Shown here in pieces: positions 1 through 64,000 of a DNA stretch of 64,000 nucleotides (positions are counted from its first letter, which is position 1; each line of letters begins with the position of its first letter). The notes under the pieces are model-generated. The model saw only the letters and a list, made by a program, of their open reading frames with translations, made no database searches and was not told where the DNA came from. This DNA is from Rhodospirillaceae bacterium. GTDB lineage: Bacteria > Pseudomonadota > Alphaproteobacteria > TMED109. The position numbers and the translations under genes are program-made. The DNA lies in the NCBI GenBank assembly GCA_902571315.1, contig CACGBM010000002.1, forward strand, positions 1 through 64,000. The letters run 5' to 3'.

Positions 1-357
1 GAAGATGCCCAAGAAATTAATGTTTCCTCTGACGGTGTTGTATCTGTTCAATTACCTGGAGCTGTAGAGCAAGAGGAAGTAGGACAAATAGAATTAGCTG
101 AGTTTCAAAATAGAAATGGTCTTCAGCCTATTGGTGAAAGCTTTTACGTGGAGACTACAGCTAGTGGTGAGGCAATAATTGCTAATCCATTAGAAGGTAG
201 TTTTGGAAAGTTAGTACAGGGTGCTCTTGAAAGTTCTAATGTAAGTGTAGTAAAAGAACTGGTTGATATGATTGAGACTCAAAGAGCCTATGAAGTAAAT
301 TCAAAGGCTATCTCTTCTGTTGACGAAATGCTTAGATTTATTTCAAATAATCTTTAG
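1..357 (+). CDS. flgG: Flagellar distal rod protein FlgG (3' part)
   Basis: The reading frame is open from base 1, so the start lies outside the window; 118 C-terminal residues are present. They match the FlgG end: a GVVSVQ segment, then IGQIELAEFQNRNGL, and the conserved terminal helix with ETQRAYEVNSKAIS and LRFISNNL. FlgG forms the distal rod of the flagellar axle, between the proximal rod and the hook. flgH follows 7 bp after the stop, giving the usual flgG-flgH-flgI order. The methionine at base 148 is internal and is not the start. The call is firm; the N-terminal half cannot be judged. Confidence 0.95.
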   Translation, partial: EDAQEINVSSDGVVSVQLPGAVEQEEVGQIELAEFQNRNGLQPIGESFYVETTASGEAIIANPLEGSFGKLVQGALESSNVSVVKELVDMIETQRAYEVNSKAISSVDEMLRFISNNL

Positions 358-364
358 AAAAATA

Positions 365-1078
365 ATGATGAAATTAATATTTATATTATTGGCTTTATTT
401 TTATCTTCATGTTCTACATATGTTGAAAATAAAAAATCAGTTGAATTTGAACCCGTCCATAAGGAAATTATTTTTAAGGAAGAAGACAATACCATAGATG
501 GATCAATTTATAATAGCACTTCTTCAGGTTTTTTTGCAAGTGATAGAAGAGCTAAAAGCATTGGTGATATTTTAACTGTAACTTTAAATGAGTCTTTAAG
601 TGCAAGTAAATCTACTACTAACACTACATCAAAAACTGATACTTTTGGAGTAACTTTACCTCCTTTAGTTTTCAATCAAAATCCGGCAGTTAATGCTGCA
701 ACAGGTTTACTTGGCAATAAAGGTACTGATACACTTACTGCTGCAGATGTTGCTGCGGGTGCTAATCAATCTTTCGCTGGAGCTGGAACTGCGGCCCAGA
801 CTAACACTTTAACTGGAAGTATGACAGTGACTATTATAAAAGTTTTTCCAAATGGAAATTTAGAAATTAAAGGACAGAAAAAATTAGTACTTAACGACGG
901 AAGTGAATATTTAAGGTTAAGCGGGATAATTAGACCTGAAGATATCTCAGCAAGTAACACAATAGCTTCATCTAATATAGCTGATGCAAGAATCACTTAC
1001 ACCAATGCTGGGGTATATGCAGACTCGACTCAACCAGGATGGTTAAGTAAAATTTTCAGGCAAGTAACACCATTTTAG
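365..1078 (+). CDS. flgH: Flagellar L-ring lipoprotein FlgH
   Basis: FlgH forms the outer-membrane L ring around the rod. The chosen ATG at 365 gives a lipoprotein signal peptide with a hydrophobic stretch ending in lipobox LSSC (Cys at about residue 16), while an upstream in-frame ATG at 320 lies inside flgG and adds a non-signal extension. The body shows FlgH features: SLFASDRRAKSIGDILTV-like text (here SGFFASDRRAKSIGDILTV) and a C-terminal part with NGNLEIKGQKKL and SGIIRPEDI. Length 238 aa is normal. It lies between flgG and flgI, 9 bp from flgI. Confidence 0.95.
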   Translation: MMKLIFILLALFLSSCSTYVENKKSVEFEPVHKEIIFKEEDNTIDGSIYNSTSSGFFASDRRAKSIGDILTVTLNESLSASKSTTNTTSKTDTFGVTLPPLVFNQNPAVNAATGLLGNKGTDTLTAADVAAGANQSFAGAGTAAQTNTLTGSMTVTIIKVFPNGNLEIKGQKKLVLNDGSEYLRLSGIIRPEDISASNTIASSNIADARITYTNAGVYADSTQPGWLSKIFRQVTPF

Positions 1079-1087
1079 GAGGGTAAT

Positions 1088-2209
1088 TTGAAGAAATTTT
1101 TAATTTTATTTTTATTTGTTGTTTTAAATTTTTGTAATAACTTATATGCCGACAGATTAAAAGATTTAGTATCAATAGCTGGAATAAGATCAAATCAATT
1201 ATTAGGCTATGGAATTGTTATTGGTCTTAATGGTACAGGAGATAGTACAACAAATTTAACATTACAAAGCATTCAATCTTTAATATCGCAATTTGATATA
1301 GTAGTTAGTACAAGTGATTTAACTGCAAAAAATGCTGCTGCTGTAATGGTAACAGCAGATTTGCCAGCATTTTCTAAACCTGGACAAGCTTTAGATGTTA
1401 CAGTTTCAGCTATTGGTAAAGCAAAATCATTAAGAGGAGGAACCCTTTTAATGACTCCATTAAAGGGAGCAGATGGTGAATTATATGCAATTGCACAAGG
1501 TAATCTTGCAGTTGGTGGTTTAGGAGTTGAAGGAGCAGACGGATCTAGTGTGTCTGTAAATATTCCAACAGTTGGTAGAATACCTAGGGGAGCAACAGTT
1601 GAAAAAATGGTGGAGTCACCATTTATAAGATCAAGTAACTTAGTTTTAAACCTTAATCAAGGTGATTTTAGTACAGCTAATATTATTTCTGAGAAAATAA
1701 ATGAAATATTTGGACCAGATGTTGCTGTCCCATTAGATGCTACATCTATAAAAGTTAGATCACCAGAAGATCCTGGCCAGAAAGTTTCTTTTGTAAGTTT
1801 ATTAGAAAATATAGAAGTAGAACCAGCAAGACCTAAAGCTAGGGTGGTAGTAAATGCCAGAACTGGAACAATAGTAATAGGTGGTGATGTCAAAGTAACG
1901 CCAACAGCTGTTACTCATGGTAAGTTAACTGTAAGTATTCAAGAAGATACAGCGGTTGTAAGTGAAGCACAAGGAGCTATGCAAAATGCAAACTCAACAG
2001 TTGCAGGTACTGCAGCAACTACGGCTCAGGATACTCAAATAGGTGTTGAAGAGGAAAATGCAAAAGCTTTTGTTTTTGATACAGGAACTTCTTTATCAGA
2101 CATTGTAGATGCTATTAATGAAGTAGGTGCTAGTGCCGCAGATATGGTTGCAATATTAGAAGCATTGAGAGAAGCAGGATCTTTGAGAGCAGAATTAATA
2201 ATAATATAA
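1088..2209 (+). CDS. flgI: Flagellar P-ring protein FlgI
   Basis: FlgI builds the periplasmic P ring in the peptidoglycan layer. The start is TTG at 1088 behind a strong Shine-Dalgarno AGGAGGG at 1077-1083. An N-terminal secretion signal of about 21 residues (ending NNLYA) is followed by the family hallmark [20 protein letters not shown] and VIGLNGTGD. The C-terminus has the conserved [11 protein letters not shown] and [10 protein letters not shown]. The length, 373 aa, is usual. The flgJ-like gene starts 2 bp after the stop. Confidence 0.97.
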
Positions 2210-2210
2210 A

Positions 2211-2546
2211 ATGGAAGTTTTCAACAACATAAAAAAGCAGTTTGATTTTTCTCAAATTATGAATAAAGAGAATAGGAATAATTCTAATAGAGATTTAGAA
2301 GAAGTAGCTCAAGAGTTTGAATCTTTATTTATAAACGAAATGTTAAAAAGAGCTCATTCGGCTAAATTAGCTAAGACAATTTTTACAAGTGATGCAGAGG
2401 ATACATATACCTCACTATTAAATCAAGAAAGATCTAAAATTTTGGCTAAAAATCATAATTTTGGAATAGCAGAAGCATTAGTTAAACAGTTTAGTAGGCC
2501 AACAAGAACTTCTGAATATTCATTTAATAAACAGCAAAAAGAATAA
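2211..2546 (+). CDS. flgJ: FlgJ-type rod-assembly protein, N-terminal domain only
   Basis: The 111-residue protein corresponds to the rod-binding domain of FlgJ: EEVAQEFESLFINEMLKRA followed by a Ser/Asp-rich segment and LAKNHNFGIAEALVKQ. In enterobacteria FlgJ carries an additional muramidase domain; here the protein ends right after the rod-binding domain, as is common in Alphaproteobacteria, so cell-wall opening must be done by another enzyme. It sits between flgI (2 bp gap) and flgK (3 bp gap), the expected place. Confidence 0.85.
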   Translation: MEVFNNIKKQFDFSQIMNKENRNNSNRDLEEVAQEFESLFINEMLKRAHSAKLAKTIFTSDAEDTYTSLLNQERSKILAKNHNFGIAEALVKQFSRPTRTSEYSFNKQQKE

Positions 2547-2549
2547 AAA

Positions 2550-5500
2550 ATGGGAAGTTTATTTGAAATAGCTAAAAGTGGAATACAAGCGTATAGGCAG
2601 GCTTTGTCTGTAACAGGACAAAATATTGCTAACATAAATACAGAAGGCTATTCCAAAAGAGATGTGGCTCTAGAGGAAATAGGTGGTATTCAAGGAGGTG
2701 TAACAGATGTTTCTGATCAAAGTGGTTTAGGAGTAAGAGTAGATGAAATTAGGCGTTCATTTAATGCTTATATTAATGAAAGATTAAGAACTGGTCATTC
2801 TTCTTTTGAGCAAATAAATCAATTTTCTAAAGAGGTTAAATCATTAGAAAATAATCTTCTACCAGAAGGAAGTGATTTAAGCACTTTTATTGGAAAATTT
2901 TTTAGTTCTCTTCAAGAAATAGCTGCTGCTCCTGAAGACTCTGCACCAAGAACTGTTGCAATGGAAGCAGGAAAAGATATGGTTAATTCATTTAATGATT
3001 ATGCGACCAGATTAAAACTGTCTCAAGAAGGGACATTTTCTCAATCCAAATTATCAATAGATAAAATAAATTTATTATCTAATGAGTTGGCAAGCGTAAA
3101 TAATAGGCTAAAAAGTGCAGGTGCTACTAAAACTGCTAATGACCTACTTGATACAAGGGATTTATTATTAGAAAGATTATCAAAAGAAATTGAATTTACA
3201 ACAAGTTATGGTGATAGAGGAGATGTAACTTTAAGATTAGGAAATTCAGGGCAAGGTCCTATTTTGGTATCACCTAGTAAAGCTTTTAATTTGAGAGCTA
3301 AGGTTACTGAGAACTCTGACTTTAGATATGCATTTGAACAAACAGTAAATAATATAAGTATTTTTATAATAGAAGGGACTAATGAAACTTCAACCACACA
3401 GATTACAGGCGGAAAGATAGCAGGTTTAGTAAATTACTATGCCTACGTCCAGGAAGTTAAGTCTGCAGTTGATGATATAGCTTTTAGAGTAGCAAGAGAT
3501 TTTAACGATGTTCAAAAAAATGGAAAGGATATTACTGGAAAGATTGGAAATGATATGTTCTTAGTAGGTCTTCCTAATATTGAAAAAAATCTTCTTAAAG
3601 ATTCGAATTTAGATGTAAGAGTTGATCAATTAGAATCTGTAGTAAGTCTAAAAAATAATATTGATTTAAACTTTGATGGTACAAAATGGAAAGATAATAA
3701 TAATAATATATATTCAGGTAACAACTTTAATGTTAATGGTTTAGCTGTAACATTAAATGGTGAAGCAAAAAAAGGAGATAGTTTTTCTCTTTTAGCAAAT
3801 AATGATTTATCTAGTTCTCTAAAATTTAACTTAAAAAGCGGTAATGAATTTGCTGCTTCTGCGTTCAAATTAGCAGAAAGTAATACAAATAATTTAGGTA
3901 CAGGAGAACTAACAATTGAAGGAAGATATAAAGATCCAACTTTAGACATTTCAAGTGTAGAAGAAATATTTGCAGATACAGATAATACTTTGTTAGCAAC
4001 TAATTTTTTAAAAAATGGAGCTATAGCTTCAATAGGAAGAAATATTAAGGAAATTAATTTAAAATCTTATAGTTTACAACCTCAATTGAGTTATGTTATC
4101 ACAGATGATGAAGCCAAGACCATAAATTCATTAGATTTAGAATTAGCTAACGGGAACACAGTTTCTTTGACATTTAATAGCACTGATCTTGGTCATAAAG
4201 TAAACTCTGTAAGGGATTTAGCAGATATTTTAAATTCAGGAGTTGATCCAGGTGGTAATAGTTTTTCTTTTGCAAGCTATGGTTTAATAGCTTCAGGCGC
4301 TAATGGCGCGTTGACAATTGCTAGTAATGATCAAAATTTTATGTCATCTTCAATAGCTACTAGATCTTCCGGAACTTTAAATGGTATAGTTAAAAATACA
4401 ACTGCAAGTGAATTAAAAGCAACTGATATAAATATTTTTACAAGAGAAGGAAAACATATTGCAGGTACACCTTTAAAGCTTGAAGAATATTCAGCATTAA
4501 TCAATAGCAAAAATGGTTTTTTAAGTAATGCGGTTTATAATGCTGAGTATATAAATCAAGATTATAGAAATGTTCAAATTGAAAGAGGTTCTGTTGAGTC
4601 TGATTATACTTTATTTACAGGACATTCAGCGTCTAGGTCAGCTAATCCTATAACGGCCCAGACTTTAAGTATAGATACTTTTAATGATGGAATAATTGAT
4701 ACGACTTTAACAATACCTATTAGTTCTTCTTCATCATACACACTAAAAGAGTTTAAGGAAAATGCTTCTAAATCAGGAATATTGGCTGAAGCTGTAACTA
4801 GAGTTATGATTGATCCTATAGATGATATAGCGATAAGTGGAACCATGTCGATGACATTATCTTCTGGTTTAAAAGATGGAGTCTCAATATCTGCCACAAT
4901 ACTACCAAATGACTTAACAAATTTAGTTTCTGAAATAAATAAAGTTAGTGAACTTACTGGAGTGAAAGCCATCATATTTTCCGATAAAAAAAGATTAATT
5001 TTAGAAAATTTGGATGCCGATGATATAAAAATTACAAACTTTTCTGCTCCAGGAGCAGGAGAAACAACTGCAAGAGTATTAAATCAAATTTATGGAGATA
5101 CTGGATCTAATATTACTTTGGGCTCTACATCTTCAGATAATTCTGCTGTTTTTACTGGCACAATTAAATTACAATCAGCAGTAGATTTCGCATTGACTAG
5201 CACAGATGGGGGGTCCAATTTAACAGGCACAGCTTCAATCAAAGGTTTTGATAATGGAAGAGGTAAGTTTACATGGTCTGATACTGGTGAGATCCTAACT
5301 ATTGAAAATATTAATTTTGGATCTGCCGATGAGGCAATAGCATCTAACGATGGAACTTATGCATCTAAACCAATAGGTTCATATAATGTTATTTTACCTG
5401 CTGTAGATAATAGTTCATCTTTTAGTTCTACAGTTTTTACAGATAACCTAGATACAAATAGTCCTTATGAAGTTCATAAAGCAATGATTGATGGGTTCAG

Positions 5501-7916
5501 ATCAGAGTCTCCTGATATAAGAGTAGTAGGAGATGTTATAAATACCTTGCCAGCAGACAATACAACTTTAACATTTCAATTTGAAGGAAACACTTATAAG
5601 TTAAAAACTTTAGGCAAAGATGTTATAGTTGAAGGTGGTGAAAAAGATAGAATAAAAGCTTTCTTTACTCCTGTATCTGGATGGAGTGGAGGTACAGCTA
5701 CAGAGGTGACTTCAGAAAATAGTTTAGTAGTTTCTTCTGGTAATACTTTTAATATCTCAGTTGATGGCACTGACTCTGGAACGATTACACTAGCTGCAGC
5801 AACTTATTCCTCTAACACGGCGATAGCATCAGCATTACAAACCGCAATTAATGCTGACTCAGTACTAACTTCTGCGAGCAAATCAGTCAGTGTAAAATGG
5901 ACAGGCCAAAACTATGAATTTGTATCTAATACAGGAAGACAAACTTATGACATTAATGATACTACCTTAGCTAGTGTTAAAGTAACTGCTATTGATACAA
6001 TAATTGAAAATAATTTAAAACTAAGTCAATCTAATGGTGCTACTACATCAATTAATGGTTATCAGTTAGGAATAGTAGGTGAAGGATCAATATCTGCCAG
6101 TCAAATTACATTTCCGGTTAATACTGAAAATACTGTTTCAAAAACTAGTTTAGGACTAAACACTGCTACTAAAAATATTGAAGGTAAGGCTGTCACTAAC
6201 AATCCCACTAATGGAGATTACTTTGATATTAAAGTTAAAGTAGGATCTTTTAAAAGTGGAAATAATATATCTACATTAAGCTCTAGCTCTACTCTTGTAG
6301 TTTCAGGTACTAATACTTTAGTAGTAGCAATAGATGATGTTACTTCTGGCACTATTACAATGCCAGCTGATACTTATGAGTCTAATGGATCTGTTGCTAA
6401 AGAATTAGAAGAAGCAATAAATGCAGACGCAACTCTTATTGCAGCTGGAAAAACAGTAAATGTTCTTTGGGATGGCGAAAATTATCAAATAGTTTCTAAT
6501 ACATCAACAACTGATGCTTCTGTAAATGTTACTTCTATAACAACAGCTCTTGATAGCCATCTTAAATTATCCTCTTCATTAGGTGGTGCTCAATCAGATA
6601 GTGCTAAATACAGAGTAGAATATACAGATGCAGCTTGGTTAGGAGGAACAGCTTCTATTGCAAGCTCTTCTTCTACAGTAACAATTCCAACTAATAGATC
6701 TTTTGACATAACTGTTGACGGAGTATCAACAACAATTTCTTTAACAGCTGGTGCCGCGTACACATCGAATACTAGATTAGCTGAAGCAATTCAGAATACT
6801 ATAAATGGAGATACAACGTTAACAACTGCTGGAAAAAGCGTAGAAGTAAAGTGGAATGGAACAGCATATAAAATTATTTCTAATGGAACTTCTTCAGCAG
6901 ACATTTCAATTACTTCTATGGATAGTGATCTAGATAGTATTTTAAAACTAGGTCCTTCTTCGGGCACAGAGAATGATTATTCTTTTGACATTTACGACGG
7001 CAATGGAACAACTTTGCATAATAGATCAATTACTCTAAATGATGTTAACTTTCAATGGAATTCTACTGATAAGAACTTATCTATATCTAGAAAACTAGAT
7101 ACTTCACCACTTCATGAAGTATCTTTTGTATCAGATGCTACTAATAACGAAAAATTTGGTATTAAATATTATCCTCATAATGTAGTAATGGAAGGTTCCA
7201 ATATTGTTATAACAAGTGGTAATGGTAGTCCAGTCGATGTAACATTTTCTTCCGCACTTGCTGACAATAATTCAACAGTAGGTGAATTTATAACATTAAA
7301 AAATCTTCCTCCTGAGGAACTTATTATAGTGTTAAATGGAGCAGGAACAGCAAGGAGAGTTTCTGCTTCTTATGAGATACAGGAAATTCCTAGTGAAGAA
7401 ATAGGACAGAATTTATTATTTAATATAGATAGCTCTAATGAAAAATTAATTCATATTATAGACGCGGATACAGGGCATGATATAGCGCAGAGAACTTTAA
7501 ATGATACTGGTAGATTCAAAGCAGGAGGATATAGTCTAAAATTATCTGGAACAGCTAGTGTTAAAGACAGTTTTTCAATTACTGATAATTTGGGAGGAGT
7601 AGGAGATGGAAGAAATATTTCTGCAATGTTAGACCTTCAAGAAGATAAATTTGAGTCTGAAGGTAAAGGAAATTTTCAGGATTTATTTGCACAAATAGTA
7701 GCTTCAGTTGGTTCATCTGTTCAAAGTTCAGAATTAAATAAAAACTCTTCAGAGATGATTAGAGACGCTGCTGCCAATGCTGTCTCAGAATTGAGTGGTG
7801 TTAATATGGATGATGAGGCAGCACAGTTAATAGAATATCAACAAGCATATCAAGCATCGGCACGAGTTTTGCAAACAGCAAGAGAGTTATTTGATACCTT
7901 AATTGATAGGATTTAA
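2550..7916 (+). CDS. flgK: Giant hook-filament junction protein FlgK with repeat insertion
   Basis: FlgK (HAP1) joins the hook to the filament. The ends are canonical: N-terminal D0/D1 helix with GIQAYRQALSVTGQNIANINTEGYS, C-terminal DEAAQLIEYQQAYQASARVLQTARELF. At 1788 aa it is about three times the usual 450-700 aa. The extra mass lies in the centre (roughly residues 330-1680) and is Thr/Ser/Asn-rich, probably beta-sandwich domains exposed on the outside. Three related units of about 110 residues (residues ~1044-1159, ~1232-1342, ~1361-1468) share TITLxxxTYxSNTxxAxxLQxAIN and KxVxVxWxGxxYxxxSN. One further stretch (residues ~780-840) resembles a flagellin IN motif. It is read without interruption, so the gene looks functional. 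Confidence 0.93.
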   Translation: MGSLFEIAKSGIQAYRQALSVTGQNIANINTEGYSKRDVALEEIGGIQGGVTDVSDQSGLGVRVDEIRRSFNAYINERLRTGHSSFEQINQFSKEVKSLENNLLPEGSDLSTFIGKFFSSLQEIAAAPEDSAPRTVAMEAGKDMVNSFNDYATRLKLSQEGTFSQSKLSIDKINLLSNELASVNNRLKSAGATKTANDLLDTRDLLLERLSKEIEFTTSYGDRGDVTLRLGNSGQGPILVSPSKAFNLRAKVTENSDFRYAFEQTVNNISIFIIEGTNETSTTQITGGKIAGLVNYYAYVQEVKSAVDDIAFRVARDFNDVQKNGKDITGKIGNDMFLVGLPNIEKNLLKDSNLDVRVDQLESVVSLKNNIDLNFDGTKWKDNNNNIYSGNNFNVNGLAVTLNGEAKKGDSFSLLANNDLSSSLKFNLKSGNEFAASAFKLAESNTNNLGTGELTIEGRYKDPTLDISSVEEIFADTDNTLLATNFLKNGAIASIGRNIKEINLKSYSLQPQLSYVITDDEAKTINSLDLELANGNTVSLTFNSTDLGHKVNSVRDLADILNSGVDPGGNSFSFASYGLIASGANGALTIASNDQNFMSSSIATRSSGTLNGIVKNTTASELKATDINIFTREGKHIAGTPLKLEEYSALINSKNGFLSNAVYNAEYINQDYRNVQIERGSVESDYTLFTGHSASRSANPITAQTLSIDTFNDGIIDTTLTIPISSSSSYTLKEFKENASKSGILAEAVTRVMIDPIDDIAISGTMSMTLSSGLKDGVSISATILPNDLTNLVSEINKVSELTGVKAIIFSDKKRLILENLDADDIKITNFSAPGAGETTARVLNQIYGDTGSNITLGSTSSDNSAVFTGTIKLQSAVDFALTSTDGGSNLTGTASIKGFDNGRGKFTWSDTGEILTIENINFGSADEAIASNDGTYASKPIGSYNVILPAVDNSSSFSSTVFTDNLDTNSPYEVHKAMIDGFRSESPDIRVVGDVINTLPADNTTLTFQFEGNTYKLKTLGKDVIVEGGEKDRIKAFFTPVSGWSGGTATEVTSENSLVVSSGNTFNISVDGTDSGTITLAAATYSSNTAIASALQTAINADSVLTSASKSVSVKWTGQNYEFVSNTGRQTYDINDTTLASVKVTAIDTIIENNLKLSQSNGATTSINGYQLGIVGEGSISASQITFPVNTENTVSKTSLGLNTATKNIEGKAVTNNPTNGDYFDIKVKVGSFKSGNNISTLSSSSTLVVSGTNTLVVAIDDVTSGTITMPADTYESNGSVAKELEEAINADATLIAAGKTVNVLWDGENYQIVSNTSTTDASVNVTSITTALDSHLKLSSSLGGAQSDSAKYRVEYTDAAWLGGTASIASSSSTVTIPTNRSFDITVDGVSTTISLTAGAAYTSNTRLAEAIQNTINGDTTLTTAGKSVEVKWNGTAYKIISNGTSSADISITSMDSDLDSILKLGPSSGTENDYSFDIYDGNGTTLHNRSITLNDVNFQWNSTDKNLSISRKLDTSPLHEVSFVSDATNNEKFGIKYYPHNVVMEGSNIVITSGNGSPVDVTFSSALADNNSTVGEFITLKNLPPEELIIVLNGAGTARRVSASYEIQEIPSEEIGQNLLFNIDSSNEKLIHIIDADTGHDIAQRTLNDTGRFKAGGYSLKLSGTASVKDSFSITDNLGGVGDGRNISAMLDLQEDKFESEGKGNFQDLFAQIVASVGSSVQSSELNKNSSEMIRDAAANAVSELSGVNMDDEAAQLIEYQQAYQASARVLQTARELFDTLIDRI
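5679..6953 (+). repeat. Three protein-level tandem repeats inside flgK
   Basis: Units lie at about 5679-6027, 6243-6575 and 6630-6953. Each encodes a Ser/Thr-rich lead, a short (S/T)VDG-type strand, a TI(T/S)L strand, AIN helix with a following DxxLTxAxKSV, a WxGxxYxxxSN strand and a terminal LKLS/LKLG. Similarity is clear in protein but eroded in DNA, so the duplication is old and kept by selection rather than recent. Confidence 0.8.
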
Positions 7917-7918
7917 AT

Positions 7919-9190
7919 TTGAAAATAAGTACAAAATTATTTAATCAACAACAAGTTTCTAGGTTTGGTAAACTAAATGAGCAAATACAAAGTTTACAGA
8001 ATAAGATATCTACGGGAAAAAATATTGTTCAAGCTTCTGATGATCCAATAGGTGCCGTCAATTTATCAGGTTTGCAACAAGTAAAAGAGAGATTCAGTCA
8101 ATATTCTAGAAATGCTGATAATGCGATAAACAGACTAACAATTGCTGACACAGCTTTACAAGCAGTAACTAATTTAATGGTGAGAGCAAAAGAATTAGCA
8201 ATTCAAGCCGCAAATGATACATTTGGAGCTCAGGATAGAGAGGCATTAGCGCTTGAACTAGAAGAGATGAAAAATGAAATGTTTAGTGTAGCTAATTCTA
8301 CAGATAGCTCAGGAGCATTCATTTTTGGCGGTTATCATACTAATACTCAACCTTTTGAAAAAGACAATGACGCAAATATTATTTATAAGGGGGATAGAGG
8401 GACTAATGCTGTCTCTGTATCTGAAACAAGAACTATAGGAACTACACTTGATGGGGGTAGTGTATTTATGGCAGTTAAATCTGGCGAGTCAGTAGCTCCT
8501 ATGTTTACTATTTTAGAGGACGTTATAAATTCTATTAGAACAGCCTCTGAAAGTGTAGTAGAGGCATCTGCAGTTGGAAAAGCTACTTTACAAATTAATA
8601 ATGAGAATCCTGGTAATTTTACATTTAATCTATCTGATAGTTCTACATCAGCGGATATTTCAGTTGACTTACCAAGTAGTGATTTATCAGGATTAGTTAC
8701 TGCTATAAATTCATCTGGTCTAAATATCACAGCGACTTTATCTGGATCTATTATAACTTTAGTTGATGAAAATAATGGTCCTATAAAAATAAAAGATCTT
8801 CAAATAGAAGGTATAGATAAAGCAGAAAAAACACCCAAGTCTTTTTTAACTTTTGACGCAATTGACGGTTCAGGGACTTCTTTAGGTCATCCTCAGACTT
8901 TGTACGATAAAAATCAAACAGTACAAAATAGGTTAGATGATATTAAAAGTGTTCAAGAGCATATTGCTAATCAAAAAGCTATTATTGGAGCAAGAACTAA
9001 TTCTTTAGAAAGACAAAAAGATTTACTCGCTCAAAGAAATATTCAGGTATCGGAAGATATGTCTGAAATCTCTGATGCTGATTTAGCAGGTTTAGTTACA
9101 GAATTACAAGGACAAATAACAGGTTTACAGGCTTCACAACAAGCTTTTGTAAAAATATCTAATTTATCTTTATTTCAATATTTGAGATAA
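7919..9190 (+). CDS. flgL: Hook-filament junction protein FlgL
   Basis: FlgL (HAP3) is the second junction protein between hook and filament and is a flagellin homologue. The start is TTG at 7919, 2 bp after flgK. N-terminal KISTKLFNQQQVSRFGKLN and QNKISTGKNIVQASDDP match the FlgL/flagellin D0-D1 fold; the C-terminal helix has DLAGLVTELQGQITGLQASQQAF. The middle (residues ~215-290) contains a hook IN-type module (DLSGLVTAINSSG). Length, 423 aa, is in the upper normal range. It is the last gene of the flgG-flgL run. Confidence 0.95.
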   Translation: MKISTKLFNQQQVSRFGKLNEQIQSLQNKISTGKNIVQASDDPIGAVNLSGLQQVKERFSQYSRNADNAINRLTIADTALQAVTNLMVRAKELAIQAANDTFGAQDREALALELEEMKNEMFSVANSTDSSGAFIFGGYHTNTQPFEKDNDANIIYKGDRGTNAVSVSETRTIGTTLDGGSVFMAVKSGESVAPMFTILEDVINSIRTASESVVEASAVGKATLQINNENPGNFTFNLSDSSTSADISVDLPSSDLSGLVTAINSSGLNITATLSGSIITLVDENNGPIKIKDLQIEGIDKAEKTPKSFLTFDAIDGSGTSLGHPQTLYDKNQTVQNRLDDIKSVQEHIANQKAIIGARTNSLERQKDLLAQRNIQVSEDMSEISDADLAGLVTELQGQITGLQASQQAFVKISNLSLFQYLR

Positions 9191-9191
9191 T

Positions 9192-9683
9192 TTAGACTGC
9201 ATCAGCAATGTTAGCCTCTTTTTTAATGAGTTCAACCAAGAAGTCTATTCCTTCTTCTTCAATAATATTCCAACCAGGTTCTGGTTTCTCAATAACACCG
9301 TTTCTGAATCCAAAAAAATAAGCTTTGAAGTTTTTAAGAGTAATTTTTTCTTGATACTCTTTTTCTTTTGTAGGATCTAAAGCGGAACCAAAAATACCTT
9401 TGAGTTTTCTTTTTGATCCATGCTGTACATATTTTAGACTAAAAAAAACAAAATTATTCAAAAGTTGATCCGATTCTTCAGAATTAGTTTCTACTAAAAA
9501 TCTTAAAACCAATTCTGCTTCTTCCTCAATTGCCTCGGTTTTAATTTCCGCATAATGTTCTGATAGCCCAGATGCATATTTTTTCGCATAGGCTTTAATA
9601 GGTAGGTCAGATGTAATAAAGTCATACGCTGTTCTTGCTACGCATAGGTTAAAAAGCCATGAGGGACAATATTTTCCTGCCAA
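9192..9683 (-). CDS. Unknown protein, 163 aa
   Basis: I do not recognise this protein. It is cytoplasmic in appearance, with no signal peptide or membrane segment, and mixed alpha-helical: an N-terminal YCPSWLFNLCVARTAYDF part, an acidic helix rich in Glu (EAIEEEAELVLRFL) and a C-terminal GWNIIEEEGIDFLVELIKKE. It ends 1 bp from the convergent flgL and lies 63 bp downstream of the epimerase-like gene on the same strand, so both may be read from the GTCGTT-type promoter at 10680-10705. A flagellar or glycan-related role would be a guess from position. Confidence 0.7.
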   Translation of the reverse strand: MAGKYCPSWLFNLCVARTAYDFITSDLPIKAYAKKYASGLSEHYAEIKTEAIEEEAELVLRFLVETNSEESDQLLNNFVFFSLKYVQHGSKRKLKGIFGSALDPTKEKEYQEKITLKNFKAYFFGFRNGVIEKPEPGWNIIEEEGIDFLVELIKKEANIADAV

Positions 9684-9746
9684 AAAAAACTCCTGTTATC
9701 TAAGTGTTGATTATAATTAAATTAATAAAAAAAAACAATTATTAAA

Positions 9747-10670
9747 CTACTTATATAAACTTCTTATTCTAGTTGTAAACTGGTCTAAAGTAGGATTGTT
9801 TTCAAATTTCACTTCTTGAATTAAAAGTGAGATTCCGTCCCATATAGATATAGAGGGTTTCCAATTACTTTGACTATATATTTTATCAATATTTAAATTG
9901 AAAACCTTTTTAATTGATGAACTACTTTCATCAAAAATAAATTTTTTATTTAGCCTTTCATAAATCATTTTAAGTACCGACTTTATTTCTACTCCTTGTC
10001 CAAAACTTAAGTTATAAACTCCTTCTAAATCATTGCTAATCAAAGAAACAATACCTCGTGCTATATCTGATGTGTTAATATAATCTTTTACATCATAAAT
10101 ATTTTTCAATACTATTAGTTCATCTTTATAAATACGTTGAATTACGTCATTAAAAAAAAAATTACTATCTTTTTTATTAGAATAGGGTACTCCTAGTCTT
10201 AAATGAATATGTTTAATATCTAAGCTAGTACAAATTTCTTTAGTTAACATATAAAATGCTTGTTTCGATCGGGCAAAACTATTCTTTGGAATACAAATAG
10301 TATTTTCAGATAAGTTTTTCTCAAGAATACCATATTCTTCATAAGTTCCTAATGTAATAAATCCTTTGCAATTTATATTTTTTGCTAATTCTAATATTTT
10401 AATTAAATTTTTTGTATCCGTTATCTGATTGTTAGCATAGGCACAATGCACTATGTACTCTGGTTTACTCATGCTTAATTTTCTAATTACTATTGGATCT
10501 AAATAGTTATCTGTTTGAATAATATTATAACACTTAATACTTTTGAGATAATCAATATTAGATTTTTCTCTTACTAATGCAGTTATAGGAATATTACTAG
10601 CCATTAACTCACTAATAATATTAGAGCCAATGAAACCGTTAGCACCAGTAATCAGAATTCTATTTTGCAT
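9747..10670 (-). CDS. NAD-dependent epimerase/dehydratase family protein
   Basis: An extended SDR protein of the nucleotide-sugar epimerase/dehydratase type. The N-terminal Rossmann motif is GANGFIGSN (about residues 8-16), and a Thr/Glu active-site-like region TLGTYEEYG follows at about residue 115. The catalytic YxxxK that normally sits about here reads FARSK, so the usual general-base Tyr is Phe. The start at 10670 is preferred; an upstream ATG at 10679 nearly touches the promoter-like GTCGTT. It likely makes or modifies a sugar nucleotide, perhaps for flagellin glycosylation, given that its promoter motif is shared with flagellin genes. Substrate unknown. Confidence 0.8.
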   Translation of the reverse strand: MQNRILITGANGFIGSNIISELMASNIPITALVREKSNIDYLKSIKCYNIIQTDNYLDPIVIRKLSMSKPEYIVHCAYANNQITDTKNLIKILELAKNINCKGFITLGTYEEYGILEKNLSENTICIPKNSFARSKQAFYMLTKEICTSLDIKHIHLRLGVPYSNKKDSNFFFNDVIQRIYKDELIVLKNIYDVKDYINTSDIARGIVSLISNDLEGVYNLSFGQGVEIKSVLKMIYERLNKKFIFDESSSSIKKVFNLNIDKIYSQSNWKPSISIWDGISLLIQEVKFENNPTLDQFTTRIRSLYK

Positions 10671-10679
10671 ATTAAGCAT

Positions 10680-10705
10680 AACGACAATAATACCGAAATT
10701 TTAAA
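10680..10705 (-). promoter_or_regulatory. Sigma-28-like promoter for the epimerase gene
   Basis: On the minus strand TTTAAA (10705-10700) is followed after 14 nt by GTCGTT (10685-10680). The same pair with the same spacing precedes two flagellar genes here. If GTCGTT is the -10 element, transcription would start only a few bases before the ATG at 10670, giving a nearly leaderless message. Confidence 0.5.
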
Positions 10706-10714
10706 TATGTTAAA

Positions 10715-10726
10715 CACATTTATGTG
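10715..10726. promoter_or_regulatory. Palindrome between two divergent promoters
   Basis: CACAT-TT-ATGTG is a perfect inverted repeat lying between the -35-like boxes of the divergent epimerase and flagellin promoters. It could be an operator acting on both; no protein is known to bind it. Confidence 0.35.
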
Positions 10727-10727
10727 A

Positions 10728-10753
10728 CTAATAAATCAATAAACTTTGTCGTT
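10728..10753 (+). promoter_or_regulatory. Sigma-28-like promoter for short flagellin
   Basis: CTAAT (10728-10732), 15 nt, GTCGTT (10748-10753), 27 bp before the ATG at 10781. It matches the motif found upstream of 12511 and 17631 and resembles the FliA pattern TAAA-N15-GCCGATAA. No clear Shine-Dalgarno lies between it and the gene. Confidence 0.5.
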
Positions 10754-10780
10754 ATAAATATATAAAAATAATATGTAAAT

Positions 10781-11548
10781 ATGTCAGAGCGTTCATCTTT
10801 ATCAATTTTAGCTAATTTAGGTTCAAAATTAGCTATACCTAAAATTCAAGAATCTTTAAAAAATATAATTACAGGTAAAGAAGGTACCGGTATTATGAAA
10901 GCTCTTTCAACTACACTATACGCTAAATCAGATAGTTGGGGTGCAGCAGCTGGAAATATAAGAAAAGCTATAGAAGCCTTAGAAACTGCTGAAAAAGCTC
11001 TACTTGAGATTGCTACATTAGCCACAAGGTTAGAAGAACTAGGGGCGCTTTATAATGATAATGATATTTTATCTACATCAGATGTAGCAGCACTTGATGC
11101 AGAAACTGAAACTATTACAGCTGCTATAGATAGTATAGTTTCAGGAGCAACATTCAATGGAGTTTCTATGCTTGATGCTGCTGGCGTTACATTTGATGCT
11201 GGAGTTACTGATGCAGGTGATACTCAAACCTTAACAACTGAAGCAATAAGTTCAGTAGCATCTACAACAACAGCTTCCGATGCAGATACTACTGGAGCTT
11301 CATTAAATAATGAAGTTACTATAAGTCTTGGAGAAATTTCAGGAGGAATTACTACTCTTTTGGCAAGAGAAAATATTGCTTATGCAGCATCAGCAATAAT
11401 GAGCGCTGCCGCTGATAGTGCCGTAGAAACTGACTTAGCTGCAGAAGCTGCACAATTAACTAAACAAATGATGTTGCAAAAAGTTTCTCTTTCATTGGCT
11501 GCTCAAGCAAATCTTAATGAAAACGCAAAATTAAATTTAGTATCTTAA
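10781..11548 (+). CDS. Divergent short flagellin-like protein
   Basis: A 255-residue protein that aligns with the other small flagellins here in its middle and end: ALLEIATLATRLEELGALYNDNDILSTSD, FNGVSML, and a C-terminal helix with AEAAQLTKQMMLQKVSLSLAAQAN. The N-terminus is unusual: the normal flagellin start with LSSGKR and GDDAAG is replaced by a different Lys/Gly-rich stretch (KNIITGKEGTGIMK). It is probably a minor filament subunit or a filament-associated protein secreted by the flagellar export gate. Its 3' end overlaps the convergent gph by 4 bp. It lies apart from the other three flagellin genes. Confidence 0.75.
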   Translation: MSERSSLSILANLGSKLAIPKIQESLKNIITGKEGTGIMKALSTTLYAKSDSWGAAAGNIRKAIEALETAEKALLEIATLATRLEELGALYNDNDILSTSDVAALDAETETITAAIDSIVSGATFNGVSMLDAAGVTFDAGVTDAGDTQTLTTEAISSVASTTTASDADTTGASLNNEVTISLGEISGGITTLLARENIAYAASAIMSAAADSAVETDLAAEAAQLTKQMMLQKVSLSLAAQANLNENAKLNLVS

Positions 11549-12219
11549 AATTTAAAGTTAGAAATTATTTGAGGTATTTTTTTTAAATCCTCAAGTATGA
11601 TATCAGCGTTCATATCATTAATATTTTCATAACTGTACCCATGTTTTAGCAAAATTAACTTAGATCCACTCCTTTTAGCACAAAGGGCATCATTAATACT
11701 ATCGCCTATAAAAATACAATTATAATCTTTTATATTGGTTAATTTGATAGTTTCGTATAAATGTATTGGGCTTGGTTTTCTGTAATCAAATGTGTCTCCT
11801 CCTGAAATAGCAGAAAAAAATTTTTCTAATTTAAAGTGATTAAGTATTTTTTTAACAAAAAATTCTGGTTTATTTGAAACTATAATAAGTTCATAGTTTT
11901 CTGATTTTAATTTTTCTAATACTGTAGTTGTATATGGAAATAATTTAGACTTATTCAGACAGTTTTGCTCATAAATTTTTAGGAATTTTTCTTTAAGTGG
12001 TTTCCAGCTTATATCTTTATGGTTAATTCCATTTATTTTAAAAGCTTTTTTAATCATTGATAAAGCTCCATTACCTACTAAGTCATTTACATCAGATCTT
12101 TGCATGCAAGGAATATTATTCTCTTTTAGCAAAATATTTAGCGTATCAATTAAGTCATCAGCACTGTCTAATAAAGTACCATCTAAATCAAAAGCTAATA
12201 TAGTTTTATAATTGTTCAT
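11545..12219 (-). CDS. gph: Phosphoglycolate phosphatase-like HAD hydrolase
   Basis: A HAD-IA hydrolase with nucleophile motif FDLDGTLLDS (about residues 10-19), motif II VSN, a Lys-containing RKPSP motif and motif III GDSINDALCAKRSG. The helical cap with GNGALSM is that of Gph, which dephosphorylates 2-phosphoglycolate. Length 224 aa is typical. It reads against the flagellin on its left and away from the flagellin at 12511; no link with the flagellum is evident. Confidence 0.8.
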   Translation of the reverse strand: MNNYKTILAFDLDGTLLDSADDLIDTLNILLKENNIPCMQRSDVNDLVGNGALSMIKKAFKINGINHKDISWKPLKEKFLKIYEQNCLNKSKLFPYTTTVLEKLKSENYELIIVSNKPEFFVKKILNHFKLEKFFSAISGGDTFDYRKPSPIHLYETIKLTNIKDYNCIFIGDSINDALCAKRSGSKLILLKHGYSYENINDMNADIILEDLKKIPQIISNFKF

Positions 12220-12438
12220 TTTATTTATTACTAAAAAATAATTTCTTTTATTTTCATAGTAAAGCCTTTTAAGATATTTCCATAAATTAAATCAGTGTTC
12301 TGATATAATACTCAGTCTTTATTTAATAAAAATTTAAAACTTTCAAATATAATTAATTAAACTTCTAAACACTTTGATGTGTAAATTTTGAAAAAAACTT
12401 AACATTCTTTTAGAAAACATATGAAAAGTAAATTAGTA

Positions 12439-12463
12439 CTAAACATTTTTTAATTATGTCGTT
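12439..12463 (+). promoter_or_regulatory. Sigma-28-like promoter for flagellin pair
   Basis: CTAAA (12439-12443), 14 nt, GTCGTT (12458-12463), 47 bp before the flagellin ATG at 12511. The leader contains a Shine-Dalgarno AAAGGAAA just before the start. No GG-N10-GC sigma-54 pattern was seen between 12220 and 12510; the rest of this 291-bp AT-rich gap holds nothing else I recognise. Confidence 0.55.
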
Positions 12464-12510
12464 TTAAATTTTGAAAAGATTATTTAAATAGAAATCTGAA
12501 AGGAAACTAA

Positions 12511-13305
12511 ATGTCATCTGTCTCAAGTTTAAGTAACGGCGCTTTATTCGCAGCAAATAATGCTGCTAAAGCACAAAGAGGAATCACACAATCTATAGCA
12601 AAATTATCTTCAGGTAAAAGATCTATAAATGGCAGTGATCCTTCAGGACAGGCGGTAGCGGATTCTTTAAATGCAAACTCTAGAAGCTGGTATGTAGCTG
12701 CTAGAAATGCTGAAGATGGCATTTCAGCTGCACAGGTAGCAGAGTCTTCTTTAATGGAAATAGCTGGATTAGCTCAAAGATTGAGGGAATTAGGTGTTAA
12801 ATTCGAAAATTCAGATATTTTATCAGACTCTGATACATCAGCATTGAATGCAGAAGCAGCAGCTATTTATGATACTATAGATGCAATCATAGAAACTACT
12901 AAGTTTAATGGTGTAGATCTTCTTAGTCATTCAGTAAAGTCATATCAAGTGGCTGTAGCTGATGACGGCGGATATATTCAGTTTCAATCTAGTAGTGGGT
13001 TTACCTCAGTTTCAGATAAGAATACAGTAGCAGATGCAATAGCAGATGCTGATACAATTCTATCTGAAGTTGCAACTAACTTAGGTCATACTTCTGCAGG
13101 AATGGCTGCATTTAAAGCTAGGCAAGCAGTAGCATACTCTGCATCTGCAAACTTGGCTGCTGCAGCATCTAGAATTGAAGATACTGATTATGCCGAAGAG
13201 TCTGCTAATCTAGCAAGATTATCTATTTTAAATCAATCTTCAATGTCTATGGTAGCACAAGCAAACAAAGCTAATGCTACTTTTTTAACTATTATTAACC
13301 AATAA
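12511..13305 (+). CDS. Flagellin, short type A
   Basis: A 264-residue flagellin. The N-terminal D0/D1 part has AKLSSGKRSINGSDPSGQAVAD and RNAEDGISAAQVAESSLMEIA; the C-terminal part has DYAEESANLARLSILNQSSMSMVAQANKAN, the interface that packs the filament core. The central outer domains are nearly absent, so the filament surface it makes would be thin. It is 19 bp upstream of a second flagellin of exactly the same length, and both differ clearly in sequence, so the duplication is old. Export is expected with a FliS chaperone binding its C-terminal helix. Confidence 0.9.
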   Translation: MSSVSSLSNGALFAANNAAKAQRGITQSIAKLSSGKRSINGSDPSGQAVADSLNANSRSWYVAARNAEDGISAAQVAESSLMEIAGLAQRLRELGVKFENSDILSDSDTSALNAEAAAIYDTIDAIIETTKFNGVDLLSHSVKSYQVAVADDGGYIQFQSSSGFTSVSDKNTVADAIADADTILSEVATNLGHTSAGMAAFKARQAVAYSASANLAAAASRIEDTDYAEESANLARLSILNQSSMSMVAQANKANATFLTIINQ

Positions 13306-13323
13306 CTATAAAGGAAAATTAAT

Positions 13324-14118
13324 ATGACAAGTGTTTCAAACGTCTCTATAGGAGCAAATATGGCAGGAGCGGCTGCTGCTAAAGCCAGACATGGAATGAA
13401 CGAAGCTATCGCTCGTTTATCTACTGGCAGAAGATCAATGTATGGAGGTGATGCTGCTGGTCAATCAACAGCATTTCAGCTAAAAGCTAGAGGTATGTCA
13501 TACGCTCAAGCAGGAAGAAATACAGAGGATGGTATTTCAGTTGCTCAAACTATTGAATCTGCATTAATGGAAATTGCGTCTTTAGGACAACGTTTAAGAG
13601 AACTTGGTGTACAAGCTGAGAACTCTGCTATTCACAGTACTGATGATGTATCTGCAAGTACTGCAGAAGTAACTGCTATTACTGCAACTATTGATGCAAT
13701 CGTAACTCAGACTCTATTTAATGGCGTAGCATTGATGTCCGCTGGTGGATCTGAACAAATTGCTATTGGTACAACTGATACAACTGCTAATGACTTTACA
13801 GTAACGTCTACTGCGATTTCTGCTGCTTCTGGTACAACCACTGCTGGAGCTGCTATAGCTACAGCAAATACATTATTAGGTGAAGTAGGTGTATCATTAG
13901 GAAACATGGCTGCTGCGCAGTCAGCTTTAAAAGCAAGGCAAGGGGTTGCATATGCTACATCAGCTAACCTTTTAGCAGCTGCTTCTAGATTGGAAGAAAC
14001 TGATTTTGCTAGCTCATCTGCAAATTTAGCCAAATTTGCTATATTAAATCAATCAGCAATGGCTATGGTAGCTCAGGCTAACCAAGCGCAAAGTGCAGTT
14101 TTAGCTGTTATAAATTAA
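13324..14118 (+). CDS. Flagellin, short type B
   Basis: A 264-residue flagellin, paralogue of the gene just upstream and probably cotranscribed with it; AAAGGAAAA provides the ribosome site. It carries ARLSTGRRSMYGGDAAGQSTAF and RNTEDGISVAQTIESALMEIASLG in the N-terminal core and FASSSANLAKFAILNQSAMAMVAQANQAQ at the end. The middle is short and Thr/Ala-rich. Its core residues are closer to the long flagellin at 14332 in the C-terminal helix than to the divergent one at 10781. Confidence 0.9.
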   Translation: MTSVSNVSIGANMAGAAAAKARHGMNEAIARLSTGRRSMYGGDAAGQSTAFQLKARGMSYAQAGRNTEDGISVAQTIESALMEIASLGQRLRELGVQAENSAIHSTDDVSASTAEVTAITATIDAIVTQTLFNGVALMSAGGSEQIAIGTTDTTANDFTVTSTAISAASGTTTAGAAIATANTLLGEVGVSLGNMAAAQSALKARQGVAYATSANLLAAASRLEETDFASSSANLAKFAILNQSAMAMVAQANQAQSAVLAVIN

Positions 14119-14131
14119 ATTTAGCTTTTAT

Positions 14132-14176
14132 TATCTACGTAGATTATGTTTTTTTAAAAACAAATCTACGTAGATA
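14132..14176. promoter_or_regulatory. Paired identical palindromes upstream of sigma-54 promoters
   Basis: ATCTACGTAGAT occurs at 14133-14144 and again at 14164-14175, 31 bp centre to centre (about three helical turns). Each copy is a self-palindrome, and together they also form a 14-bp stem. Lying 50-160 bp upstream of two sigma-54 promoters, they fit binding sites for an enhancer-binding activator. A terminator for the flagellin to the left is the alternative, but no T-run follows the second arm. Confidence 0.6.
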
Positions 14177-14225
14177 GTTTATTTAGTATATTATATTTTA
14201 AAAGCCACTACCTGTGGTAAAGTAA

Positions 14226-14242
14226 CTGGCATTATATTTGCA
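14226..14242 (+). promoter_or_regulatory. Upstream sigma-54 promoter of the long flagellin
   Basis: CTGGCATTATATTTGCA: GG at 14228-14229 and GC at 14240-14241 with exactly 10 nt between, close to the consensus TGGCAC-N5-TTGC. The predicted start point leaves a leader of about 80 nt before 14332. Confidence 0.65.
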
Positions 14243-14288
14243 CACATTTATATTATGATTATAAATACTAAATTTAAGTGTTTGGCAG

Positions 14289-14305
14289 TTGGCACGATAA
14301 TTGCT
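14289..14305 (+). promoter_or_regulatory. Sigma-54 promoter of the long flagellin
   Basis: TTGGCACGATAATTGCT matches the RpoN consensus at every conserved base; GG (14291-14292) and GC (14303-14304) are 10 nt apart. The expected start point near 14316 leaves a 16-nt leader containing AGGAGG (14321-14326), ideally placed for the ATG at 14332. Confidence 0.9.
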
Positions 14306-14331
14306 ATTAGGGACTTATTAAGGAGGTTTAA

Positions 14332-15921
14332 ATGCCAGTACAAAATCCAGGTGTAACATCGTTATTTGCACTACATAATTTGCACAAAACAGAAAGAGCT
14401 ATGGGGGTTTCTATAGAGAGGCTTTCATCTGGTAAAAGAATAAACCATGCGGGAGATGATGCTGCTGGTGGTGCAATAGCAGATAGAATGACAGCACAAA
14501 TAAAAGGATTAAATATGTCTGTTAGAAATGCATCAGATGTATTGTCAATGGCACAAGTTGCGGAAGGTGCACTTGATGAGTCTTCTAAGGTACTACAAAG
14601 AATTAGAGAATTAGCAATTCAGTCTGCAAGTGACTTGATGAATGGAGAAGAAAGACTTTATCTTCAAACTGAAGCTAATCAATTAATTGCAGAATTAGAT
14701 AGAGTTGCAAGGGATACAACTTTTAATGAAATAGCTGTTTTAGATGGAACTTTCGCGGATAGAAGATTTCAAATAGGTTCCAAAGAAAGAGAAGCAGCAA
14801 CTGTTTCTATAGGAAATTTAAGAACTGAAAAAATAGGAAATCATACAGTAAGAACCAGCGCAACTGCAGGTGAAACAAATTTGGCTACTGCTGCAGTTAG
14901 AGGAACAGATGATCAAGTAGCTGATGAAGATTTTACTATACATGGATTATTAGGATCTAAAACAATTGATGTAGTTGCAAATGCTAGTGCCAAAGATATT
15001 GCAGAAGCAGTAAATATAGCATTTGATAGTACAGGAGTAAGTGCAACTGCTTCAACAAATTTAAAAATTCAAGGTGTAGCTGATACAGCTGGTTCTGCAA
15101 CTTTATCAATAGGTATACAGGGAAAAAATTCTACAGCAAGAACTATTTCTGCCGGAGTCACTTTAGGTGATGCAGTAGGTGGTTCTGATTTGACTAACTT
15201 AAGCAACTCTATTAATGCATATTCTGCTGAAACAGGAGTAGTGGCAGTTTTAAGTGCGGACAAAGCAACTGTGTATTTAACACAAGATGAGGGACATGAC
15301 ATTATCTTAACTGATCTAGATTGGGCAGACGTGGGGGATGCTGATACTCATTCACTTCAAGTAACTGGTATGGACTCAAGAATATTTGATACTGATGGTA
15401 CAACAGAGCTTTTATCAGGTTCAGCAGTTAGTGTTTATGATCAGGAATATGATGCTGGTGATACTGAAACAGCTGGTTTTGCAGATTCAGTGATTGTATC
15501 AGGGCAAATTAATATGCACGCTTCACATTCATTTACAGTAACAACGGATTATGGCGACGGTGATGATGGTTTATTTGAGTCTTCTCCAGGAGTAGCTACT
15601 CTTAATAAGGTTTCAGAGTTAAGTCTAAGAAGTAGATCTAAAGCTATTGATGCTTTAAAAATGGTTGATAAGGCACTTGATAAAATTCATATGGAAAGAG
15701 CTAAATTAGGTGCTGTTATGAGTAGAATGGATCAGGCAATTGACAATTTAACTAATGTATCAGCTAACACATCTTCTGCAAGGTCTAGAATTGTAGATGC
15801 AGATATGGCAGCTGAAGCAGGTAATTTAACTAAGACTCAAATTCTTCAACAAAGTGCAATGGCTATGATTGCTCAGGCTTCAAAAGCCCAGCAGGCTGTT
15901 CTAACTTTATTACAAGGATAA
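14332..15921 (+). CDS. Flagellin, long type (529 aa)
   Basis: The most canonical flagellin of the window. The N-terminal core shows IERLSSGKRINHAGDDAAG, followed by RNASDVLSMAQVAEGALDE and IRELAIQSASDLMN; the C-terminal core shows RSRIVDADMAAEAGNLTKTQ and QQSAMAMIAQASKAQQAVL. Between them lie about 250 residues of variable outer domain, including an IN-type module (residues ~283-335). It has its own sigma-54 promoters, unlike the shorter flagellins, and is followed after 16 bp by fliD. It is probably a main filament subunit. Confidence 0.95.
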   Translation: MPVQNPGVTSLFALHNLHKTERAMGVSIERLSSGKRINHAGDDAAGGAIADRMTAQIKGLNMSVRNASDVLSMAQVAEGALDESSKVLQRIRELAIQSASDLMNGEERLYLQTEANQLIAELDRVARDTTFNEIAVLDGTFADRRFQIGSKEREAATVSIGNLRTEKIGNHTVRTSATAGETNLATAAVRGTDDQVADEDFTIHGLLGSKTIDVVANASAKDIAEAVNIAFDSTGVSATASTNLKIQGVADTAGSATLSIGIQGKNSTARTISAGVTLGDAVGGSDLTNLSNSINAYSAETGVVAVLSADKATVYLTQDEGHDIILTDLDWADVGDADTHSLQVTGMDSRIFDTDGTTELLSGSAVSVYDQEYDAGDTETAGFADSVIVSGQINMHASHSFTVTTDYGDGDDGLFESSPGVATLNKVSELSLRSRSKAIDALKMVDKALDKIHMERAKLGAVMSRMDQAIDNLTNVSANTSSARSRIVDADMAAEAGNLTKTQILQQSAMAMIAQASKAQQAVLTLLQG

Positions 15922-15937
15922 AATTAGTGTGAATTAA

Positions 15938-17575
15938 ATGGCTAGTACGCCAGATATATTATCAAAATTAAACGTTGGATCAGGAATGAATAATTCCGAG
16001 ATCATAACTGCATTAGTAGATGCAGAAAGAATTCCAAAGCAAGAAAGAATTGATACAGATAAAATAAACACTGAAAATACAATTTCAGCTTATGGAGTAC
16101 TTAAAAGTGATATAAGTGGTTTTAGAGATATTGTTAGGTCTATTCAAAGCAGTGATGCATCTGGTTTTATTGGTTCTTCAAGTAATACCACTGTGGCAAG
16201 TTTTTCAACTACTGGGAATACAGGAACTGCAGCGATAAATTCTTCATTAACTATTGATACCTTAGCAAAAACGCATACATTGGTTTCTGGAACATATTCA
16301 AACACTGGCGCAACTGTAGGGGCAGGCTCTTTCACTATTGATTTTGGGACCTGGAGTACTACTAGTTCCTCTAACGATACATTTACTGCTAACAGTAATT
16401 CCTCGGTTACCATTAATACTTCTTCTACCACTTCTTTAATACAATTAAGAGATGCCATAAATAACGCTACTGATAATGCTGAGGCTGTAGTTATGAATAA
16501 CGGATCAGGTTTCATTATTGTCTTAAAAGGATTGAGCGGAGCAGAAAACGAATTAAGGATAACGCCTGGGGCTGGTTCATCATCTGACCTATCAAATAAT
16601 TTTGCTTACACAACAACTACTAAAAATTTAACTCAGACTGTTGATGGGGAAGATGCTTCCTTTACTGTTGATGGCATATCAATGACTAGATCTAGTAATA
16701 CTATTACTAATTTATATAACGGCTACACACTTGAGTTAGAAAGCACAACTTCTTCAGCTATAAGTATCAGTAGTTCTCAGGATATGAGCACAATAGAAGG
16801 TTTACTATCAGATTTTGTTGATGCCTATAATAGCGTTTATTTAGGAATAACCGATCTGACAACAGTTCCGCTATCCTCTGATTCGTCCGCAGGTCCTTTA
16901 TCTGGTGACTCATTAGCTAGGACTATACAGAGAGAATTAAGAAGTTTTACAACAAAGTCTGTTGAAGGATATGAAGATGGTCCTTACTCTTTATCTTTAT
17001 TAGGAGTAAGTACTAATAGGGACGGAAGTATTAGTTTAAATCCTAACACTCTTAGAAACACTTTTGAGTCTAATCCAACTATTGTTGATGCCATTTTTAA
17101 AAATCAACTAACATCAGATAATTCAGAAGTAGAAGTTACAGCTATAGGAAGAGATACTAATCCAGGCTCTTATGCTTTAACTAAGTCTGGATCTGATTAT
17201 TTACTTGATGGAGTTACTTTGACTGCAAGTGGAACCTCTTATTCTTCTTCATCTGGTGATACAAATGGTATTGTATTGAAAATACCTAACACAGATATTT
17301 CTTCTGCTAATATTTATTATGGTAAATCTCTAATGTCATTAGTTGATACTAGCCTTACTAACTTTTTATCATTTAAGGGTGACATAAATAATAGGCTTAA
17401 TAACTTAAATGACAGATTATCTGGTTTTAGGGATCAGCAAGAAGCACTAGACGAAAGAATGAATACTCTTACAGATAGGTTTACTTCACAATTTATGGCA
17501 ATGGAACAATCTATTGCAGGTCTTAAAGAAACTGGAAATTATTTAGATCAAATGTTAAAACAAGATTCAGATTAA
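15938..17575 (+). CDS. fliD: Filament cap protein FliD
   Basis: FliD (HAP2) forms the cap at which flagellin is added. N-terminal part: LNVGSGMNNSEIITALVDAERIPKQER, typical of FliD; C-terminal part: LNNLNDRLSGFRDQQEALDERMNTL then RFTSQFMAMEQSIAGL, the conserved coiled-coil terminal region. Length, 545 aa, is usual. The centre has Thr/Ser-rich strands like the flagellin IN motif. It lies in the run flagellin-fliD, and fliS follows after its own promoter. Confidence 0.93.
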   Translation: MASTPDILSKLNVGSGMNNSEIITALVDAERIPKQERIDTDKINTENTISAYGVLKSDISGFRDIVRSIQSSDASGFIGSSSNTTVASFSTTGNTGTAAINSSLTIDTLAKTHTLVSGTYSNTGATVGAGSFTIDFGTWSTTSSSNDTFTANSNSSVTINTSSTTSLIQLRDAINNATDNAEAVVMNNGSGFIIVLKGLSGAENELRITPGAGSSSDLSNNFAYTTTTKNLTQTVDGEDASFTVDGISMTRSSNTITNLYNGYTLELESTTSSAISISSSQDMSTIEGLLSDFVDAYNSVYLGITDLTTVPLSSDSSAGPLSGDSLARTIQRELRSFTTKSVEGYEDGPYSLSLLGVSTNRDGSISLNPNTLRNTFESNPTIVDAIFKNQLTSDNSEVEVTAIGRDTNPGSYALTKSGSDYLLDGVTLTASGTSYSSSSGDTNGIVLKIPNTDISSANIYYGKSLMSLVDTSLTNFLSFKGDINNRLNNLNDRLSGFRDQQEALDERMNTLTDRFTSQFMAMEQSIAGLKETGNYLDQMLKQDSD

Positions 17576-17581
17576 AATAAA

Positions 17582-17606
17582 CTAAATAAATTTTAGAAAT
17601 GTCGTT
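17582..17606 (+). promoter_or_regulatory. Sigma-28-like promoter for fliS
   Basis: CTAAA (17582-17586), 14 nt, GTCGTT (17601-17606). The fliS ATG is at 17631 with AAGGAG at about 17618-17623, so a start point near 17614 fits a short leader that still contains the ribosome site; this supports GTCGTT being the -10 and not the -35 element. Confidence 0.55.
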
Positions 17607-17630
17607 ACTATATTTATAAGGAGATGTTAT

Positions 17631-18014
17631 ATGAATAGTAAGTTATCTAAATACCAAAAAAGTAATATTGTACAGAAAATGAATACAGACGATAAATACG
17701 ATATTATAAACGAGTTACTTTCCGCGCTTAATAAAAATTTAAAAGCAACCTTAATTAATTTAGATAAACAAAAAACCGAAAAAGCAAAAGATACAGCAAA
17801 AAAAGCTCAAAATATTGCACTTGCTTTACAGAATTGTCTAGATGTAAAAAATGGAGGCGAAATAGCACAGAATTTAAATTATTGTTATAGACATATTAGG
17901 TTCGCAACCCAAAATTATTTAGAAAAAGATAAGTCAAACTTACTTACAAGCGCTCATTTCGTATCCGGTGAATTGCTTAGTGGCTGGAAGGGCATGAATA
18001 CTTCTGTTGCTTAA
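17631..18014 (+). CDS. fliS: Flagellin export chaperone FliS
   Basis: A 127-residue helical protein with the FliS core: helices around DIINELLSALNKNLKATL, then IALALQNCLDVKNGGEIAQNLNYCY and IRFATQNYLEKD. FliS binds the C-terminal helix of flagellin in the cytoplasm and keeps it from polymerising before export. It follows fliD, as in many bacteria, but has its own promoter motif. A second, more diverged FliS is encoded at 20437, which may divide the several flagellins between two chaperones. Confidence 0.85.
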   Translation: MNSKLSKYQKSNIVQKMNTDDKYDIINELLSALNKNLKATLINLDKQKTEKAKDTAKKAQNIALALQNCLDVKNGGEIAQNLNYCYRHIRFATQNYLEKDKSNLLTSAHFVSGELLSGWKGMNTSVA

Positions 18015-18033
18015 ATTAGAAAAATAGTTTTTT

Positions 18034-19746
18034 TTGTGTTATTCTCCTGCTAGGGAGAATAAAATATTTAAAGCTAGTAATTATAAATTTTTACTACCAC
18101 TAGTTCTAGCAGTTCTAATAGGAATAATAGTTTCTTTTGCTGTTCAAGGTTTTATATCATTAGTAAATTTAGTTGAGTCTTATTTACGAGGAGATGAACA
18201 TCTATTACTAGGACTTCCTAAAGAATTTCTTGTTATTAGCGGACCTATAATTGCTGGTATAATAGTTTCAATTATTTTTAAATTAGCAAATTTAGATAGA
18301 TGGCATGGTCCAGCAGACAGTATCCTAGCCGCTCATCTTCCCTCGCATAGACCCAATACAGAAGCCGGTTTATTATCAACTTTAGCCTCTGCTATCTCTA
18401 TTTCTGGAGGAGCATCAGTTGGACAATATGGACCCCTAGTTCATTTTGGCGGTGTTATAGGAGATTACTTTTCTAAACTTACTAGAGATCAAACCTCACC
18501 TCACATTTTATTGGCCTGTGGAGCAGCAGCAGCAGTGTCTTCCGGGTTTGGAGCTCCATTCGCAGGGTTAGTATTTGCGCATGAAGTTATAGTAAGACAT
18601 TTTTCTTTAAAGGCAGTGGCTCCTATTTTGATAAGTTCTGTAGTTGCACATACTTTTAGCAGAGAGGTGTACTTATATGAACCACTTTTCCAAATCTCAA
18701 TAGGAGGTATATCAAATTTTTATGAAATTTTCCCACTTGCATTATTAGGAATATTAGCAGGATTTATAGCTTCTCTTTACATGAGAGGCCTAACAGGAAA
18801 GCTTCCAATCCCAAAACAAATTCCTACCTATTTGTTGCCAATAATAGCTGGAATTATATGTGGTATAACTGGATTATTCTTACCTGAAACTTTAGGGCTA
18901 GGAACGAATTTTATCAGAAATATAATTGAAGACCCAATGAGTATTGATTATGTATTTTTACTTTTATTGGGTAAATTATTTCTGACAGTAGTATGTATTA
19001 GACTCTTTTTATTTGGTGGTATTTTTTCTCCTGCATTATTTATAGGAGTATCATTAGGGTGTATTTTTGTAGCTTTTTTTAATCAAATTATTCCTGACTT
19101 AAATTATTCATTATTTGTTATAGCTGGTATGGCTGCAGTTACATCTTGTGTAATAGGTGGTCCTATATCAACTTTATTAATAGTTTTTGAATTAACTTCT
19201 GATTACCAAGTTGCTCTTGGAGCTGGGATAAGCGTATGTTTTTCTAATCTAATTTCGTCAAAAATTTATGGACACTCTGCGTTTGATCAAATGTTACTTA
19301 ATAGAAATATAGATTTACGATTAGGAAGAGATAATCTTCATTTAAAGTCAATTTCTATTAATTCTATTTATAGTAAAAATTATATTAGGTTAGCTCCTGA
19401 GCATAAAGTAGAAGATATGATAAAAATATTGTCGGAATCAGAAAACAGTGACGGTTATATAATAAGCCCTAAAGGTGTTTTGTTAGGAAAAGTATTTCTA
19501 CCAAAACTAATACAAATAGAAAATAAATCTTTACCGCCTGATAAAAATTTATTTACAGGTTTTTTAAGTTTGAATGAAAATCAAAATATATTAGAGGCTA
19601 TAGATCTTATTAAGGACTTTGTAGGTGAGTCAGTTCCTGTTGTTGATAACAATAATAATATACTTGGCATTGTTACTGAAAGTGATTTATTTAATCAATT
19701 GCTTATTGCAGAAAACATAAGAAAAAAAGAGGAATTATCAGACTAA
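18034..19746 (+). CDS. ClC-family chloride channel/transporter with CBS region
   Basis: A ClC protein of about 570 aa: roughly ten hydrophobic segments over residues 12-420, then a soluble tail with two CBS-like stretches (about 440-565; EVDLFNQL-like end ESDLFNQLL). Signature segments are SISGGASVGQYGP and FLFGGIFSPALFIGVSLG. The gating Glu of ClC exchangers (GREGP in E. coli) is Tyr here (GQYGP). The start is uncertain: the only usual start codon is TTG at 18034 without a ribosome site, whereas AGGGAG at 18052-18057 stands 6 nt before an in-frame ATA at 18064. It sits inside the flagellar cluster with no obvious flagellar role. Confidence 0.85.
   Translation: MCYSPARENKIFKASNYKFLLPLVLAVLIGIIVSFAVQGFISLVNLVESYLRGDEHLLLGLPKEFLVISGPIIAGIIVSIIFKLANLDRWHGPADSILAAHLPSHRPNTEAGLLSTLASAISISGGASVGQYGPLVHFGGVIGDYFSKLTRDQTSPHILLACGAAAAVSSGFGAPFAGLVFAHEVIVRHFSLKAVAPILISSVVAHTFSREVYLYEPLFQISIGGISNFYEIFPLALLGILAGFIASLYMRGLTGKLPIPKQIPTYLLPIIAGIICGITGLFLPETLGLGTNFIRNIIEDPMSIDYVFLLLLGKLFLTVVCIRLFLFGGIFSPALFIGVSLGCIFVAFFNQIIPDLNYSLFVIAGMAAVTSCVIGGPISTLLIVFELTSDYQVALGAGISVCFSNLISSKIYGHSAFDQMLLNRNIDLRLGRDNLHLKSISINSIYSKNYIRLAPEHKVEDMIKILSESENSDGYIISPKGVLLGKVFLPKLIQIENKSLPPDKNLFTGFLSLNENQNILEAIDLIKDFVGESVPVVDNNNNILGIVTESDLFNQLLIAENIRKKEELSD
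18041..18060 (+). promoter_or_regulatory. Hairpin masking a ribosome site
   Basis: ATTCTCC-TGCTAG-GGAGAAT forms a perfect 7-bp stem. The right arm overlaps the only Shine-Dalgarno-like AGGGAG before the ClC gene, so folding would hide it. There is no T-run downstream, so it is not a usual terminator. Confidence 0.4.
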
Positions 19747-20082
19747 CTAAATTTCCTCTATCCAATTTTCATCATAATTTACAGCTTTATCATCAATTAA
19801 TAAATCAAAACTAGGCTTTCCTAAAATAAGTTTATTAAATTTTAGATTCCAGCTTTGTAATTGATTAAGAGTAAATTTATATCCTAATTCGTAAGCTTTC
19901 TTATAATTATTATTTGTTCTTCCCATAAAGCGTGCTGTAAAAATTATAATTTGATTGCCTTCATCGTACAAGTGGTTGATTTTTTTAATTGCTTTTTTAT
20001 TAGGTTTAGAGTTTTTATAATCACTTCCTTCCGTATGACATATTACACCGTCTATATCAAAGGCTAGAACTTTTTGCTTCAT
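19747..20082 (-). CDS. Small HAD-type phosphatase
   Basis: A 111-residue HAD protein without a cap domain: motif I AFDIDGVICHTEG, motif II IIIFTARFMGR, a Lys-bearing LILGKPSFDLLIDDKAVNYD as motif III/IV. Such short proteins are annotated in capsule or LPS clusters as sugar-phosphate phosphatases. It directly follows (0 bp gap) the unknown gene at 20083, so both form one transcription unit. A role in sugar supply for surface glycan or flagellin decoration is possible but not shown. Confidence 0.75.
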   Translation of the reverse strand: MKQKVLAFDIDGVICHTEGSDYKNSKPNKKAIKKINHLYDEGNQIIIFTARFMGRTNNNYKKAYELGYKFTLNQLQSWNLKFNKLILGKPSFDLLIDDKAVNYDENWIEEI

Positions 20083-20421
20083 TTAAGCTAAAATATTTAT
20101 CTGAGATTGGAACTCTTTATTTTTATTTTCTAATGTTGAAATCATATTGTATTTTGTTATTGCTTCATTTTGATTAAATATCGGACCAAGTAAATTTTTT
20201 GCTTTTAAAAACTTTTCGGTATCAAAAGCAATACTAGGGGCAATATTTTTTGAATAAAGGTTTTTTAGATTTTCTTTTTCAGCATATTCTTTTGATCTAA
20301 GATTATTATTTACAGTATTAACAACTCTCGGTCCGTTTATTGGCATACCATTTGCAGTATCAACTTTAGAATAAGGACTTAAAGAACTATTTGGAGTAAA
20401 AATTAAATTGTTTTCAATCAT
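20083..20421 (-). CDS. Unknown protein, about 112 aa
   Basis: I do not recognise it. The chosen start at 20421 (MIENNLIFTPN) avoids a longer version from 20436 whose ATG overlaps the ATG of the divergent gene in CATATG. The protein is soluble, Asn/Lys-rich, with a Pro/Gly-containing first half (GMPINGPRVVN) and a helical C-terminal half ending NKEFQSQINILA. It lies between the HAD gene and a FliS-like gene; co-location suggests an accessory flagellar role, which is an inference. Confidence 0.65.
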   Translation of the reverse strand: MIENNLIFTPNSSLSPYSKVDTANGMPINGPRVVNTVNNNLRSKEYAEKENLKNLYSKNIAPSIAFDTEKFLKAKNLLGPIFNQNEAITKYNMISTLENKNKEFQSQINILA

Positions 20422-20436
20422 ATTTAATAATAACAT

Positions 20437-20856
20437 ATGTATATAAATAAATCAAAAAATTTACAAAGCTATAAAACATCAGAAGAGTCCTCTTATGCAG
20501 TTAAGGATAAACCTGCTGTGGTGTCTGCTATTTTAATGGAATTAAAGAGATCAATGAACATAGTAGCAGATAAAATAGAGAGTACTAAAGATTGGAAACC
20601 ATCAGAAGACGATATTAAGTTAAAAAATAAACATTTTACAAAAGCTTTAACAGCAATTTATTCATTACAAGTATCATTAAATTTTGATGATGGTAGCAGT
20701 AATATTGCAATTAAACTTTTTCAATTGTATGAATATTGCAGACAACAATTAATTAAAGGTTTTTCTAAAAAAGTCGTTGATGGTATTAAGAAAGGTGCTG
20801 AAGCTATTGAAAGTATATGTGAGGCTTGGCAAAAGGGAGTAGCAAATGCAAAATAA
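20437..20856 (+). CDS. Second FliS-like flagellin chaperone
   Basis: A 139-residue helical protein with FliS features: LMELKRSMNIVADKIES, then AIYSLQVSLNFDDGSSNIAIKLFQLYEYCRQQL, where LxxxLNFDxGxxxAxxLxxLYxYC matches the FliS core helix. It is diverged from the FliS at 17631. The next gene (FliT-like) overlaps it by 11 bp, as fliT commonly follows fliS. It may serve one of the flagellin types or the giant FlgK. Confidence 0.75.
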   Translation: MYINKSKNLQSYKTSEESSYAVKDKPAVVSAILMELKRSMNIVADKIESTKDWKPSEDDIKLKNKHFTKALTAIYSLQVSLNFDDGSSNIAIKLFQLYEYCRQQLIKGFSKKVVDGIKKGAEAIESICEAWQKGVANAK

Positions 20857-21148
20857 TTCTGAAAAAAAAATTGACCGATATTTGGATCATTTAGAATTTC
20901 TTTCTTCAAAGATAGCAAACAATATTTCTATGGGCTTATTCCAAGATGTTAATAAAATGGATTATGAAAGAAAAGCAATAATAAATAAAATATCATCTGA
21001 TACAGCTAATTTAAACCATACGAGAAGAAATAGGCTTAAATTAGTTTGGATTAACAATAATAAAATGATAAATAAATTAGAAGATATAAACCAAAATAAT
21101 AAGAAAAAATATCTTAAGTCTAAAAAAACTTTAAAAGCATATAGCTAA
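20846..21148 (+). CDS. FliT-like small helical protein
   Basis: A 100-residue, very charged and probably all-helical protein (IDRYLDHLEFLSSKI, ERKAIINKISSD, MINKLEDINQNNKKK). Position directly after a fliS gene with an 11-bp overlap and the size fit FliT, the chaperone for the FliD cap, but no residue pattern secures this. Otherwise it is an unknown accessory protein. A 76-bp AT-rich gap with no visible terminator separates it from the TPR-sulfotransferase gene. Confidence 0.55.
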   Translation: MQNNSEKKIDRYLDHLEFLSSKIANNISMGLFQDVNKMDYERKAIINKISSDTANLNHTRRNRLKLVWINNNKMINKLEDINQNNKKKYLKSKKTLKAYS

Positions 21149-21224
21149 GGTTATTAAAATTAAATTTTACAGTTTTTCATTTTATTAATAAGAGCAGAAC
21201 TTAAATTATAGTTTTAAAACAAAT

Positions 21225-23300
21225 ATGAATTTTCCTTCAAAAGATAAACTAATTAATATTGAAAGTGCTTTTAATAATGCACGATATTTAGATGTTTTAA
21301 AACAAGCTGATGATTTAATTAAAATATATCCAAACCATAAATCTGGCTGGAATGCTTTAGGGGCAGTTTTGATGAAAATGGGTGAAAAGAAGAAAGCACT
21401 AAATATTTATATTAATGCCGTAAAGTTAATACCAGAAGATTTTGATATTTACAATAACCTAGGAAAAGTCCAGCAACAACTTGGTCATTTAAATGACTCA
21501 GAAAATAGTTTTAAAAAAGCTTTGGAACTAAATTTTGATAATTTTTATACACATTTTAATCTTGGCAATACTTTATATCATCTTAAAAAGAAAAATGAAG
21601 CAGCCGAATACTTAGAAAATGCTACTAAAATAAAACCCAATGATTTTTATGCAAAAGTAAATTTAGGGGTTGTTTTTATGGAACTTCATAAATATGAAAA
21701 AGCAAAAAATATTTTTCAGAAAGCTTTAAAAATAGATTCTCAAAACAAACAAATTCATAATTATTTAGGAACTGCTTTACTAGAATTAGGAGAAATTGAA
21801 GAGTCTATCATTCATTATACTAATGCTATTGATTTAGATAATAATTATATTGAAGCCTGGAATAATGTTTATTATTCAATTCATGCAGGTAAATATTTAA
21901 AGCCTTATGAAAAAGAAAAAATAAATACAATATTAAATAAAAAAATTAGAAATTTAAATAATATACAACTACATATACTTAATCTAAAACTGAACTCAGA
22001 ATCTGTAGAATTTTTTAACTTTCTTAAGAAAAATTTATATATACATAATAAAAATAATAAATTAATAAAAAATACTTGTACAAAGTTAGCTAAAAAAGAA
22101 TATAAGAATAAATACTACAAAAATGATATAATAAACTTACTTCATTTTGGAAGAAGCGGTACAGGTCTTCTTCATAGCTTACTAGATAATCATCCTGAAA
22201 TTTCTACTTTACCAGGAATTTATCTTAGTGAGTATTTTGATACATCTATTTGGGAAAATATAACAAATCTAGGATTTGATAAAATGATTGAAACTTTCAT
22301 AAATATTTATGAGGTTCTATTTGATTCTAGATCTTCTAAACCTGTTCCTTCAATAAATAGAGGATTTATTAAAAATATAGGAATTACTGAGGGAATGACA
22401 AAACTTGGTAAATATAAAGATGAGTTTTTATATGTAGATAGAACTTTATTCAAAAAGGAATTGGAAGATCTAACGTCATCATTTCAATATTTAGATCAAC
22501 TCACATTTTTTAATCTAATACATACGGCATATGAGAAAGCCTCAAAACAGAATGAGAAAAAAAGTAAAATTTTTTATCATATTCATAACCCAGATATAAA
22601 TGCTAATATAAACTATTTACGATTGGCTCCTAATAGTAAGTGGATAATAATGATAAGAAATCCAATAGAAAGTCTGGAGTCTTGGATTTTTAATTATTTT
22701 AATGAAGGTAACTATTCAAAAATAGTAGTTAATATTAAAACAATGCTTTTTGGTGTTAATAGTATATTTTTACATGATGTTAATGCTGTGGGTGTTCGTT
22801 TAGAAGATTTGAAGGAAAACCCAAAAGGTACACTTTCAGAATTATGTAAGTGGATGGGAATTAAAAATAATAAATCATTATATTCAATGACAGCACAAGG
22901 CAAGAGATGGTGGGGCGATGATAGTTCAACAAATATTGAGGCATTTGGAAAAATAAATAAATCAAAAATAGGAAAGGTTTTTACTGAAAAGGATAGATAT
23001 ATTTTACAAACTTTATTTTATCCTCTTAGCGAGAGGTTTGGTTATGTAAAAAAAGATACAAAAAAATTTAAAAGTGATTTAAAAATTATCTACCCATTAA
23101 TGCAAGAGATGTTTGATTTTGAAAAAGAATTAGCAAAAAATATGAATATTAAGAATAAAAGTTTTATAAAATTAGGATATTATAAGTATCTCAGAGTAAT
23201 ACTTCAAGAAAGATGGAGTCTTCTTAATGAAGACTATACTTACTCTAACATGATTAAACCTCTTCTTTTACCTTCAAATTTAAGCAAAGCAGTAAAGTAA
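21225..23300 (+). CDS. TPR-sulfotransferase fusion protein A
   Basis: A 691-residue cytoplasmic-looking protein. Residues ~5-230 contain six to seven TPR units (for example YNNLGKVQQQLGHLNDSENSFKKALEL), which bind other proteins. Residues ~300-660 form a sulfotransferase: the 5'-phosphosulfate loop LLHFGRSGTGLLHSLLDNHP and the 3'-phosphate motif WIIMIRNPIESLESW, both expected for PAPS binding. It probably transfers sulfate to a protein or glycan recruited by the TPR part. It lies downstream of fliS/fliT-like genes and is a close paralogue of the gene at 26403. Codon use is like its AT-rich neighbours. Confidence 0.85.
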   Translation: MNFPSKDKLINIESAFNNARYLDVLKQADDLIKIYPNHKSGWNALGAVLMKMGEKKKALNIYINAVKLIPEDFDIYNNLGKVQQQLGHLNDSENSFKKALELNFDNFYTHFNLGNTLYHLKKKNEAAEYLENATKIKPNDFYAKVNLGVVFMELHKYEKAKNIFQKALKIDSQNKQIHNYLGTALLELGEIEESIIHYTNAIDLDNNYIEAWNNVYYSIHAGKYLKPYEKEKINTILNKKIRNLNNIQLHILNLKLNSESVEFFNFLKKNLYIHNKNNKLIKNTCTKLAKKEYKNKYYKNDIINLLHFGRSGTGLLHSLLDNHPEISTLPGIYLSEYFDTSIWENITNLGFDKMIETFINIYEVLFDSRSSKPVPSINRGFIKNIGITEGMTKLGKYKDEFLYVDRTLFKKELEDLTSSFQYLDQLTFFNLIHTAYEKASKQNEKKSKIFYHIHNPDINANINYLRLAPNSKWIIMIRNPIESLESWIFNYFNEGNYSKIVVNIKTMLFGVNSIFLHDVNAVGVRLEDLKENPKGTLSELCKWMGIKNNKSLYSMTAQGKRWWGDDSSTNIEAFGKINKSKIGKVFTEKDRYILQTLFYPLSERFGYVKKDTKKFKSDLKIIYPLMQEMFDFEKELAKNMNIKNKSFIKLGYYKYLRVILQERWSLLNEDYTYSNMIKPLLLPSNLSKAVK

Positions 23301-23681
23301 ATAAATACACAAAATTTTCAACAACGAAAGATTGATTTAAATAGTAACATACGAGGTTATCTTTTTTAAAGCTTGTTAATTATATCCTAAAATACTGTTT
23401 TTGTAGCCATAGGGGATAGCTTTAAACTTCATCAAGCACCCTAATAGGTTAAAGAAGAGCTTGGCCCTAATATGTCTAAATAACCTTATCTGGTAGAGCA
23501 TTACTGAGCATTCAGTTCTTCTGAAATAATAAGGTGGATACTTGCCACAATAAATTAAGTTCTATTCCAAAATTTTGTTGTTTTTGAAAGCTAGTAAGAT
23601 TTAGCTTTTTAGTTTTATATTAAGTCTCACAGCTAAGTGTTTGGCTTCTATCTTATGTGAGGTTGTAAAAGGTGATTATAC
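23301..23681. other. 381-bp gap without a recognisable gene
   Basis: No open frame of useful length or RNA gene is evident on either strand. The composition is a little less AT-rich than the sulfotransferase gene before it. Short frames carry stops that might mark a decayed gene (about 23440-23540), but I cannot name it. A weak TAAC/GTTA stem followed by TTTTTT at about 23343-23368 could end transcription of the sulfotransferase gene. Confidence 0.4.
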
Positions 23682-25760
23682 TTAAGGCTTCTGACACCAA
23701 AACTGGTACATACCAGCGAAAGCTTGGCGGTTTCTTTTCTCGTACTGATGCCACAGTTCGAAATCATAGATATCCTCTTCATTCCTATGAAGTTCCTTAA
23801 AATTTGAGATAACGTCTTGATTTTCAAATCCACAGAACTTAAGTCCAAGTTCATCTAAAGAGTTTTTAATCTGTGGAAGCGTAAAACGATGCTCTTGTAT
23901 GTGAAATATTAAGTCTCTCAACGCACTGTGACTAAAAAAATCATTCGATGTAGTTAATAGCCGATGATCTTCGTCATGAGATTCTGCAAGTGACTGTCTG
24001 AATTTTCTAATGTCAGCTTCAGATGTACCTACTTTCAATTTTGTAATTTCCTTTCGAACCTTTACAATATGGTGTCTAGCCAACTCACTATACAAACCTA
24101 TCTTCATCAATCCACCGGGCTTTAATAAATCAACGATAACTTTCCATCCAACCATCGGTTCATCCATATGATGAAGAACACCCACACTTTCAATAATGTC
24201 AAATTCCTTGCCTATCTGATGGAGATGTAAAATATCTGCTTGCAAATATTCCAGATTGTCAAACTCCAATTCACTGGTTTTTCTCTTTGCATAAGCCAGG
24301 CTTGCAAGGCTTAAATCCACAGCAGTGACATTACAATTTGAAAATCGAGAAGCAGTTCCTATCGAATGTTGCCCTGTGCCGCAACCAGCGATAAGTATAG
24401 CTGGAGCAGTCACGTTTTTAATATTTTCGGAATATAGCTGAAGATTTAACTCATCACAAACTGCAGCAATTGGTTTTGCCTTTATCGGAGCGTGGAGTTT
24501 CACCCATCTTGGATAGGGATTCTCTTCATACTGCTCTCTAACTTTAAGTGACACATCGTCGGATATTTCTTCCAAAACAGGAATGTCTTTCGCTATCATT
24601 TTCTCGAGAAATGGCTCTTCTATTAGCCTCTTCTTCACACCTTCTAAATTATCAAGAGACTCTAGCTTTTGACACCAATCATACTGGTGAAGTGGACGAT
24701 AAGACGCTAAACACAAAATCTTTATGGCTTCTGGCTGCTCTGATTGCATTAGGGTTTGCGAAATCTTAACTACTAATTCGCCAATCAATTGAGTTTCTTC
24801 GTCACTTTCAATGAAAATATATTCATTAGTAAAACAATGAATGGAAAGCGTTGATAAAAAATAGATGAGTTCAGAAGATACCTCTACTTTATCCAGATTT
24901 TTGAGAAGCATACATCGTATCGCAGTAAAGAGTTTCTCAAACTGAAGCTCAGGAAGAGGACTTACACGCATCAGATGATGAAGAAGAGGAAATTTATTTA
25001 TACTTCCAATTATAGAAGTTACCTCGTTAAGGCTCACAGAAAAATTTTTCTCAAGTAGTAAATTCTTGATTTGAGTATCATGCTTTAAAAGACTTAAAAT
25101 ACTAGCCGCTACATCTTTAGGACGCGTAAAATTTCCAGCAGTTAACAGTCGGGTTAATGAGGTATAAAGCTTGGGGTTTGCTGAATTGAATCTTAAGTTT
25201 TTGATAGCGATACCTAGGTTTACATGGGCTTCGGCATAGTTAGGTTGCAACGCTATCGCTCGGCTATAGCTTGCTAGAGATTCGTCTAATCTTCCTAGTT
25301 CTTGTAGGGTGACACCCAGGTTGTTGTGAGCTAGGGCAAAGTCGGACTTCAAGGCTAATGCTTGTTTATAGCTTGCTAGAGCTTCGTCTAATCTTCCTAG
25401 TTCTTGTAGGGTGACACCCAGGTCGTTGTGAGCTTTGGCATAGTCAGGTTGCAACGCTATCGCTTTGCAATAGCTTGCTAGAGCTTCGTCTAATATTCCT
25501 AGGTCTTTGAGCGTGTTACCTAAATTGCTGTGGGCTTCGGCATAATCAGGTTGCAACGCTATCGTTTTGCTAAAGGTTGCTAGAGCTTCGTCTAATCTTC
25601 TCAGTTTTTGAAGCGTAGCACCCAAGTTGTTGTGAGCTAGGGCAAAGTCAGGTTGCAACACTATCGCTTGGTTATAGCTTGCTAGAGCTTCATCTAATTT
25701 TCCTAGCTCTTTGAGCGTGTTACCTAAGTTGTAGTGAGCTAGGGGAAAGTCAGGATTCAA
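23682..25760 (-). CDS. TPR-methyltransferase protein, downstream part of a split gene
   Basis: Residues ~1-180 are five to six near-identical 34-residue TPRs; a helical linker follows; residues ~410-600 are a class I SAM methyltransferase with motif I ILIAGCGTGQHSIG, acidic AVDLSLASLAYAK and SVGVLHHMDEPMVGW. The C-terminal tail ends QYEKRNRQAFAGMYQFWCQKP. The frame is the same as that of 25809-26291, with one TAA between, so this is the rear part of a once longer gene (870 codons). The first start here, TTG at 25760, lies in mid-repeat. Base composition is visibly richer in G/C than both flanking genes, suggesting transfer. Confidence 0.75.
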   Translation of the reverse strand: MNPDFPLAHYNLGNTLKELGKLDEALASYNQAIVLQPDFALAHNNLGATLQKLRRLDEALATFSKTIALQPDYAEAHSNLGNTLKDLGILDEALASYCKAIALQPDYAKAHNDLGVTLQELGRLDEALASYKQALALKSDFALAHNNLGVTLQELGRLDESLASYSRAIALQPNYAEAHVNLGIAIKNLRFNSANPKLYTSLTRLLTAGNFTRPKDVAASILSLLKHDTQIKNLLLEKNFSVSLNEVTSIIGSINKFPLLHHLMRVSPLPELQFEKLFTAIRCMLLKNLDKVEVSSELIYFLSTLSIHCFTNEYIFIESDEETQLIGELVVKISQTLMQSEQPEAIKILCLASYRPLHQYDWCQKLESLDNLEGVKKRLIEEPFLEKMIAKDIPVLEEISDDVSLKVREQYEENPYPRWVKLHAPIKAKPIAAVCDELNLQLYSENIKNVTAPAILIAGCGTGQHSIGTASRFSNCNVTAVDLSLASLAYAKRKTSELEFDNLEYLQADILHLHQIGKEFDIIESVGVLHHMDEPMVGWKVIVDLLKPGGLMKIGLYSELARHHIVKVRKEITKLKVGTSEADIRKFRQSLAESHDEDHRLLTTSNDFFSHSALRDLIFHIQEHRFTLPQIKNSLDELGLKFCGFENQDVISNFKELHRNEEDIYDFELWHQYEKRNRQAFAGMYQFWCQKP

Positions 25761-26060
25761 GGCTATCGCTTTGCTACAGCTTGCTAGAGCTTCGTCTAAT
25801 CTTCCCAGTTATAGAAGCGTGGCACCCAAGTTGATGTGGGCTAAGGCAAAATTAGGTTCAAACCTTATCGCTTTGCTATAGCTTGCTAGAGCTTCGTCTA
25901 ATCTTCCTAGTTCTTGCTGCGTGACACCCAAGTTGCTGTGGGCTAAGGCAAAATTAGGTTTCAACCTTATCGCTTTCCTATAGCTTGCTTGAGCTTCGTC
26001 TAATCTTCCTAGTTCTTTGAGCGTGGTACCTAAGTTGTAATGGGCAACAGCGTCTTGAGG
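25200..26060 (-). repeat. Tandem 102-bp TPR-coding repeats
   Basis: About nine consecutive units of 102 bp, each encoding a 34-residue TPR of type AxAHxNLGxTLxELGRLDEAL. DNA identity between units is high, with whole blocks repeated exactly, so the array was expanded recently or is kept alike by recombination. It spans the stop codon at 25809-25811. Spacing and coding content exclude a CRISPR array. Confidence 0.85.
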
Positions 26061-26291
26061 AGATAATGCAACTGCTGTCTGATTAGCATCTACGGCTTCA
26101 GACTTTCTACCTGTTGCTCCTAATACGGCGCTTAAAACTTGCCAAGCAAATTGATGCTTAGGAAAAGTTTTGGTAATGTGTATAGCGAGCTTTTCTGCTT
26201 CATTAAATCGCCCGCTCTGATAATGCTCTAATAGGCTATTGAGTTTTTGCTGAGATGGATTGTTAGCTTTTAAGTTTTGTTTTTTTACCAT
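25809..26291 (-). pseudogene. N-terminal fragment of the split TPR-methyltransferase gene
   Basis: 160 codons beginning MVKKQNLKANNPSQQKLNSLL and running into TPR units (AHYNLGTTLKELGRLDEAQ). It ends at TAA (25811-25809) exactly where the repeat pattern demands a coding triplet: the related unit at about 25610 reads CTTCAAAAACTG where this one has CTTCTATAACTG, so two A-T changes made the stop. The following codons continue the TPR in the same frame. Either a recent loss-of-function mutation or a truncated TPR protein made separately from the downstream part. Confidence 0.75.
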
Positions 26292-26402
26292 CTTTATTTT
26301 ATTATAAATATTAATATTATTTTAATAAATTTAAATAAAAATTTTCTAAATAATATTAATTACTTTATTTTATTATTGGCATTTATATTGCTTATCATTG
26401 CT

Positions 26403-28739
26403 ATGGATAAAAATATAAATAATTTAATAAACAAAATTGATGACACTGCTTCTCAACTAATTTCAAAAGGAAAAATTGCAGGACTTTCTGACGATAGGTT
26501 AGAAATACTAGAAAAGAAAATAAACCAAATAAAAATAAATAACTCTGAAAAAGCTTTAAGTACTTTACATCATAGGTCCAATACTAATAAATCAAAAGCC
26601 ACAGATAATGAAAAATTCACATTACTTGATAGTTTTAATAAACGAAAATATTATAAGGCTGATAAGAAAGCAAAATCTCTCATTGAAAAATATCCAAGTG
26701 ATCCATTTTCTTATAAAATTTTAAGTTTAGTTTATAATGTTTTAGGAAAAAGTATGGAAGCATTATCTTGTTCCAGGAAAGCTATAGAGTTAGATCCAAC
26801 GGACGCTGAAACACACATGCAGCTAGGACTATTTTTTTTTGATCAAAATAATATTGAAAAAGCACTACTATCTATTGATAAAGCTTTAGTATTAAAACCA
26901 AACTATCCACAAGCTCATTTCAATAAAGCTAATATATTAAAAAAACAAAGGTTATTTGATTTGGCAAAAGACCATTATTTAGAAGCAGTAAATTTAAACC
27001 CTGATTACTTAGATGCTTATATCAACTTAGGGAGTACATTGGTAGATTTAGGATTACTAGAGGACTCTAGGGCTATTCTTGAATATTGCAAAGAAATGGA
27101 ACCACATAATTGCATAGCTCATTTTAATTTAGCATATGTTTTATTTAAGTTAAGAAAATTTGATGATGCCATCATTGCCTTTCAGAAGGTTTTAGAACTT
27201 AATTCAAAACACGAAGATGCATACTTTCTTCTCGGATCAACTCAACTATTATTGGGAAAGCACGAAACAGCAACAACTAATATAATAAAAGCAATTAAGC
27301 TTAATCCAAATAATGTATTATGTTGGAAAAAATTATATGTTGCTTCAACTATATATAGATATTTAAATTGTAAAGATAAAGTTTCATTTCCAGATTACTT
27401 TAATAATACTAATTCAGATTTAATTAAAATTAATATTGCAATTCTTGAATTTAAATTATCTTTAGGGAAAAGAGAAGTAGATTATTTTTTTAAAGAAGCA
27501 CAAAATAAAATTTTTCTTGAAGAAAAAAATATAATTAGTAATCCTAACTTTAAAGAAAATGAAAAAAAAGAAGAGATTTTGCTCCCCCAACAAGTAGTTT
27601 CTCTATTACATTATGGAAGAAGTGGAACAGGTCTATTACATAGTCTTATTGATAACCATTCACAAATATCAGCTTTACCAAGTATTTACCTATCTCAATA
27701 TTTTGCAAAAGAAATATGGGATGATTTAACTAAAGATGGTTGGGATAGCTTAATTGATAATTTTATTAATATTTATGAAGTACTTTTTGATGCGAGAGTT
27801 TCAAAACCTGTATTAAGTACAGCTCATGATAATATAGAGTACATTGGTGTCAAAGAAGGCATGACACAAGTAGGAATTAATAAAGATGAGCACCTTTGTT
27901 TAGATAAAAAATTATTTAAAAAAGAACTAAGTATCTTATTATCAAATTATAGTCAAATAGATCAATTTACATTTTTTAAACTTGTCCATATTATTTTCGA
28001 TAAAATACTCAATAATTCAAATAAAAATATGATTTTTTACCATTTTCATTATGCTAGTGATTACGCTAAGTTTAATTTTATTAATCATGCTCCTAATGCT
28101 AAGTGGTTAGTGATGGTTCGTGATCCCGTAACTAGCTGTGAATCCTGGATATTTGATGAATTTGAAGAAAATAATTATGATACGCTAGTAGCTAAGCTCT
28201 GCTCAATGCTATTAGATATTAGTGATCCTCTTTTTAGCAATAAAGTTGCTATAGGTTTACGATTTGAAGACCTAAAAGAAAAGCCTAAAAAAGCTATACC
28301 CGCACTATGTAGATGGTTGGGTGTTAAAGAAGAGACAAATTTATATAATATGACAGCCCAAGGAAAAAAATGGTGGGGAGATAAGACTAGTGCAGAACAA
28401 CCAGCCTTTGGTATAATTAACAAAAGTAAACTGGGAAAAGTTTTTAGTGAAAGAGATAAATTAGTTTTAGATACATTATTTTATCCACTTAGATTAAAGT
28501 TTAATTATGTGAATGAAGATAAGAATAAATTTAAAAAAGATCTTAAAGTTATTAAATCACTTATTGACAATATGTTAGACTTTGAAAAGAAAATAGTTAA
28601 TGAAACACAAGTAGAAAAGTCAAAGTTTTTACAATCGGGCGCTTACTTATTTTCAAGAAGCATTATGATTAGGCGTTGGGAAGAACTAAATAAATATGGC
28701 ACTTATCCAGTAACTTTAGAGCATTTAAAGATAGATTAA
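26403..28739 (+). CDS. TPR-sulfotransferase fusion protein B
   Basis: Paralogue of the gene at 21225. With the start at 26403 (MDKNINNL) it has 778 residues; the frame is open to 26277, but that adds a 42-residue hydrophobic, Asn/Ile-rich run coded by the divergent promoter region. Order: a Lys-rich helical lead (~1-75), about seven TPRs (~80-330; for example AHFNKANILKKQRLFDLAKDHYLEAV), sulfotransferase (~390-750) with LLHYGRSGTGLLHSLIDNH and WLVMVRDPVTSCESW. The two paralogues share long C-terminal blocks such as MTAQGK-WWGD and FGxINKSKxGKVF, so they likely use the same donor (PAPS) and related targets. Confidence 0.83.
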   Translation: MDKNINNLINKIDDTASQLISKGKIAGLSDDRLEILEKKINQIKINNSEKALSTLHHRSNTNKSKATDNEKFTLLDSFNKRKYYKADKKAKSLIEKYPSDPFSYKILSLVYNVLGKSMEALSCSRKAIELDPTDAETHMQLGLFFFDQNNIEKALLSIDKALVLKPNYPQAHFNKANILKKQRLFDLAKDHYLEAVNLNPDYLDAYINLGSTLVDLGLLEDSRAILEYCKEMEPHNCIAHFNLAYVLFKLRKFDDAIIAFQKVLELNSKHEDAYFLLGSTQLLLGKHETATTNIIKAIKLNPNNVLCWKKLYVASTIYRYLNCKDKVSFPDYFNNTNSDLIKINIAILEFKLSLGKREVDYFFKEAQNKIFLEEKNIISNPNFKENEKKEEILLPQQVVSLLHYGRSGTGLLHSLIDNHSQISALPSIYLSQYFAKEIWDDLTKDGWDSLIDNFINIYEVLFDARVSKPVLSTAHDNIEYIGVKEGMTQVGINKDEHLCLDKKLFKKELSILLSNYSQIDQFTFFKLVHIIFDKILNNSNKNMIFYHFHYASDYAKFNFINHAPNAKWLVMVRDPVTSCESWIFDEFEENNYDTLVAKLCSMLLDISDPLFSNKVAIGLRFEDLKEKPKKAIPALCRWLGVKEETNLYNMTAQGKKWWGDKTSAEQPAFGIINKSKLGKVFSERDKLVLDTLFYPLRLKFNYVNEDKNKFKKDLKVIKSLIDNMLDFEKKIVNETQVEKSKFLQSGAYLFSRSIMIRRWEELNKYGTYPVTLEHLKID

Positions 28740-28785
28740 AATTAGACAGAAAGGCCTAAAAGATTAAAATTCGTCTTAAACTAAT

Positions 28786-29847
28786 TTAATTATGAATTTG
28801 CAACTTTTTCATCTTCTCTATGAGAGTAGTTCTATTAATTTTTAAAAGATCCGAAGCTTTTGATACGGTCCCCTCAGCTTTTTTTAGAGCTGACTCAATT
28901 AGTACTATTTCTACATCACGCAAATAAACTCTAAGATCAATATCATCAAAAAAATCAAACCAATCTGCATAATGTTTTGGGTGAGGAAGAGGCGAAGTAC
29001 TTTTTAGATCATCATTTTCTTCATTCCCGATATCTAAATTTTGAGTAGCATCCCACAAAGCATTTTGTTCTTCCTCAGTTGCAGGTACCTTCAGTCTAAG
29101 TAAATTTTCAAATACATTTTTTTTAGTAATTTCTTCTCCAGAAAATAAAATATGTGCTCTTTCAATGACATTTTTCAATTCTCTAATATTACCAGGCCAT
29201 AAGTGCCTTTTTAGAGCTGTAATAGCATCATCAGAAAATTTTGGTAAATTACTTTTATTATTTAAAGAGTTTAAAAGGTGTTCGAGAAGTAAAGGTATAT
29301 CTTCTACTCTTTCAGACAAAGTAGGGACGTTAATAGGAAATACATTTATTCTATAGAATAAATCAGCTCTAAATGAACCATCATTAACTTTCTTTTCTAA
29401 ATTTTGATGAGTAGCACATACCATTCTTAAGTTCAATGGTATTTCTCTGCCTCCTCCTACTTTTTGTATTTTTTTACTTTCAAGAGCTCTGAGCAATTTT
29501 GCTTGAAGTGGTAACGGTATATCACCAATTTCATCTAAAAATAATGTGCCATTAGAAGACATCTCAAATCTTCCTTTTCTAGCTTTGTCAGCTCCAGTGA
29601 ATGCACCTTTTTCATGTCCAAAAAGTTCACTTTCTAGAAGCTCACTAGGAATAGCAGCACAATTTACAGGAACAAATTGACCTTTTCTTTCAGAATTTTT
29701 ATGAATTGCTTCAGCTACTAATTCTTTTCCTGTTCCTGTTTCACCCAAAATTAATACAGTACTTTCTGAGCTAGCCACTTTATTTATAAGTAACTTCAAT
29801 TCTAAAACACTTTTGCTCTTTCCAATTATCAGTTTGTGAATATCCAT
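28786..29847 (-). CDS. Sigma-54-dependent activator with Fis-type HTH (FleQ-like)
   Basis: A 353-residue enhancer-binding protein consisting of little more than an AAA+ domain and a DNA-binding tail. Walker A GETGTGKE is at about residue 38, the sigma-54 contact loop GAFTGA at about 79, Walker B LFLDEIGD at about 100; the C-terminus ([28 protein letters not shown]) is a Fis-type helix-turn-helix. There is no receiver or other sensory domain. Next to a FleT-like partner and fliE, it probably is the flagellar master activator (FleQ/FlbD role), binding sites such as the palindromes at 14132. Confidence 0.85.
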
Positions 29848-29870
29848 AGTTTGTCAAAAGTTTGAATAAC

Positions 29871-29897
29871 TCATAATAGTTATGACAATATTATGAC
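29871..29897. promoter_or_regulatory. Operator-like repeats between the two activator genes
   Basis: A perfect inverted repeat TCATAA-TAG-TTATGA (29871-29885) is followed by a second TTATGAC (29891-29897), 11 bp or one helical turn from the first TTATGAC (29880-29886). It lies just upstream of the minus-strand activator and about 95-120 bp before the sigma-54 promoter of the plus-strand one, so autoregulation is possible. Confidence 0.4.
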
Positions 29898-29988
29898 ACT
29901 TATCTGAAAAAATTTCATTATCTTTTTTAAAGTCTTAGTTTTCTTGCTATTTATTGCTTATTAAAAAAAAATATATTTAAATGAAAAT

Positions 29989-30005
29989 TTGGCAAAGTTT
30001 TTGCG
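29989..30005 (+). promoter_or_regulatory. Sigma-54 promoter of the FleT-like/fli operon
   Basis: TTGGCAAAGTTTTTGCG: GG (29991-29992) and GC (30003-30004) with exactly 10 nt between. The predicted start near 30016 leaves a leader of about 15 nt that contains GGAGG (30021-30025) for the ATG at 30031. It would drive the FleT-like gene, fliE and the genes after it. Confidence 0.85.
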
Positions 30006-30030
30006 TCTGTAGTTATATTTGGAGGAATAT

Positions 30031-31176
30031 ATGACACATATTAGTATTTTAGAGCAAGAAATTAAGGGTCTGAACAATATTAAAAAAAAATTAGAAGAGC
30101 GAGAAGCTCTAGTATCTGTAATAAAGGATTTTGAAGATTTAAAGCATTTACAAACATCTACTTTAGTAGTTTCAGAGAAAATAGTTCAAAGTGATAATGA
30201 AATTATTAGTATTGCAAGAAATCTTAAAATAAAAAGAGTAATTCTAATAAACAATCAATCCAAAGATTTCTCTATTAAAAAAGAGCTAGGGGACGCTTTA
30301 GTTAAAATAACGTATGCAGCAAATGATATTTATGGCCTTGAAGTTTTTCTATCTTTTTGCGTGGAAGATCAAAAGTTTTTAACGGGAAGTAAAGAGTCAC
30401 TCAGTTTAAAAAATTTAGCTAAGAAAGTAGCAAGTACAGACGTTACGGTATTCATAAATGGTCCAACAGGAACTGGAAAAGAGGTAGTAGCGAATTATAT
30501 TCATGACAACTCATCAAGAGCTGAAAAACCCTTTGTAGCCGTTAATTGTGCAGCGATACCTGAAAATATGTTAGAAGCTATTTTATTTGGTCATGAGAAA
30601 GGCTCATTTACCGGAGCTTCCAATGCCAACAAAGGTATTTTTAGAGCTGCTGATACAGGCACACTGTTACTTGATGAGATATCTGAAATGCCTTTAAGTT
30701 TACAAGCAAAACTACTTAGAGTATTGCAAGAGAGAAAGGTAACTCCAGTAGGAGGAACTAGAGACATTGAGATCAATGTTAGGATAGTTGCAACTACAAA
30801 CAGAGATATGATAGAAGAAGTAAAAAATAACAAGTTTCGACAAGACTTATATTATAGACTTAATGTCTTTCCTATTAGGACTGTAGATTTATCAAAAAGA
30901 GAGGAGGATATAATTCCTATAACTGTAGCTATGATAAAAAAACATTGTGAGAATAAAAAAGATTTTCCTTATTTACATCAAGCTGCTCAAGAAGCTTTGA
31001 TAAATCATTTTTGGTCAGGTAATGTGAGAGAACTTGAAAATGTAATTCTTAGAGCTTTAGTCTTATCAAACAGTGAAGATATTAATCATCATCACATATT
31101 GGTCGATGATAGCACAAATATAAAAAATAAAAATTATCAGAAGCTAGAAGATAAGATAGTAGCAATGGGAAATTAG
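30031..31176 (+). CDS. Sigma-54 activator lacking a DNA-binding domain (FleT-like)
   Basis: A 381-residue enhancer-binding protein. The start at 30031 follows GGAGG; an in-frame TTG at 30019 overlaps that site. An N-terminal domain of ~120 residues without clear receiver signature precedes an AAA+ domain with GPTGTGKE (~145), the loop as GSFTGA (~190) and LLLDEISE. After the AAA+ part only about 30 residues follow (ending KLEDKIVAMGN) and no helix-turn-helix is visible. In Rhodobacter sphaeroides FleT, also encoded just before fliE, has no DNA-binding domain and works bound to FleQ; the same arrangement is inferred here. Confidence 0.8.
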   Translation: MTHISILEQEIKGLNNIKKKLEEREALVSVIKDFEDLKHLQTSTLVVSEKIVQSDNEIISIARNLKIKRVILINNQSKDFSIKKELGDALVKITYAANDIYGLEVFLSFCVEDQKFLTGSKESLSLKNLAKKVASTDVTVFINGPTGTGKEVVANYIHDNSSRAEKPFVAVNCAAIPENMLEAILFGHEKGSFTGASNANKGIFRAADTGTLLLDEISEMPLSLQAKLLRVLQERKVTPVGGTRDIEINVRIVATTNRDMIEEVKNNKFRQDLYYRLNVFPIRTVDLSKREEDIIPITVAMIKKHCENKKDFPYLHQAAQEALINHFWSGNVRELENVILRALVLSNSEDINHHHILVDDSTNIKNKNYQKLEDKIVAMGN

Positions 31177-31185
31177 GAGAGTAAG

Positions 31186-31539
31186 ATGAATAAAATAACT
31201 TCTACAGGATTAAATTTAGTTTCGAAAAGTGTTAAAGAAAATATGGAACAAACTAAGTCTATACAAAAAGAAATAATTAATAGTCAGCAAGATATTATTA
31301 GAGACTCAAAATCTTTAAGTGGAAATTTCATAAAAGATGTAAGCGATGCTTTAAATAACGTAGCAAAGGCTCAAAATGAAGCAGCCGAGATCACTAAAAA
31401 TTATGAACTAGGTAAAGAACAAGATTTAACTAAAGTCATAGTTAACCAACAAATTTCCAAGCTGGGTTTCCAACTGACACTAAATGTTAGAAATAAAGTT
31501 TTGAGTGCTTACAAAGATATTATGAACATGCCGGTATAA
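31186..31539 (+). CDS. fliE: Flagellar hook-basal body protein FliE
   Basis: FliE links the MS ring to the proximal rod. The 117-residue product has its typical pattern: a Lys/Gln-rich helical lead, then FIKDVSDALNNVAKAQNEA and a C-terminal QDLTKVIVNQQISKLGFQLTLNVRNKVLSAYKDIMNMPV. AGGAG precedes the ATG. It lies 9 bp after the FleT-like gene and 22 bp before fliF, so all three are cotranscribed. Confidence 0.92.
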   Translation: MNKITSTGLNLVSKSVKENMEQTKSIQKEIINSQQDIIRDSKSLSGNFIKDVSDALNNVAKAQNEAAEITKNYELGKEQDLTKVIVNQQISKLGFQLTLNVRNKVLSAYKDIMNMPV

Positions 31540-31561
31540 AATTTGAAGGAAAGGAATTAAA

Positions 31562-33295
31562 ATGGCTGATACTACAGTTTCAAATATAAATGAGGGTAAG
31601 ACTAATTTAATTACAAAAACCTCTAATGCTATTACTGATATTAGAAGAATATTAAATGAGCCAGCAGCTAAAAGAGCTTTACCTACTGCATTAGCGTTAA
31701 TCGTAACCTTTATAGGAATAATTTTATTTATTTCTTTTAGAGAGCCTTCTAAAACTACGCTTTTTTCTTCATTATCCGAGGCGGATAAGTCTAAAGTAGT
31801 GGAGTCACTAAGACAAAATGGTATTAATGTTTCTCTAGATTCAGCAACGGGAGAAGTTTTAGTTCCTAGCACAGATTATTATCAATCTAAAATGTTATTA
31901 GCAGCTGAGGGACTTCCAGAGTCTTTGCCTAATGGCTATGACTCTCTAGATAACATGCCTATGGGAACAAGTAGATCAGTAGAAGCTGTAAAGATTAGAA
32001 ATGGATTAGAAAATGAGTTAGCTAGATCAATAAATGAGATATCTGGAATTTTGGGTGCTAGAGTTCATTTAGCCATACCTGATAAATCCGTTTTTGTAAG
32101 AGAAAGAGGAAAACCTACTGCATCAGTTTTTGTAAAGCTTGGAGCTGGAAGAAGCCTGGGAGAAAGTCAAATAAGGGCTATAGTTCACCTAGTTTCTTCT
32201 TCTGTTCCAAATTTACCTTCAGAAAATGTTACTGTTGTAGATCAACATGGTAATTTATTGTCAAAACCGTCAGATGATATTAACTCTGCAATGTCCAATA
32301 GACAATTAGAATATACTATGAAACTTGAACAAATTTACAGACAAAGAGTTTTATCTTTATTAACGCCAATACTTGGAGCAGGAAATATTACAGCCCAGGT
32401 TAATGTAGATGTAGATTTTACTACACAAAATATTACTGAAGAGGTAGTAGACCCAGAGGCATCAGCACTGAGAAGTGAACAGGCAACTCAAGATATCACT
32501 AGTGAACCACAAGCTCAAGGAATACCAGGAGCCGTAGCAAATACTCCTCCTTTAGCAGCTGAGCTTGCAACTGAAAATCCTGTTCCTACTCAGGCTCAAC
32601 CTAATATAAAGTCGCAGAGTTCTAGCAGCATAAAAAACTATGAAGTTAGTAAAAGAGTAAGTACTACTACTAATCCAACTGGAACTATAAAAAGAATTGT
32701 TGCGGCTATACTTATTAGAGATAAATTAGTTACTAATGAGTTAGGAGAACAAGTAGTTCAGAAAGTAAGTGATGAAGAAAAGGCAAACTTAGAGGCTTTA
32801 GTCAGAGATGCTATTGGTTTTAGAGAAAATAGAGGCGACTCTATTACTATTTCATCAGGAGAATTTGTCGAAGACCTAGAAGTAATTGAAGTACCATGGT
32901 ATGAAAATTCAGCTATAAGGGAGTTATTAGGTAAATTATTCACTATATTAATTTTAGCAATTGTAACATTTGGTGCTTTAAGACCATTGTTAAGTAGAAT
33001 TCTAGTACCAACTGGTGCAGTAGCTGGAGGGCCAGCAGTATCTCTTGCTCAGGATGAAGATGATGAGGAACAAGAAGATAAGATAGAGGTTGCTGAAGGA
33101 GAATCATTAGAAGATATTAAGGCTAAACTAAAACCTAAAAAGTCTGCTATATCTGCTGATATGCTGGATACTGCTAATACTTATGATGATAAAGTTGCTA
33201 TAATCAGAATGATAGTTGGTGATGAAGCAGGCAGGGTTTCAAGTGTTTTTAGAAATATGATGAAGCAAAATGCTAAATCTGAAGAAGAGAGTTGA
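31562..33295 (+). CDS. fliF: Flagellar MS-ring protein FliF
   Basis: FliF forms the MS ring in the inner membrane, base of the whole organelle. Two membrane segments are visible (residues ~40-60 and ~455-475). Between them lie the ring-building motifs: TLFSSLSEADKSKVVESL, LAAEGLPESLPNGYDSLD, LARSINEISGILGARVHLAIP. The C-terminal tail KVAIIRMIVGDEAGRVSSVFRNMM resembles the FliG-binding helix, so a FliG partner must exist although its gene is not here. AAGGAAAGG gives the ribosome site. Confidence 0.95.
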   Translation: MADTTVSNINEGKTNLITKTSNAITDIRRILNEPAAKRALPTALALIVTFIGIILFISFREPSKTTLFSSLSEADKSKVVESLRQNGINVSLDSATGEVLVPSTDYYQSKMLLAAEGLPESLPNGYDSLDNMPMGTSRSVEAVKIRNGLENELARSINEISGILGARVHLAIPDKSVFVRERGKPTASVFVKLGAGRSLGESQIRAIVHLVSSSVPNLPSENVTVVDQHGNLLSKPSDDINSAMSNRQLEYTMKLEQIYRQRVLSLLTPILGAGNITAQVNVDVDFTTQNITEEVVDPEASALRSEQATQDITSEPQAQGIPGAVANTPPLAAELATENPVPTQAQPNIKSQSSSSIKNYEVSKRVSTTTNPTGTIKRIVAAILIRDKLVTNELGEQVVQKVSDEEKANLEALVRDAIGFRENRGDSITISSGEFVEDLEVIEVPWYENSAIRELLGKLFTILILAIVTFGALRPLLSRILVPTGAVAGGPAVSLAQDEDDEEQEDKIEVAEGESLEDIKAKLKPKKSAISADMLDTANTYDDKVAIIRMIVGDEAGRVSSVFRNMMKQNAKSEEES

Positions 33296-33302
33296 TACAT
33301 AT

Positions 33303-34184
33303 ATGATTGAAAAAGAAAAATCATTGTTAGAGACTGAGGAAACCGAAAAAGTATCTAAAAAGCCTTTATCAGATGAAGAATTATCTAGTTTGATAAAGGC
33401 CAGTAACAAAAGCAAGTTTAACGAAGTAGAGCTAAAGGTAAAAAAAAATGAAAACGAAGGTTTCAAAAAAATTACTTTACATGATATTGCTCAGCAGGTT
33501 AATCAAAAAAACAAAGAAATAAATACTGAAGAAGAGAAAAAAAATAATTTAAAGCAATTAAACTCTGATGAGGAAAAAAAAGAAAATTTTACTGAAAAAA
33601 AAAATGAAAATACTTACGAAGAAACCTTAGAAAATAAAGATAGTAATGAAGATAAAAATGAAGAGATAGATGAAAATTTTAATGATAAAGATATTAAAGA
33701 ACCAGAGAAAAAAAATATTGATGAAGAAAAGCATCTACAAATCTTAGTTGAGGAAAAAAAAGTAGCTTATGAAAAAGGAAAGACAGATGCTTTAAATGAG
33801 ATTAAAGAAGGATCAGATGCTGCAATTGTTCAATTAAAAAAAGTTGTTGATAGTATTTCTAAAGTTGAAGAACTTGATCTAAAAAATCTTGAAAAAAATA
33901 TAGAGGAAAAAGTCATCGAGATTGTTTCTGATTTAACCGGTAAAATAATTGAAGAATTACCAGAAGAGTTTCTAAAAAAAATAAGAGACCTTTTATTACA
34001 ATTAGAAAATATAGAAGGAAATATAAAAATTTTTATTAATGATAGTGATTATAAAGTAATTGAGAGCAATAAGAACATAAAAGATCAGATAAAGAAACTT
34101 AGTATCAATCCAAATAAGCATTTAAACCACGGAGAAATTGAACTAAAAGTCAATGGAATTCAAATTAGAAAAACAATAAAATGA
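33303..34184 (+). CDS. fliH: Flagellar assembly protein FliH
   Basis: Cytoplasmic regulator of the export ATPase FliI. The first ~150 residues are extremely Lys/Glu-rich and probably unstructured or coiled-coil; then VAYEKGKTDALNEIKEG starts the FliH core, with LEKNIEEKVIEIVSDLTGKII and a C-terminal KHLNHGEIELKVNGIQI like the FliH/YscL end. Its place between fliF and fliI agrees. The start at 33303 is preferred; an upstream in-frame ATG at 33270 lies within fliF. fliI begins inside its stop (ATGA). Confidence 0.8.
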   Translation: MIEKEKSLLETEETEKVSKKPLSDEELSSLIKASNKSKFNEVELKVKKNENEGFKKITLHDIAQQVNQKNKEINTEEEKKNNLKQLNSDEEKKENFTEKKNENTYEETLENKDSNEDKNEEIDENFNDKDIKEPEKKNIDEEKHLQILVEEKKVAYEKGKTDALNEIKEGSDAAIVQLKKVVDSISKVEELDLKNLEKNIEEKVIEIVSDLTGKIIEELPEEFLKKIRDLLLQLENIEGNIKIFINDSDYKVIESNKNIKDQIKKLSINPNKHLNHGEIELKVNGIQIRKTIK

Positions 34185-35506
34185 GCATAGTAAAACAAAT
34201 TCTAAAAGATAATATTTTAGATAATAAAAAAGTAGAATTAGAAATTTCAGGATTGGTTAGAAGTTTTGAAGGTAATATAATAGAAACTGATCCTTTTCCT
34301 GCAACTGTTGGAAGTATCTGTGAAATAGAAATTCCAAACATACAAAGCATTACTGCTGAAATAATAGGATTCAGAAATGGTAAAAATCTAATAGCTATGC
34401 ATCAATCTGATAGTAATGTTAGAATAGGATCTAAAGTCAGACTAATAAGTGATGGTGTTAATGTATTTGTAGGTAAAGAATTATTAGGAAGAGTTCTAGA
34501 TGCTATGGGAAATCCATTAGATAATAAAAAAGAATTGACTACTAGTGAGAGGTGGCCACTATATGGGAAAACAATTAATCCTTTACAAAGAAATAAAGTA
34601 GAAAAACCATTTGATGTAGGAGTAAGGAGTATTAATTCTTTAATGACAATTGGAATGGGACAAAGAATTGGAATTATTGCAGGAAGTGGAGTCGGAAAGT
34701 CTGTTCTACTTCAAATGATGAGTAAATATGCGGATGCAGACGTAGTTGTAGTAGGACTTGTAGGAGAGCGAGCTAGAGAAGTTAAAACTATGGTAGAGAC
34801 TTTAAAAAAATATGATGAAGATAATAAAATTATTATCATAGCAGTACCAGCCGATCGTTCTCCATTATTGAGAATGAAGGGAGCAAACAGATGTACCGCT
34901 ATTGCAGAATATTTTAGATCTAAAGGAAAAAATGTTCTTCTAATTATGGACTCGCTCACAAGAGTTGCGCATGCAAAAAGAGAAATAGGATTAGCTTTAG
35001 GTGAACAGCCTACTTCAAAGGGTTATCCTCCTTCAGTTATTTCTATGATTCCATCTTTAATCGAGAGAACAGGTAATGGAGTAGCAAATGAAGGTTCAAT
35101 TACAGCCTTTTATACTGTATTAGCAGACTCTGATGATCATAATGACCCAGTTGTAGATTCAGCAAGGGCTATACTTGACGGGCATATAATTCTTTCTAGA
35201 GAACAATCCCAATTAGGTATTTATCCAGCGATAGATATAAAAAATTCTATTAGCAGAATTATGGATGATATAGTTAATGAAGATCAAAAAAAATTAGCAA
35301 AATATTTTAAAAAATTAGTATCTGTATATCAAGAAAGCAGGGATTTAGTATTAATGGGAGGCTATACCAAAGGTCAGGATACTGCTATAGATGAGGCACA
35401 TGAAATGTGGCCTAAGTTAGTAGATTTTATAAAACAAGACCAAAACTTTAAATCAAATTATGATGATTCTATAAAAGATCTAAAGTCATTAATTAAAATT
35501 AAATAA
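34181..35506 (+). CDS. fliI: Flagellar export ATPase FliI
   Basis: Rotary-type ATPase (441 aa) of the flagellar type III export apparatus. Walker A is GSGVGKSVLLQ (~residue 169), followed by VVVVGLVGERAREV and the Walker B region VLLIMDSLTRVAHAKREIGL, then GEQPTSKGYPPSVISMIPSLIERTG, which separate FliI from F1-beta subunits. It hydrolyses ATP to help release chaperoned cargo to the FlhA/FlhB gate. It overlaps fliH by 4 bp; the fliJ frame opens inside its last codons. Confidence 0.97.
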   Translation: MSIVKQILKDNILDNKKVELEISGLVRSFEGNIIETDPFPATVGSICEIEIPNIQSITAEIIGFRNGKNLIAMHQSDSNVRIGSKVRLISDGVNVFVGKELLGRVLDAMGNPLDNKKELTTSERWPLYGKTINPLQRNKVEKPFDVGVRSINSLMTIGMGQRIGIIAGSGVGKSVLLQMMSKYADADVVVVGLVGERAREVKTMVETLKKYDEDNKIIIIAVPADRSPLLRMKGANRCTAIAEYFRSKGKNVLLIMDSLTRVAHAKREIGLALGEQPTSKGYPPSVISMIPSLIERTGNGVANEGSITAFYTVLADSDDHNDPVVDSARAILDGHIILSREQSQLGIYPAIDIKNSISRIMDDIVNEDQKKLAKYFKKLVSVYQESRDLVLMGGYTKGQDTAIDEAHEMWPKLVDFIKQDQNFKSNYDDSIKDLKSLIKIK

Positions 35507-35621
35507 AGTTACTCTAGAAATTAATACTTTAAAAAATGAAATTAATAAATCTAAAAACCTAAAAAATAAGCTTGAAAAAATAAAGCATAACTCTTTTTCA
35601 GAAACAAAATATAATAACTCT

Positions 35622-35855
35622 ATGAAGATTATGTACAAATATGAATTTGATAGGAAGATATCGGAACAAATAGATATATGTGAAAATAGAATACTCTTTT
35701 TAAAAAAAGAGTTGTTAAGAGCAAAAAATAAATTAGGTTTAATAATTTCGCAAAAAAAATTAATAGAAAAAAAAATAAATTATACATTTCTGGAAGAATT
35801 AAGACTAAAAGAAGATAGATTATTAAGTGCTACTCCTTCATTTAGAAAAAGTTAA
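35622..35855 (+). CDS. fliJ: Flagellar export protein FliJ (start uncertain)
   Basis: From its first ATG the product is 77 aa, short for FliJ (about 140). The same frame is open upstream to 35493, overlapping the end of fliI by 14 bp, and encodes a Leu/Lys/Asn heptad-like helix (VTLEINTLKNEINKSKNL), as expected for the missing FliJ N-terminal coiled-coil arm. No ATG, GTG or TTG lies in those 43 codons. FliJ is the central stalk of the FliI ring. Position between fliI and fliK supports the call; the true start may be a rare codon such as ATT or involve slippage. Confidence 0.65.
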   Translation: MKIMYKYEFDRKISEQIDICENRILFLKKELLRAKNKLGLIISQKKLIEKKINYTFLEELRLKEDRLLSATPSFRKS

Positions 35856-35897
35856 TGGCATTATTATTGCAATAATTTAAAATTAATAAGGAAATCT

Positions 35898-37196
35898 ATG
35901 GAAAGTTTATCAAATTTTAATTTTTTAAAAGTTACTGACGTTAAAAAAAATAATGAAAGCAATGCTAGTGATAAAAAATTAGCAGGTAGTGACAAATCTT
36001 TTGTTATTAATAAAACCGAAAGCATTGAAAATAAATTTAACAATAAACTAGGTAATGAATTGCTAACCGAAGAGCTTTTATTAAAAGAAAAAAAAGAAAA
36101 TAAAAAATTTAAAAAAAAATTAAATATTGAAAACCCCGACATTTTATTTTCAGATATTAATATAAAAAATAATGAAAATAATATAGAAAATCATTTAGAT
36201 TTTGTTTCTTCTGCAAAATTAAAAGAAAATAATATTCCCTTAAACCTATCAAAAGACAGTTCTTTGAATAATAATTTCATAAATAAACCAGAGAAAGTAT
36301 TTAATCAGAATATAGATAAATTATCTAAAAAGAATGTAATAAACAATGATTTAGAAAATAATATGTTAAATAAACTAAGATCTGGTAATGAAAATATAAA
36401 AGATAATAAAATAAAATCAGAAACACAAATAACTTTTAACCATGAGAAAAAATCTAAATTAAAAAGTTTTTTTCAAAATTATTTCAATTACAAATTAAAA
36501 AAATATACTAAAAAAAATATTAGTTTAAAAAAATCTCACCCAGAAAACTTTATAAATAACGATAGAAAAAGCTATAAAGAAGCAGTAAATTTTTTATCCA
36601 ATAATACCACTAGATTGAATGAAAATAGCAATGTAATTAATGAACAAAAAAATAATGTTAATTCTGAAAATACTGCTAAAGAACAAAATAGTTTCAATGA
36701 TAGTTATACAAAAAACAGTACTGAAAAAAATATTAGCCACGCAAGAGAAAATACCTTAGACAATTTTGACAGACTAAAAAATATATTAGATTTACGCACT
36801 AATGATATTAAGCAAAGGTTTTCTCAAATATTAGAAAATAATATAAAGATGAATAACAATAAATTTGAAATTCAACTTAGGCCTGAAAATCTTGGTAAAA
36901 TTCAAATCACCTTAGAAATAACTGGTCAGAATGTTGATATAAATATAAATTCAGATAATATAAATGCTATACAAAGTTTAACTGAAAATAATAGTAATTT
37001 ACAAAAAATGTTGCAAAATCATGGTATGAATTTAACTAATTTTAATTTTAATGGTAATAACAATAATAAAGGGTTTGGTAAAAATTCTCAAAAAAGTGAA
37101 GGACTCAAAGATAAAGATATTTCAGTTAATACTAAAGAAAATAATGATGATGATAATAGTCATATTAATAATAAATTAGTTTATGTTAAGGCTTAA
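35898..37196 (+). CDS. fliK: Hook-length control protein FliK
   Basis: FliK measures the hook during export and switches the gate to filament subunits. Residues 1 to ~290 are Asn/Lys-rich and without clear fold, as usual for the ruler part. The C-terminal Flg_hook domain is clear: FEIQLRPENLGKIQITLEI, VDININSDNINAIQSL, NLQKMLQNHGMNLTNFNF. An Asn-rich tail ends the 432-residue protein. AAGGAAAT lies ahead of the ATG. Confidence 0.9.
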   Translation: MESLSNFNFLKVTDVKKNNESNASDKKLAGSDKSFVINKTESIENKFNNKLGNELLTEELLLKEKKENKKFKKKLNIENPDILFSDINIKNNENNIENHLDFVSSAKLKENNIPLNLSKDSSLNNNFINKPEKVFNQNIDKLSKKNVINNDLENNMLNKLRSGNENIKDNKIKSETQITFNHEKKSKLKSFFQNYFNYKLKKYTKKNISLKKSHPENFINNDRKSYKEAVNFLSNNTTRLNENSNVINEQKNNVNSENTAKEQNSFNDSYTKNSTEKNISHARENTLDNFDRLKNILDLRTNDIKQRFSQILENNIKMNNNKFEIQLRPENLGKIQITLEITGQNVDININSDNINAIQSLTENNSNLQKMLQNHGMNLTNFNFNGNNNNKGFGKNSQKSEGLKDKDISVNTKENNDDDNSHINNKLVYVKA

Positions 37197-37216
37197 TTTT
37201 AAAATGGAGTTCACTA

Positions 37217-37855
37217 ATGGCTGATAATAAAGATGAAAATGTAAAAAAAGGTGGAATAGTTAAAATAGCTATTTTTGCTGTTGCAGGGCTAGTATTGTTA
37301 GGAATTGGTTTAGGTATAGGTGCATTAATTTTTGGTGGTGGTTCTGAACCTGATCCTTCTGCCGAAGTTTCGGAAATATTAGAAGGAAATAAACCAGCTC
37401 AAGAAAATAAGAAGGAAGAAGAAGAGGATAGCCAAGAGGAAGAAAGTGAAGTAGAAATGGAATGTACGGAAAATGCTGATGGAGAAGAAGAGTGTGTTCC
37501 TAAGAAAAAAGTTAAAAAAGTAAATGTTGAAGAAAAATTTCTAACTACTTATTATGAATTTCCAGGAAATTTTACTACAAACTTAAGAGAGTCGAAAAAA
37601 TTCCTGCAAATAACTGTCGGGGTATCAACACAATATGATGAAGAGGTAATGGTAAATGTAGAAAGTCACCAACTTGCTCTTAGAGGAATAATTTTAGGAG
37701 TAATGAGTGAGTTTTCCCAAGATGATGTTGCAGGAAGAGAAGGGAAACAGACTCTTGCAGAGTCCATTAAAGACGCTTTAAATATTTTTTTAGAAGATAA
37801 AGAAGGTTTTGGTGGAGTAGAAGGTATTCATTTTACATCTTTTGTACTACAGTAA
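37217..37855 (+). CDS. fliL: Flagellar basal body protein FliL
   Basis: FliL is a single-span inner-membrane protein that surrounds the stators. One membrane segment (residues ~15-40: IAIFAVAGLVLLGIGLGIG) is followed by a long acidic linker (~55-105, with EEEEDSQEEESEVEME) and a periplasmic domain (YEFPGNFTTNLRESKKFLQITVGV, LRGIILGVMSEFS). The linker holds two Cys (ECTENADGEEEC) that could form a disulfide. Length 212 aa is a little above the average because of this linker. It precedes fliM by 9 bp. Confidence 0.9.
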   Translation: MADNKDENVKKGGIVKIAIFAVAGLVLLGIGLGIGALIFGGGSEPDPSAEVSEILEGNKPAQENKKEEEEDSQEEESEVEMECTENADGEEECVPKKKVKKVNVEEKFLTTYYEFPGNFTTNLRESKKFLQITVGVSTQYDEEVMVNVESHQLALRGIILGVMSEFSQDDVAGREGKQTLAESIKDALNIFLEDKEGFGGVEGIHFTSFVLQ

Positions 37856-37864
37856 AGATCAATT

Positions 37865-38830
37865 ATGGCTGACTCAAGAAAATTAACTACAGATGAAGTA
37901 AATGCATTAATGGAAGGTCTTTCCAAGGGAGATGTTGGAAGTGATTCTGGAGTAGGAAAAGATCTTGAGGTTGCACCTTTTAGTTTTGGTACAGATGACT
38001 TATCTTTAATGGGGGATTATTATGCTTTAAGGTTAATTAATGATCGTTTTGCTAGGTTTGCTCGTTCAGTATTTCAACCTATGTTAAGAGTGCAACCAAG
38101 AATAAGCTCATTTCCTCCGGAAGTTAAAACATTTGATGAATACGCATCCTCATTGGACAGTTTTATGAGTTTATCTACTTATAGAATTGAAGAGTTAAGA
38201 GGTTCATTGTTAGTAGTTTTTTCTCCAGCTTTTATTAGTATTTTAACAAATGCTTACTATGGAGGAAATATTGAGGTATTAAAAACTACAAGACAAGAAT
38301 TTACTGCTACAGAAGAGAGAATAATTGAAATGGTGAATATAGATCTAATGAAACAACTTAAGCTAAGTTGGAAAGATTTAACTCCTATAAATTTTACGAA
38401 ATTAGGAAGAGAAATGAATCCGCAATTTACTAATTTTGTAGATGCTAGCGACTTAGTAATTATATGTTCTTTTGTAGTTCAACTTCCTGGAGTAGATGCT
38501 GCTAACTTTGATGTTCTTTATCCTTTGCAAACCTTAAAGCCAATAGCATCATTATTAAGGTCTAGAGTTCAATCTGATATAATTGAGGATGACGTATCCT
38601 GGAAAGATAAATTAGAAAGTGCAATTTTAGAAATACCACTAGATTTGAAAGCAACTTTAAGTCAACCTATGGTTAATATGGCTAAATTATTAAGAGTTAA
38701 TGTAGGTGATACTATTCAAATTCCTATTTCTGATAAAATTGATGTTTATGTAGAAGATATTAAAATGTTTAATGGAGATTTAGGCGAATACAAAGGAAAT
38801 GCAGCAGTTAATATTAAGAAGAGAATTTAA
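37865..38830 (+). CDS. fliM: Flagellar motor switch protein FliM
   Basis: FliM is the C-ring component that receives phospho-CheY. The N-terminus has TTDEVNALMEGL, a variant of the CheY-binding EIDALL segment followed by a linker. The middle domain shows LRLINDRFARFARSVFQPMLR and FDEYASSLDSFMSLSTYRIEEL; the C-terminal SpoA-like domain ends DVYVEDIKMFNGDLGEYKGNAAVNI. Length 321 aa is normal. It is 17 bp from fliN. Confidence 0.95.
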   Translation: MADSRKLTTDEVNALMEGLSKGDVGSDSGVGKDLEVAPFSFGTDDLSLMGDYYALRLINDRFARFARSVFQPMLRVQPRISSFPPEVKTFDEYASSLDSFMSLSTYRIEELRGSLLVVFSPAFISILTNAYYGGNIEVLKTTRQEFTATEERIIEMVNIDLMKQLKLSWKDLTPINFTKLGREMNPQFTNFVDASDLVIICSFVVQLPGVDAANFDVLYPLQTLKPIASLLRSRVQSDIIEDDVSWKDKLESAILEIPLDLKATLSQPMVNMAKLLRVNVGDTIQIPISDKIDVYVEDIKMFNGDLGEYKGNAAVNIKKRI

Positions 38831-38847
38831 ATTAAAGAGAGGATAAT

Positions 38848-39216
38848 ATGGCCGAGGAAAAAAACAAAGAGACAGTAGAAGAAGAAAATAAGTTAGAAGA
38901 GACTAATAAAGTTGATGATGTAAACACTGATAATTCTGAAAAAATAGAAAGAAGTGGTCTAGAAAACCTCAGAGTTTTAGAAAATATTGATGTTAAACTT
39001 ACAGTAGAAGTTGGAGGAGCTGAGATAAAACTAAGAGAATTGCTTAGGATTAATGAGGGATCAGTTATTGAGTTAGAAAGACTAGCAGGAGACCCTCTGG
39101 ATATTTTAGCTAATGGTACTAAAATCGCAAAAGGAGAAGTTGTAATGATAGGCGAGCGTTTTGGTATTAGATTTACTGAGGTTGTGGACCCTAAAGAAAG
39201 AGTACAAAATCTATAA
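38848..39216 (+). CDS. fliN: Flagellar motor switch protein FliN
   Basis: FliN forms the lower C ring with FliM. A Glu/Asn/Lys-rich lead (~1-40) precedes the SpoA domain: LENIDVKLTVEVGGAEIKLRELLRINEGSVIELE, then DPLDILANGTKIAKGEVV and RFGIRFTEVV. Length, 122 aa, is usual. AGAGAGGA is the ribosome site. It is the last gene before a 97-bp gap that holds the sigma-54 promoter of fliO. Confidence 0.95.
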   Translation: MAEEKNKETVEEENKLEETNKVDDVNTDNSEKIERSGLENLRVLENIDVKLTVEVGGAEIKLRELLRINEGSVIELERLAGDPLDILANGTKIAKGEVVMIGERFGIRFTEVVDPKERVQNL

Positions 39217-39279
39217 GTCAAATATCTGACATTCGTATATTTTTTAATTCAAAACCTCACATTTTTAGCTGATTTTTAT

Positions 39280-39296
39280 TTGGCAAGATTTTTGCA
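39280..39296 (+). promoter_or_regulatory. Sigma-54 promoter of the fliO-flhB operon
   Basis: TTGGCAAGATTTTTGCA: GG (39282-39283) and GC (39294-39295), 10 nt apart, nearly the same sequence as the promoter at 29989. The predicted start near 39307 leaves a 13-nt leader with GGAG (39310-39313) for the ATG at 39320. Confidence 0.85.
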
Positions 39297-39319
39297 TCTT
39301 AACTTAATAGGAGATGCAA

Positions 39320-39607
39320 ATGCAAGAAACTTTTGATTTTTATACATTAATTATAATTATTACATTTTTAGGTACACTAGTATTCCTAGCTTTCTTTATA
39401 AATAAAAAAAAAGATTTTTTTAAAACACATATAAATAGAAATAAATCTGTAGATATTATTAATTCAGCGTTACTTGGGGGTGGAAATAGAGTTATTATGT
39501 TTAAAATAAATAAAAGTAACTTTTTAGTAGTATCTAATAAAAGTAGTATTTCAAATATTTTACCTCTAGATGAAATAGATCTAAAAATTACTAATGAGAG
39601 TAACTAA
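39320..39607 (+). CDS. fliO: Flagellar biosynthesis protein FliO
   Basis: FliO is a small scaffold for assembly of the FliP ring. The 95-residue product has one membrane segment (FYTLIIIITFLGTLVFLAFF) and a short cytoplasmic domain with NSALLGGGNRVIMFKINKSNFLVVSNKSS, the typical FliO pattern. The ATG at 39320 is preferred to the one at 39314, which touches the ribosome site GGAG. Its stop overlaps the start of fliP. Confidence 0.85.
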   Translation: MQETFDFYTLIIIITFLGTLVFLAFFINKKKDFFKTHINRNKSVDIINSALLGGGNRVIMFKINKSNFLVVSNKSSISNILPLDEIDLKITNESN

Positions 39608-40386
39608 TGTTTCTTTCTTATAAAAAATTAAACTTTTTATTATTTACCTTTCTTTTTATCTTAACCCTGTTATTTACTAGTAATACATATGGAATAGAGA
39701 CTCTCGGAGGTTTGCCGGCTTTAAACGTTGAAGCTAGTGAGAATGGTGGAACTACATATTCTTTATCACTACAATTATTATTATTAATGTCAGCTTTAAC
39801 TATTTTACCTTCACTATTATTAGGTATGACATCATTTACGAGAATAGTGATAGTTATGTCTATATTGAGACAAGCATTAGGAACTCAGCAAACACCTCCT
39901 AATCAAGTTTTAATAGCCTTAGCATTATTTTTAACTTTTTTTATTATGGCACCTACTTTCACTAATATTTATGAATTAGTTGCTATTCCATATATGAATG
40001 GTGAAATACAAACACCTGACGCTTTATCTAAGGCATCTAATGAAATAAAAAGTTTTATGGTTACTAACACAAGAGAAACCGATCTATCAATGTTTGCTGA
40101 AATATCAGGAGCAGAGCCGTTTTACAGTAAGGAAGAAATTCCTTTTAGCATTGCTTTACCAGCATTTATTACCTCTGAATTAAAAACTGCTTTTCAAATT
40201 GGTTTTTTACTTTTTTTGCCTTTTTTAGTGATTGATATGGTAGTTGCTTCAGTTTTAATGTCATTGGGAATGATGATGCTTTCACCCATGTTGATAGCTT
40301 TACCATTTAAAATTTTATTATTTGTTTTAGTCGACGGTTGGAGTATGACAGTAGGTTCTTTAGTAAGCACTTATATAATTCAGTAG
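39607..40386 (+). CDS. fliP: Flagellar export gate protein FliP
   Basis: Core of the export gate (FliP5Q4R1). An N-terminal cleavable hydrophobic signal (~1-28) is present as in other FliP proteins. Then LSLQLLLLMSALTILPSLLLGMTSFTRIVIVMSILRQALGTQQTPPNQVLI, the family hallmark, is followed by a periplasmic segment and LPAFITSELKTAFQIGFLLFLPFLVIDMVVASVLMSLGMMML. Length 259 aa is typical. It overlaps fliO by 1 bp; fliQ begins 9 bp downstream of its stop. Confidence 0.96.
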   Translation: MFLSYKKLNFLLFTFLFILTLLFTSNTYGIETLGGLPALNVEASENGGTTYSLSLQLLLLMSALTILPSLLLGMTSFTRIVIVMSILRQALGTQQTPPNQVLIALALFLTFFIMAPTFTNIYELVAIPYMNGEIQTPDALSKASNEIKSFMVTNTRETDLSMFAEISGAEPFYSKEEIPFSIALPAFITSELKTAFQIGFLLFLPFLVIDMVVASVLMSLGMMMLSPMLIALPFKILLFVLVDGWSMTVGSLVSTYIIQ

Positions 40387-40394
40387 TAATTAGT

Positions 40395-40661
40395 ATGGGA
40401 TTTGAAAATAATATAGAAATGTTAAGCCTAGCTTTTTGGCAGGTTTTAAAATTAGCTGGTCCTGTATTATTAGTTGCCTTGATAATAGGACTCGTTATAG
40501 GAATTATACAAGCCGCTACTTCAATTAATGAAATGACTCTTAGCTTTGTTCCAAAAGTAATTATAGTTATTTTGACTATAGCTGTGTTTTCAAATTACTT
40601 AATATTAGGTTTGACAGAATATTTTATGTTTATTTTTGAGAGAGTGGCGACACTAAATTAA
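40395..40661 (+). CDS. fliQ: Flagellar export gate protein FliQ
   Basis: An 88-residue protein with two membrane helices and the FliQ signature LLVALIIGLVIGIIQAATSINEMTLSFVPK. The ATG at 40395 (MGFENNIEM) gives the usual size; an upstream in-frame ATG at 40338 lies inside fliP and adds 19 unrelated residues. FliQ binds on the outside of the FliP-FliR ring. It ends 1 bp before fliR. Confidence 0.94.
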   Translation: MGFENNIEMLSLAFWQVLKLAGPVLLVALIIGLVIGIIQAATSINEMTLSFVPKVIIVILTIAVFSNYLILGLTEYFMFIFERVATLN

Positions 40662-40662
40662 A

Positions 40663-41475
40663 ATGGATATGGTAGATAACTTTAGTCAAAATTTACCTGG
40701 TTTAGAATTATCAAATTTAGTTTCTATTATTGGAGCATTAGCGCTCGCTTCTATAAGAGTAGGAAGCTTTTTTTTAGCATCTCCCTTATTTGGTTATAGA
40801 ATTATTCCTTTACAAGTGAGAATAATAATTTCTTTTGCAATAAGTTTTATTATTTTTAATAAGGTTGACATGCCAAATATAGAACTATTAGCGGGTTTCT
40901 TATTATTCTCTGTTATTTTAGTAGAATTATTAATAGGATTAACTAGTGGTATTCTTTTAACCATTTTATTTTCTTCTGCAAGTTTAGCTGGTGAAAAAAT
41001 AGCTGCAACCACTGGTTTGAGTTTCGCAGGCTTAATAGACCCAGAGTCAGGAGCACAAACTCCTGTATTAAGTCAAATATTATCTTTATTTATGATTGTA
41101 GTTTTTTTATCACTAAATGGACACCTTTTAGCATTATCAATTATTTTAGAAAGTTACAAAGTTCTTCCAATCGGTGCAACTAGTATTAATATCAGTATGA
41201 TTAAATTAGGTATTGACGCAGGTGGTTTAATGTTTAAGTTTGGTGCTTTGATTATGTTACCAATAGTAGTAGGTTTAACATTATTGAATGTAGTAATAGG
41301 AATAGTGACGAGATCCGCACCAACTTTAAATTTATTTTCTTTTGGTTTTCCAATAACAATGATATTTGCATTCTTTTTGTTATATGTATGTTCAGTTACT
41401 ATTGGAGGAAATTTTTCAAACCTTACAAATGTATCAGTAGATTTCATACACAGATTAATTGAAGGATTAATGTAA
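40663..41475 (+). CDS. fliR: Flagellar export gate protein FliR
   Basis: Membrane protein of 270 aa with about six hydrophobic segments. Signature parts: ALASIRVGSFFLASPLFGYRIIPLQVRIIISFAISF, TGLSFAGLIDPESGAQTPVLSQ and RSAPTLNLFSFGFPITM. FliR completes the FliPQR export channel. Gene order fliP-fliQ-fliR-flhB is the normal one and flhB begins within its stop codon (TAATG). Confidence 0.95.
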   Translation: MDMVDNFSQNLPGLELSNLVSIIGALALASIRVGSFFLASPLFGYRIIPLQVRIIISFAISFIIFNKVDMPNIELLAGFLLFSVILVELLIGLTSGILLTILFSSASLAGEKIAATTGLSFAGLIDPESGAQTPVLSQILSLFMIVVFLSLNGHLLALSIILESYKVLPIGATSINISMIKLGIDAGGLMFKFGALIMLPIVVGLTLLNVVIGIVTRSAPTLNLFSFGFPITMIFAFFLLYVCSVTIGGNFSNLTNVSVDFIHRLIEGLM

Positions 41476-42638
41476 TGGCAGATAATCAGAATAACAATTC
41501 GCAAGAAAGAACAGAGAAGCCAACTCAGAGAAAACTAGACAAGGCACGGGAAGAGGGGAAAACTGTAACATCAAAAGAAATGTATGTTCTTTCTTCTATT
41601 GTTTTGATGTTAGCATTGTTTTATTTTCTAGCAAGCAATTATGCGCAAATACTTAATAGCTGGAAAAATTTATTTTTTTTGCTGGAAACAGTTAAATATG
41701 GTATCTCACCAGTTGCTGCTTTGAAGGATGCTAGTTATAAAACTTTAATTTTTATTGTGATTATTGGCATACCAGGTTTAGTAATTACAGCATTGACCCA
41801 ATTATTTGTAGGAGGAATTACATTCAGTTTTAAAGCTGTTTCATGGAAAAATAGTAAATTTAATCCAATAGAATGGATGAAGAGAACATTTAGTGTAAAA
41901 GGTTTAGTAGAATTATCAAAAAGCATTCTGAAAGTTATACTTTTATTTGGTGTGGGTGCTTTTTTTTTATATAATGAAACATCCAAGCTTATACAGCTAT
42001 CTACAGAAACTTTTGAACATGCAGTAGAAACAGCTGCTTCTTTTTTCCCTTTACTTATTATTTTTCTAATAATTGTATTATTATTAATAGGTATTCTAGA
42101 TTGGTCTTGGCAAAAATATAGTTTTATAAAATCTTTAAGAATGAACAGACAAGATTTAAAAGATGAATCAAAAGAAACTGAAGGATCTCCAGAAGTCAAG
42201 GCCAAAATTAGAAGATTGCAATATGAAACTGTTAAAAAAGCTGTAAAACAGGCAGAATCCCTAGAAAATGTAAGTGATGCTTCTGCAATTATAGTAAATC
42301 CAACTCATTTTGCAGTAGCGCTTAAATATGATGTTGGAGAAGTAGGTGCTCCAAAAGTTTTAGCAATGGGAAGAGGTAAGATTGCAGAAAAAATTATAGA
42401 GAAAGGAGAAGAAGTAGATATATTTATATATAGGCATAAGTTATTAGCTAGAGCGCTATTCTTTACATCTGAAATAGGTCAAGAAATTTCAGATAAGTTA
42501 TACACAGCTGTGGCTATAGCATTAGCGTATATATACAAAGTAAATAAAGGTGAAGATATCATTGAACCTGATATAGAATTACCTAATGAACTAATTTTTA
42601 ATGAGGATGGTACTACTAATGAAAAAAAATCAAAGTAA
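41475..42638 (+). CDS. flhB: Flagellar export switch protein FlhB
   Basis: FlhB controls the change from hook to filament export. N-terminal ERTEKPTQRKLDKAREEGKTVTSKE is the family hallmark; four membrane segments follow; the cytoplasmic part holds the self-cleavage motif NPTH (in IIVNPTHFAVALKYD, ~residue 277). Length 387 aa is usual, with an acidic tail. The next small gene overlaps its last 20 bp. Confidence 0.97.
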   Translation: MADNQNNNSQERTEKPTQRKLDKAREEGKTVTSKEMYVLSSIVLMLALFYFLASNYAQILNSWKNLFFLLETVKYGISPVAALKDASYKTLIFIVIIGIPGLVITALTQLFVGGITFSFKAVSWKNSKFNPIEWMKRTFSVKGLVELSKSILKVILLFGVGAFFLYNETSKLIQLSTETFEHAVETAASFFPLLIIFLIIVLLLIGILDWSWQKYSFIKSLRMNRQDLKDESKETEGSPEVKAKIRRLQYETVKKAVKQAESLENVSDASAIIVNPTHFAVALKYDVGEVGAPKVLAMGRGKIAEKIIEKGEEVDIFIYRHKLLARALFFTSEIGQEISDKLYTAVAIALAYIYKVNKGEDIIEPDIELPNELIFNEDGTTNEKKSK

Positions 42639-42837
42639 CATAAAGAAATTAAGTGATTATATAATGAATTTCGCTTTTTTGTATTCTTCCTTTATTTGTT
42701 TTACAACTGCTATAGAAAAATGGGATAATCAAAAGATTATGGCTATTATAATTTTTATTTGTGGTTCTTTATCTTTTACTGCCGTATTTAGGAATCAAAT
42801 AGCAAAATTAGTTAATAAAATTAAAAGTAAAAGATAA
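42619..42837 (+). CDS. Small membrane protein, 72 aa, unknown
   Basis: Begins 20 bp before the flhB stop and ends at the start of the next gene (1-bp overlap), so it is translationally coupled to the flagellar operon. A Lys/Asn-rich N-terminus is followed by two hydrophobic segments (FAFLYSSFICFTTAI and IMAIIIFICGSLSFTAVF) and a basic tail. I do not recognise a family. The ATG at 42619 is preferred to the one at 42601. A role in the membrane near the export gate or stator is possible from context only. Confidence 0.65.
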   Translation: MKKNQSNIKKLSDYIMNFAFLYSSFICFTTAIEKWDNQKIMAIIIFICGSLSFTAVFRNQIAKLVNKIKSKR

Positions 42838-43019
42838 TGAATAATTCATTAAACTGTTATGGATGTAAATATTTTTATGTTACTTATAAACAAAGTAAAC
42901 CTTATGGTTGTAAAGCTTATGGATTTATTTCTAGAAAATTGCCTTCAAAAGTAGTTTTTGATGCTTCTGGCATAAAATGTGCTTATAAAAAAATAATTAA
43001 AGGTTATAATAGGATATAA
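42837..43019 (+). CDS. Small Cys-rich conserved protein, 60 aa
   Basis: The pattern CYGCKYFYVTYKQSKPYGCKAYGFISRKLPSKVVFDASGIKC matches a widespread family of small proteins with four Cys (CxxC-N13-C-N20-C or similar) often found near flagellar genes in Proteobacteria; I quote the family from memory and its function is unknown. The cysteines suggest a zinc site. It overlaps its upstream neighbour by 1 bp and lies 1 bp before the next gene. Confidence 0.75.
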   Translation: MNNSLNCYGCKYFYVTYKQSKPYGCKAYGFISRKLPSKVVFDASGIKCAYKKIIKGYNRI

Positions 43020-43020
43020 A

Positions 43021-43749
43021 ATGAATTCTGCAAATGAAGTACAAGAAAGCATAAAAATAGCATTAGATGCTGCTGATGCAGCTACTGATATTACATCAGA
43101 ATATAATAAAATTAAGTCTGAAAACAAAAAACTGGAGGCATCTGTGAAGCAAATTCATAAATTTACAACAATAATTTTTGGTGTTTCAATTTTAGCAGCT
43201 GTAATTGGACTAAGTCTTACGGCTCTAATATATTCAAGAACTATGAATGAATTGACGTCTATGACCAATACAAGTAGAGAAGCATTGGTAGTTTTTGCTG
43301 AAAACGTTGACGGAGTTAAAGTTGCATTAGAAAAATTAGAAACAGGCATAGATGAGCAGGCAAGAATTTTAGAAACAAATAATGCTTTAATAGAAAGTAT
43401 AAATAATTTAGATAAAAATGTAACTAATACTAATAACTTGTTTGCTGAAGAATTATCTAAGTTAACAAATAACTTTTCAGCTTCAGTAAAAACTGCAAAT
43501 GATAAAAACATAAATGAATTGAAAAAAATTGTTAATGACCTGAGAAAAACCCAAAAAAGTTCTACTAAACAAATGGTTGACTTAGCTAAAAAATCTACTA
43601 ACAAAGGTGTTCTAGAACAAATATCCTCTAATCAAAAGAAAATGAATAAAAATTTTAATGATTTAGCTAAAGCAGTAAACAGTTTAGCAACTCAAAGCAG
43701 TGAGTTAGCCAAATCTTTTAAAAATAATTCTGTTATAAAATATCCTTAG
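43021..43749 (+). CDS. Membrane-anchored coiled-coil protein, unknown
   Basis: A 242-residue protein with a short helical lead (~1-45), one membrane segment (IIFGVSILAAVIGLSLTALIY, ~48-70) and a long coiled-coil tail to the end (LEKLETGIDEQARILETNNALIESINNLDKNV and similar). The layout recalls the signal part of chemoreceptors, but no conserved receptor tip is visible. As part of the post-flhB gene run it may be a structural or polar-localisation factor for the flagellum; this is inference. Confidence 0.65.
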   Translation: MNSANEVQESIKIALDAADAATDITSEYNKIKSENKKLEASVKQIHKFTTIIFGVSILAAVIGLSLTALIYSRTMNELTSMTNTSREALVVFAENVDGVKVALEKLETGIDEQARILETNNALIESINNLDKNVTNTNNLFAEELSKLTNNFSASVKTANDKNINELKKIVNDLRKTQKSSTKQMVDLAKKSTNKGVLEQISSNQKKMNKNFNDLAKAVNSLATQSSELAKSFKNNSVIKYP

Positions 43750-43755
43750 TGCATT

Positions 43756-44556
43756 ATGGAAGATAACCAACGTAATATAAATAACACTAAAGAAGAAGAA
43801 ATTAATCAATTAAATTTTTTAAAAATTGATGAGTTAAAAAGGGGTTCACATGCCCTTAGTTTAATGTTGAGAAAAGATGACATAATTGTAGGTGTCAATG
43901 GAAAAATATTTAGAGGAACACAAAAAATATTAAATCAGCATTTGAAACTAGAAAAATCAAAAATAATTACAGTTTTCAGAAAAGAGGTTTTTTTTAATGT
44001 TAAAGCAGAAGGACCTTTAGGTATTAAATTATTAGAAGTTGGAAGCGAAGAAGTTGATGAATTATTGAAAACATCAGAAGAATACCTGAAAACCATAAAG
44101 GATTATAAAGACTATAGAGAATTTGAAATATATAAAGGAAAAAAAAATTTTTATGATATACTAGAACTTCAAGAAAATTCATTACTTGCATCTTTGTTGC
44201 CATTTGTTTGGTTTTATCATCACAGACTTTATAGTCCTTTACTACTAATGATAGCTACATTTTTATTATTAGGATCAATAGCTTGGTGGTTATTTTTAGC
44301 TTCATGGGTAATTCTCACTATCTATATGAGTAAAGGTGCTATGTCTCTTTTAAGAGGTTATTGCTTATTTCAAGAATTGAGACCATATATGAAAGTTTAT
44401 GCTCAATCAAATAAAAGTGTGCAAGAAATAATTAGAAGTATAGATAAAAAGTCACAATATAGATTTCCTATTATAGATCCACCTGAAGATATAGAAGGTC
44501 AACAAATAGAAAAAGATATAGTTGATAAAGAGATGAAAACTACTCAAGCTACATAA
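43756..44556 (+). CDS. Membrane protein with PDZ-like N-terminal part, unknown
   Basis: A 266-residue protein. Residues ~25-95 resemble a degenerate PDZ domain (GSHALSLMLRKDDIIVGVNGKIF then LEKSKIITVFR), residues ~165-210 hold two membrane segments (SLLPFVWFYHHRLYSPLLLMIATFLLLG and IAWWLFLASWVILTIYMS), and a charged tail follows. It is the last gene of the flagellar run; the next gene is on the other strand. I know no described homologue; binding of a partner's C-terminus by the PDZ-like part is conceivable. Confidence 0.65.
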   Translation: MEDNQRNINNTKEEEINQLNFLKIDELKRGSHALSLMLRKDDIIVGVNGKIFRGTQKILNQHLKLEKSKIITVFRKEVFFNVKAEGPLGIKLLEVGSEEVDELLKTSEEYLKTIKDYKDYREFEIYKGKKNFYDILELQENSLLASLLPFVWFYHHRLYSPLLLMIATFLLLGSIAWWLFLASWVILTIYMSKGAMSLLRGYCLFQELRPYMKVYAQSNKSVQEIIRSIDKKSQYRFPIIDPPEDIEGQQIEKDIVDKEMKTTQAT

Positions 44557-44563
44557 CAAATTA

Positions 44564-45319
44564 TTATGAATTAAGGTGTAGCCCACCATCAACAAAAATA
44601 TTCTCACCAGTAATCAAATGAGGACTTTTAACGTACCACATTACAGTTTTGGCTACTTCTTCCGCACTTGCTGATCGTTTCAACATTACTTGTTTTTCAT
44701 ATATTTTGGCTTTTTTTGATACTTCTTTTTTTGATCCATGCCATGAAGTTTTTATATAACCAGGACTGATTGTGTTTACAGTTATTTTTGGAGAAAATGT
44801 TCTAGCTAGTGATAAACTTAATGTATTTAGCGCTCCTTTAGAACATGCATAGGCTATTGAACTACCTAATCCTAAACTAGCTACTGAAGATATATTGATG
44901 ATCTTTGGGAAGGAGGTTTTTAGCATTGATTTATAGCAAGCTCTGCTCATTAAAAAAGCACTTATTACATTAGTTTTATATATGTCTAAAAAGTCCATTT
45001 CACTTAATTCATATAATTTTGAAAACTTTACAAATTTAGTTTTACCTGCATTATTGATAAGAACATTAATATTACCAAATTTTTTTTTTGTTAGACTAAC
45101 AATTCTTTCGCATGATTTTTGTTTGGATACATCTGCTTTAATTAATAATGCTTCACTAAATTTCTGACATTCCAACAAAATTTTTTTTGCTTCATTTATT
45201 GAGGATTTATAAACTATTGCAATTTTATATTTTTCTTTTGCTAACTTTAAACATATTTCTGCTCCTAAACCTTTACTCGCTCCAGTAACTATTACAACTT
45301 TATTATTTATGCTTTTCAT
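44564..45319 (-). CDS. SDR-family oxidoreductase
   Basis: Classical short-chain dehydrogenase/reductase of 251 aa: cofactor motif TGASKGLGAE (~12-21), NNAG (~88), catalytic Ser in INISSVAS, YACSK (Tyr/Lys) and SPGYIKT. It looks like FabG-type 3-ketoacyl reductases, but the C-terminus ENIFVDGGLHLNS is general for the family, so the substrate is open. It lies 19 bp downstream of the SoxYZ-like gene and is probably cotranscribed with it. Confidence 0.85.
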   Translation of the reverse strand: MKSINNKVVIVTGASKGLGAEICLKLAKEKYKIAIVYKSSINEAKKILLECQKFSEALLIKADVSKQKSCERIVSLTKKKFGNINVLINNAGKTKFVKFSKLYELSEMDFLDIYKTNVISAFLMSRACYKSMLKTSFPKIINISSVASLGLGSSIAYACSKGALNTLSLSLARTFSPKITVNTISPGYIKTSWHGSKKEVSKKAKIYEKQVMLKRSASAEEVAKTVMWYVKSPHLITGENIFVDGGLHLNS

Positions 45320-45338
45320 TATTTTAGATTGAAGAAAT

Positions 45339-46121
45339 TTATAATGAGTAATCTTTACCCTTTGTATCGGTGGCTTTAACAGTTGGTTCTAAAAAGTCAT
45401 CATAAAAATCTAGTATAAAAGTTGGATTTGCGGATAAAGCTCCGTAGGTTTGGGCTTTGGCTAATTCTTCCTTGTCGTTTTCGAAAAAAAGCCAATCTAC
45501 ATAATATTCGGGTATAATTTTTCCAGAACTAGGATCAGTTACTAACCCTGTATCCATTGGATGATTTATTTTAAACTTTAATCTCCAGTCTCCAGAAGAT
45601 CTTTTATACTTATGCATCACGATTTTACCTAATACATTAGGTTCACATATCTCCTTTGTAGGATCGCACGCTGGCAAAGAGCAACCACCTGGTGATTTAA
45701 CTATTACTTTTTTAGAGGAAATATTCCATATATTTTTTTCATCTAATATAGCAGCTCTTACATAAGAGTCTTGTTCCATTCTTATATTAAATCCAACAGA
45801 CTTAAGAGGTTTTTGAGGAAAAATTTTAGTTACTAATTGAATAGGATTATTATCAACAAGTATTAGAATTTTATTTGTATATTTTAGCGTTTTAGGTATT
45901 TTTACTACCATTGAAACCTCATGAGATTCCTCTACCTCATCCTGAATAATAATTTTTATTTTTGAGTTATCTAAAAATTTTTCGGTTTTACCTAAGTATT
46001 GCTCTTTGATTAATTGAAAACTATTTCCGTAGGTTTCATTACTATGTGATAATGAAAAAGTTAAAATATAAAGAGTTAACGATATAAAGATATAAAAATT
46101 TACATTTTTTAAAATTAACAT
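45339..46121 (-). CDS. SoxYZ-like carrier fusion protein
   Basis: A 260-residue secreted protein (signal sequence ~1-28). Residues ~30-150 resemble SoxY, with a carrier Cys in a PGGCS motif near the end of that domain; residues ~165-255 resemble SoxZ (MHKYKRSSGDWRLKFKINHPMDTG). In the thiosulfate-oxidising Sox system SoxY carries the sulfur on a C-terminal Cys; here the Cys is between the two domains, as in the SoxYZ-like carriers linked to quinoprotein dehydrogenases. No other sox or quinoprotein gene is nearby, so its partner is unknown. Confidence 0.75.
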   Translation of the reverse strand: MLILKNVNFYIFISLTLYILTFSLSHSNETYGNSFQLIKEQYLGKTEKFLDNSKIKIIIQDEVEESHEVSMVVKIPKTLKYTNKILILVDNNPIQLVTKIFPQKPLKSVGFNIRMEQDSYVRAAILDEKNIWNISSKKVIVKSPGGCSLPACDPTKEICEPNVLGKIVMHKYKRSSGDWRLKFKINHPMDTGLVTDPSSGKIIPEYYVDWLFFENDKEELAKAQTYGALSANPTFILDFYDDFLEPTVKATDTKGKDYSL

Positions 46122-46154
46122 AAAATTACTTTATTAGTTTTTGAAATATTAGCA

Positions 46155-46433
46155 ATGAATAATATATATTTAAAATTTATAATAGACAAATTTAGTATTT
46201 TAAATAATTACGAATATTTATTTTTAATTTTTGTATGTGTTCTATTTTTATCAATACTAGCTTCTTTTTTTATATTTATAAAACCAATTAGTAATAATGA
46301 AGAAAAAAATAAACTATTAAAAAAAGAAAAGTTATTAATCAAATTGAAAAATTCTTATAAAAATGGTCAAATAAATGCAAAGGAATATAAAGCAAGAATA
46401 ATCAACTTAACAAAAGATGAAAATTTATTATGA
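46155..46433 (+). CDS. Small membrane protein, 92 aa, unknown
   Basis: One membrane segment (YLFLIFVCVLFLSILASFFIFI, ~25-45), then a Lys-rich tail ending LKNSYKNGQINAKEYKARIINL, a SHOCT-like pattern (short C-terminal helix pair, often an oligomerisation tag). The start is uncertain because the sequence around 46155 lacks a clear ribosome site. The following gene overlaps its stop (ATGA). Confidence 0.6.
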   Translation: MNNIYLKFIIDKFSILNNYEYLFLIFVCVLFLSILASFFIFIKPISNNEEKNKLLKKEKLLIKLKNSYKNGQINAKEYKARIINLTKDENLL

Positions 46434-46834
46434 GCATAAATAGAGATAAATCAGAAATAGCTGAGTCATTTAGAAATCTTTTGCAAAAAGCCGATGAAAT
46501 GGCGTTAAATAAAAAAAAAGATGACCTAATTGAAAAGTTTAATTTAGATGACAAGCATAATAATACTGAAGAGGTTCATGTTTCTAAAATAAAAAATTCT
46601 TCTAAGGATAGATTAGGAATAAGCAATATTAGAAGAATTCCTAAAAATCCATTTAGCCTAAATAAAAAGAATAAAAGTGATGAATATTTAAAAAATAGAA
46701 AAGAGCTAATTATCAAACTTTCAATTATATTAAACAAACATATTCATTACTGGCTTCAGAAAGAAATGCCAAAGTTTTCAAAATTACAACTTGAAAAGCA
46801 TATTTATAGTCTATTAAAGCATTTACAAAAATAG
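46430..46834 (+). CDS. Small charged protein with PopZ-like C-terminus
   Basis: A 134-residue, mostly disordered charged protein with a helical C-terminal part: ELIIKLSIILNKHIHYWLQKEMPKFSKLQLEKHI. This resembles the C-terminal oligomerisation region of the alphaproteobacterial polar organiser PopZ (DUF2497), in which a helix ends in ...LKxWLDxNLPxIVExxV...; the likeness is loose. If right, it would be a polar scaffold encoded close to flagellar genes. No membrane segment. Cotranscribed with the gene before it. Confidence 0.5.
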   Translation: MSINRDKSEIAESFRNLLQKADEMALNKKKDDLIEKFNLDDKHNNTEEVHVSKIKNSSKDRLGISNIRRIPKNPFSLNKKNKSDEYLKNRKELIIKLSIILNKHIHYWLQKEMPKFSKLQLEKHIYSLLKHLQK

Positions 46835-46851
46835 TATTTTATTGCACCTAA

Positions 46852-47949
46852 TTATACATTAACTTTATACTTTTCAATATTAGACTCATTCCATTCAATA
46901 CCTGTACCAGGAATTTCGGGAATATAGTATTTTCCACTTTCTACTCTAAAACCTGTATCTTCTAAGATTGGATTTGCCCAATCTACCCATTCAAGCCAAT
47001 GAGCAGTTGGCGTTAAATTCATTAAATGAGCTGATACTTCAGGATACAGGTGTGTAGAAAATTTTAAATTATAGGCTTCTGCTATACTTGCTGCCTTTAA
47101 CCAGCCACTAATTCCTCCTATTCTCATAAGATCAGGCATTATATAAGTACAAGCACTTGCATCAATTGATTTTATTAAATCATGAGGGCCATGAAAATTT
47201 TCTCCTATACAAATAGGTGTCTTTATCTTAGCGGAAAGTTTAGAACAGTCATCAAAGTTTCTAAAATTTATTGGCTCTTCAAACCAATATAATCCTATAT
47301 CATCTAGAGCCAGCATACGTTTTAAAGCAGTATCATACTCATAGCAACAATTAAAATCAGACATAATAGTGATATTTTCTCCGCCTATTTTTTTTATTTT
47401 CTCAATTACATTAATATCATCTTTAATTTTATCTCTTCCTATTCTTACCTTTAAGGCATCAAAGGAGCCATTATCTAAAAGGTCATAAATTTCTTTATCA
47501 ATTTTATCTAGAGGTATGAGCCAAAGTCCTCTAGAGTTATAAGTATCTAAAGCTTTTAAATCAGAGCCTAGAAGAACGGCTAAAGGTAATTTTGCTGCTT
47601 TTGCATATACATCCCAAAAGGCAATGTCTAAAGCTGCTAACGCATAAAGACCGATACCTTGATAACCTAAAAGGGCTGTTTTATTAAAACCCTCTTTAAA
47701 AAAATCAAATGGTTTTATTTTTTTATTTAAAAATAATTTTGATAAGGCTTCTATACATTTTGATATCGTGCCTAACTGATTAACTAAATAAGGCCCTATG
47801 TAGCTTCTTCCTATTAATTCAGAATTGGTATGGATATCTATACATAAATAAGGCCAACTTTCAAAAGTTCCCAAATGAGCAATGATTGGTTTTTCTAAAG
47901 GTACGTTTACAGCTCTAATATTTATATTTTTAAAAATTAAATTATCCAC
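46852..47949 (-). CDS. Enolase-superfamily protein (mandelate racemase type)
   Basis: A 365-residue member of the mandelate racemase/muconate cycloisomerase superfamily. The N-terminal capping domain (~1-125) precedes the barrel with KVRIGR (base, second Lys replaced by Arg), Mg ligands in MSDFN, WFEEPIN and CIGENF, and a His in FSTHLYPEVSAH. Such enzymes dehydrate or racemise sugar acids or other carboxylates. It is the last gene of an eleven-gene minus-strand run with TRAP transporter and Mo-hydroxylase genes, so an organic acid is a likely substrate. Confidence 0.85.
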   Translation of the reverse strand: MDNLIFKNINIRAVNVPLEKPIIAHLGTFESWPYLCIDIHTNSELIGRSYIGPYLVNQLGTISKCIEALSKLFLNKKIKPFDFFKEGFNKTALLGYQGIGLYALAALDIAFWDVYAKAAKLPLAVLLGSDLKALDTYNSRGLWLIPLDKIDKEIYDLLDNGSFDALKVRIGRDKIKDDINVIEKIKKIGGENITIMSDFNCCYEYDTALKRMLALDDIGLYWFEEPINFRNFDDCSKLSAKIKTPICIGENFHGPHDLIKSIDASACTYIMPDLMRIGGISGWLKAASIAEAYNLKFSTHLYPEVSAHLMNLTPTAHWLEWVDWANPILEDTGFRVESGKYYIPEIPGTGIEWNESNIEKYKVNV

Positions 47950-47950
47950 T

Positions 47951-48568
47951 TTAAATATCCAATAATTGCTTAATATACTTGATAGTCATATCTGTATCAA
48001 TAAATTTATAAGTTTGAAAACCCAACTCTTTTGCTGGTTTTAAATTTATACCTAAATCATCTATAAATAAGATTTCTTCTGCTTTAACTTTTAATGTATT
48101 TAAAACATGTTTATATATTTTTTTCTCTGGTTTACGGATGCCTAACTTGCTAGATTCAAAAATTAAACTAAAGTGACTCTTAATATATTGAAAATTTGTA
48201 AACTCTATATTTATAAAGTTATTAGTTAAGCATACACATTCATAAAATTTTGAGATATTTTGTAATAATTGGATCATTTTAATGTTTGGCTTTACGTCAA
48301 GACATCTAAGTAGTTTTTTAGTATTCATATTTTTAATGCCAAATTTTTTAGCTTCTTCTTTGAATAATACAAAAAATTCTTCAGTAGATATTTCATTTTT
48401 TTCTAGTCTTGCCCATGCATTTTCATATTTATTATTAGAATTAATTTTAACAATAGTATTTAAAACATAGTTATTATCTTTTTCAAACTTTTGAAAGCTT
48501 TTTATTGGACTTTCTGTTAAAACACCTCCATAGTCCCATAATATTATTTTAATAGAATTATTTTTCAT
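47951..48568 (-). CDS. HAD-IA hydrolase
   Basis: A 205-residue HAD hydrolase with motif I ILWDYGGVLTESP (Asp and the second acidic position as DYGG), motif II CLTNNF, Lys in SSKLGIRKPEKKIYKHVL and motif III FIDDLGINLKPAKELG. It is of the YihX/haloacid-dehalogenase-like type. It overlaps the upstream gene by 11 bp. It may remove phosphate or halide from a pathway intermediate; the substrate is unknown. Confidence 0.8.
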   Translation of the reverse strand: MKNNSIKIILWDYGGVLTESPIKSFQKFEKDNNYVLNTIVKINSNNKYENAWARLEKNEISTEEFFVLFKEEAKKFGIKNMNTKKLLRCLDVKPNIKMIQLLQNISKFYECVCLTNNFINIEFTNFQYIKSHFSLIFESSKLGIRKPEKKIYKHVLNTLKVKAEEILFIDDLGINLKPAKELGFQTYKFIDTDMTIKYIKQLLDI

Positions 48569-49169
48569 CTTTTATCAATTCTTTATATTTTTCTAAAGTA
48601 TCAATGTCTTCTAAAATATACTTCTCAGATAATATTACTTTTTTTATATATTTTTTATTTTTTTTAATTAAAAACTTAGCTCCTATATCTCCAGATATTT
48701 TTTTTAGTTCTGAAAAAAAATGGTTACTAAGAATTACAGGATTTCCAGTTTTACCGTTATATTCAGGTAAAATTATCAAAGGGGTAGAAATATCATAAAA
48801 ATATTTGAACTTATCTATTAAAATGTTATAAGTTTTTGATGTAATTTTTGGCATATCAGCCAGACAAATCATTACACCGTTACTTTTATCGTCAATCTTA
48901 CTAATTCCTTTTTTTATTGAAGATGATATGCCTTCTTTATAAGAATCATTTATGATTAATGAAAGCTTAAAATTTTTTAATGCTTTAGATAATAAATTAC
49001 TCTGATGTCCTAATACTATTAAAAAATCATCAATATTGGATTTATATAAATTTTTAATAGTATTTTCTATAACTGTAATATTTTTTATTTTTAGTAATAA
49101 TTTATTTCCAATAGTCATTCTTGAGGAAAGACCAGCAGCAAGTACTAAACATGTAATTTTAATATCCAT
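48558..49169 (-). CDS. MobA/MocA-like nucleotidyltransferase
   Basis: A 203-residue protein with the NTP-transferase signature LVLAAGLSSRM and NKLLLKIKNI near the N-terminus, and VMICLADMPKIT in the middle. It fits molybdopterin cytidylyltransferase MocA, which makes the MCD cofactor of CO dehydrogenase/xanthine dehydrogenase-type enzymes. It lies directly after the molybdopterin-binding protein gene (1-bp gap), in keeping with this. Confidence 0.83.
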   Translation of the reverse strand: MDIKITCLVLAAGLSSRMTIGNKLLLKIKNITVIENTIKNLYKSNIDDFLIVLGHQSNLLSKALKNFKLSLIINDSYKEGISSSIKKGISKIDDKSNGVMICLADMPKITSKTYNILIDKFKYFYDISTPLIILPEYNGKTGNPVILSNHFFSELKKISGDIGAKFLIKKNKKYIKKVILSEKYILEDIDTLEKYKELIKDEK

Positions 49170-49170
49170 A

Positions 49171-50151
49171 TTATATTTTTCTGATTATTTTCTTGAATAG
49201 GCCGCCGCACGAAAGTTCAGCAATAACTCTCTTATTAATACTAGAATCAAAACATATTCTTTCTAAAATTAGATCAAAACCGTTTCTTATAATTGATTTG
49301 GCGCACCCTGGAACCCCTATTATTTTTTTATTCTTTAGAGTTCCGTACATCAACAGATTACCAGGATCAGTTGGAGCCCCGTAAGCAATTACTTTACCTT
49401 TAGCTTTTTTTAATGCTCTAGGGATAATATCATTTTTATCAACAATAGATGTACTGCCATATAATAGTATTATATTACTATTACTTATATTCTTAGATAG
49501 AAGAATATTTTTAATATCATTTTCATTATGTTTGCAATATAAAGTTTGTTTGAGTTTTAAATTAAAGTTTAATAATCTAGTATTAACTGAATCAATTATT
49601 TTATTATTGATTTTTAAATTTTCTTCATCTGATGATAATACTAATACAATATTTTTATTTTTAGCTTTTTTGACATTTATTAAATTAGAATACTTTTTTA
49701 TATTTAGTGTTTTCCTTAAACTTTTTTGTGTTATAGCATAAGGTAAAATTTTTACATTACCAATTAATTGGTTTTTTTTAACTACCTTTAATGGTTTTAA
49801 CATAGCCACTGCTAAGTCATCATTAGAAAAATTTAACCTAAAGAGTAATGTCTTATCATAATCTAGAAGACCATTTATTTTAGAAAATAAATCTGCCCTT
49901 CCATTAACTGGTCTGTTGATTATTATATTTTTACCTATTATTAGATTTGATATATAAACGGATGCTTTATTTTCATCAATGTGCTGTGAATTTTTTTCAA
50001 AAACATATACTTCCTTTTTTCCAATATCATTTAATAATTTAATATCACTTTTATTTATAACTTTTCCTTTTTTAAGTTTAATACCTTTGATTTCTATGCT
50101 GTGAGCTAATATTCTTTTATAACTTTTATTTACTAGGATTAATTTAAGCAT
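49171..50151 (-). CDS. Molybdopterin-binding protein
   Basis: A 326-residue protein whose C-terminal half shows a MoaB/Mog/MoeA-type molybdopterin-binding fold: DIIPRALKKAKGKVIAYGAPTDPGNLLMYG and IIGVPGCAKS. The N-terminal half has a domain resembling the first part of MoeA-like proteins from cox/xdh clusters (LKKGKVINKSDIKLLND). It overlaps the XdhC gene by 8 bp. It likely takes part in Mo insertion or cofactor handling for the Mo-hydroxylase whose subunits are coded nearby. Confidence 0.78.
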   Translation of the reverse strand: MLKLILVNKSYKRILAHSIEIKGIKLKKGKVINKSDIKLLNDIGKKEVYVFEKNSQHIDENKASVYISNLIIGKNIIINRPVNGRADLFSKINGLLDYDKTLLFRLNFSNDDLAVAMLKPLKVVKKNQLIGNVKILPYAITQKSLRKTLNIKKYSNLINVKKAKNKNIVLVLSSDEENLKINNKIIDSVNTRLLNFNLKLKQTLYCKHNENDIKNILLSKNISNSNIILLYGSTSIVDKNDIIPRALKKAKGKVIAYGAPTDPGNLLMYGTLKNKKIIGVPGCAKSIIRNGFDLILERICFDSSINKRVIAELSCGGLFKKIIRKI

Positions 50152-51136
50152 TAATAGTGTTTTTAAATAAAATTATTTGAGAAATTATAGAAATCGCAAT
50201 TTCTGAAGGTGTTTTTGCACTTATACTAATTCCTACAGGACCATTTAACTTTTTTAATTCATCTTCATTAATTCCTTTATTCTTAAGTCTTAATATTCTG
50301 CTATCATGTGTTTTTTTTGAGCCCAAACAACCAATGTAGAAAGCATCTGTTTTTAGTGAATATTCTAAAGCAGGATCGTCTAATTTAGGGTCATGGGTAA
50401 GAGTTACTATGGCTGTTTTTTGATCTATGATAATTTTTTTTAATGCCTCATCTGGCCATTCTTTAAATATTTTTATACGTTTAAACTTTTTTTCGTTAAA
50501 ATTACTTCTAGGATCAATAAGAAAAACTTCATAAGCCAAATGATTTGCAAAATTAATTAATGGTTCAGCGATATGTACCGCACCAATAATAATTATCTTT
50601 GCATTACTTTGAAAAACTTTTAGAAACCACTCTTGATCTTCAAATAATATTATGCCTGATTTAACAGTATTTAAATTTATTTTAAATCTATTTTTTGATG
50701 AGCTTTTATTAGCTTTATCAATAATATCTCTTTTACCATCATTTAGTCTAGTTGCTATTACCATAATTTCGTTTTTGGCATATACATCATTTATTTTTTT
50801 TATAAAATCAAAATCTTGGTTAGAGACCTTTTCTAAAAAAACTTTTATTTTTCCGCCACATGTTAAACCTACTTCCCAAGCTTTACTATTAGCGACGCCA
50901 AATTCAAGAGTTTCAATATTATTATTTTTAATTACCTCTAAGGCTTTAGCAAAAACAAAACTCTCAACACAACCACCAGAAACTGAGCCAATGACCTCAT
51001 GATCACTATTAATTGCCATTATACTTCCTACTGGTCTAGGACTAGAGCCCCAAGTTTCTATTACATTTGCAATTGCAACTTCTTTTTTATTATTTAGCCA
51101 TTCTAATATTTTTGTATATATTTCTTTTTCATTCAT
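50144..51136 (-). CDS. XdhC/CoxI-family Mo-hydroxylase maturation protein
   Basis: A 330-residue XdhC/CoxI protein. N-terminal part: VIETWGSSPRPVGSIMAIN and GSVSGGCVES; the C-terminal Rossmann domain: IIIGAVHIAEPLINFA, then TLTHDPKLDDPALEYSL, FYIGCLGSKKTHDSR. These proteins bind the Mo cofactor, promote sulfuration and pass it to the large subunit. The ATG at 51136 is preferred to that at 51148. It overlaps the CoxM-like gene by 8 bp. Confidence 0.85.
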   Translation of the reverse strand: MNEKEIYTKILEWLNNKKEVAIANVIETWGSSPRPVGSIMAINSDHEVIGSVSGGCVESFVFAKALEVIKNNNIETLEFGVANSKAWEVGLTCGGKIKVFLEKVSNQDFDFIKKINDVYAKNEIMVIATRLNDGKRDIIDKANKSSSKNRFKINLNTVKSGIILFEDQEWFLKVFQSNAKIIIIGAVHIAEPLINFANHLAYEVFLIDPRSNFNEKKFKRIKIFKEWPDEALKKIIIDQKTAIVTLTHDPKLDDPALEYSLKTDAFYIGCLGSKKTHDSRILRLKNKGINEDELKKLNGPVGISISAKTPSEIAISIISQIILFKNTINA

Positions 51137-51932
51137 CTTTAAGCACATTATTTATTAATTTAGGTAGCATATTTTTAATAATTGAAGATCTATACTCTGC
51201 ACTTGCATGAATATCTGAGTTTATATTTATTTCACTCAAATCTAGTTTCTGAAAGTCGTAATCTTTTAGTTTATCTGGAGACTGATTGTTAACATCTTGT
51301 AAATAAAATACCTTATTTGCAGCACCAGTTATTGATATTGAAGCTTTATCTTTGTCAAAACTACCAAACATACCTACTATTGCATATTTAGAGGCTTGAC
51401 TAGAAATTTTTAAGTAATAAGACTTAGGCTTTATAGGAAAAGTAACTGACTTTACAATTTCGTAACTCTCTAGTTTAGTTTCAAACATATCAACAAAAAA
51501 ATCTTTCGCTGATATTTCTCTAATATTAGTAGTAACTATAGCATTAAGAGAAAGAAGGGCAGCTGGGTAATCTGCCGCCGGATCAGCATTACATATTGAT
51601 CCGCCTATAGTTCCACAGTTTCTTACAGCATTATCAGCAATTTTAGATGCAAGATAAGATAAACCTCTAATATTTTTTTTGATTATAGATGAATTTGCAA
51701 CTTCATTATGTGTAGTTAAGGCTCCTACAATAATAGTATTTTCTGTCTTATGAATTCCTTTTAATTCTTCAATATTTTGAATATCAATCAGATCGGTAGG
51801 TGAAGATAATAATTGTTTCATAGAGGGTATTAGTGTCATTCCTCCAGATAAATATTTTGGAAATTCTTTCTCTTTAAATAAGCTTATACTTTCTTTTAAG
51901 GATGATGGTTTATGATATCTAAATTTATACAT
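51129..51932 (-). CDS. FAD-binding subunit of a Mo-hydroxylase (CoxM-like)
   Basis: A 267-residue medium subunit: KYLSGGMTLIPSMKQLL near the start and the FAD-binding NCGTIGGSICNADPAADYPAALL (~100-122); C-terminal half of the CO dehydrogenase flavoprotein type. It carries electrons from the 2Fe-2S subunit to FAD. It lies between the 2Fe-2S subunit gene (10-bp gap) and xdhC. No large subunit gene exists in the window. Confidence 0.88.
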   Translation of the reverse strand: MYKFRYHKPSSLKESISLFKEKEFPKYLSGGMTLIPSMKQLLSSPTDLIDIQNIEELKGIHKTENTIIVGALTTHNEVANSSIIKKNIRGLSYLASKIADNAVRNCGTIGGSICNADPAADYPAALLSLNAIVTTNIREISAKDFFVDMFETKLESYEIVKSVTFPIKPKSYYLKISSQASKYAIVGMFGSFDKDKASISITGAANKVFYLQDVNNQSPDKLKDYDFQKLDLSEININSDIHASAEYRSSIIKNMLPKLINNVLKDE

Positions 51933-51942
51933 GAAATATATT

Positions 51943-52410
51943 TCAAGACATTTTTAAGAAATAAGAAATAGATTTTACTATATTTTGATATCCTGTGCAT
52001 CTGCAAAAGTTTCCATCTAAGAAATCTCTTATTTCTTTTTCTGTTGATATATTATTTTTTTTACACTCAATTGCAGTCATTATAAACCCTGGTGTACAAA
52101 AGCCGCATTGAAGACCATGATTTTCTTTAAATGCCTTTTGTACATTACTTAAATTATTTTCTTTACCAATACTTTCAATAGTCTTTATTGATTTTTTATC
52201 ACATTGAATAGCGAGTATGGAGCAAGATTTAACACATTTTTCATTCATTAAAACCATACAGGAACCACACTGTGATGTATCACATCCAATATGGGTACCT
52301 TTTAATTCAAGACTATTCCTTAAAAGGTCAACTAACAGAAGTCTGGGTTCAATGTTTAGTTTTACATTCTTGTTATTTATATTAATAACTATGGAAATTT
52401 TATCTGACAT
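51943..52410 (-). CDS. 2Fe-2S subunit of a Mo-hydroxylase (CoxS-like)
   Basis: A 155-residue small subunit with two [2Fe-2S] sites: plant-type CDTSQCGSCMVLMNEKC and helical CGFCTPGFI plus FCRCTGYQNI. This Cys pattern is exact for CoxS/XdhA-type subunits, which hand electrons from the Mo site to FAD. It overlaps the CoxG-like gene by 11 bp. Confidence 0.93.
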   Translation of the reverse strand: MSDKISIVININNKNVKLNIEPRLLLVDLLRNSLELKGTHIGCDTSQCGSCMVLMNEKCVKSCSILAIQCDKKSIKTIESIGKENNLSNVQKAFKENHGLQCGFCTPGFIMTAIECKKNNISTEKEIRDFLDGNFCRCTGYQNIVKSISYFLKMS

Positions 52411-52957
52411 ATAATCCTATAAATAAAATAGACAAAAACAAAAAAATTAAAAAAACTAAAGCTTTTAATCTTCCAATAATATTATTATTTATTTTATAAT
52501 TTGTTTCTAGTCTAGAGTTTTTATTTAAAATTTCTCTAAAATTTTGAAAAAACAAATCTGTATTTTTTTTAACACTTCCGTCTATTAGTCTAGATCCTAA
52601 TTGTGCTATTCTACCATTTATTCTGGTATCTGCATTATAATTAAGAACTGTTGTATCATCTAATTCTTTTAAAAACACTTTAATTTTTCCTGATGCATTT
52701 CCTAATTGACCAGCATTTCCTTTTGCTTCTATTTCATAACTTACTTCTTCTATGATATTATTTATTTCAATAGTACTTCTAAAAGATGCATTTACAGGTC
52801 CTAACTTAACAAATATTTTAGCAGCAAACTTATTGTCACCTATAGCAGAAAATTCTTCGCAACCGTCTATACATTTTTTCAAAACATCGGTACTATTTAA
52901 ATTTTCCCAAACTGTTTTTTTATTAGCATTTAATTCATAAGAACCACTAAACTTCAA
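52400..52957 (-). CDS. CoxG-like SRPBCC protein with membrane anchor
   Basis: A 185-residue protein. Residues 1-150 form an SRPBCC/CoxG domain: MKFSGSYELNANKKTVWENLNSTDVLKKCIDGCEE, then KIFVKLGPVNASF and NADTRINGRIAQLGSRLI. A C-terminal hydrophobic helix (ALVFLIFLFLSILFIGLYV) anchors it to the membrane, as CoxG does for CO dehydrogenase. Its presence favours CoxM/CoxS over other Mo-hydroxylases, though similar sets occur with many aerobic oxidising enzymes. Confidence 0.87.
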   Translation of the reverse strand: MKFSGSYELNANKKTVWENLNSTDVLKKCIDGCEEFSAIGDNKFAAKIFVKLGPVNASFRSTIEINNIIEEVSYEIEAKGNAGQLGNASGKIKVFLKELDDTTVLNYNADTRINGRIAQLGSRLIDGSVKKNTDLFFQNFREILNKNSRLETNYKINNNIIGRLKALVFLIFLFLSILFIGLYVR

Positions 52958-52966
52958 TTTATATAC

Positions 52967-53428
52967 CTATTTATCAATATAACTTTCTATTGGATAGCCT
53001 AGAAATAGCCAACCATCTTTGTTTTTTCCTAATATACCCTCGGGTATATGAAAAATATTTTTATAGTTTTTTTCTATAAAATAATTTGCTGCAATCTCTG
53101 ATCTAGCACCGGAGGCACATATAAAGGCAATATCAAATTCTTTATTTTTATCAAGTACTTTTTCCGTTTCTTCTACAAAATTTAAATTTTCAGAAAAATC
53201 TTCTTCATGCATATTTATTAAATAGGAGTTAGGAATAATACCAGTCATTTTCCACTCTTTTAAAGTTCTAATGTCTATTATTTTAAGTTTATTTGATTTA
53301 TAACTTTCAATTGCTTGACTAATGTTAATATTTATATCTTTCATTTTATCCTGACTACTTAAAGTATCTTGAAACTTAAAAAAAACTAAAAAAAATACTA
53401 TTAATCTAAAATTAATCCTGGCAACCAT
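52967..53428 (-). CDS. Secreted or anchored rhodanese-domain protein
   Basis: A 153-residue protein with an N-terminal signal/anchor (INFRLIVFFLVFFKF) and one rhodanese domain: IIDIRTLKEWKMTGIIPNSYLINM and the active-site loop CASGARS with its catalytic Cys. It could carry persulfide sulfur, perhaps for Mo-cofactor or the periplasmic side. It overlaps dctM by 28 bp and is 9 bp before the CoxG-like gene. Confidence 0.82.
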   Translation of the reverse strand: MVARINFRLIVFFLVFFKFQDTLSSQDKMKDININISQAIESYKSNKLKIIDIRTLKEWKMTGIIPNSYLINMHEEDFSENLNFVEETEKVLDKNKEFDIAFICASGARSEIAANYFIEKNYKNIFHIPEGILGKNKDGWLFLGYPIESYIDK

Positions 53429-54765
53429 AATGCTATATCCGGAAATTGAATAACTAAAATTAATCCTAACAATTGTAATAATACAAATGGTATGATCCCT
53501 TTATAGATAGTTTGTATTTTTACTTCTGGAGGAGATACTCCTTTCATATAAAATAATGCAAAACCAAATGGCGGGGTTAAAAAAGAAGTTTGCAAATTAA
53601 CCGCCAATAAAACTGCAATCCAAGGAACAATCATTTGACTTGGTAGATGATCGCCAAAATCTAAATTTTGCATTATAGGAGCAAACAAGGGCAAAACAAT
53701 TAAAGTTATTTCCACCCAGTCGAAAAAAAACCCTAATAAAAAAACTAGTCCCATCATTACAAATAATATTCCCCATGAACCAAAACCCATTTCATTTACG
53801 AAATGATGAATAAGATCATCTCCTCCTAGTGACCTAAAAACATAAGAAAAGGCAGTAGCTCCTACAAAAATACCAAAAATCATGGCCCCGGTTAAAGCAG
53901 ACCTCTCAGTTACATCTCTGAGAACATTAAAACTTAATCTTCTATTTAATATTGCTAATATTATTGATCCCAAAGCTCCTACACCAGCAGCCTCAGTAGG
54001 TGTTGCATATCCAGCAAATATTGATCCTAATACTAAAAATATTAGAGCAATAGGTGGGATAAAAGATTTTAAAATAAGAAGAGCTTTTTCCTTTTTAGTA
54101 CTCGGACCAATATTTTTAGGCAAGGAGGGTGCTAATTTAGGATTCAATCTTGTTCTAAAAAATAAATAAAGAAAATATAATGAGGCTAATAATAATCCTG
54201 GAATAACAGAAGCTACGAATAGAGTACCTACAGATATAGCTAATAAATCTGCCATAATTACTAACATTATGGAAGGAGGTATTAAAATACCTAAAGTTCC
54301 AGATGCTGCAATAGTACCGGTTGCGAGAGATTTATCATATTTTCTTTCCAACATTACTGGTAAAGCTAATAGTGTCATCATCACGACTGACGCTCCTATT
54401 ATTCCAGTAGTTGCTGCCATAATAGTTCCCATTATAGTAACGGACAAAGCTAAACCTCCAGGAACTGATCTTAGTAAAATCTGTAAAGCATATAATAAGT
54501 CTTTTGCAACACCAGATTTCTCTAACATAGTTCCCATAAATATAAACATAGGAATTGCTACTAATATTAAGTTTTCACAAACGCCTCCCCAAATTCGTGA
54601 TAGTATGTTAAAAAATTCAATGAAGTTGAAAACTTCATATGAAACGCCAATGAATCCAAACATCAAACCCACACCGCCAAGTATAAATGCAACCGGAAAA
54701 CCGCTAAATAGCAGCAGTGCTAACGCAAGAAACATAAGAACAGGTAATAATGTTACAATATCCAT
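53401..54765 (-). CDS. TRAP transporter large permease (DctM)
   Basis: A 454-residue membrane protein with about twelve hydrophobic segments. Family features include FSGFPVAFILGGVGLMFG near the N-terminus, AIPMFIFMGTMLEKSG, and GTLGILIPPSIMLVI. It forms the transport path for organic acids driven by a sodium gradient together with DctQ and a periplasmic binding protein. That binding protein (DctP) is not coded in this window. Confidence 0.92.
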   Translation of the reverse strand: MDIVTLLPVLMFLALALLLFSGFPVAFILGGVGLMFGFIGVSYEVFNFIEFFNILSRIWGGVCENLILVAIPMFIFMGTMLEKSGVAKDLLYALQILLRSVPGGLALSVTIMGTIMAATTGIIGASVVMMTLLALPVMLERKYDKSLATGTIAASGTLGILIPPSIMLVIMADLLAISVGTLFVASVIPGLLLASLYFLYLFFRTRLNPKLAPSLPKNIGPSTKKEKALLILKSFIPPIALIFLVLGSIFAGYATPTEAAGVGALGSIILAILNRRLSFNVLRDVTERSALTGAMIFGIFVGATAFSYVFRSLGGDDLIHHFVNEMGFGSWGILFVMMGLVFLLGFFFDWVEITLIVLPLFAPIMQNLDFGDHLPSQMIVPWIAVLLAVNLQTSFLTPPFGFALFYMKGVSPPEVKIQTIYKGIIPFVLLQLLGLILVIQFPDIALWLPGLILD

Positions 54766-54766
54766 A

Positions 54767-55342
54767 TTAATTGTTTTTCGAGATATATTTTTTATTTATG
54801 TAATCATTAATTAAATACTCTTTTTTACCAGTAAATACTCCATAAATGTAGATAAGATTTTTTAACAATAATGAAAAACTTGCTAAAAGTAGAAGAAGCA
54901 TTCCTATTGGAATAAATGATTTTATTATCCACCTATGAGATAATCCAGTTAAAGCAGAAGAAACTTCATTCATGCTAAAAGATCTTTGAACAAAATCAAT
55001 ACCAAAATAAATAACTAATATTGTATAAGGTATTAAAAATACGATTATTCCCAATGTTTCAAGAATTGCTTTAACTTTTACTGAATATTTTTCTCTTACT
55101 ATTTCAATTCTAACGTGAGCATCTTTTAAATAAGCATACCCTAAAACCAACAAAAATAATGATGTATGAAGGTGCCACTCCATTTCTTGAAGTTTTGTTG
55201 ACCCCAACACAAAAAATCTTCTTGTAATTATATCAAATACGATAATTGTAATTAATGGAATAGCTAACCAAGCTCCAAACTTACCAAAGAATGTAACAAC
55301 ATTTTCTATAAACCTACTTAGTTTTAAAAGAAATTTAAGCAT
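54767..55342 (-). CDS. TRAP transporter small permease (DctQ)
   Basis: A 191-residue protein with four membrane segments and the DctQ pattern EMEWHLHTSLFLLVLGYAYLKDAHVRIEIV. It is the first gene of the eleven-gene minus-strand run and 1 bp upstream of dctM. The 83-bp gap to the divergent MFS gene must hold the promoter; no clear consensus is visible in it. Confidence 0.88.
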   Translation of the reverse strand: MLKFLLKLSRFIENVVTFFGKFGAWLAIPLITIIVFDIITRRFFVLGSTKLQEMEWHLHTSLFLLVLGYAYLKDAHVRIEIVREKYSVKVKAILETLGIIVFLIPYTILVIYFGIDFVQRSFSMNEVSSALTGLSHRWIIKSFIPIGMLLLLLASFSLLLKNLIYIYGVFTGKKEYLINDYINKKYISKNN

Positions 55343-55425
55343 TCTTTATTCTATTTAATATATTAATTTAATCAAATAAATAAATTATAAGTATGAATTT
55401 TTTTTACTTAAGGTAAGTATGTACT

Positions 55426-56622
55426 ATGCAAAAAAAATTAAGTTTAATAATAATATTATTGTCCTCAATTTATTTTATTAGTCAATTTAGCCGAGCTTCA
55501 CTGGGGGTTGTAATTATAGATATAGCCACAGATTTAAATTTAAATTCTGAACAAATAGGTAGGTTAGGAGGTGTATTTTTTTTATCATTTGCCTTAACGC
55601 AAGTACCCTTGGGTATAATATTGGATGCTTTTAATCCCATCAAAATTATAATTTTGATGATGTTTATAACATTTTTAGGATCATATTTATTTGGTATTGC
55701 AGATAGTTATACTTTATTAATTTTAGCCAGAAGTTTGCAAGGAATAGGTTGCGGTGTTTGTCTCATGGGGCCTTTAGTTGTACTTGCAAAAATTTTAAAA
55801 GCAAAAGATTTTGCTTTATATTCTGGCATAGTCATGGGATTAGGAGGATTGGGAGCATTTTTTGCCACAAAACCTTTCTTTTACATAATCAGCCATTTAG
55901 GTTGGCAATTAGCTTTTTACAATTTTTCATTTTTTATACTTTTTTTAATCTTCTTATTGTTTTTATTTCCGAAGGAAAAGAAATTACTAACTAAAGGCAG
56001 CACTAATTTTAATTTTAAAGCTTTTAAAAAAATATTATTAAATAGAAATTTTTTACTCATGTTACCTATGTCAATGTTCGGATATGCTAGTGCTGCTTTC
56101 ATTTTAACTTTGTGGGGTGGAAAGTTTTTATCTACTGTTCATAGTTATACGGTTGAGAATATAAGTTTAATTTTAATGTTTATGGCTTTATCTTGGACTC
56201 TTGGTTCTTTTAGTTATGGTTATGTAGAAAAAAAAATTAATAATAAAAAATTAATTATAATATTCAGTTCAATAACCATGGCATTTTTAATTAGTCTTTT
56301 ATTTAATAGTATTTTGGATAGTAAAATATTTTTTTTAATATTATTTTGTCTCTTAGGATTTTTTGGAGCATTTACACTTATATTGATGTCTCATTACCGA
56401 ACATTATTCGAAGAGGCTATAATAGGAAAAGTTCTTACAACTGCAAATTTGTTTAACTTTTTTGGTGTTTTCATTATTCAATGGATTACTGGAGTTATTA
56501 TTTTCAATTTAAATCAAAAATATGGTTTTTCTATAGCAACAAGTTTTAAAATCTCTTTTTTAGTAATTATTATATGTTTATTGATTTCTACAATTTTTTA
56601 TTTTAAAACAGATGAAAAATAA
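55426..56622 (+). CDS. MFS transporter
   Basis: A 398-residue major facilitator with twelve hydrophobic segments in two halves. The first half shows FSRASLGVVIIDIATDLNLNSEQIG, then FALTQVPLGIILDAFNP and ARSLQGIGCG, close to the MFS loop signatures. The substrate cannot be told. It is divergent from the TRAP operon and overlaps folK by 11 bp, so it heads the housekeeping block, which is probably coincidental. Confidence 0.85.
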   Translation: MQKKLSLIIILLSSIYFISQFSRASLGVVIIDIATDLNLNSEQIGRLGGVFFLSFALTQVPLGIILDAFNPIKIIILMMFITFLGSYLFGIADSYTLLILARSLQGIGCGVCLMGPLVVLAKILKAKDFALYSGIVMGLGGLGAFFATKPFFYIISHLGWQLAFYNFSFFILFLIFLLFLFPKEKKLLTKGSTNFNFKAFKKILLNRNFLLMLPMSMFGYASAAFILTLWGGKFLSTVHSYTVENISLILMFMALSWTLGSFSYGYVEKKINNKKLIIIFSSITMAFLISLLFNSILDSKIFFLILFCLLGFFGAFTLILMSHYRTLFEEAIIGKVLTTANLFNFFGVFIIQWITGVIIFNLNQKYGFSIATSFKISFLVIIICLLISTIFYFKTDEK

Positions 56623-57127
56623 GCAAGGTATTGTATATTTAGGTTTAGGTTCTAACTTGAGAAAACCTTGCTATAGAAATACTAATAATGTAATAGATGC
56701 GATAAAAAAGAAATTATATAAAGCAGGTCTAAGAGTTACTAAATCATCAAATTACTGGTTGACTTACCCTATACCTTTTTCAAATATACCTAAATTTACA
56801 AATTGTGTAGTAAGATGCAAAATAATTAGTAAAAAAGCAAATGACCCTTTGATATTATTAGAATTTTTAAAAAATTTAGAGATAGGAATGGGAAGAAAGA
56901 AATTAAATAATAATATCTCAAGAATAATAGATATTGATATATTAGATTTTCAAGGAGAGATTTTAGATAATCATCTTATATTACCTCATCCTAGAATGCA
57001 TTTACGAAAATTTGTTCTGCACCCTATGAAAAAAATAGCACCAAATTGGAAACACCCTGTTTACAAAAAAAAAATTGATTTTTTCATAAGTAAAATTAAG
57101 TCTAATCAAATATTAATTGAAAAATAA
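56612..57127 (+). CDS. folK: Dihydropterin pyrophosphokinase FolK
   Basis: A 171-residue enzyme transferring pyrophosphate from ATP to 6-hydroxymethyl-dihydropterin in folate synthesis. Motifs: VYLGLGSNLRKPCYRN at the N-terminus, NCVVRCKI, LEIGMGRKK, RIIDIDILDF and LPHPRMHLRKFVLHPM, the last two carrying Mg and substrate contacts. Length is usual. Confidence 0.93.
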   Translation: MKNKQGIVYLGLGSNLRKPCYRNTNNVIDAIKKKLYKAGLRVTKSSNYWLTYPIPFSNIPKFTNCVVRCKIISKKANDPLILLEFLKNLEIGMGRKKLNNNISRIIDIDILDFQGEILDNHLILPHPRMHLRKFVLHPMKKIAPNWKHPVYKKKIDFFISKIKSNQILIEK

Positions 57128-57166
57128 TAAACTTGCTTTTTTATTAATTTTATTTAAATTAACAAA

Positions 57167-57532
57167 ATGGCAAGAGTTACTGTAGAAGATTGTGTAAAAA
57201 TTGTAGAGAGTCGCTTTGAGCTAATTTTATTGGCTGCTGAAAGATCTAGAGTTCTATCTAAAGGAGCTGAACCTTTGCTGGACAGGGACAGAGATAAAAA
57301 TCCTGTTGTTGCTCTTAGAGAAATAGCTGAAAATAGATTAGACCTAAATCAAACAAAAGAAACCTTGGTAAAAGGCCTTCAAAAGTACCATGAAGAAGTT
57401 CTTACTGAACCTGAAGAGGAAGAAAGTAGTAAGGAAAATATAATGGAAACGCCTGAGTTAAGTGAAGACGTCATTGAGGACGTAGAAGTAAATGCTTCAG
57501 AAGCAGGGTTGTCAATAGATGATAATAGTTAA
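57167..57532 (+). CDS. rpoZ: RNA polymerase omega subunit
   Basis: A 121-residue omega subunit: [31 protein letters not shown], then [18 protein letters not shown], followed by an acidic tail. The tail is longer than in enterobacteria but usual in Alphaproteobacteria. It lies just upstream of the rsh gene as in many proteobacteria. Confidence 0.96.
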
Positions 57533-57544
57533 ACACTTAGGTTA

Positions 57545-59692
57545 ATGTTAAAGAGAAGTATAGACTTTGCAAAAAAACCAGAAAAATATTTTTTACAATT
57601 AAATAAAAATATCAATTTAAATAAAATAAGCTGTAACAAAGGCCTTTTGAAAAAGGCATACTATTTTTCTTTTGATAGACACTTAAATCAAGTAAGAGCT
57701 TCAGGGGAACCTTTCGCATCCCATCCATATGCTGTTGCCAACATTTTAATTAATCTAAAATTAGACTATCAAAGCATTATTACTGCTTTATTGCATGACA
57801 CTGTAGAGGATGGAGTAGCAACAAATGAGGAAATAAAAAAAAATTTTGGATTAGAAATTAATCAATTGGTACAAGGAGTAACAAAGTTATCTAAAATACA
57901 GTTGCCTGATACTGATTTAAGAGAAGCAAGCAATTTTAGTAAATTTATATTAGCCATTTGTAAGGATATTAGAATCTTAATAATAAAACTTGCAGATAGA
58001 TTACACAACATGAGAACTTTAAATTTTATAAAAGAAGAGTCTCGAAAGTATAAAATAGCACAGGAAACTCTAGAAGTTTATGCGCCTCTTGCTGGTAGAG
58101 TTGGTTTTCAAGTTATGCGAGAAGAATTGGAAGAATTAGCGTTTAAGGTTACTAATAATCAAGCTTTTCAATCTATTAATAAAAGAATACTTTTTTTAAG
58201 AAAACAAAATTCAGATTTTATTACTAAAAATATTTTAAAGCTTGAAAATATTATTAACCCTAAATACGTGAAAGAAATTTCAGGTAGAGAAAAAAAAGCT
58301 TACTCGACTTGGAAAAAAATGTTGAAAAAGTCAATAGCACTTGAAAAAGTATCTGATATTTATGCATTTAGAATAATTACAAATTCTAGATCTGATTGTT
58401 ATAAAGTGTTGGGAGTAATTCATACTAAATGGCCAATGATACCTGACAGATTTAAAGATTTTATATCAACACCAAAACCAAATGGTTATCAATCAATACA
58501 CACAACTGTAATAGGAAAAGATGGGATAAAAATGGAATTACAAATTAAAACGCAAAAAATGCATCAATTGGCAGAGTATGGAGTAGCTTCTCACTGGATA
58601 TATAAAGATGAAGTAAATACAAACAAAATAAAAGAAATTAATAAAGGAACAAAGTGGTTTCAAGATGTACTCGATATAATAAAGACAGCAGATGATCCAA
58701 AAGAATTAATAGAATATTCTAGAATGAACATGTACTCAGACATAGTTTTTTGTTTCACACCCAAAGGAGAAGTTATCTCTCTTCCGAAGGGAGCAACCGC
58801 TTTAGACTTTGCTTATGCAGTACATACTAAAATAGGTAACAGTACTATAGGATCAAAAATAAATGGGAAATTATCTCCTTTGGATATATCAATAAAAAAT
58901 GGTGATCAAATAGAAATAATAAGATCAAATGGAAAGTTACCTCAAAAGTCTTGGCTAAATTTTTGTAAAACTGGAAAAGCAAAAAGTCAAATTAAAAAAT
59001 TCTTAAGAGATTATCAAGAACTAGAGTTCGAAAAGTTAGGAAAAGAAATACTCACAAAAATATTATTAGATGTAAATAAAAAAGCTACTAAAAAAACTTT
59101 AAAATTACTAATAGACGGTTTTAATTACGATAGCTATAGATCTTTTTATATTGCAATTGGTAAAGCTCAAGTTTCTTCAGATCTAATTATTGAGCTTTTC
59201 CAACAAGGCAAAAAACAAAAACAAATCGTAATTGATAATAAACAAAGAGAATTACCTATCTTAGGAGTTACAAATAATATGCCAATAAAGTTAGCTGATT
59301 GTTGTACGCCTTTGCTTGGTGAAAATATAGTTGGAATTTTAGTTGAAGGTAAGGGAATTTACGTACATCGTTTAAATTGTTCAACATTAGAGAGGTTTTC
59401 TGACTATCCTGAATTATGGTATGAATTATCTTGGGATAATAAAAACATAGCAAATTTTTCACAGTTATCAAAAATTAGTATTATATTACAGAATAAGGTG
59501 GGTTCTTTACACAAAGTAACATCATGTATTAAAAAGGCTAATATAAATATTATTGACCTAAATATTGTTAAAAGATCTGAGGATTTTTTTAACGTAGATA
59601 TTAACTTAAAAGTAAATGATCTAAAACACCTAGATGAATTAATGTTGTCATTAAAATTAGAGGAATGTATTTATAGAATTAAAAGATGTTGA
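57545..59692 (+). CDS. Bifunctional (p)ppGpp synthetase/hydrolase (Rsh)
   Basis: A 715-residue Rel/Spo homologue. N-terminal HD hydrolase domain: RASGEPFASHPYAVANI, LLHDTVEDG. Synthetase domain with RFKD in DRFKDFISTPKPNGYQSIH; this RxKD form (not ExDD) is typical of bifunctional enzymes. Then a TGS domain (FCFTPKGEVISLPKGATALDFAYAVHT) and a C-terminal ACT domain from ~residue 640. It makes and degrades the stringent alarmone. It overlaps pyrE by 7 bp. Confidence 0.95.
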   Translation: MLKRSIDFAKKPEKYFLQLNKNINLNKISCNKGLLKKAYYFSFDRHLNQVRASGEPFASHPYAVANILINLKLDYQSIITALLHDTVEDGVATNEEIKKNFGLEINQLVQGVTKLSKIQLPDTDLREASNFSKFILAICKDIRILIIKLADRLHNMRTLNFIKEESRKYKIAQETLEVYAPLAGRVGFQVMREELEELAFKVTNNQAFQSINKRILFLRKQNSDFITKNILKLENIINPKYVKEISGREKKAYSTWKKMLKKSIALEKVSDIYAFRIITNSRSDCYKVLGVIHTKWPMIPDRFKDFISTPKPNGYQSIHTTVIGKDGIKMELQIKTQKMHQLAEYGVASHWIYKDEVNTNKIKEINKGTKWFQDVLDIIKTADDPKELIEYSRMNMYSDIVFCFTPKGEVISLPKGATALDFAYAVHTKIGNSTIGSKINGKLSPLDISIKNGDQIEIIRSNGKLPQKSWLNFCKTGKAKSQIKKFLRDYQELEFEKLGKEILTKILLDVNKKATKKTLKLLIDGFNYDSYRSFYIAIGKAQVSSDLIIELFQQGKKQKQIVIDNKQRELPILGVTNNMPIKLADCCTPLLGENIVGILVEGKGIYVHRLNCSTLERFSDYPELWYELSWDNKNIANFSQLSKISIILQNKVGSLHKVTSCIKKANINIIDLNIVKRSEDFFNVDINLKVNDLKHLDELMLSLKLEECIYRIKRC

Positions 59693-60279
59693 CAGAAAAT
59701 AATGAAATTTTAAAGATTTATAAAGAAGAAGCTGCATTGCAGGAAGGTCATTTTATTTTATCTTCTGGTAAAAGAAGTTCAGTGTATTTGCAGTCAGCTT
59801 TAGTTTTAAGTATACCTAAATACTTAAAAAAGATAGCTCTAGAATTAGCGAGAAAGATTGAAAAATTAGTTGATATTAATAGAATAAATTTAGTAGTATC
59901 TCCTGCAATGGGCGGAGTAGTGATTGGTAGTAAAATTGGCGAAGTATTAAATAAAAAATCTATTTTTTTAGAAAGAGTTAATGGTAAATTTTCCTTAAGA
60001 AGAGGTTTTCAAATATCCAAAAATGATAAAGTATTATTAGTAGAAGATGTATTGACTACTGGTAAATCATCTTTTGAAAGCATAGATGTTATAAAATCAT
60101 TTGGTGCTGAAGTTGTTTGTTTGTCATCAATAATTGATAGAAGTGATAAGAATCCAAAGTTTAACTGTCCCTATACTAGTTTGGTTAAAATTTATGCTCC
60201 TATATTTTCTGATAAAGAGATCCCTTTATCATTAAAAAATATTCCAGCAATAAAGCCAGGCAGTAGATTTATTAAATAA
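59686..60279 (+). CDS. pyrE: Orotate phosphoribosyltransferase PyrE
   Basis: A 197-residue enzyme making OMP from orotate and PRPP. PRPP-binding motif VLLVEDVLTTGKSS (~120-133); N-terminal GHFILSSGKRSSVYLQ and the segment VVSPAMGGVVIGSKIG are family features. Length is as expected. It overlaps rsh by 7 bp. Confidence 0.95.
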   Translation: MLTENNEILKIYKEEAALQEGHFILSSGKRSSVYLQSALVLSIPKYLKKIALELARKIEKLVDINRINLVVSPAMGGVVIGSKIGEVLNKKSIFLERVNGKFSLRRGFQISKNDKVLLVEDVLTTGKSSFESIDVIKSFGAEVVCLSSIIDRSDKNPKFNCPYTSLVKIYAPIFSDKEIPLSLKNIPAIKPGSRFIK

Positions 60280-60282
60280 TTT

Positions 60283-60873
60283 ATGCCTTTTGGAAGAAAA
60301 AAAAAAAAAAGACTGGTAACCAGTATATTTAATTTTATAAAAGTATTTTTTGCTTTTTCTCGGACTAAAAAATATATTAGCTTAAGTATAAAAAGAATAA
60401 AAGACACACCGCAGGCTCTTTCTTTAGGTATAGCTACAGGAATTTCAATTTCTTTTACGCCTTTTATCGGGCTACATGCTTTATTAGCGATGTTAGTTTC
60501 TTGGATAATTGGAGGTTCAATGGCAGCAGCACTTATTGGCACACTATTTGGTAACCCTTGGACCTTTCCTTTTATCTGGTATTTTACATTTGAAATAGGA
60601 CAGTTAATGAATTACGGGTTTCTTCCATATGAGGAAGAGTTTTCTTTTCAAACTATTAAACAAGAAATATCTACTTTGTTAGTTATCCTTAAAAATATTA
60701 TTATTTTTGCTAATATACCTGAATTAGAGCAAAATGTAGAGAAGCTTAAATTAATACCATTTATGATAGTAGGGTCTATACCACTGGTAGTAGTAATTTG
60801 GATAATATCTTACTTTACGTTTTTAATGATTTTTAAATCATACAGAAAGAAAGTAAAAAAAAATAATATATGA
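60283..60873 (+). CDS. DUF2062 membrane protein
   Basis: A 196-residue inner-membrane protein with a basic N-terminus and three hydrophobic segments. The DUF2062 core is clear: PQALSLGIATGISISFTPFIGLHALLAMLVSWIIGGSMAAALIGTLFGNPWTFPFIWY in broken form across ~47-110. Function is unknown. It lies between pyrE and pdxJ, where it commonly occurs in Alphaproteobacteria, and overlaps pdxJ by 4 bp. Confidence 0.9.
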   Translation: MPFGRKKKKRLVTSIFNFIKVFFAFSRTKKYISLSIKRIKDTPQALSLGIATGISISFTPFIGLHALLAMLVSWIIGGSMAAALIGTLFGNPWTFPFIWYFTFEIGQLMNYGFLPYEEEFSFQTIKQEISTLLVILKNIIIFANIPELEQNVEKLKLIPFMIVGSIPLVVVIWIISYFTFLMIFKSYRKKVKKNNI

Positions 60874-61577
60874 GACTAGGAGTTAATATAGATCATGTTG
60901 CAACCTTAAGAAATGCAAGAGGAGGAATTCATCCTGATCCAATAAAAGCAGCTATAATATCTGAAGAGGCTGGAGCTGATTTAATTGTAGCCCATTTAAG
61001 AGAAGACAGAAGACATATAAATGAGGATGATATATCTAACATTATTAGAAACATAAATATTCCCTTACAATTAGAAGTGGCTCCCACAAATTTTATGTTT
61101 AACTTTGCAATAAAAAATAACATTAAAAAAGTTTGTATAGTTCCAGAAAAAAGAAAAGAATTAACGACAGAGGGTGGTCTTGATATAAAATATAATTTTA
61201 ATTTTCTAAAAGAAAACTTACCAAATCTATATAGAAACAATATAGAAGTTTCTTTATTTTTAGATACAGATATGGAAAATGTAAATTTATGTTTAGAGCT
61301 AGGAGTTAATGCCATTGAGTTTCATACTGGAGAAATAGCAAATACTTACGGCGAGGATGAAAAAGTCTTAATAAGGAGGTTAGAGAAAGTGATTAAATAT
61401 GCAATGAGTCAAGGAATTAGTTCTCGAGCTGGACATGGCTTAAACTTTGATAAAGCAAAAAAAATTTTAAATATTAAGTATTTAGAAGAACTTAATATTG
61501 GCCATTTTATTATTGGAGAGTCCATATTTTGTGGTTTGTCAGAAGTAGTAAAGAAAATGAAGAAAATTATTGGCTGA
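60870..61577 (+). CDS. pdxJ: Pyridoxine 5'-phosphate synthase PdxJ
   Basis: A 235-residue TIM-barrel enzyme that closes the ring of pyridoxine 5'-phosphate. Family segments: RLGVNIDHVATLRNARGGIHPDPIKAA at the start, LIVAHLREDRRHI, VPEKRKELTTEGGLD, IEFHTGEIAN and RAGHGLNFDKA. Length is as usual. acpS follows 5 bp after the stop. Confidence 0.96.
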   Translation: MRLGVNIDHVATLRNARGGIHPDPIKAAIISEEAGADLIVAHLREDRRHINEDDISNIIRNINIPLQLEVAPTNFMFNFAIKNNIKKVCIVPEKRKELTTEGGLDIKYNFNFLKENLPNLYRNNIEVSLFLDTDMENVNLCLELGVNAIEFHTGEIANTYGEDEKVLIRRLEKVIKYAMSQGISSRAGHGLNFDKAKKILNIKYLEELNIGHFIIGESIFCGLSEVVKKMKKIIG

Positions 61578-61582
61578 GATTT

Positions 61583-61975
61583 ATGATACTTGGTATTGGC
61601 ATGGATTTATGTAAAACTAGTAGAATTAATTCTACCTTAAAAAAGTTTGGTGATAGGTTTAAACAAAGGTGTTTTACTAATAATGAAATTAATAAGTGTG
61701 ATAGGGTAAAAAATAGCTCAGATTGTTATGCTAAACGTTTTGCCGCAAAAGAAGCTGTATCAAAAGCACTTGGAACAGGTTTTAGACAAGGGGTATATTG
61801 GAGAGATATAGAAATAATTAATTTGAAAAGTGGTAAACCTAAAGTAATATTAAAAGGTAATGCTAAAAATATTTTGATAGACATGATACCTGAAAACAAA
61901 GATTATAATATATTAATTACTATCACTGATGAGAATGGATTGGCTCAAGCGTTAGTTATTATAGAAACTGTCTAG
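61583..61975 (+). CDS. acpS: Holo-ACP synthase AcpS
   Basis: A 130-residue phosphopantetheinyl transferase. The start at 61583 (MILGIGMDLCK) is preferred; a longer frame from 61529 lies inside pdxJ. Motifs: GIGMDLCKTSRI with the metal-binding Asp, and KRFAAKEAVSKALGTG with the catalytic Glu. It activates acyl-carrier protein for fatty-acid synthesis. It lies in the acpS-lepB-rnc-era order usual in Alphaproteobacteria. Confidence 0.95.
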   Translation: MILGIGMDLCKTSRINSTLKKFGDRFKQRCFTNNEINKCDRVKNSSDCYAKRFAAKEAVSKALGTGFRQGVYWRDIEIINLKSGKPKVILKGNAKNILIDMIPENKDYNILITITDENGLAQALVIIETV

Positions 61976-61985
61976 GAGGAAAACT

Positions 61986-62819
61986 TTGAATACAATATTA
62001 ATAATATTAATAATTATTGTAATTATTTACTTGTTATCTAAAGAAAAAATGATTGAAGTATTTAGAACGTTTATATTTGCAATCTTAATAGCAGTTTTTC
62101 TTCGAAGTTTTGCATTTGAACCCTTTACAATTCCTTCAGGCTCAATGAAACCCAATCTATTAGTAGGAGACTTTCTATTTGTTTCTAAATTTTCATATGG
62201 CTTTAGTAAATATTCTGTACCTTATGGCAGATATTTGCCATTTAATGGTCGTTTATTTTTTTCTAAACCTAAAAGAGGTGATATAGCTGTATTTAAGTAT
62301 CCAGGAGATAATAAAACTGATTATATTAAAAGAATAATTGGGTTACCAGGTGATACAGTAAGAATAACTGACGGTATTATAATAATTAATGATCAACCAT
62401 TTAACAAAGAAAAAATAGGAATATTTGAAGATTTTCATAGAAATGGTTATTTGGAAAGATTTGATTTATATAAAGAAACCAATGATGTGAATGAAGAATA
62501 TTTAGTAATAGATGACATATCTTTTGACGGGATTTTAGCAGCAAATTTTAATGAAGGAGAGGTTTTTGATCTTAATAATACTAATGATTATATAGTACCA
62601 AACGGGCATTACTTTGTGATGGGAGATAACAGAGAACACTCATCTGATAGTAGAATTCTATCACAAGTAGGTTTTGTAAATGAACAAAATTTAGTGGGTA
62701 AAGCGGCTATGATATTTTTATCAATTAAATATTCTAATGAGAAAATTAATATTTTTGGATTACAACTTGGAAAGTATCCAGATAAAGTTAGACTAAAAAG
62801 AATAGGTAAACTTTTATAA
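61986..62819 (+). CDS. lepB: Signal peptidase I LepB
   Basis: A 277-residue inner-membrane protease. The start is TTG at 61986 behind AGGAGGAAAA. Two hydrophobic segments come first; the catalytic Ser is in IPSGSMKPNLLVGD (~residue 52) and the catalytic Lys in YIKRIIGLPGD; the box GHYFVMGDNREHSSDSR is conserved. It cleaves signal peptides of exported proteins such as FlgI. Confidence 0.95.
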   Translation: MNTILIILIIIVIIYLLSKEKMIEVFRTFIFAILIAVFLRSFAFEPFTIPSGSMKPNLLVGDFLFVSKFSYGFSKYSVPYGRYLPFNGRLFFSKPKRGDIAVFKYPGDNKTDYIKRIIGLPGDTVRITDGIIIINDQPFNKEKIGIFEDFHRNGYLERFDLYKETNDVNEEYLVIDDISFDGILAANFNEGEVFDLNNTNDYIVPNGHYFVMGDNREHSSDSRILSQVGFVNEQNLVGKAAMIFLSIKYSNEKINIFGLQLGKYPDKVRLKRIGKLL

Positions 62820-62820
62820 A

Positions 62821-63471
62821 ATGGACCTAAAATTTATAAAGCAAAAATTTAGAAAGCATAATAATTTTTTAAAAATTTTTAATCACAGCAAGCAAGCTAA
62901 ACAAGAGTTCCAAAGATTAGAGTTTTTAGGTGACAGAGTGTTAGCCTTAATTCTTTCTAGTGAGGTTTATCATAGATTTTCTAATTTCAATGAAGGAAAG
63001 CTAGCAACAATCTTTTCTTATTTAACAGCATCTACGACTTTATCTAGAATAGCGAAAGAAATACGACTAGACCTTTTTATTAAAGAGAAAAAGTTTAATA
63101 ATATTTCTGATAAGGTGTTATCAGATTTTATTGAAGCAATTTTAGGTTCTTTGTATATCGACTCTGGAATTGAAGTAGTAAGAAGTTTAATTATCGAATT
63201 ATGGGCAGAAGAAATAACTAAAAATAAAGATTTAAGAAGAGATGCTAAATCAATGCTCCAAGAGTGGACACAAGCTAATGGATTAGGTTTACCTATATAC
63301 AGAGTATTAAAAAAAAATGGATTAGACCATCAACCTATTTTTGAAATAGAATTAGTTGTAAAGGACTATGATATTATTTTAGGAAATGGAAAAAGTCTTC
63401 AAATAGCACAAAAAAAAACAGCAGAGAAATTTATAAAACAATATATAAAAGAAGATATAATTGCTAAATAA
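62821..63471 (+). CDS. rnc: Ribonuclease III
   Basis: A 216-residue endonuclease for double-stranded RNA. The nuclease signature reads FQRLEFLGDRVLALILS with catalytic acidic residues, then LSDFIEAILGSLYID. The double-stranded RNA-binding domain is at ~150-213 (DAKSMLQEWTQANGLGLPIY and AQKKTAEKFIKQ). It is 1 bp after lepB and overlaps era by 11 bp. Confidence 0.93.
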   Translation: MDLKFIKQKFRKHNNFLKIFNHSKQAKQEFQRLEFLGDRVLALILSSEVYHRFSNFNEGKLATIFSYLTASTTLSRIAKEIRLDLFIKEKKFNNISDKVLSDFIEAILGSLYIDSGIEVVRSLIIELWAEEITKNKDLRRDAKSMLQEWTQANGLGLPIYRVLKKNGLDHQPIFEIELVVKDYDIILGNGKSLQIAQKKTAEKFIKQYIKEDIIAK

Positions 63472-64000
63472 TAAAATTAAAACACTTAAAGTAGGAATAT
63501 TAGGAGAACCCAATACCGGAAAATCTACATTATTTAATACTTTGATAAAAAAAAAGCTTTCTATTGTGACACGAAAAGCTCAAACAACAATAAAAAAAAA
63601 TAGTGCTGTATTAGTAAAGAATAACAAACAAATAATATTTACTGATACACCTGGAGTAATTCCTTTTAAAAAAAATATAAATAGGGCCATGTTTAAAGAA
63701 GCCTCAAATGTTGCTTTTGAAGTCAATGTTATATTACTGTTATTTAATATTAAAAAAGACAATGTAAAAAAAATTAAAGAAGCAGTTGAGTATTATGACA
63801 AAAATAAAATTGATGTTATTTTACTATTAAATAAGATTGATCTATTAGATGCTGAAACCTTTTATAAAAAAGTTTCCTTAGTAAAGCTTGAATTAGAAAA
63901 TAAAATAATATTTTCAATCTCAGGTAAAAAATATATCGGAATTGATCAATTTATAAATTATTTATACAGAAATAAAAAATTTACTAACGATAAGCCTTTT
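63461..64000 (+). CDS. era: GTPase Era (5' part)
   Basis: The frame from TTG at 63461 (MLNNKIKTLKVGIL) is open to the window end, giving 180 residues of about 300. GTPase motifs: G1 GEPNTGKST, G3 FTDTPGVI, G4 NKID. Era binds 16S rRNA and helps assemble the 30S subunit. The C-terminal KH domain is outside the window. Overlap with rnc (11 bp) and the gene order fix the identity. Confidence 0.9.
   Translation, partial: MLNNKIKTLKVGILGEPNTGKSTLFNTLIKKKLSIVTRKAQTTIKKNSAVLVKNNKQIIFTDTPGVIPFKKNINRAMFKEASNVAFEVNVILLLFNIKKDNVKKIKEAVEYYDKNKIDVILLLNKIDLLDAETFYKKVSLVKLELENKIIFSISGKKYIGIDQFINYLYRNKKFTNDKPF

Follow-up and report, generated by a model that had tools for sequence, protein, structure and literature searches.

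The window, the whole 64,000-nt stretch of DNA analysed here, carries flagellin genes, fliD and fliS, with an NAD-dependent epimerase/dehydratase gene diverging from the short flagellin. The first-pass annotation had described four copies of a promoter-like motif among these genes, and the window scan recovered all four where it had placed them. Coordinates are window positions.

9747–10670, minus strand: NAD-dependent epimerase/dehydratase (PF01370; listed ORF 9747–10679)
10680–10703, minus strand: predicted sigma-28-type promoter of the epimerase (TAAA 10703–10700, N14, GTCGTT 10685–10680)
10729–10753, plus strand: predicted sigma-28-type promoter of the short flagellin (TAAT-N15-GTCGTT)
10781–11548, plus strand: short divergent flagellin (PF00669, N-terminal part)
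12440–12463, plus strand: predicted sigma-28-type promoter of the flagellin pair (TAAA-N14-GTCGTT)
12511–13305, plus strand: flagellin, first of the pair (flagellin models)
13324–14118, plus strand: flagellin, second of the pair, 18 nt behind the first and with no site of its own
14290–14305, plus strand: predicted sigma-54-type promoter (TGGCACG-N4-TTGCT), conserved in relatives
14332–15921, plus strand: third flagellin, 529 amino acids, probably of the sigma-54 class
15938–17575, plus strand: fliD, with no GTCGTT site of its own here
17583–17606, plus strand: predicted sigma-28-type promoter of fliS (TAAA-N14-GTCGTT)
17631–18014, plus strand: fliS (PF02561)
20754–20778, plus strand: candidate intragenic site (TAAA-N15-GTCGTT) within a second fliS-like ORF

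Promoter-like sites in the window

The pattern scan found TAAA-N14-GTCGTT exactly at three sites (10703–10680 on the minus strand, 12440–12463 and 17583–17606 on the plus strand) and TAAT-N15-GTCGTT at the remaining one (10729–10753, plus strand). The upstream box is thus TAAA in three of four cases and TAAT in one, the spacing is 14 or 15, in keeping with the roughly 15 that follow TAAA in sigma-28 promoters, and the downstream box is GTCGTT throughout, which departs from the E. coli consensus GCCGATAA. The window holds four matches to TAAA-N13–16-GTCGTT, the fourth being the site at 20754–20778, which the first-pass annotation had not listed; shuffled sequences averaged 0.30 matches, and none of 100 reached four. 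A relaxed scan outside ORFs of at least 90 amino acids (5.1% of the window), allowing TA[AT][ATG] and one change in GTCGTT, returned six sites, namely the original four and two weak ones without a downstream ORF.

The enterobacterial FliA (sigma-28) promoter consensus appears in PMC2859248 as TAAAGTTT-n11-GCCGATAA. The sites described here share with enterobacterial FliA promoters the TAAA −35 element, the pattern G.CG.T within the −10 element, the spacing (15 there, 14 or 15 here), and late flagellar targets including flgM; they differ at two of six −10 positions (GTCGTT against GCCGAT in E. coli). Because the −10 box is unlike that of E. coli, we file the sites as a variant that would work like a sigma-28 promoter. 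The canonical TAAA-N12–16-GCCGATA has no match in the window.

Conservation and targets in relatives

Conservation was assessed in 22 loci from relatives (359,699 bases), picked by flagellin and not by motif; near-duplicates (L031 of L030 and L038 of L036) were removed before counting, and loci from other lineages (L040–L054) were left out. Intergenic DNA, defined as lying outside ORFs of at least 90 amino acids, makes up 6.4% of these bases. TAAA-N14/15-GTCGTT occurs 61 times, 55 times in intergenic DNA, and 21 of the 22 loci are represented, whereas 59 permuted boxes average 0.27 intergenic matches; the highest of these, TGTCGT with five, is the same string shifted by one base. All 36 matches with spacing N14 and 19 of 25 with N15 are intergenic, N13 has no match in these loci, and none of three N16 matches is intergenic; C precedes TAAA in 28 of the 36 N14 sites. 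A site at C2:80649 has the N13 spacing and was set aside on that ground.

A downstream ORF was found for 53 of the 55 intergenic sites, in every case a flagellin, a fliS-type gene, fliD or the epimerase (51 assigned by BLAST to window proteins, two fliS-type genes by resemblance); the other two sites have no ORF of at least 50 amino acids within 140 nt. The random scatter named beforehand as evidence against the motif is therefore not what we see. The short flagellin is preceded by TAAT-N15-GTCGTT in one relative (L017) and by TAAA-N14-GTCGTT in two others (G004 and G006), and fliD has its own GTCGTT site in several. The motif also lies upstream of flgM, which encodes the anti-FliA factor, in four relatives (G003, G004, G006 and G019); FlgM identity was checked by PF04316 in G006 and by TIGR03824, over its cut-off, in G019 and G003. 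The targets are late flagellar genes in window and relatives alike, with flgM seen in relatives: searches of the window and of three stretches of the host genome, whose 1.03-Mb assembly is 54% complete, did not detect it.

Raw counts tell a different story from placement. The host assembly contains 14 matches to TAAA-N13–16-GTCGTT against 41 for the reversed pattern, and nine of the 14 lie inside ORFs; summed over nine genomes, the motif is likewise rarer than its reverse (83 against 260), and we rejected genome-wide enrichment as evidence. Of 82 motif contexts in these nine genomes, 41 fall inside ORFs, and by our reading 12 of the 41 intergenic ones precede a gene without a known flagellar link or no ORF at all. 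With counts so low and half the contexts inside ORFs, an isolated match elsewhere is no evidence of a promoter. The signal of the motif is its position and conservation, not its raw count; counts by themselves would have lent the first-pass proposal no support.

The sigma factor FliA

The host genome encodes a 235-amino-acid FliA (L016:1456–2163) in the order flhA–flhF–flhG–fliA, supplying the sigma-28 gene that the first-pass annotation had proposed looking for. The protein belongs to the FliA/WhiG family by PF04542 and PF04545 (regions 2 and 4) and by TIGR02479 (200.6 bits against a cut-off of 189.6); the region-3 model PF04539 did not detect it. Within the host's order, the strict motif CTAAA-N13–15-TGTCGTT occurs in six of seven genomes with FliA over the cut-off and in three of the 21 others; of those three, two come from the same genus, are incomplete and have the match before a flagellin.

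In alignment, the host FliA reads NSNLCRTT where E. coli residues 86–93 read RDWVPRSV. The part of FliA that holds DWVPRS should read the extended −10 element. Strict covariation between the box and NSNLCRTT was considered and is weakened by one genome (G130) that has SHLSRQT and still GTCGTT before its flagellin, so the exact block is not required for the box, and by another (G238) that has NSNLCRTT together with TAAT and GTCGTA. FliA likewise lacks the DWVPRS stretch in a family from the class sample (f13) and in Qipengyuania citrea (Alphaproteobacteria), where, near flagellin or flgM, the boxes GCCGCT, GTCGCT and GCCGTT, as read by eye, come after TAAA or TAAG; these differ in having C at box position 2 or 5 in some cases and in GC-richer DNA. 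The Octadecabacter arcticus plasmid pOA238_118 carries a related FliA and no annotated flagellin in the stretches examined, the Pontibacillus stretch examined has no flagellin, and an unannotated Cupriavidus stretch gave no flagellin upstream region for comparison.

The epimerase and a small protein

The likely epimerase start is the ATG at 10670–10668 (M4 of the listed ORF), which is the conserved start across relatives and lies 9 nt past the box; no Shine–Dalgarno-like motif was found before it. The site is kept in six genomes (the host, L017, G003, G004, G006 and G019), with a gap of 9 nt in five and 10 nt in one, a distance that suggests a leaderless mRNA; the epimerase message is probably of this kind. 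The proposed link between the epimerase and filament biogenesis thus gains ground at the promoter level, as a predicted site kept in six genomes. In at least four of the six, the epimerase and the short flagellin are divergently arranged and each strand carries a site; this shared, short intergenic region could keep local sequence conserved anyway, so that the epimerase site might be a by-product of the flagellin promoter region that does not drive the epimerase. We consider this unlikely: the two genes have separate sites, each oriented towards its gene, the spacers have diverged while the box stays, the conserved ATG follows at a nearly constant distance, and in G003 the epimerase relative and its site lie on one contig (C34) and the flagellin and fliS sites on another (C40), although C34 carries a further match to a flagellin domain at a distance of about 2.4 kb.

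The same site architecture precedes a gene for a 58–66-amino-acid protein in nine genomes, and its message, too, would be translated leaderless. Among 385 genomes of the class the protein was found in five (four strong matches, all in FliA-bearing genomes, and one weak). No NCBIfam family matched it, and a Pfam match below the cut-off was taken as chance.

The third flagellin

Neither here nor in close relatives does a GTCGTT site precede the flagellin at 14332, which by its upstream sequence is outside the GTCGTT class and probably of sigma-54 type instead. The sigma-54 promoter consensus is TGGCAC-N5-TTGC; sigma-54 flagellin promoters resemble the predicted site at 14290 and form another class than the four GTCGTT sites. 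RpoN is encoded in eight of ten FliA-bearing genomes, including two of the host's genus; the search of the host assembly, 54% complete, did not detect it.

A probable late flagellar promoter class

We interpret the four sites as late flagellar promoters that would be read by RNA polymerase with the organism's own FliA, at a probability of about 0.9. The sigma-28-type resemblance first noted, with GTCGTT as the downstream box, is supported by the presence of FliA and by the positions, conservation and targets of the sites. The −35 element would be TAAA, mostly after C, and the −10 element GTCGTT in place of the GCCGAT of E. coli, with 14 or 15 bases between them. By analogy with the known FliA/FlgM pathway, expression would be late: completion of the hook would lead to export of FlgM and free FliA, which would then bind the sites and direct transcription of flagellins, fliS and flgM as well as the epimerase/dehydratase and the small protein, while the long third flagellin would be made under sigma-54. 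A regulon of this kind had been anticipated, together with a consensus of its own; the regulon is supported, and the consensus proves common to FliA-bearing marine Alphaproteobacteria rather than specific to this genome.

It is improbable that the sites bind some other regulator and that nearby sigma-70 promoters are the true ones. The intergenic DNA is very AT-rich, so chance sigma-70-like boxes would be expected; the paired boxes, fixed 14/15 spacing, TAAA −35 element, fixed orientation and closeness to the start codon are as expected of a promoter, and the co-occurrence of FliA with the motif also argues against a regulator site. The alphaproteobacterial general stress factor EcfG has the consensus GGAAC-N16/17-CGTT, and reading of the sites by such an ECF-type sigma factor is more improbable still, because, although the box ends in CGTT and the spacing TAAA-N16/17-CGTT resembles that consensus, the upstream boxes at all four window sites are TAAA or TAAT and not GGAAC, the C that so often precedes TAAA speaks against GGAAC, altering the leading GT removes nearly all intergenic matches (ATCGTT 1 and GACGTT 5, against 55), and the genes that follow the sites are late flagellar ones, flgM among them.

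Returning to FliA as the probable reader of these promoters, we propose, tentatively and at somewhat less than even odds, that the promoter code of FliA has been altered in the Alphaproteobacteria, the DWVPRS stretch having been lost alongside a shift of the −10 element from GCCGAT to G[CT]CG[TC]T, which would be GTCGTT in AT-rich marine lines, and that leaderless late genes belong to the regulon as well, namely the epimerase and the 58–66-amino-acid protein, each starting about 9 nt past the box, with translation bypassing the Shine–Dalgarno route. A literature search did not find a GTCGTT promoter class, which may still have been published before. The GCCGAT box has no match in the 359,699 bases of relatives' loci, so searching with the sigma-28 box of E. 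coli comes back empty there and would miss the late flagellar regulon. With the right box, the regulon becomes readable from single-cell genome fragments of uncultured marine bacteria and new late genes, the epimerase and the small protein, come into view; the natural covariation of sigma factor and promoter also offers a test case for how sigma-28 reads the −10 element.

The candidate intragenic site at 20754–20778 lies upstream of a 100-amino-acid ORF at 20846. Some homologues of the second fliS-like gene (fliS2) lack it; L017, L019, L020, G004, G006, G007 and G168 retain it, together with GTC, a rare codon for Val.

GTCGTT sites in the window and its relatives

The window encodes FlgH, FlgI, FlgJ, FlgK and FlgL (assigned by eye from translations), four flagellins, FliD and two FliS-like proteins. 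The four TAAA-N14/15-GTCGTT sites claimed in the first-pass annotation are all present:

10703-10680 (-), site ahead of the epimerase gene
10729-10753 (+), site ahead of the short flagellin gene
12440-12463 (+), site ahead of the flagellin pair
17583-17606 (+), site ahead of fliS

With spacings of N13-16 the pattern matches four times in the window against a mean of 0.30 on shuffling, and 0 of 100 shuffles reached four; these matches include an intragenic one at 20754 and exclude the 10729 site, which has TAAT, not TAAA. We read the element, with a probability of about 90%, as a FliA (sigma-28)-type late flagellar promoter. The window also holds a FlgK-like hook protein of 1788 aa (2550-7916), FlgK usually being several times smaller, and a chloride-channel-type gene (18034-19746; named by eye) adjoining the filament cap/fliS genes, as also on the Octadecabacter arcticus flagellar plasmid (L255 13650-15392).

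By flagellin, the closest relatives belong to uncultured Alphaproteobacteria of marine type (records named Rhodospirillaceae AG-896-G13, at 91% identity, Pelagibacterales SP81, Rickettsiales and HIMB59-MED-G10). Across 22 relative loci (359,699 bases), picked by flagellin similarity and not by motif, TAAA-N14/15-GTCGTT matches 61 times, 55 of them outside ORFs of at least 90 aa, DNA that makes up 6.4% of the bases; 21 loci carry at least one such match. Permuting the letters of GTCGTT gives 59 alternative boxes, with means of 2.8 matches in all and 0.27 intergenic ones; the intergenic maximum is 5, from TGTCGT, a one-base shift of GTCGTT itself. By spacing, the intergenic share is 36/36 for N14, 19/25 for N15 and 0/3 for N16, and N13 gives no match in these loci. 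An ORF lies within 140 nt downstream of 53 of the 55 intergenic sites. BLAST relates 51 of these ORFs to the window flagellin, fliS, fliD or epimerase genes, some fliS matches being weak (identity down to 22%); the other two (L036, L037) are read as fliS-type by resemblance, and the L036 protein has a homologue in G266 that is FliS by PF02561. In whole genomes, the motif pattern alone is not enriched.

The sigma factor and its proposed regulon

The source assembly (71 contigs, 1.03 Mb, 54% complete) encodes, at one locus (L016), a 235-aa protein above the TIGR02479 FliA_WhiG cut-off, in the order flhA, flhF, flhG, fliA (flhF support is weak; flhA and flhG were identified by eye). Within the order, 7 of 28 genomes have a FliA above cut-off; across the class, 11 of 289 sampled genomes have one at E <= 1e-40.

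Nine FliA-bearing genomes (own order and family f9) hold 83 matches in 82 distinct contexts, 41 outside ORFs, which we read as preceding fliS (9), a small protein (7), flagellin (5), epimerase (4), flgM (3), or fliD (1), the remaining 12 being other or unclear. Two more, tallied as intragenic owing to spurious ORFs, lie ahead of flgM in L193 and of the small-protein gene in L187. PF04316 identified FlgM in G006, and scores above the TIGR03824 cut-off did so in G019 and G003; the G004 copy is assigned by its near-identity to that of G006. A FliA-type site ahead of the anti-FliA gene is a feedback arrangement known in other bacteria, and it argues strongly for the sigma factor's identity as FliA.

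The flagellins appear to fall into two promoter classes. No GTCGTT site precedes the third flagellin (14332-15921, +) or its close relatives; a TGGCAY-N5-TTGC-like (sigma-54-type) site lies 25-46 nt upstream of their starts, with no match in L031. RpoN is found in 8 of 10 FliA-bearing genomes and was not found in the 54% complete source assembly.

One further match is intragenic:

20754-20778, TAAA-N15-GTCGTT within the second of the fliS-like genes, some 100 nt short of that gene's stop codon, with a 100-aa ORF downstream

It is retained in L017, L019, L020, G004, G006, G007 and G168 despite its use of GTC, which is rare among Val codons (11 of 254 across six window genes). Its conservation may stem from shared coding sequence; an intragenic promoter is possible.

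FliA residues and the box

The FliA proteins of the order (seven), f9 (three), f19 and f109 contain NSNLCRTT (SSNLCRTT in L097) at the place of RDWVPRSV in E. coli FliA (residues 86-93); D81, R84 and R91 are retained. The same block reads SHLSRQT in f104 and differs again in f13. GTCGTT precedes flagellins in f19 and f104 and a flagellin-like ORF in f109 (G135); the box is GTCGTA in G238 of f109 and, by eye, GCCGCT, GTCGCT or GCCGTT in f13, and GCCGTT likewise precedes flgM in Qipengyuania citrea. Comparing blocks and boxes across families suggests that a change of box position 5 from A to T or C goes with loss of DWVPRS, in a small sample with phylogeny uncontrolled.

Epimerase and small-protein genes

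In the window, L017, G004 and G006, the epimerase gene (PF01370) and the short flagellin gene are oriented divergently, with a separate GTCGTT for each direction; G003 and G019 bring the epimerase site to six genomes. Between the box and the conserved ATG, which in the window encodes Met at residue 4 of the ORF, lie 9 nt in five of the six and 10 nt in G004, while an earlier ATG (GTG in L017) is less constant, at 0, 3 or 4 nt. No Shine-Dalgarno-like motif occurs in the tested part between box and ATG. Usual -10 placement would put the transcript start 9-11 nt after GTCGTT; if it begins there, the epimerase mRNA would be leaderless. In one genome, G168, a strict site precedes the gene for a sugar-nucleotide aminotransferase of 427 aa that resembles RfbH/PseC, scoring below cut-offs; together the two enzymes may point to glycan modification of the filament or surface.

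A protein of 58-66 aa lies behind the motif in nine FliA-bearing genomes, including our own:

L247 (own contig C33) 912-1106, small-protein gene behind a putative GTCGTT promoter

Its alignment (eight sequences) has five invariant columns, and it has no NCBIfam match. The box-to-ATG gap is 9 nt in eight genomes and 8 nt in one, with no Shine-Dalgarno-like motif. A PopZ/DUF2497-like gene follows in the source genome, G003 and G007, the G003 copy scoring above the PF10691 and below the PopZ_fam cut-off.

In three f9 genomes (L201, L210, L219) the motif precedes a secreted-looking protein of up to 158 aa with an FGSEGAAGI motif; no NCBIfam family matches the L201 copy. At L182, L183 and L213, also f9, the GTCGTT motif is followed by an identical short stretch beginning ATGCAAGCTTGC, behind which the genes differ.

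Follow-up and report, generated by a model that had tools for sequence, protein, structure and literature searches.

Gene content of the locus

The window, i.e. the whole 64,000-nucleotide stretch of DNA analysed here, carries a flagellar locus in which two genes for TPR-sulfotransferases, ST1 and ST2, flank a TPR-methyltransferase gene (Table 1). An earlier note had described ST1 and ST2 as fusions of a TPR array with a PAPS-type sulfotransferase carrying a GRSGTGLLHSL loop, and the open reading frames, the Pfam matches and the motif positions bear this out. Sulfotransfer_3 (PF13469, cut-off 27 bits) matches ST1 with 31.2 bits and ST2 with 32.5 bits, and TPR families match ST1 at E-values down to 1e-30. 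The loop is located at residue 309 of ST1 and residue 405 of ST2; the GRSG-type loop and the R-x-P motif are nearly invariant across 24 sequences. Neither a signal peptide nor a membrane helix was detected in ST1 or ST2, no hydrophobic segment of either protein (ST2 being read from 26403) exceeds a Kyte-Doolittle value of 1.3, and Pfam finds no Glyco_transf_41 domain in them. The open frame of ST2 begins at a TTG at 26277, the Met codon at 26403 being the more likely start.

The catalytic domains of ST1 and ST2 are 46% identical and form non-sister branches on the domain tree; judged from their sequences, the two are paralogues of old divergence. Both are intact in two species, and the dN/dS values against the sister genome G002 (0.22 for ST1, 0.35 for ST2) indicate purifying selection.

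Table 1. Features of the flagellar locus, in positions of the window
Feature	Position	Strand	Basis or remark
Tract of raised identity to sister G002	10501..23500	.	mostly 0.92-0.99 vs ~0.86 outside
Four flagellins, proposed clients	10781-11548, 12511-13305, 13324-14118, 14332-15921	+	Flagellin_N
FliD	15938-17575	+	Pfam
FliS1	17631-18014	+	
FliS2 (FliS paralogue), export chaperone upstream of ST1	20437..20856	+	PF02561, E 1.1e-12
Small FliT-like ORF, final gene ahead of island	20846..21148	+	size, position
ST1, TPR-sulfotransferase, 691 aa	21225..23300	+	Pfam TPR and PF13469
ST1 TPR superhelix, residues 6-274	21240..22046	+	AlphaFold2 helices
ST1 PAPS-sulfotransferase domain, residues 301-670	22125..23234	+	domain model, motifs, conservation
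ST1 5' loop GRSGTG	22149-22166	+	
ST1 3' motif MIRNPI	22650-22667	+	
TPR-methyltransferase, class I SAM fold, stop-split	23682..26291	-	Methyltransf_25, 4e-17
In-frame TAA of TPR-methyltransferase, codon 161 of 870	25809..25811	-	
ST2, TPR-sulfotransferase, ~778 aa from Met	26403..28739	+	Pfam, motifs
ST2 GRSGTG loop	27615-27632	+	
ST2 motif MVRDPV	28113-28130	+	
Sigma-54 activator, island boundary	28786-29847	-	NCBIfam NtrC/NifA/FlbD-type matches
Sigma-54 activator, island boundary	30019-31176	+	NCBIfam NtrC/NifA/FlbD-type matches

The island was said to lie between FliS/FliT-like genes and flagellar activators, close to four flagellin genes, and this holds: the flanking sigma-54 activators are recognized by NCBIfam, and the four flagellins by Flagellin_N, a domain that FlgL carries as well. 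The label 'FliT' rests on size and position, because the ORF has no Pfam match. ORF analysis places the start of ST1 76 bp past this gene on the same strand; in the genome G010, which has an empty site, the FliT-like homologue ends ~2 bp from the sigma-54 activator. The FlgK protein of this genome is unusually large (1788 aa).

Predicted structure and enzyme class

The AlphaFold2 model of ST1 (pLDDT 87.7) consists of 16 TPR helices and a sulfotransferase domain. In Foldseek searches the TPR half matched designed TPR proteins and the TPR superhelices of OGT and SPINDLY with E-values of 1e-9 to 1e-12. Because TPR matches swamped the fold search with the full-length protein, the sulfotransferase domain was refolded alone (pLDDT 91.3), and its 15 top PDB fold matches are all PAPS sulfotransferases. 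The best of them are tyrosylprotein and other PAPS sulfotransferases; by profile and structure, ST1 and ST2 share the fold of TPST1/2 and of the CurM/OLS sulfotransferase domains, with TM-scores below 0.5. Both proteins have the 5' loop, the 3' motif and the P-loop-like fold of the Sulfotransfer_3 class.

The catalytic base of TPST is a glutamate shortly past the RSGTT loop. The segment aligned to this site is TLPSIY, which contains no acidic residue, and tyrosine is therefore a doubtful acceptor for ST1 and ST2. The small flagellins have only 3-6 tyrosines each.

The TPR-methyltransferase

The methyltransferase domain reported between the two sulfotransferase genes is real and correctly placed, but the gene is on the minus strand and its frame is split by a TAA. 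The stop is either a mutation or an assembly or SAG error within a 102-bp tandem TPR; just before it G000 reads LL and the sister G002 reads QQ, and the G002 contig then ends. The gene is compositionally foreign, with a GC of 0.40 and a GC3 of 0.34 vs 0.25-0.27 and 0.15-0.17 in ST1 and ST2, and copies with 77-79% identity occur in unrelated genomes. It is probably a recent insertion between ST1 and ST2, and the dN/dS of its C-terminal part is well below 1.

The family is found in 40 of 289 genomes of the class with no obvious flagellar linkage. It also occurs near TPR-sulfotransferases at four further loci (L057, L048, L052 and L043), so a loose link between the two enzymes is possible. The idea of the methyltransferase as a designed third component is weakened by its foreign composition, opposite strand, interrupted frame and common family: it looks like a broken late arrival.

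Flagellar linkage across genomes

In an even sample of 385 genomes of the class, the sulfotransferase subfamily is present in only five. In four of the five the gene lies within ~7 kb of a flagellin gene; a rough estimate puts the probability of this by chance at 9e-7, rising to 6.5e-6 when the window's genome is left out. All five possess flagellin, as do 226 of the 385 overall; set against 221 of the 380 other genomes, this is not significant (p 0.07). Flagellin was seen in 23 of 28 genomes with the family (p 0.01 vs 226/385), a set that is biased by selection.

A search for TPR-sulfotransferases next to flagellar genes, as the earlier note proposed, finds them beside flagellin, fliS, fliD, fliW or fliP in distant genomes. 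The gene adjoins flagellin at the loci L041 and L071, and a 738-aa flagellin in AH-224-B08. The order is fliW-flagellin-fliD-fliS-ST in BS150m-G7 and flagellin-ST-GT41-ST-ST in AG-453-K15, and the 29-genome set adds a linked copy in AG-896-G13. In the distant genomes S2_Bin_157 and B5T1B8 the sulfotransferase gene follows fliP with an overlap of ~10 bp and a gap of 3-4 bp. The linked copies are scattered on the tree of the sulfotransferase domain, which requires ~8 gains or losses of flagellar linkage. The flagellar link thus holds beyond the window's genome.

The same note had named homologues lying mostly away from flagellar loci as evidence against its proposal, and this too is what was found: in 23 of the 29 genomes with the family, flagellar genes are absent from the 10 kb on either side of it. 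As 5 of 28 family genomes, moreover, show no flagellin, the family is not exclusively flagellar and has further clients. A target at the cell surface, whether polysaccharide, LPS or another surface protein, is accordingly conceivable for the TPR-sulfotransferases, and the flagellar locus would then be no more than a convenient insertion site. An MT-ST-ST-MT cluster near a 1254-aa autotransporter (L057) points the same way as the non-flagellar majority. Such a target is nevertheless unlikely for ST1 and ST2, given the repeated and independent proximity to flagellin and the operon-like fliP-ST arrangement of two distant genomes; a TPR arm is also better suited to a protein client than to a polysaccharide.

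Some genomes, among them BS150m-G7 and G238, encode TPR-X proteins, whose C-terminal domain belongs to no Pfam family; these could be FlmG-like. A Maf search with PF01973, a model that is now MptE-like, matched only archaeal controls.

Genes for PAPS supply

In three relatives (G101, G103 and G122) genes for ATP sulfurylase, APS kinase and pyruvate kinase lie beside fliD/fliS (Pfam 1e-28 to 1e-47), and two of these loci also hold a TPR-GT41 gene. The hypothesis of flagellar sulfation therefore becomes testable through metabolic genes too. The window's genome has a CysC (APS kinase)-ATP sulfurylase-pyruvate kinase trio on contig C42, outside the flagellar locus. At other TPR-sulfotransferase loci the neighbors include CysC or a pyruvate kinase-ATP sulfurylase fusion. 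A class-wide search with the flagellar-type ATP sulfurylase revealed no additional flagellar trio. The trio also serves surface-glycan loci of relatives, and at L103 it lies in a polysaccharide-type locus with another small sulfotransferase-like protein, which favors a surface target; PAPS genes within flagellar loci argue against it.

The two adjoining sigma-54 activators raise the thought that ST1 and ST2 are mainly regulators, in which the TPR part senses the state of flagellin or a chaperone and controls the activators. Listeria GmaR, a TPR protein, combines the functions of an anti-repressor and an O-GlcNAc transferase and is a precedent for such bifunctionality. This role is very improbable, since elsewhere the sulfotransferase genes lie beside fliP, fliS/fliD/fliW or flagellin and not beside activators, the cofactor loop and the 3' motif are conserved, the genes are under purifying selection, and PAPS genes are found at the same places.

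Allele co-variation and probable cassette exchange

Between the two genomes of the genus that have the sulfotransferases, Fla1-3, FliD and FliS1 share 91-97% identity, vs 60-72% between these two and the TPR-GT41 genomes of the genus, where TPR-GT41 genes lie in the flagellin loci. Fla4, FliS2, FlgL and an epimerase are 85-99% identical throughout the genus. The alleles of Fla1-3, FliD and FliS1 thus differ according to the kind of modifying enzyme, which also speaks against a surface target. GT41 was not detected in the window's own genome, which is 54% complete.

The dS to G002 is 0.07-0.24 within the tract of raised identity and 0.7-0.86 outside it. These values suggest that ~13 kb from the flagellins to ST1, including FliD and FliS, were probably exchanged as one cassette, and that the exchange was probably recent. 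ST1 and ST2 could then be non-functional hitch-hikers brought in by recombination, as the foreign, stop-bearing methyltransferase gene would also suggest. This is the least credible explanation, because both sulfotransferase genes, and even the C-terminal part of the methyltransferase, have dN/dS values well below 1, and two species retain ST1 and ST2 intact.

The association with enzyme type is as strong for the alleles of FliD as for those of flagellin, and the flagellar PAPS trios adjoin fliD. These facts and the very large FlgK would fit a hook-associated protein, FliD or FlgK, as the client in place of flagellin. Such a client is quite improbable: FlgK is outside the exchanged tract, several linked loci adjoin flagellin, and flagellin is the client in the FlmG precedent described below.

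Proposed mechanism

By combining these observations, ST1 and ST2 can be described as a likely FlmG-like system for TPR-guided sulfation, in the cytoplasm, of flagellin or its glycan prior to export. The catalytic activity, flagellin binding, exact acceptor, timing and biological role are inferred as follows. The TPR superhelix would hold a protein of the flagellar filament, with the flagellins as the likeliest candidates. Meanwhile the C-terminal domain would move sulfate from PAPS onto this protein or onto a sugar already there. The modified protein would then leave through the flagellar secretion apparatus. PAPS would be made by the CysC-ATP sulfurylase-pyruvate kinase set encoded elsewhere in the genome. 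The proposal in the earlier note of FlmG-like sulfation of the filament gains from the recurrent flagellar linkage, the occurrence of PAPS genes at flagellar loci in three relatives, the allele co-variation and the PAPS-sulfotransferase fold, and loses from the non-flagellar setting of the family in most genomes. It is probable that bacterial flagella carry sulfate, because unrelated relatives share the arrangement, some with sulfate-donor genes in place.

A broader scheme for marine alphaproteobacteria, in which cytoplasmic glycosylation, sulfation, PAPS supply and cassette swapping form modules, is offered more tentatively, as a possibility short of an even chance. TPR-GT41 would add a sugar to flagellin, and the TPR-sulfotransferases would then sulfate this sugar. 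ATP sulfurylase, APS kinase and pyruvate kinase encoded in the locus would give PAPS and regenerate ATP. Flagellins, FliD, FliS and their matching enzymes would be swapped between strains in the manner of a flagellar serotype.

Significance and comparison with known systems

If the proposal is correct, sulfation is an added chemistry in flagellin modification, and the TPR arm serves as a general adaptor to which cells fuse various transferases. The filaments would gain a strong negative charge, with likely effects on the attachment of phages, on how filaments bundle and on grazing in sulfate-rich seawater. The fliP-ST and fliS-fliD-ST arrangements and the flagellar PAPS trio are concrete targets for tests.

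Phrase searches of a corpus of 5.39 million open-licence papers for sulfation of bacterial flagella gave no match, in agreement with the novelty claimed for it, and the archaellum was the only precedent found. The archaellin N-glycan of Halobacterium salinarum is sulfated (VNG1056C/VNG1057C; PMC11980604). The archaellum is likewise a swimming filament with a sulfated glycan, but it is unrelated to the bacterial flagellum, its sulfate is on an N-linked tetrasaccharide, and no TPR guide has been reported for it. TPST1/2 differ from ST1 and ST2, in which the catalytic glutamate is not conserved, and are membrane-anchored in the Golgi lumen of the secretory pathway, whereas ST1 and ST2 are predicted to be cytoplasmic with a TPR arm. 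GT41 O-GlcNAc transferases, SPINDLY and Listeria GmaR have the same type of TPR superhelix, but the GT41 domain of the O-GlcNAc transferases is missing from ST1 and ST2.

The closest parallel is FlmG of Caulobacter crescentus, whose TPR domain binds flagellin and is required for efficient modification (PMC7591256). This binding is established for FlmG, whereas its counterpart in ST1 and ST2 is suggested by gene linkage and allele co-variation, and the C-terminal domain is a glycosyltransferase in FlmG and a PAPS sulfotransferase in ST1 and ST2. All three are soluble alphaproteobacterial proteins with an N-terminal TPR part and a C-terminal transferase, and ST1 and ST2, like FlmG, would act on flagellins in the cytoplasm ahead of export.

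Organization of the island

The flagellar gene cluster in the window comes from an alphaproteobacterium with AT-rich DNA. Its assembly (1.03 Mb in 71 contigs, 54% complete) has the Rhodospirillaceae assembly AG-896-G13 as its nearest named relative. Open reading frames, Pfam and NCBIfam bear out the earlier note's claim of two TPR-sulfotransferases, ST1 and ST2, between FliS/FliT-like genes and flagellar activators. They are the only PF13469 matches in the assembled 54% of the genome. Both are under purifying selection (dN/dS of 0.22 and 0.35, respectively, against the sister genome G002).

Coordinates of features in the window and in gene neighbourhoods (L) of compared genomes
Feature	Location	Strand	Remark
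FlgK-like protein	2550-7916		1788 aa, unusually large
163-aa protein, no Pfam family	9192-9683	minus	adjoins flagellin/FliS genes
ClC chloride channel	18034-19746		within flagellar cluster
FliS/FliT-like pair	20437-21148		upstream border of island
ST1	21225-23300	plus	TPR-sulfotransferase
ST2	about 26403-28739	plus	TPR-sulfotransferase
Two sigma-54 activators	28786-31176		downstream border of island
Molybdenum-hydroxylase-type block	46852-53428		downstream of flagellar genes
Pyruvate kinase barrel - PUA-like - ATP sulfurylase fusion	L031:112-2277; L057:2028-4199; L060:8893-11082	minus; minus; plus	
TPR-X genes	L034:3-8422; L085:15391-17142; L109:4212-6590		five genes in L034
Small NGRSG protein	L103:10807-11661		directly 3' of APS kinase-ATP sulfurylase-pyruvate kinase
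163-aa-type proteins	L109:1-363; L112:9393-9884; L113:981-1472; L088:5703-6194		distant alphaproteobacteria; likeness by eye

The TPR-methyltransferase reported between ST1 and ST2 is present, but it lies on the minus strand, and a TAA at codon 161 of 870 interrupts its frame. G002 shares the window's gene order as far as contig ends that fall within this gene. Just before the stop G002 has QQ and the window LL, and the G002 contig ends there; an error of sequencing or assembly in a tandem repeat may thus explain the TAA. The GC3 of the methyltransferase is 0.34, against 0.15-0.17 in the surrounding genes, and copies 77-79% identical to it are found in unrelated genomes. The G002 contig C15 (L026, L027) is an inverted duplication whose two ends both carry the sigma-54 genes, FliE, FliF and ST2; it is probably a chimera of amplification in a single-cell assembly.

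About 2 bp separate the FliT-like gene from the sigma-54 activator in G010 (L094), which belongs to a different genus of the family; at exactly this junction the window has 7.6 kb. This gene order indicates that the ST1-methyltransferase-ST2 island is an insertion.

The chloride channel gene is kept between the paralogues FliS1 and FliS2 in G002, G004 and G010. The 163-aa protein, whose counterparts in distant alphaproteobacteria also adjoin flagellin/FliS genes, is a candidate flagellar assembly or chaperone protein of a new kind. By eye, the molybdenum-hydroxylase-type block comprises FAD-binding and 2Fe-2S subunits and XdhC-, MobA-, CoxG- and rhodanese-like proteins.

Probable exchange of the flagellin-to-ST1 block

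Nucleotide identity between the window and G002 is mostly 0.92-0.99 over about 10.5-23.5 kb, from the flagellins to ST1, and about 0.86 outside. The dS values are 0.07-0.24 in this tract and 0.7-0.86 in its flanks, as expected from exchange of the block by recombination. Between the two sulfotransferase-bearing genomes of the genus, the first three of the four flagellins (Fla1-3), FliD and FliS1 share 91-97% identity; between these two genomes and those with TPR-GT41 (TPR fused to an O-GlcNAc-transferase-type glycosyltransferase) the figure is 60-72%. Fla2 and Fla3 are 79-86% identical between the two GT41 genomes. Identity of Fla4, FliS2, FlgL and the epimerase is 85-99% in all within-genus comparisons. 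These four genomes are suggestive of alleles of Fla1-3, FliD and FliS1 that vary with the type of modifying enzyme.

Linkage to flagellar genes in other genomes

Among 385 evenly drawn genomes of the class, only five carry the sulfotransferase subfamily (E <= 1e-30). All five have flagellin (226 of 385 overall), and in four, the window's genome, G086 (C32), G238 (C2, two tandem copies) and G364 (C48), the sulfotransferase is at most about 7 kb from a flagellin gene. A rough placement model from flagellin numbers and genome sizes puts the chance of at least four such proximities at about 9e-7, and that of three in four, the discovery genome omitted, at 6.5e-6.

A broader search across 84,980 species genomes found 39 loci in 29 genomes. 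The fusions that the earlier note proposed to look for beside flagellar genes occur within 10 kb of them in six (AG-896-G13, AH-224-B08, BS150m-G7, AG-453-K15, S2_Bin_157 and B5T1B8). The other 23 lack linkage within this distance, which means that flagellar proteins cannot be the family's only clients. One non-flagellar cluster (L057) is near an autotransporter. The two counts overlap, as BS150m-G7 and B5T1B8 apparently are G086 and G364. In S2_Bin_157 and B5T1B8 the sulfotransferase directly follows fliP (PF00813). G001, of the window's genus, is probably one more example. Its sulfotransferase comes after the C-terminal portion of a TPR-GT41; the N-terminal portion stands at the end of a different contig, next to flagellins, and a single G004 gene matches both portions. 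Flagellar-linked copies are scattered in the domain tree, with about eight changes of linkage, seven forced by strongly supported branches.

TPR-X proteins, whose C-terminal domain (about 250 aa) belongs to no Pfam family, recur in flagellar loci and are possibly another class of flagellin-modifying transferase.

Supply of the sulfate donor

Separate genes for pyruvate kinase, APS kinase and ATP sulfurylase (Pfam, 1e-28 to 1e-47) adjoin fliD and fliS in the flagellar loci of G101, G103 and G122. Loci L112 and L113 also hold a CmcI-type methyltransferase, a nucleotidyltransferase and a TPR-GT41, and the third, L109, a TPR-X gene. The flagellar locus of G364 has pyruvate kinase-like and APS kinase frame fragments directly after fliP and the sulfotransferase, and in L042 a TPR-sulfotransferase is followed by APS kinase and pyruvate kinase. 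The fused protein of about 725 aa near TPR-sulfotransferases in L031, L057 and L060 looks like a natural ATP-regenerating sulfate-activation enzyme. The pyruvate kinase makes sense because its ATP regeneration lets PAPS, the sulfate donor, accumulate in vitro (PMC9885120). The window's genome has the trio on contig C42. The trio is found in surface-glycan loci as well and is therefore a supply module of general use, which in some lineages has been placed in the flagellar cluster.

The small NGRSG protein, from the sister genome's surface-polysaccharide-type locus L103, has no Pfam match; it and a similar protein in G009 (L114) possibly represent an unrecognised sulfotransferase family.

Structure and proposed function

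The AlphaFold2 model of ST1 (pLDDT 87.7) has 16 TPR helices in residues 6-274, resembling the superhelices of O-GlcNAc transferase and SPINDLY in a fold search, followed by a compact domain (301-670; pLDDT 91.3 when modelled alone). All 15 PDB matches of this domain at E < 0.001 are PAPS sulfotransferases, namely human TPST1/2, tick TPST, CurM and the olefin synthase domain; the likeness is remote (TM-scores under 0.5). Across 24 relatives the GRSGTG 5' loop and the R-x-P 3' motif hardly vary. Neither ST1 nor ST2 (taken from 26403) has a predicted membrane segment, in keeping with an enzyme that works in the cytoplasm on the PAPS available there.

The catalytic glutamate of TPST is without counterpart at the aligned position; the fold is shared, but specificity for tyrosine cannot be taken for granted.

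Before its export, a filament protein would be captured by the TPR arm in the cytoplasm and sulfated, on the protein itself or on its glycan, by the sulfotransferase domain. Neighbourhoods combining GT41 and sulfotransferase (L039, L044, L060 and L071, the last on a separate G122 contig and reading flagellin-ST-GT41-ST-ST) raise the possibility that sulfate goes to a sugar, but no GT41 was detected in the assembled 54% of the window's genome. As first supposed, flagellin sulfation seems to be undescribed in bacteria: no paper on it was found in the open-licence literature, and broader searches returned only the archaeal archaellum case.

The best-supported reading is a step resembling that of FlmG, whose TPR arm binds flagellin and is required for efficient modification (PMC7591256). 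The logic of the TPR arm would be the same in ST1 and ST2, but the chemistry would differ, a predicted sulfotransferase carrying out putative sulfation of the filament.
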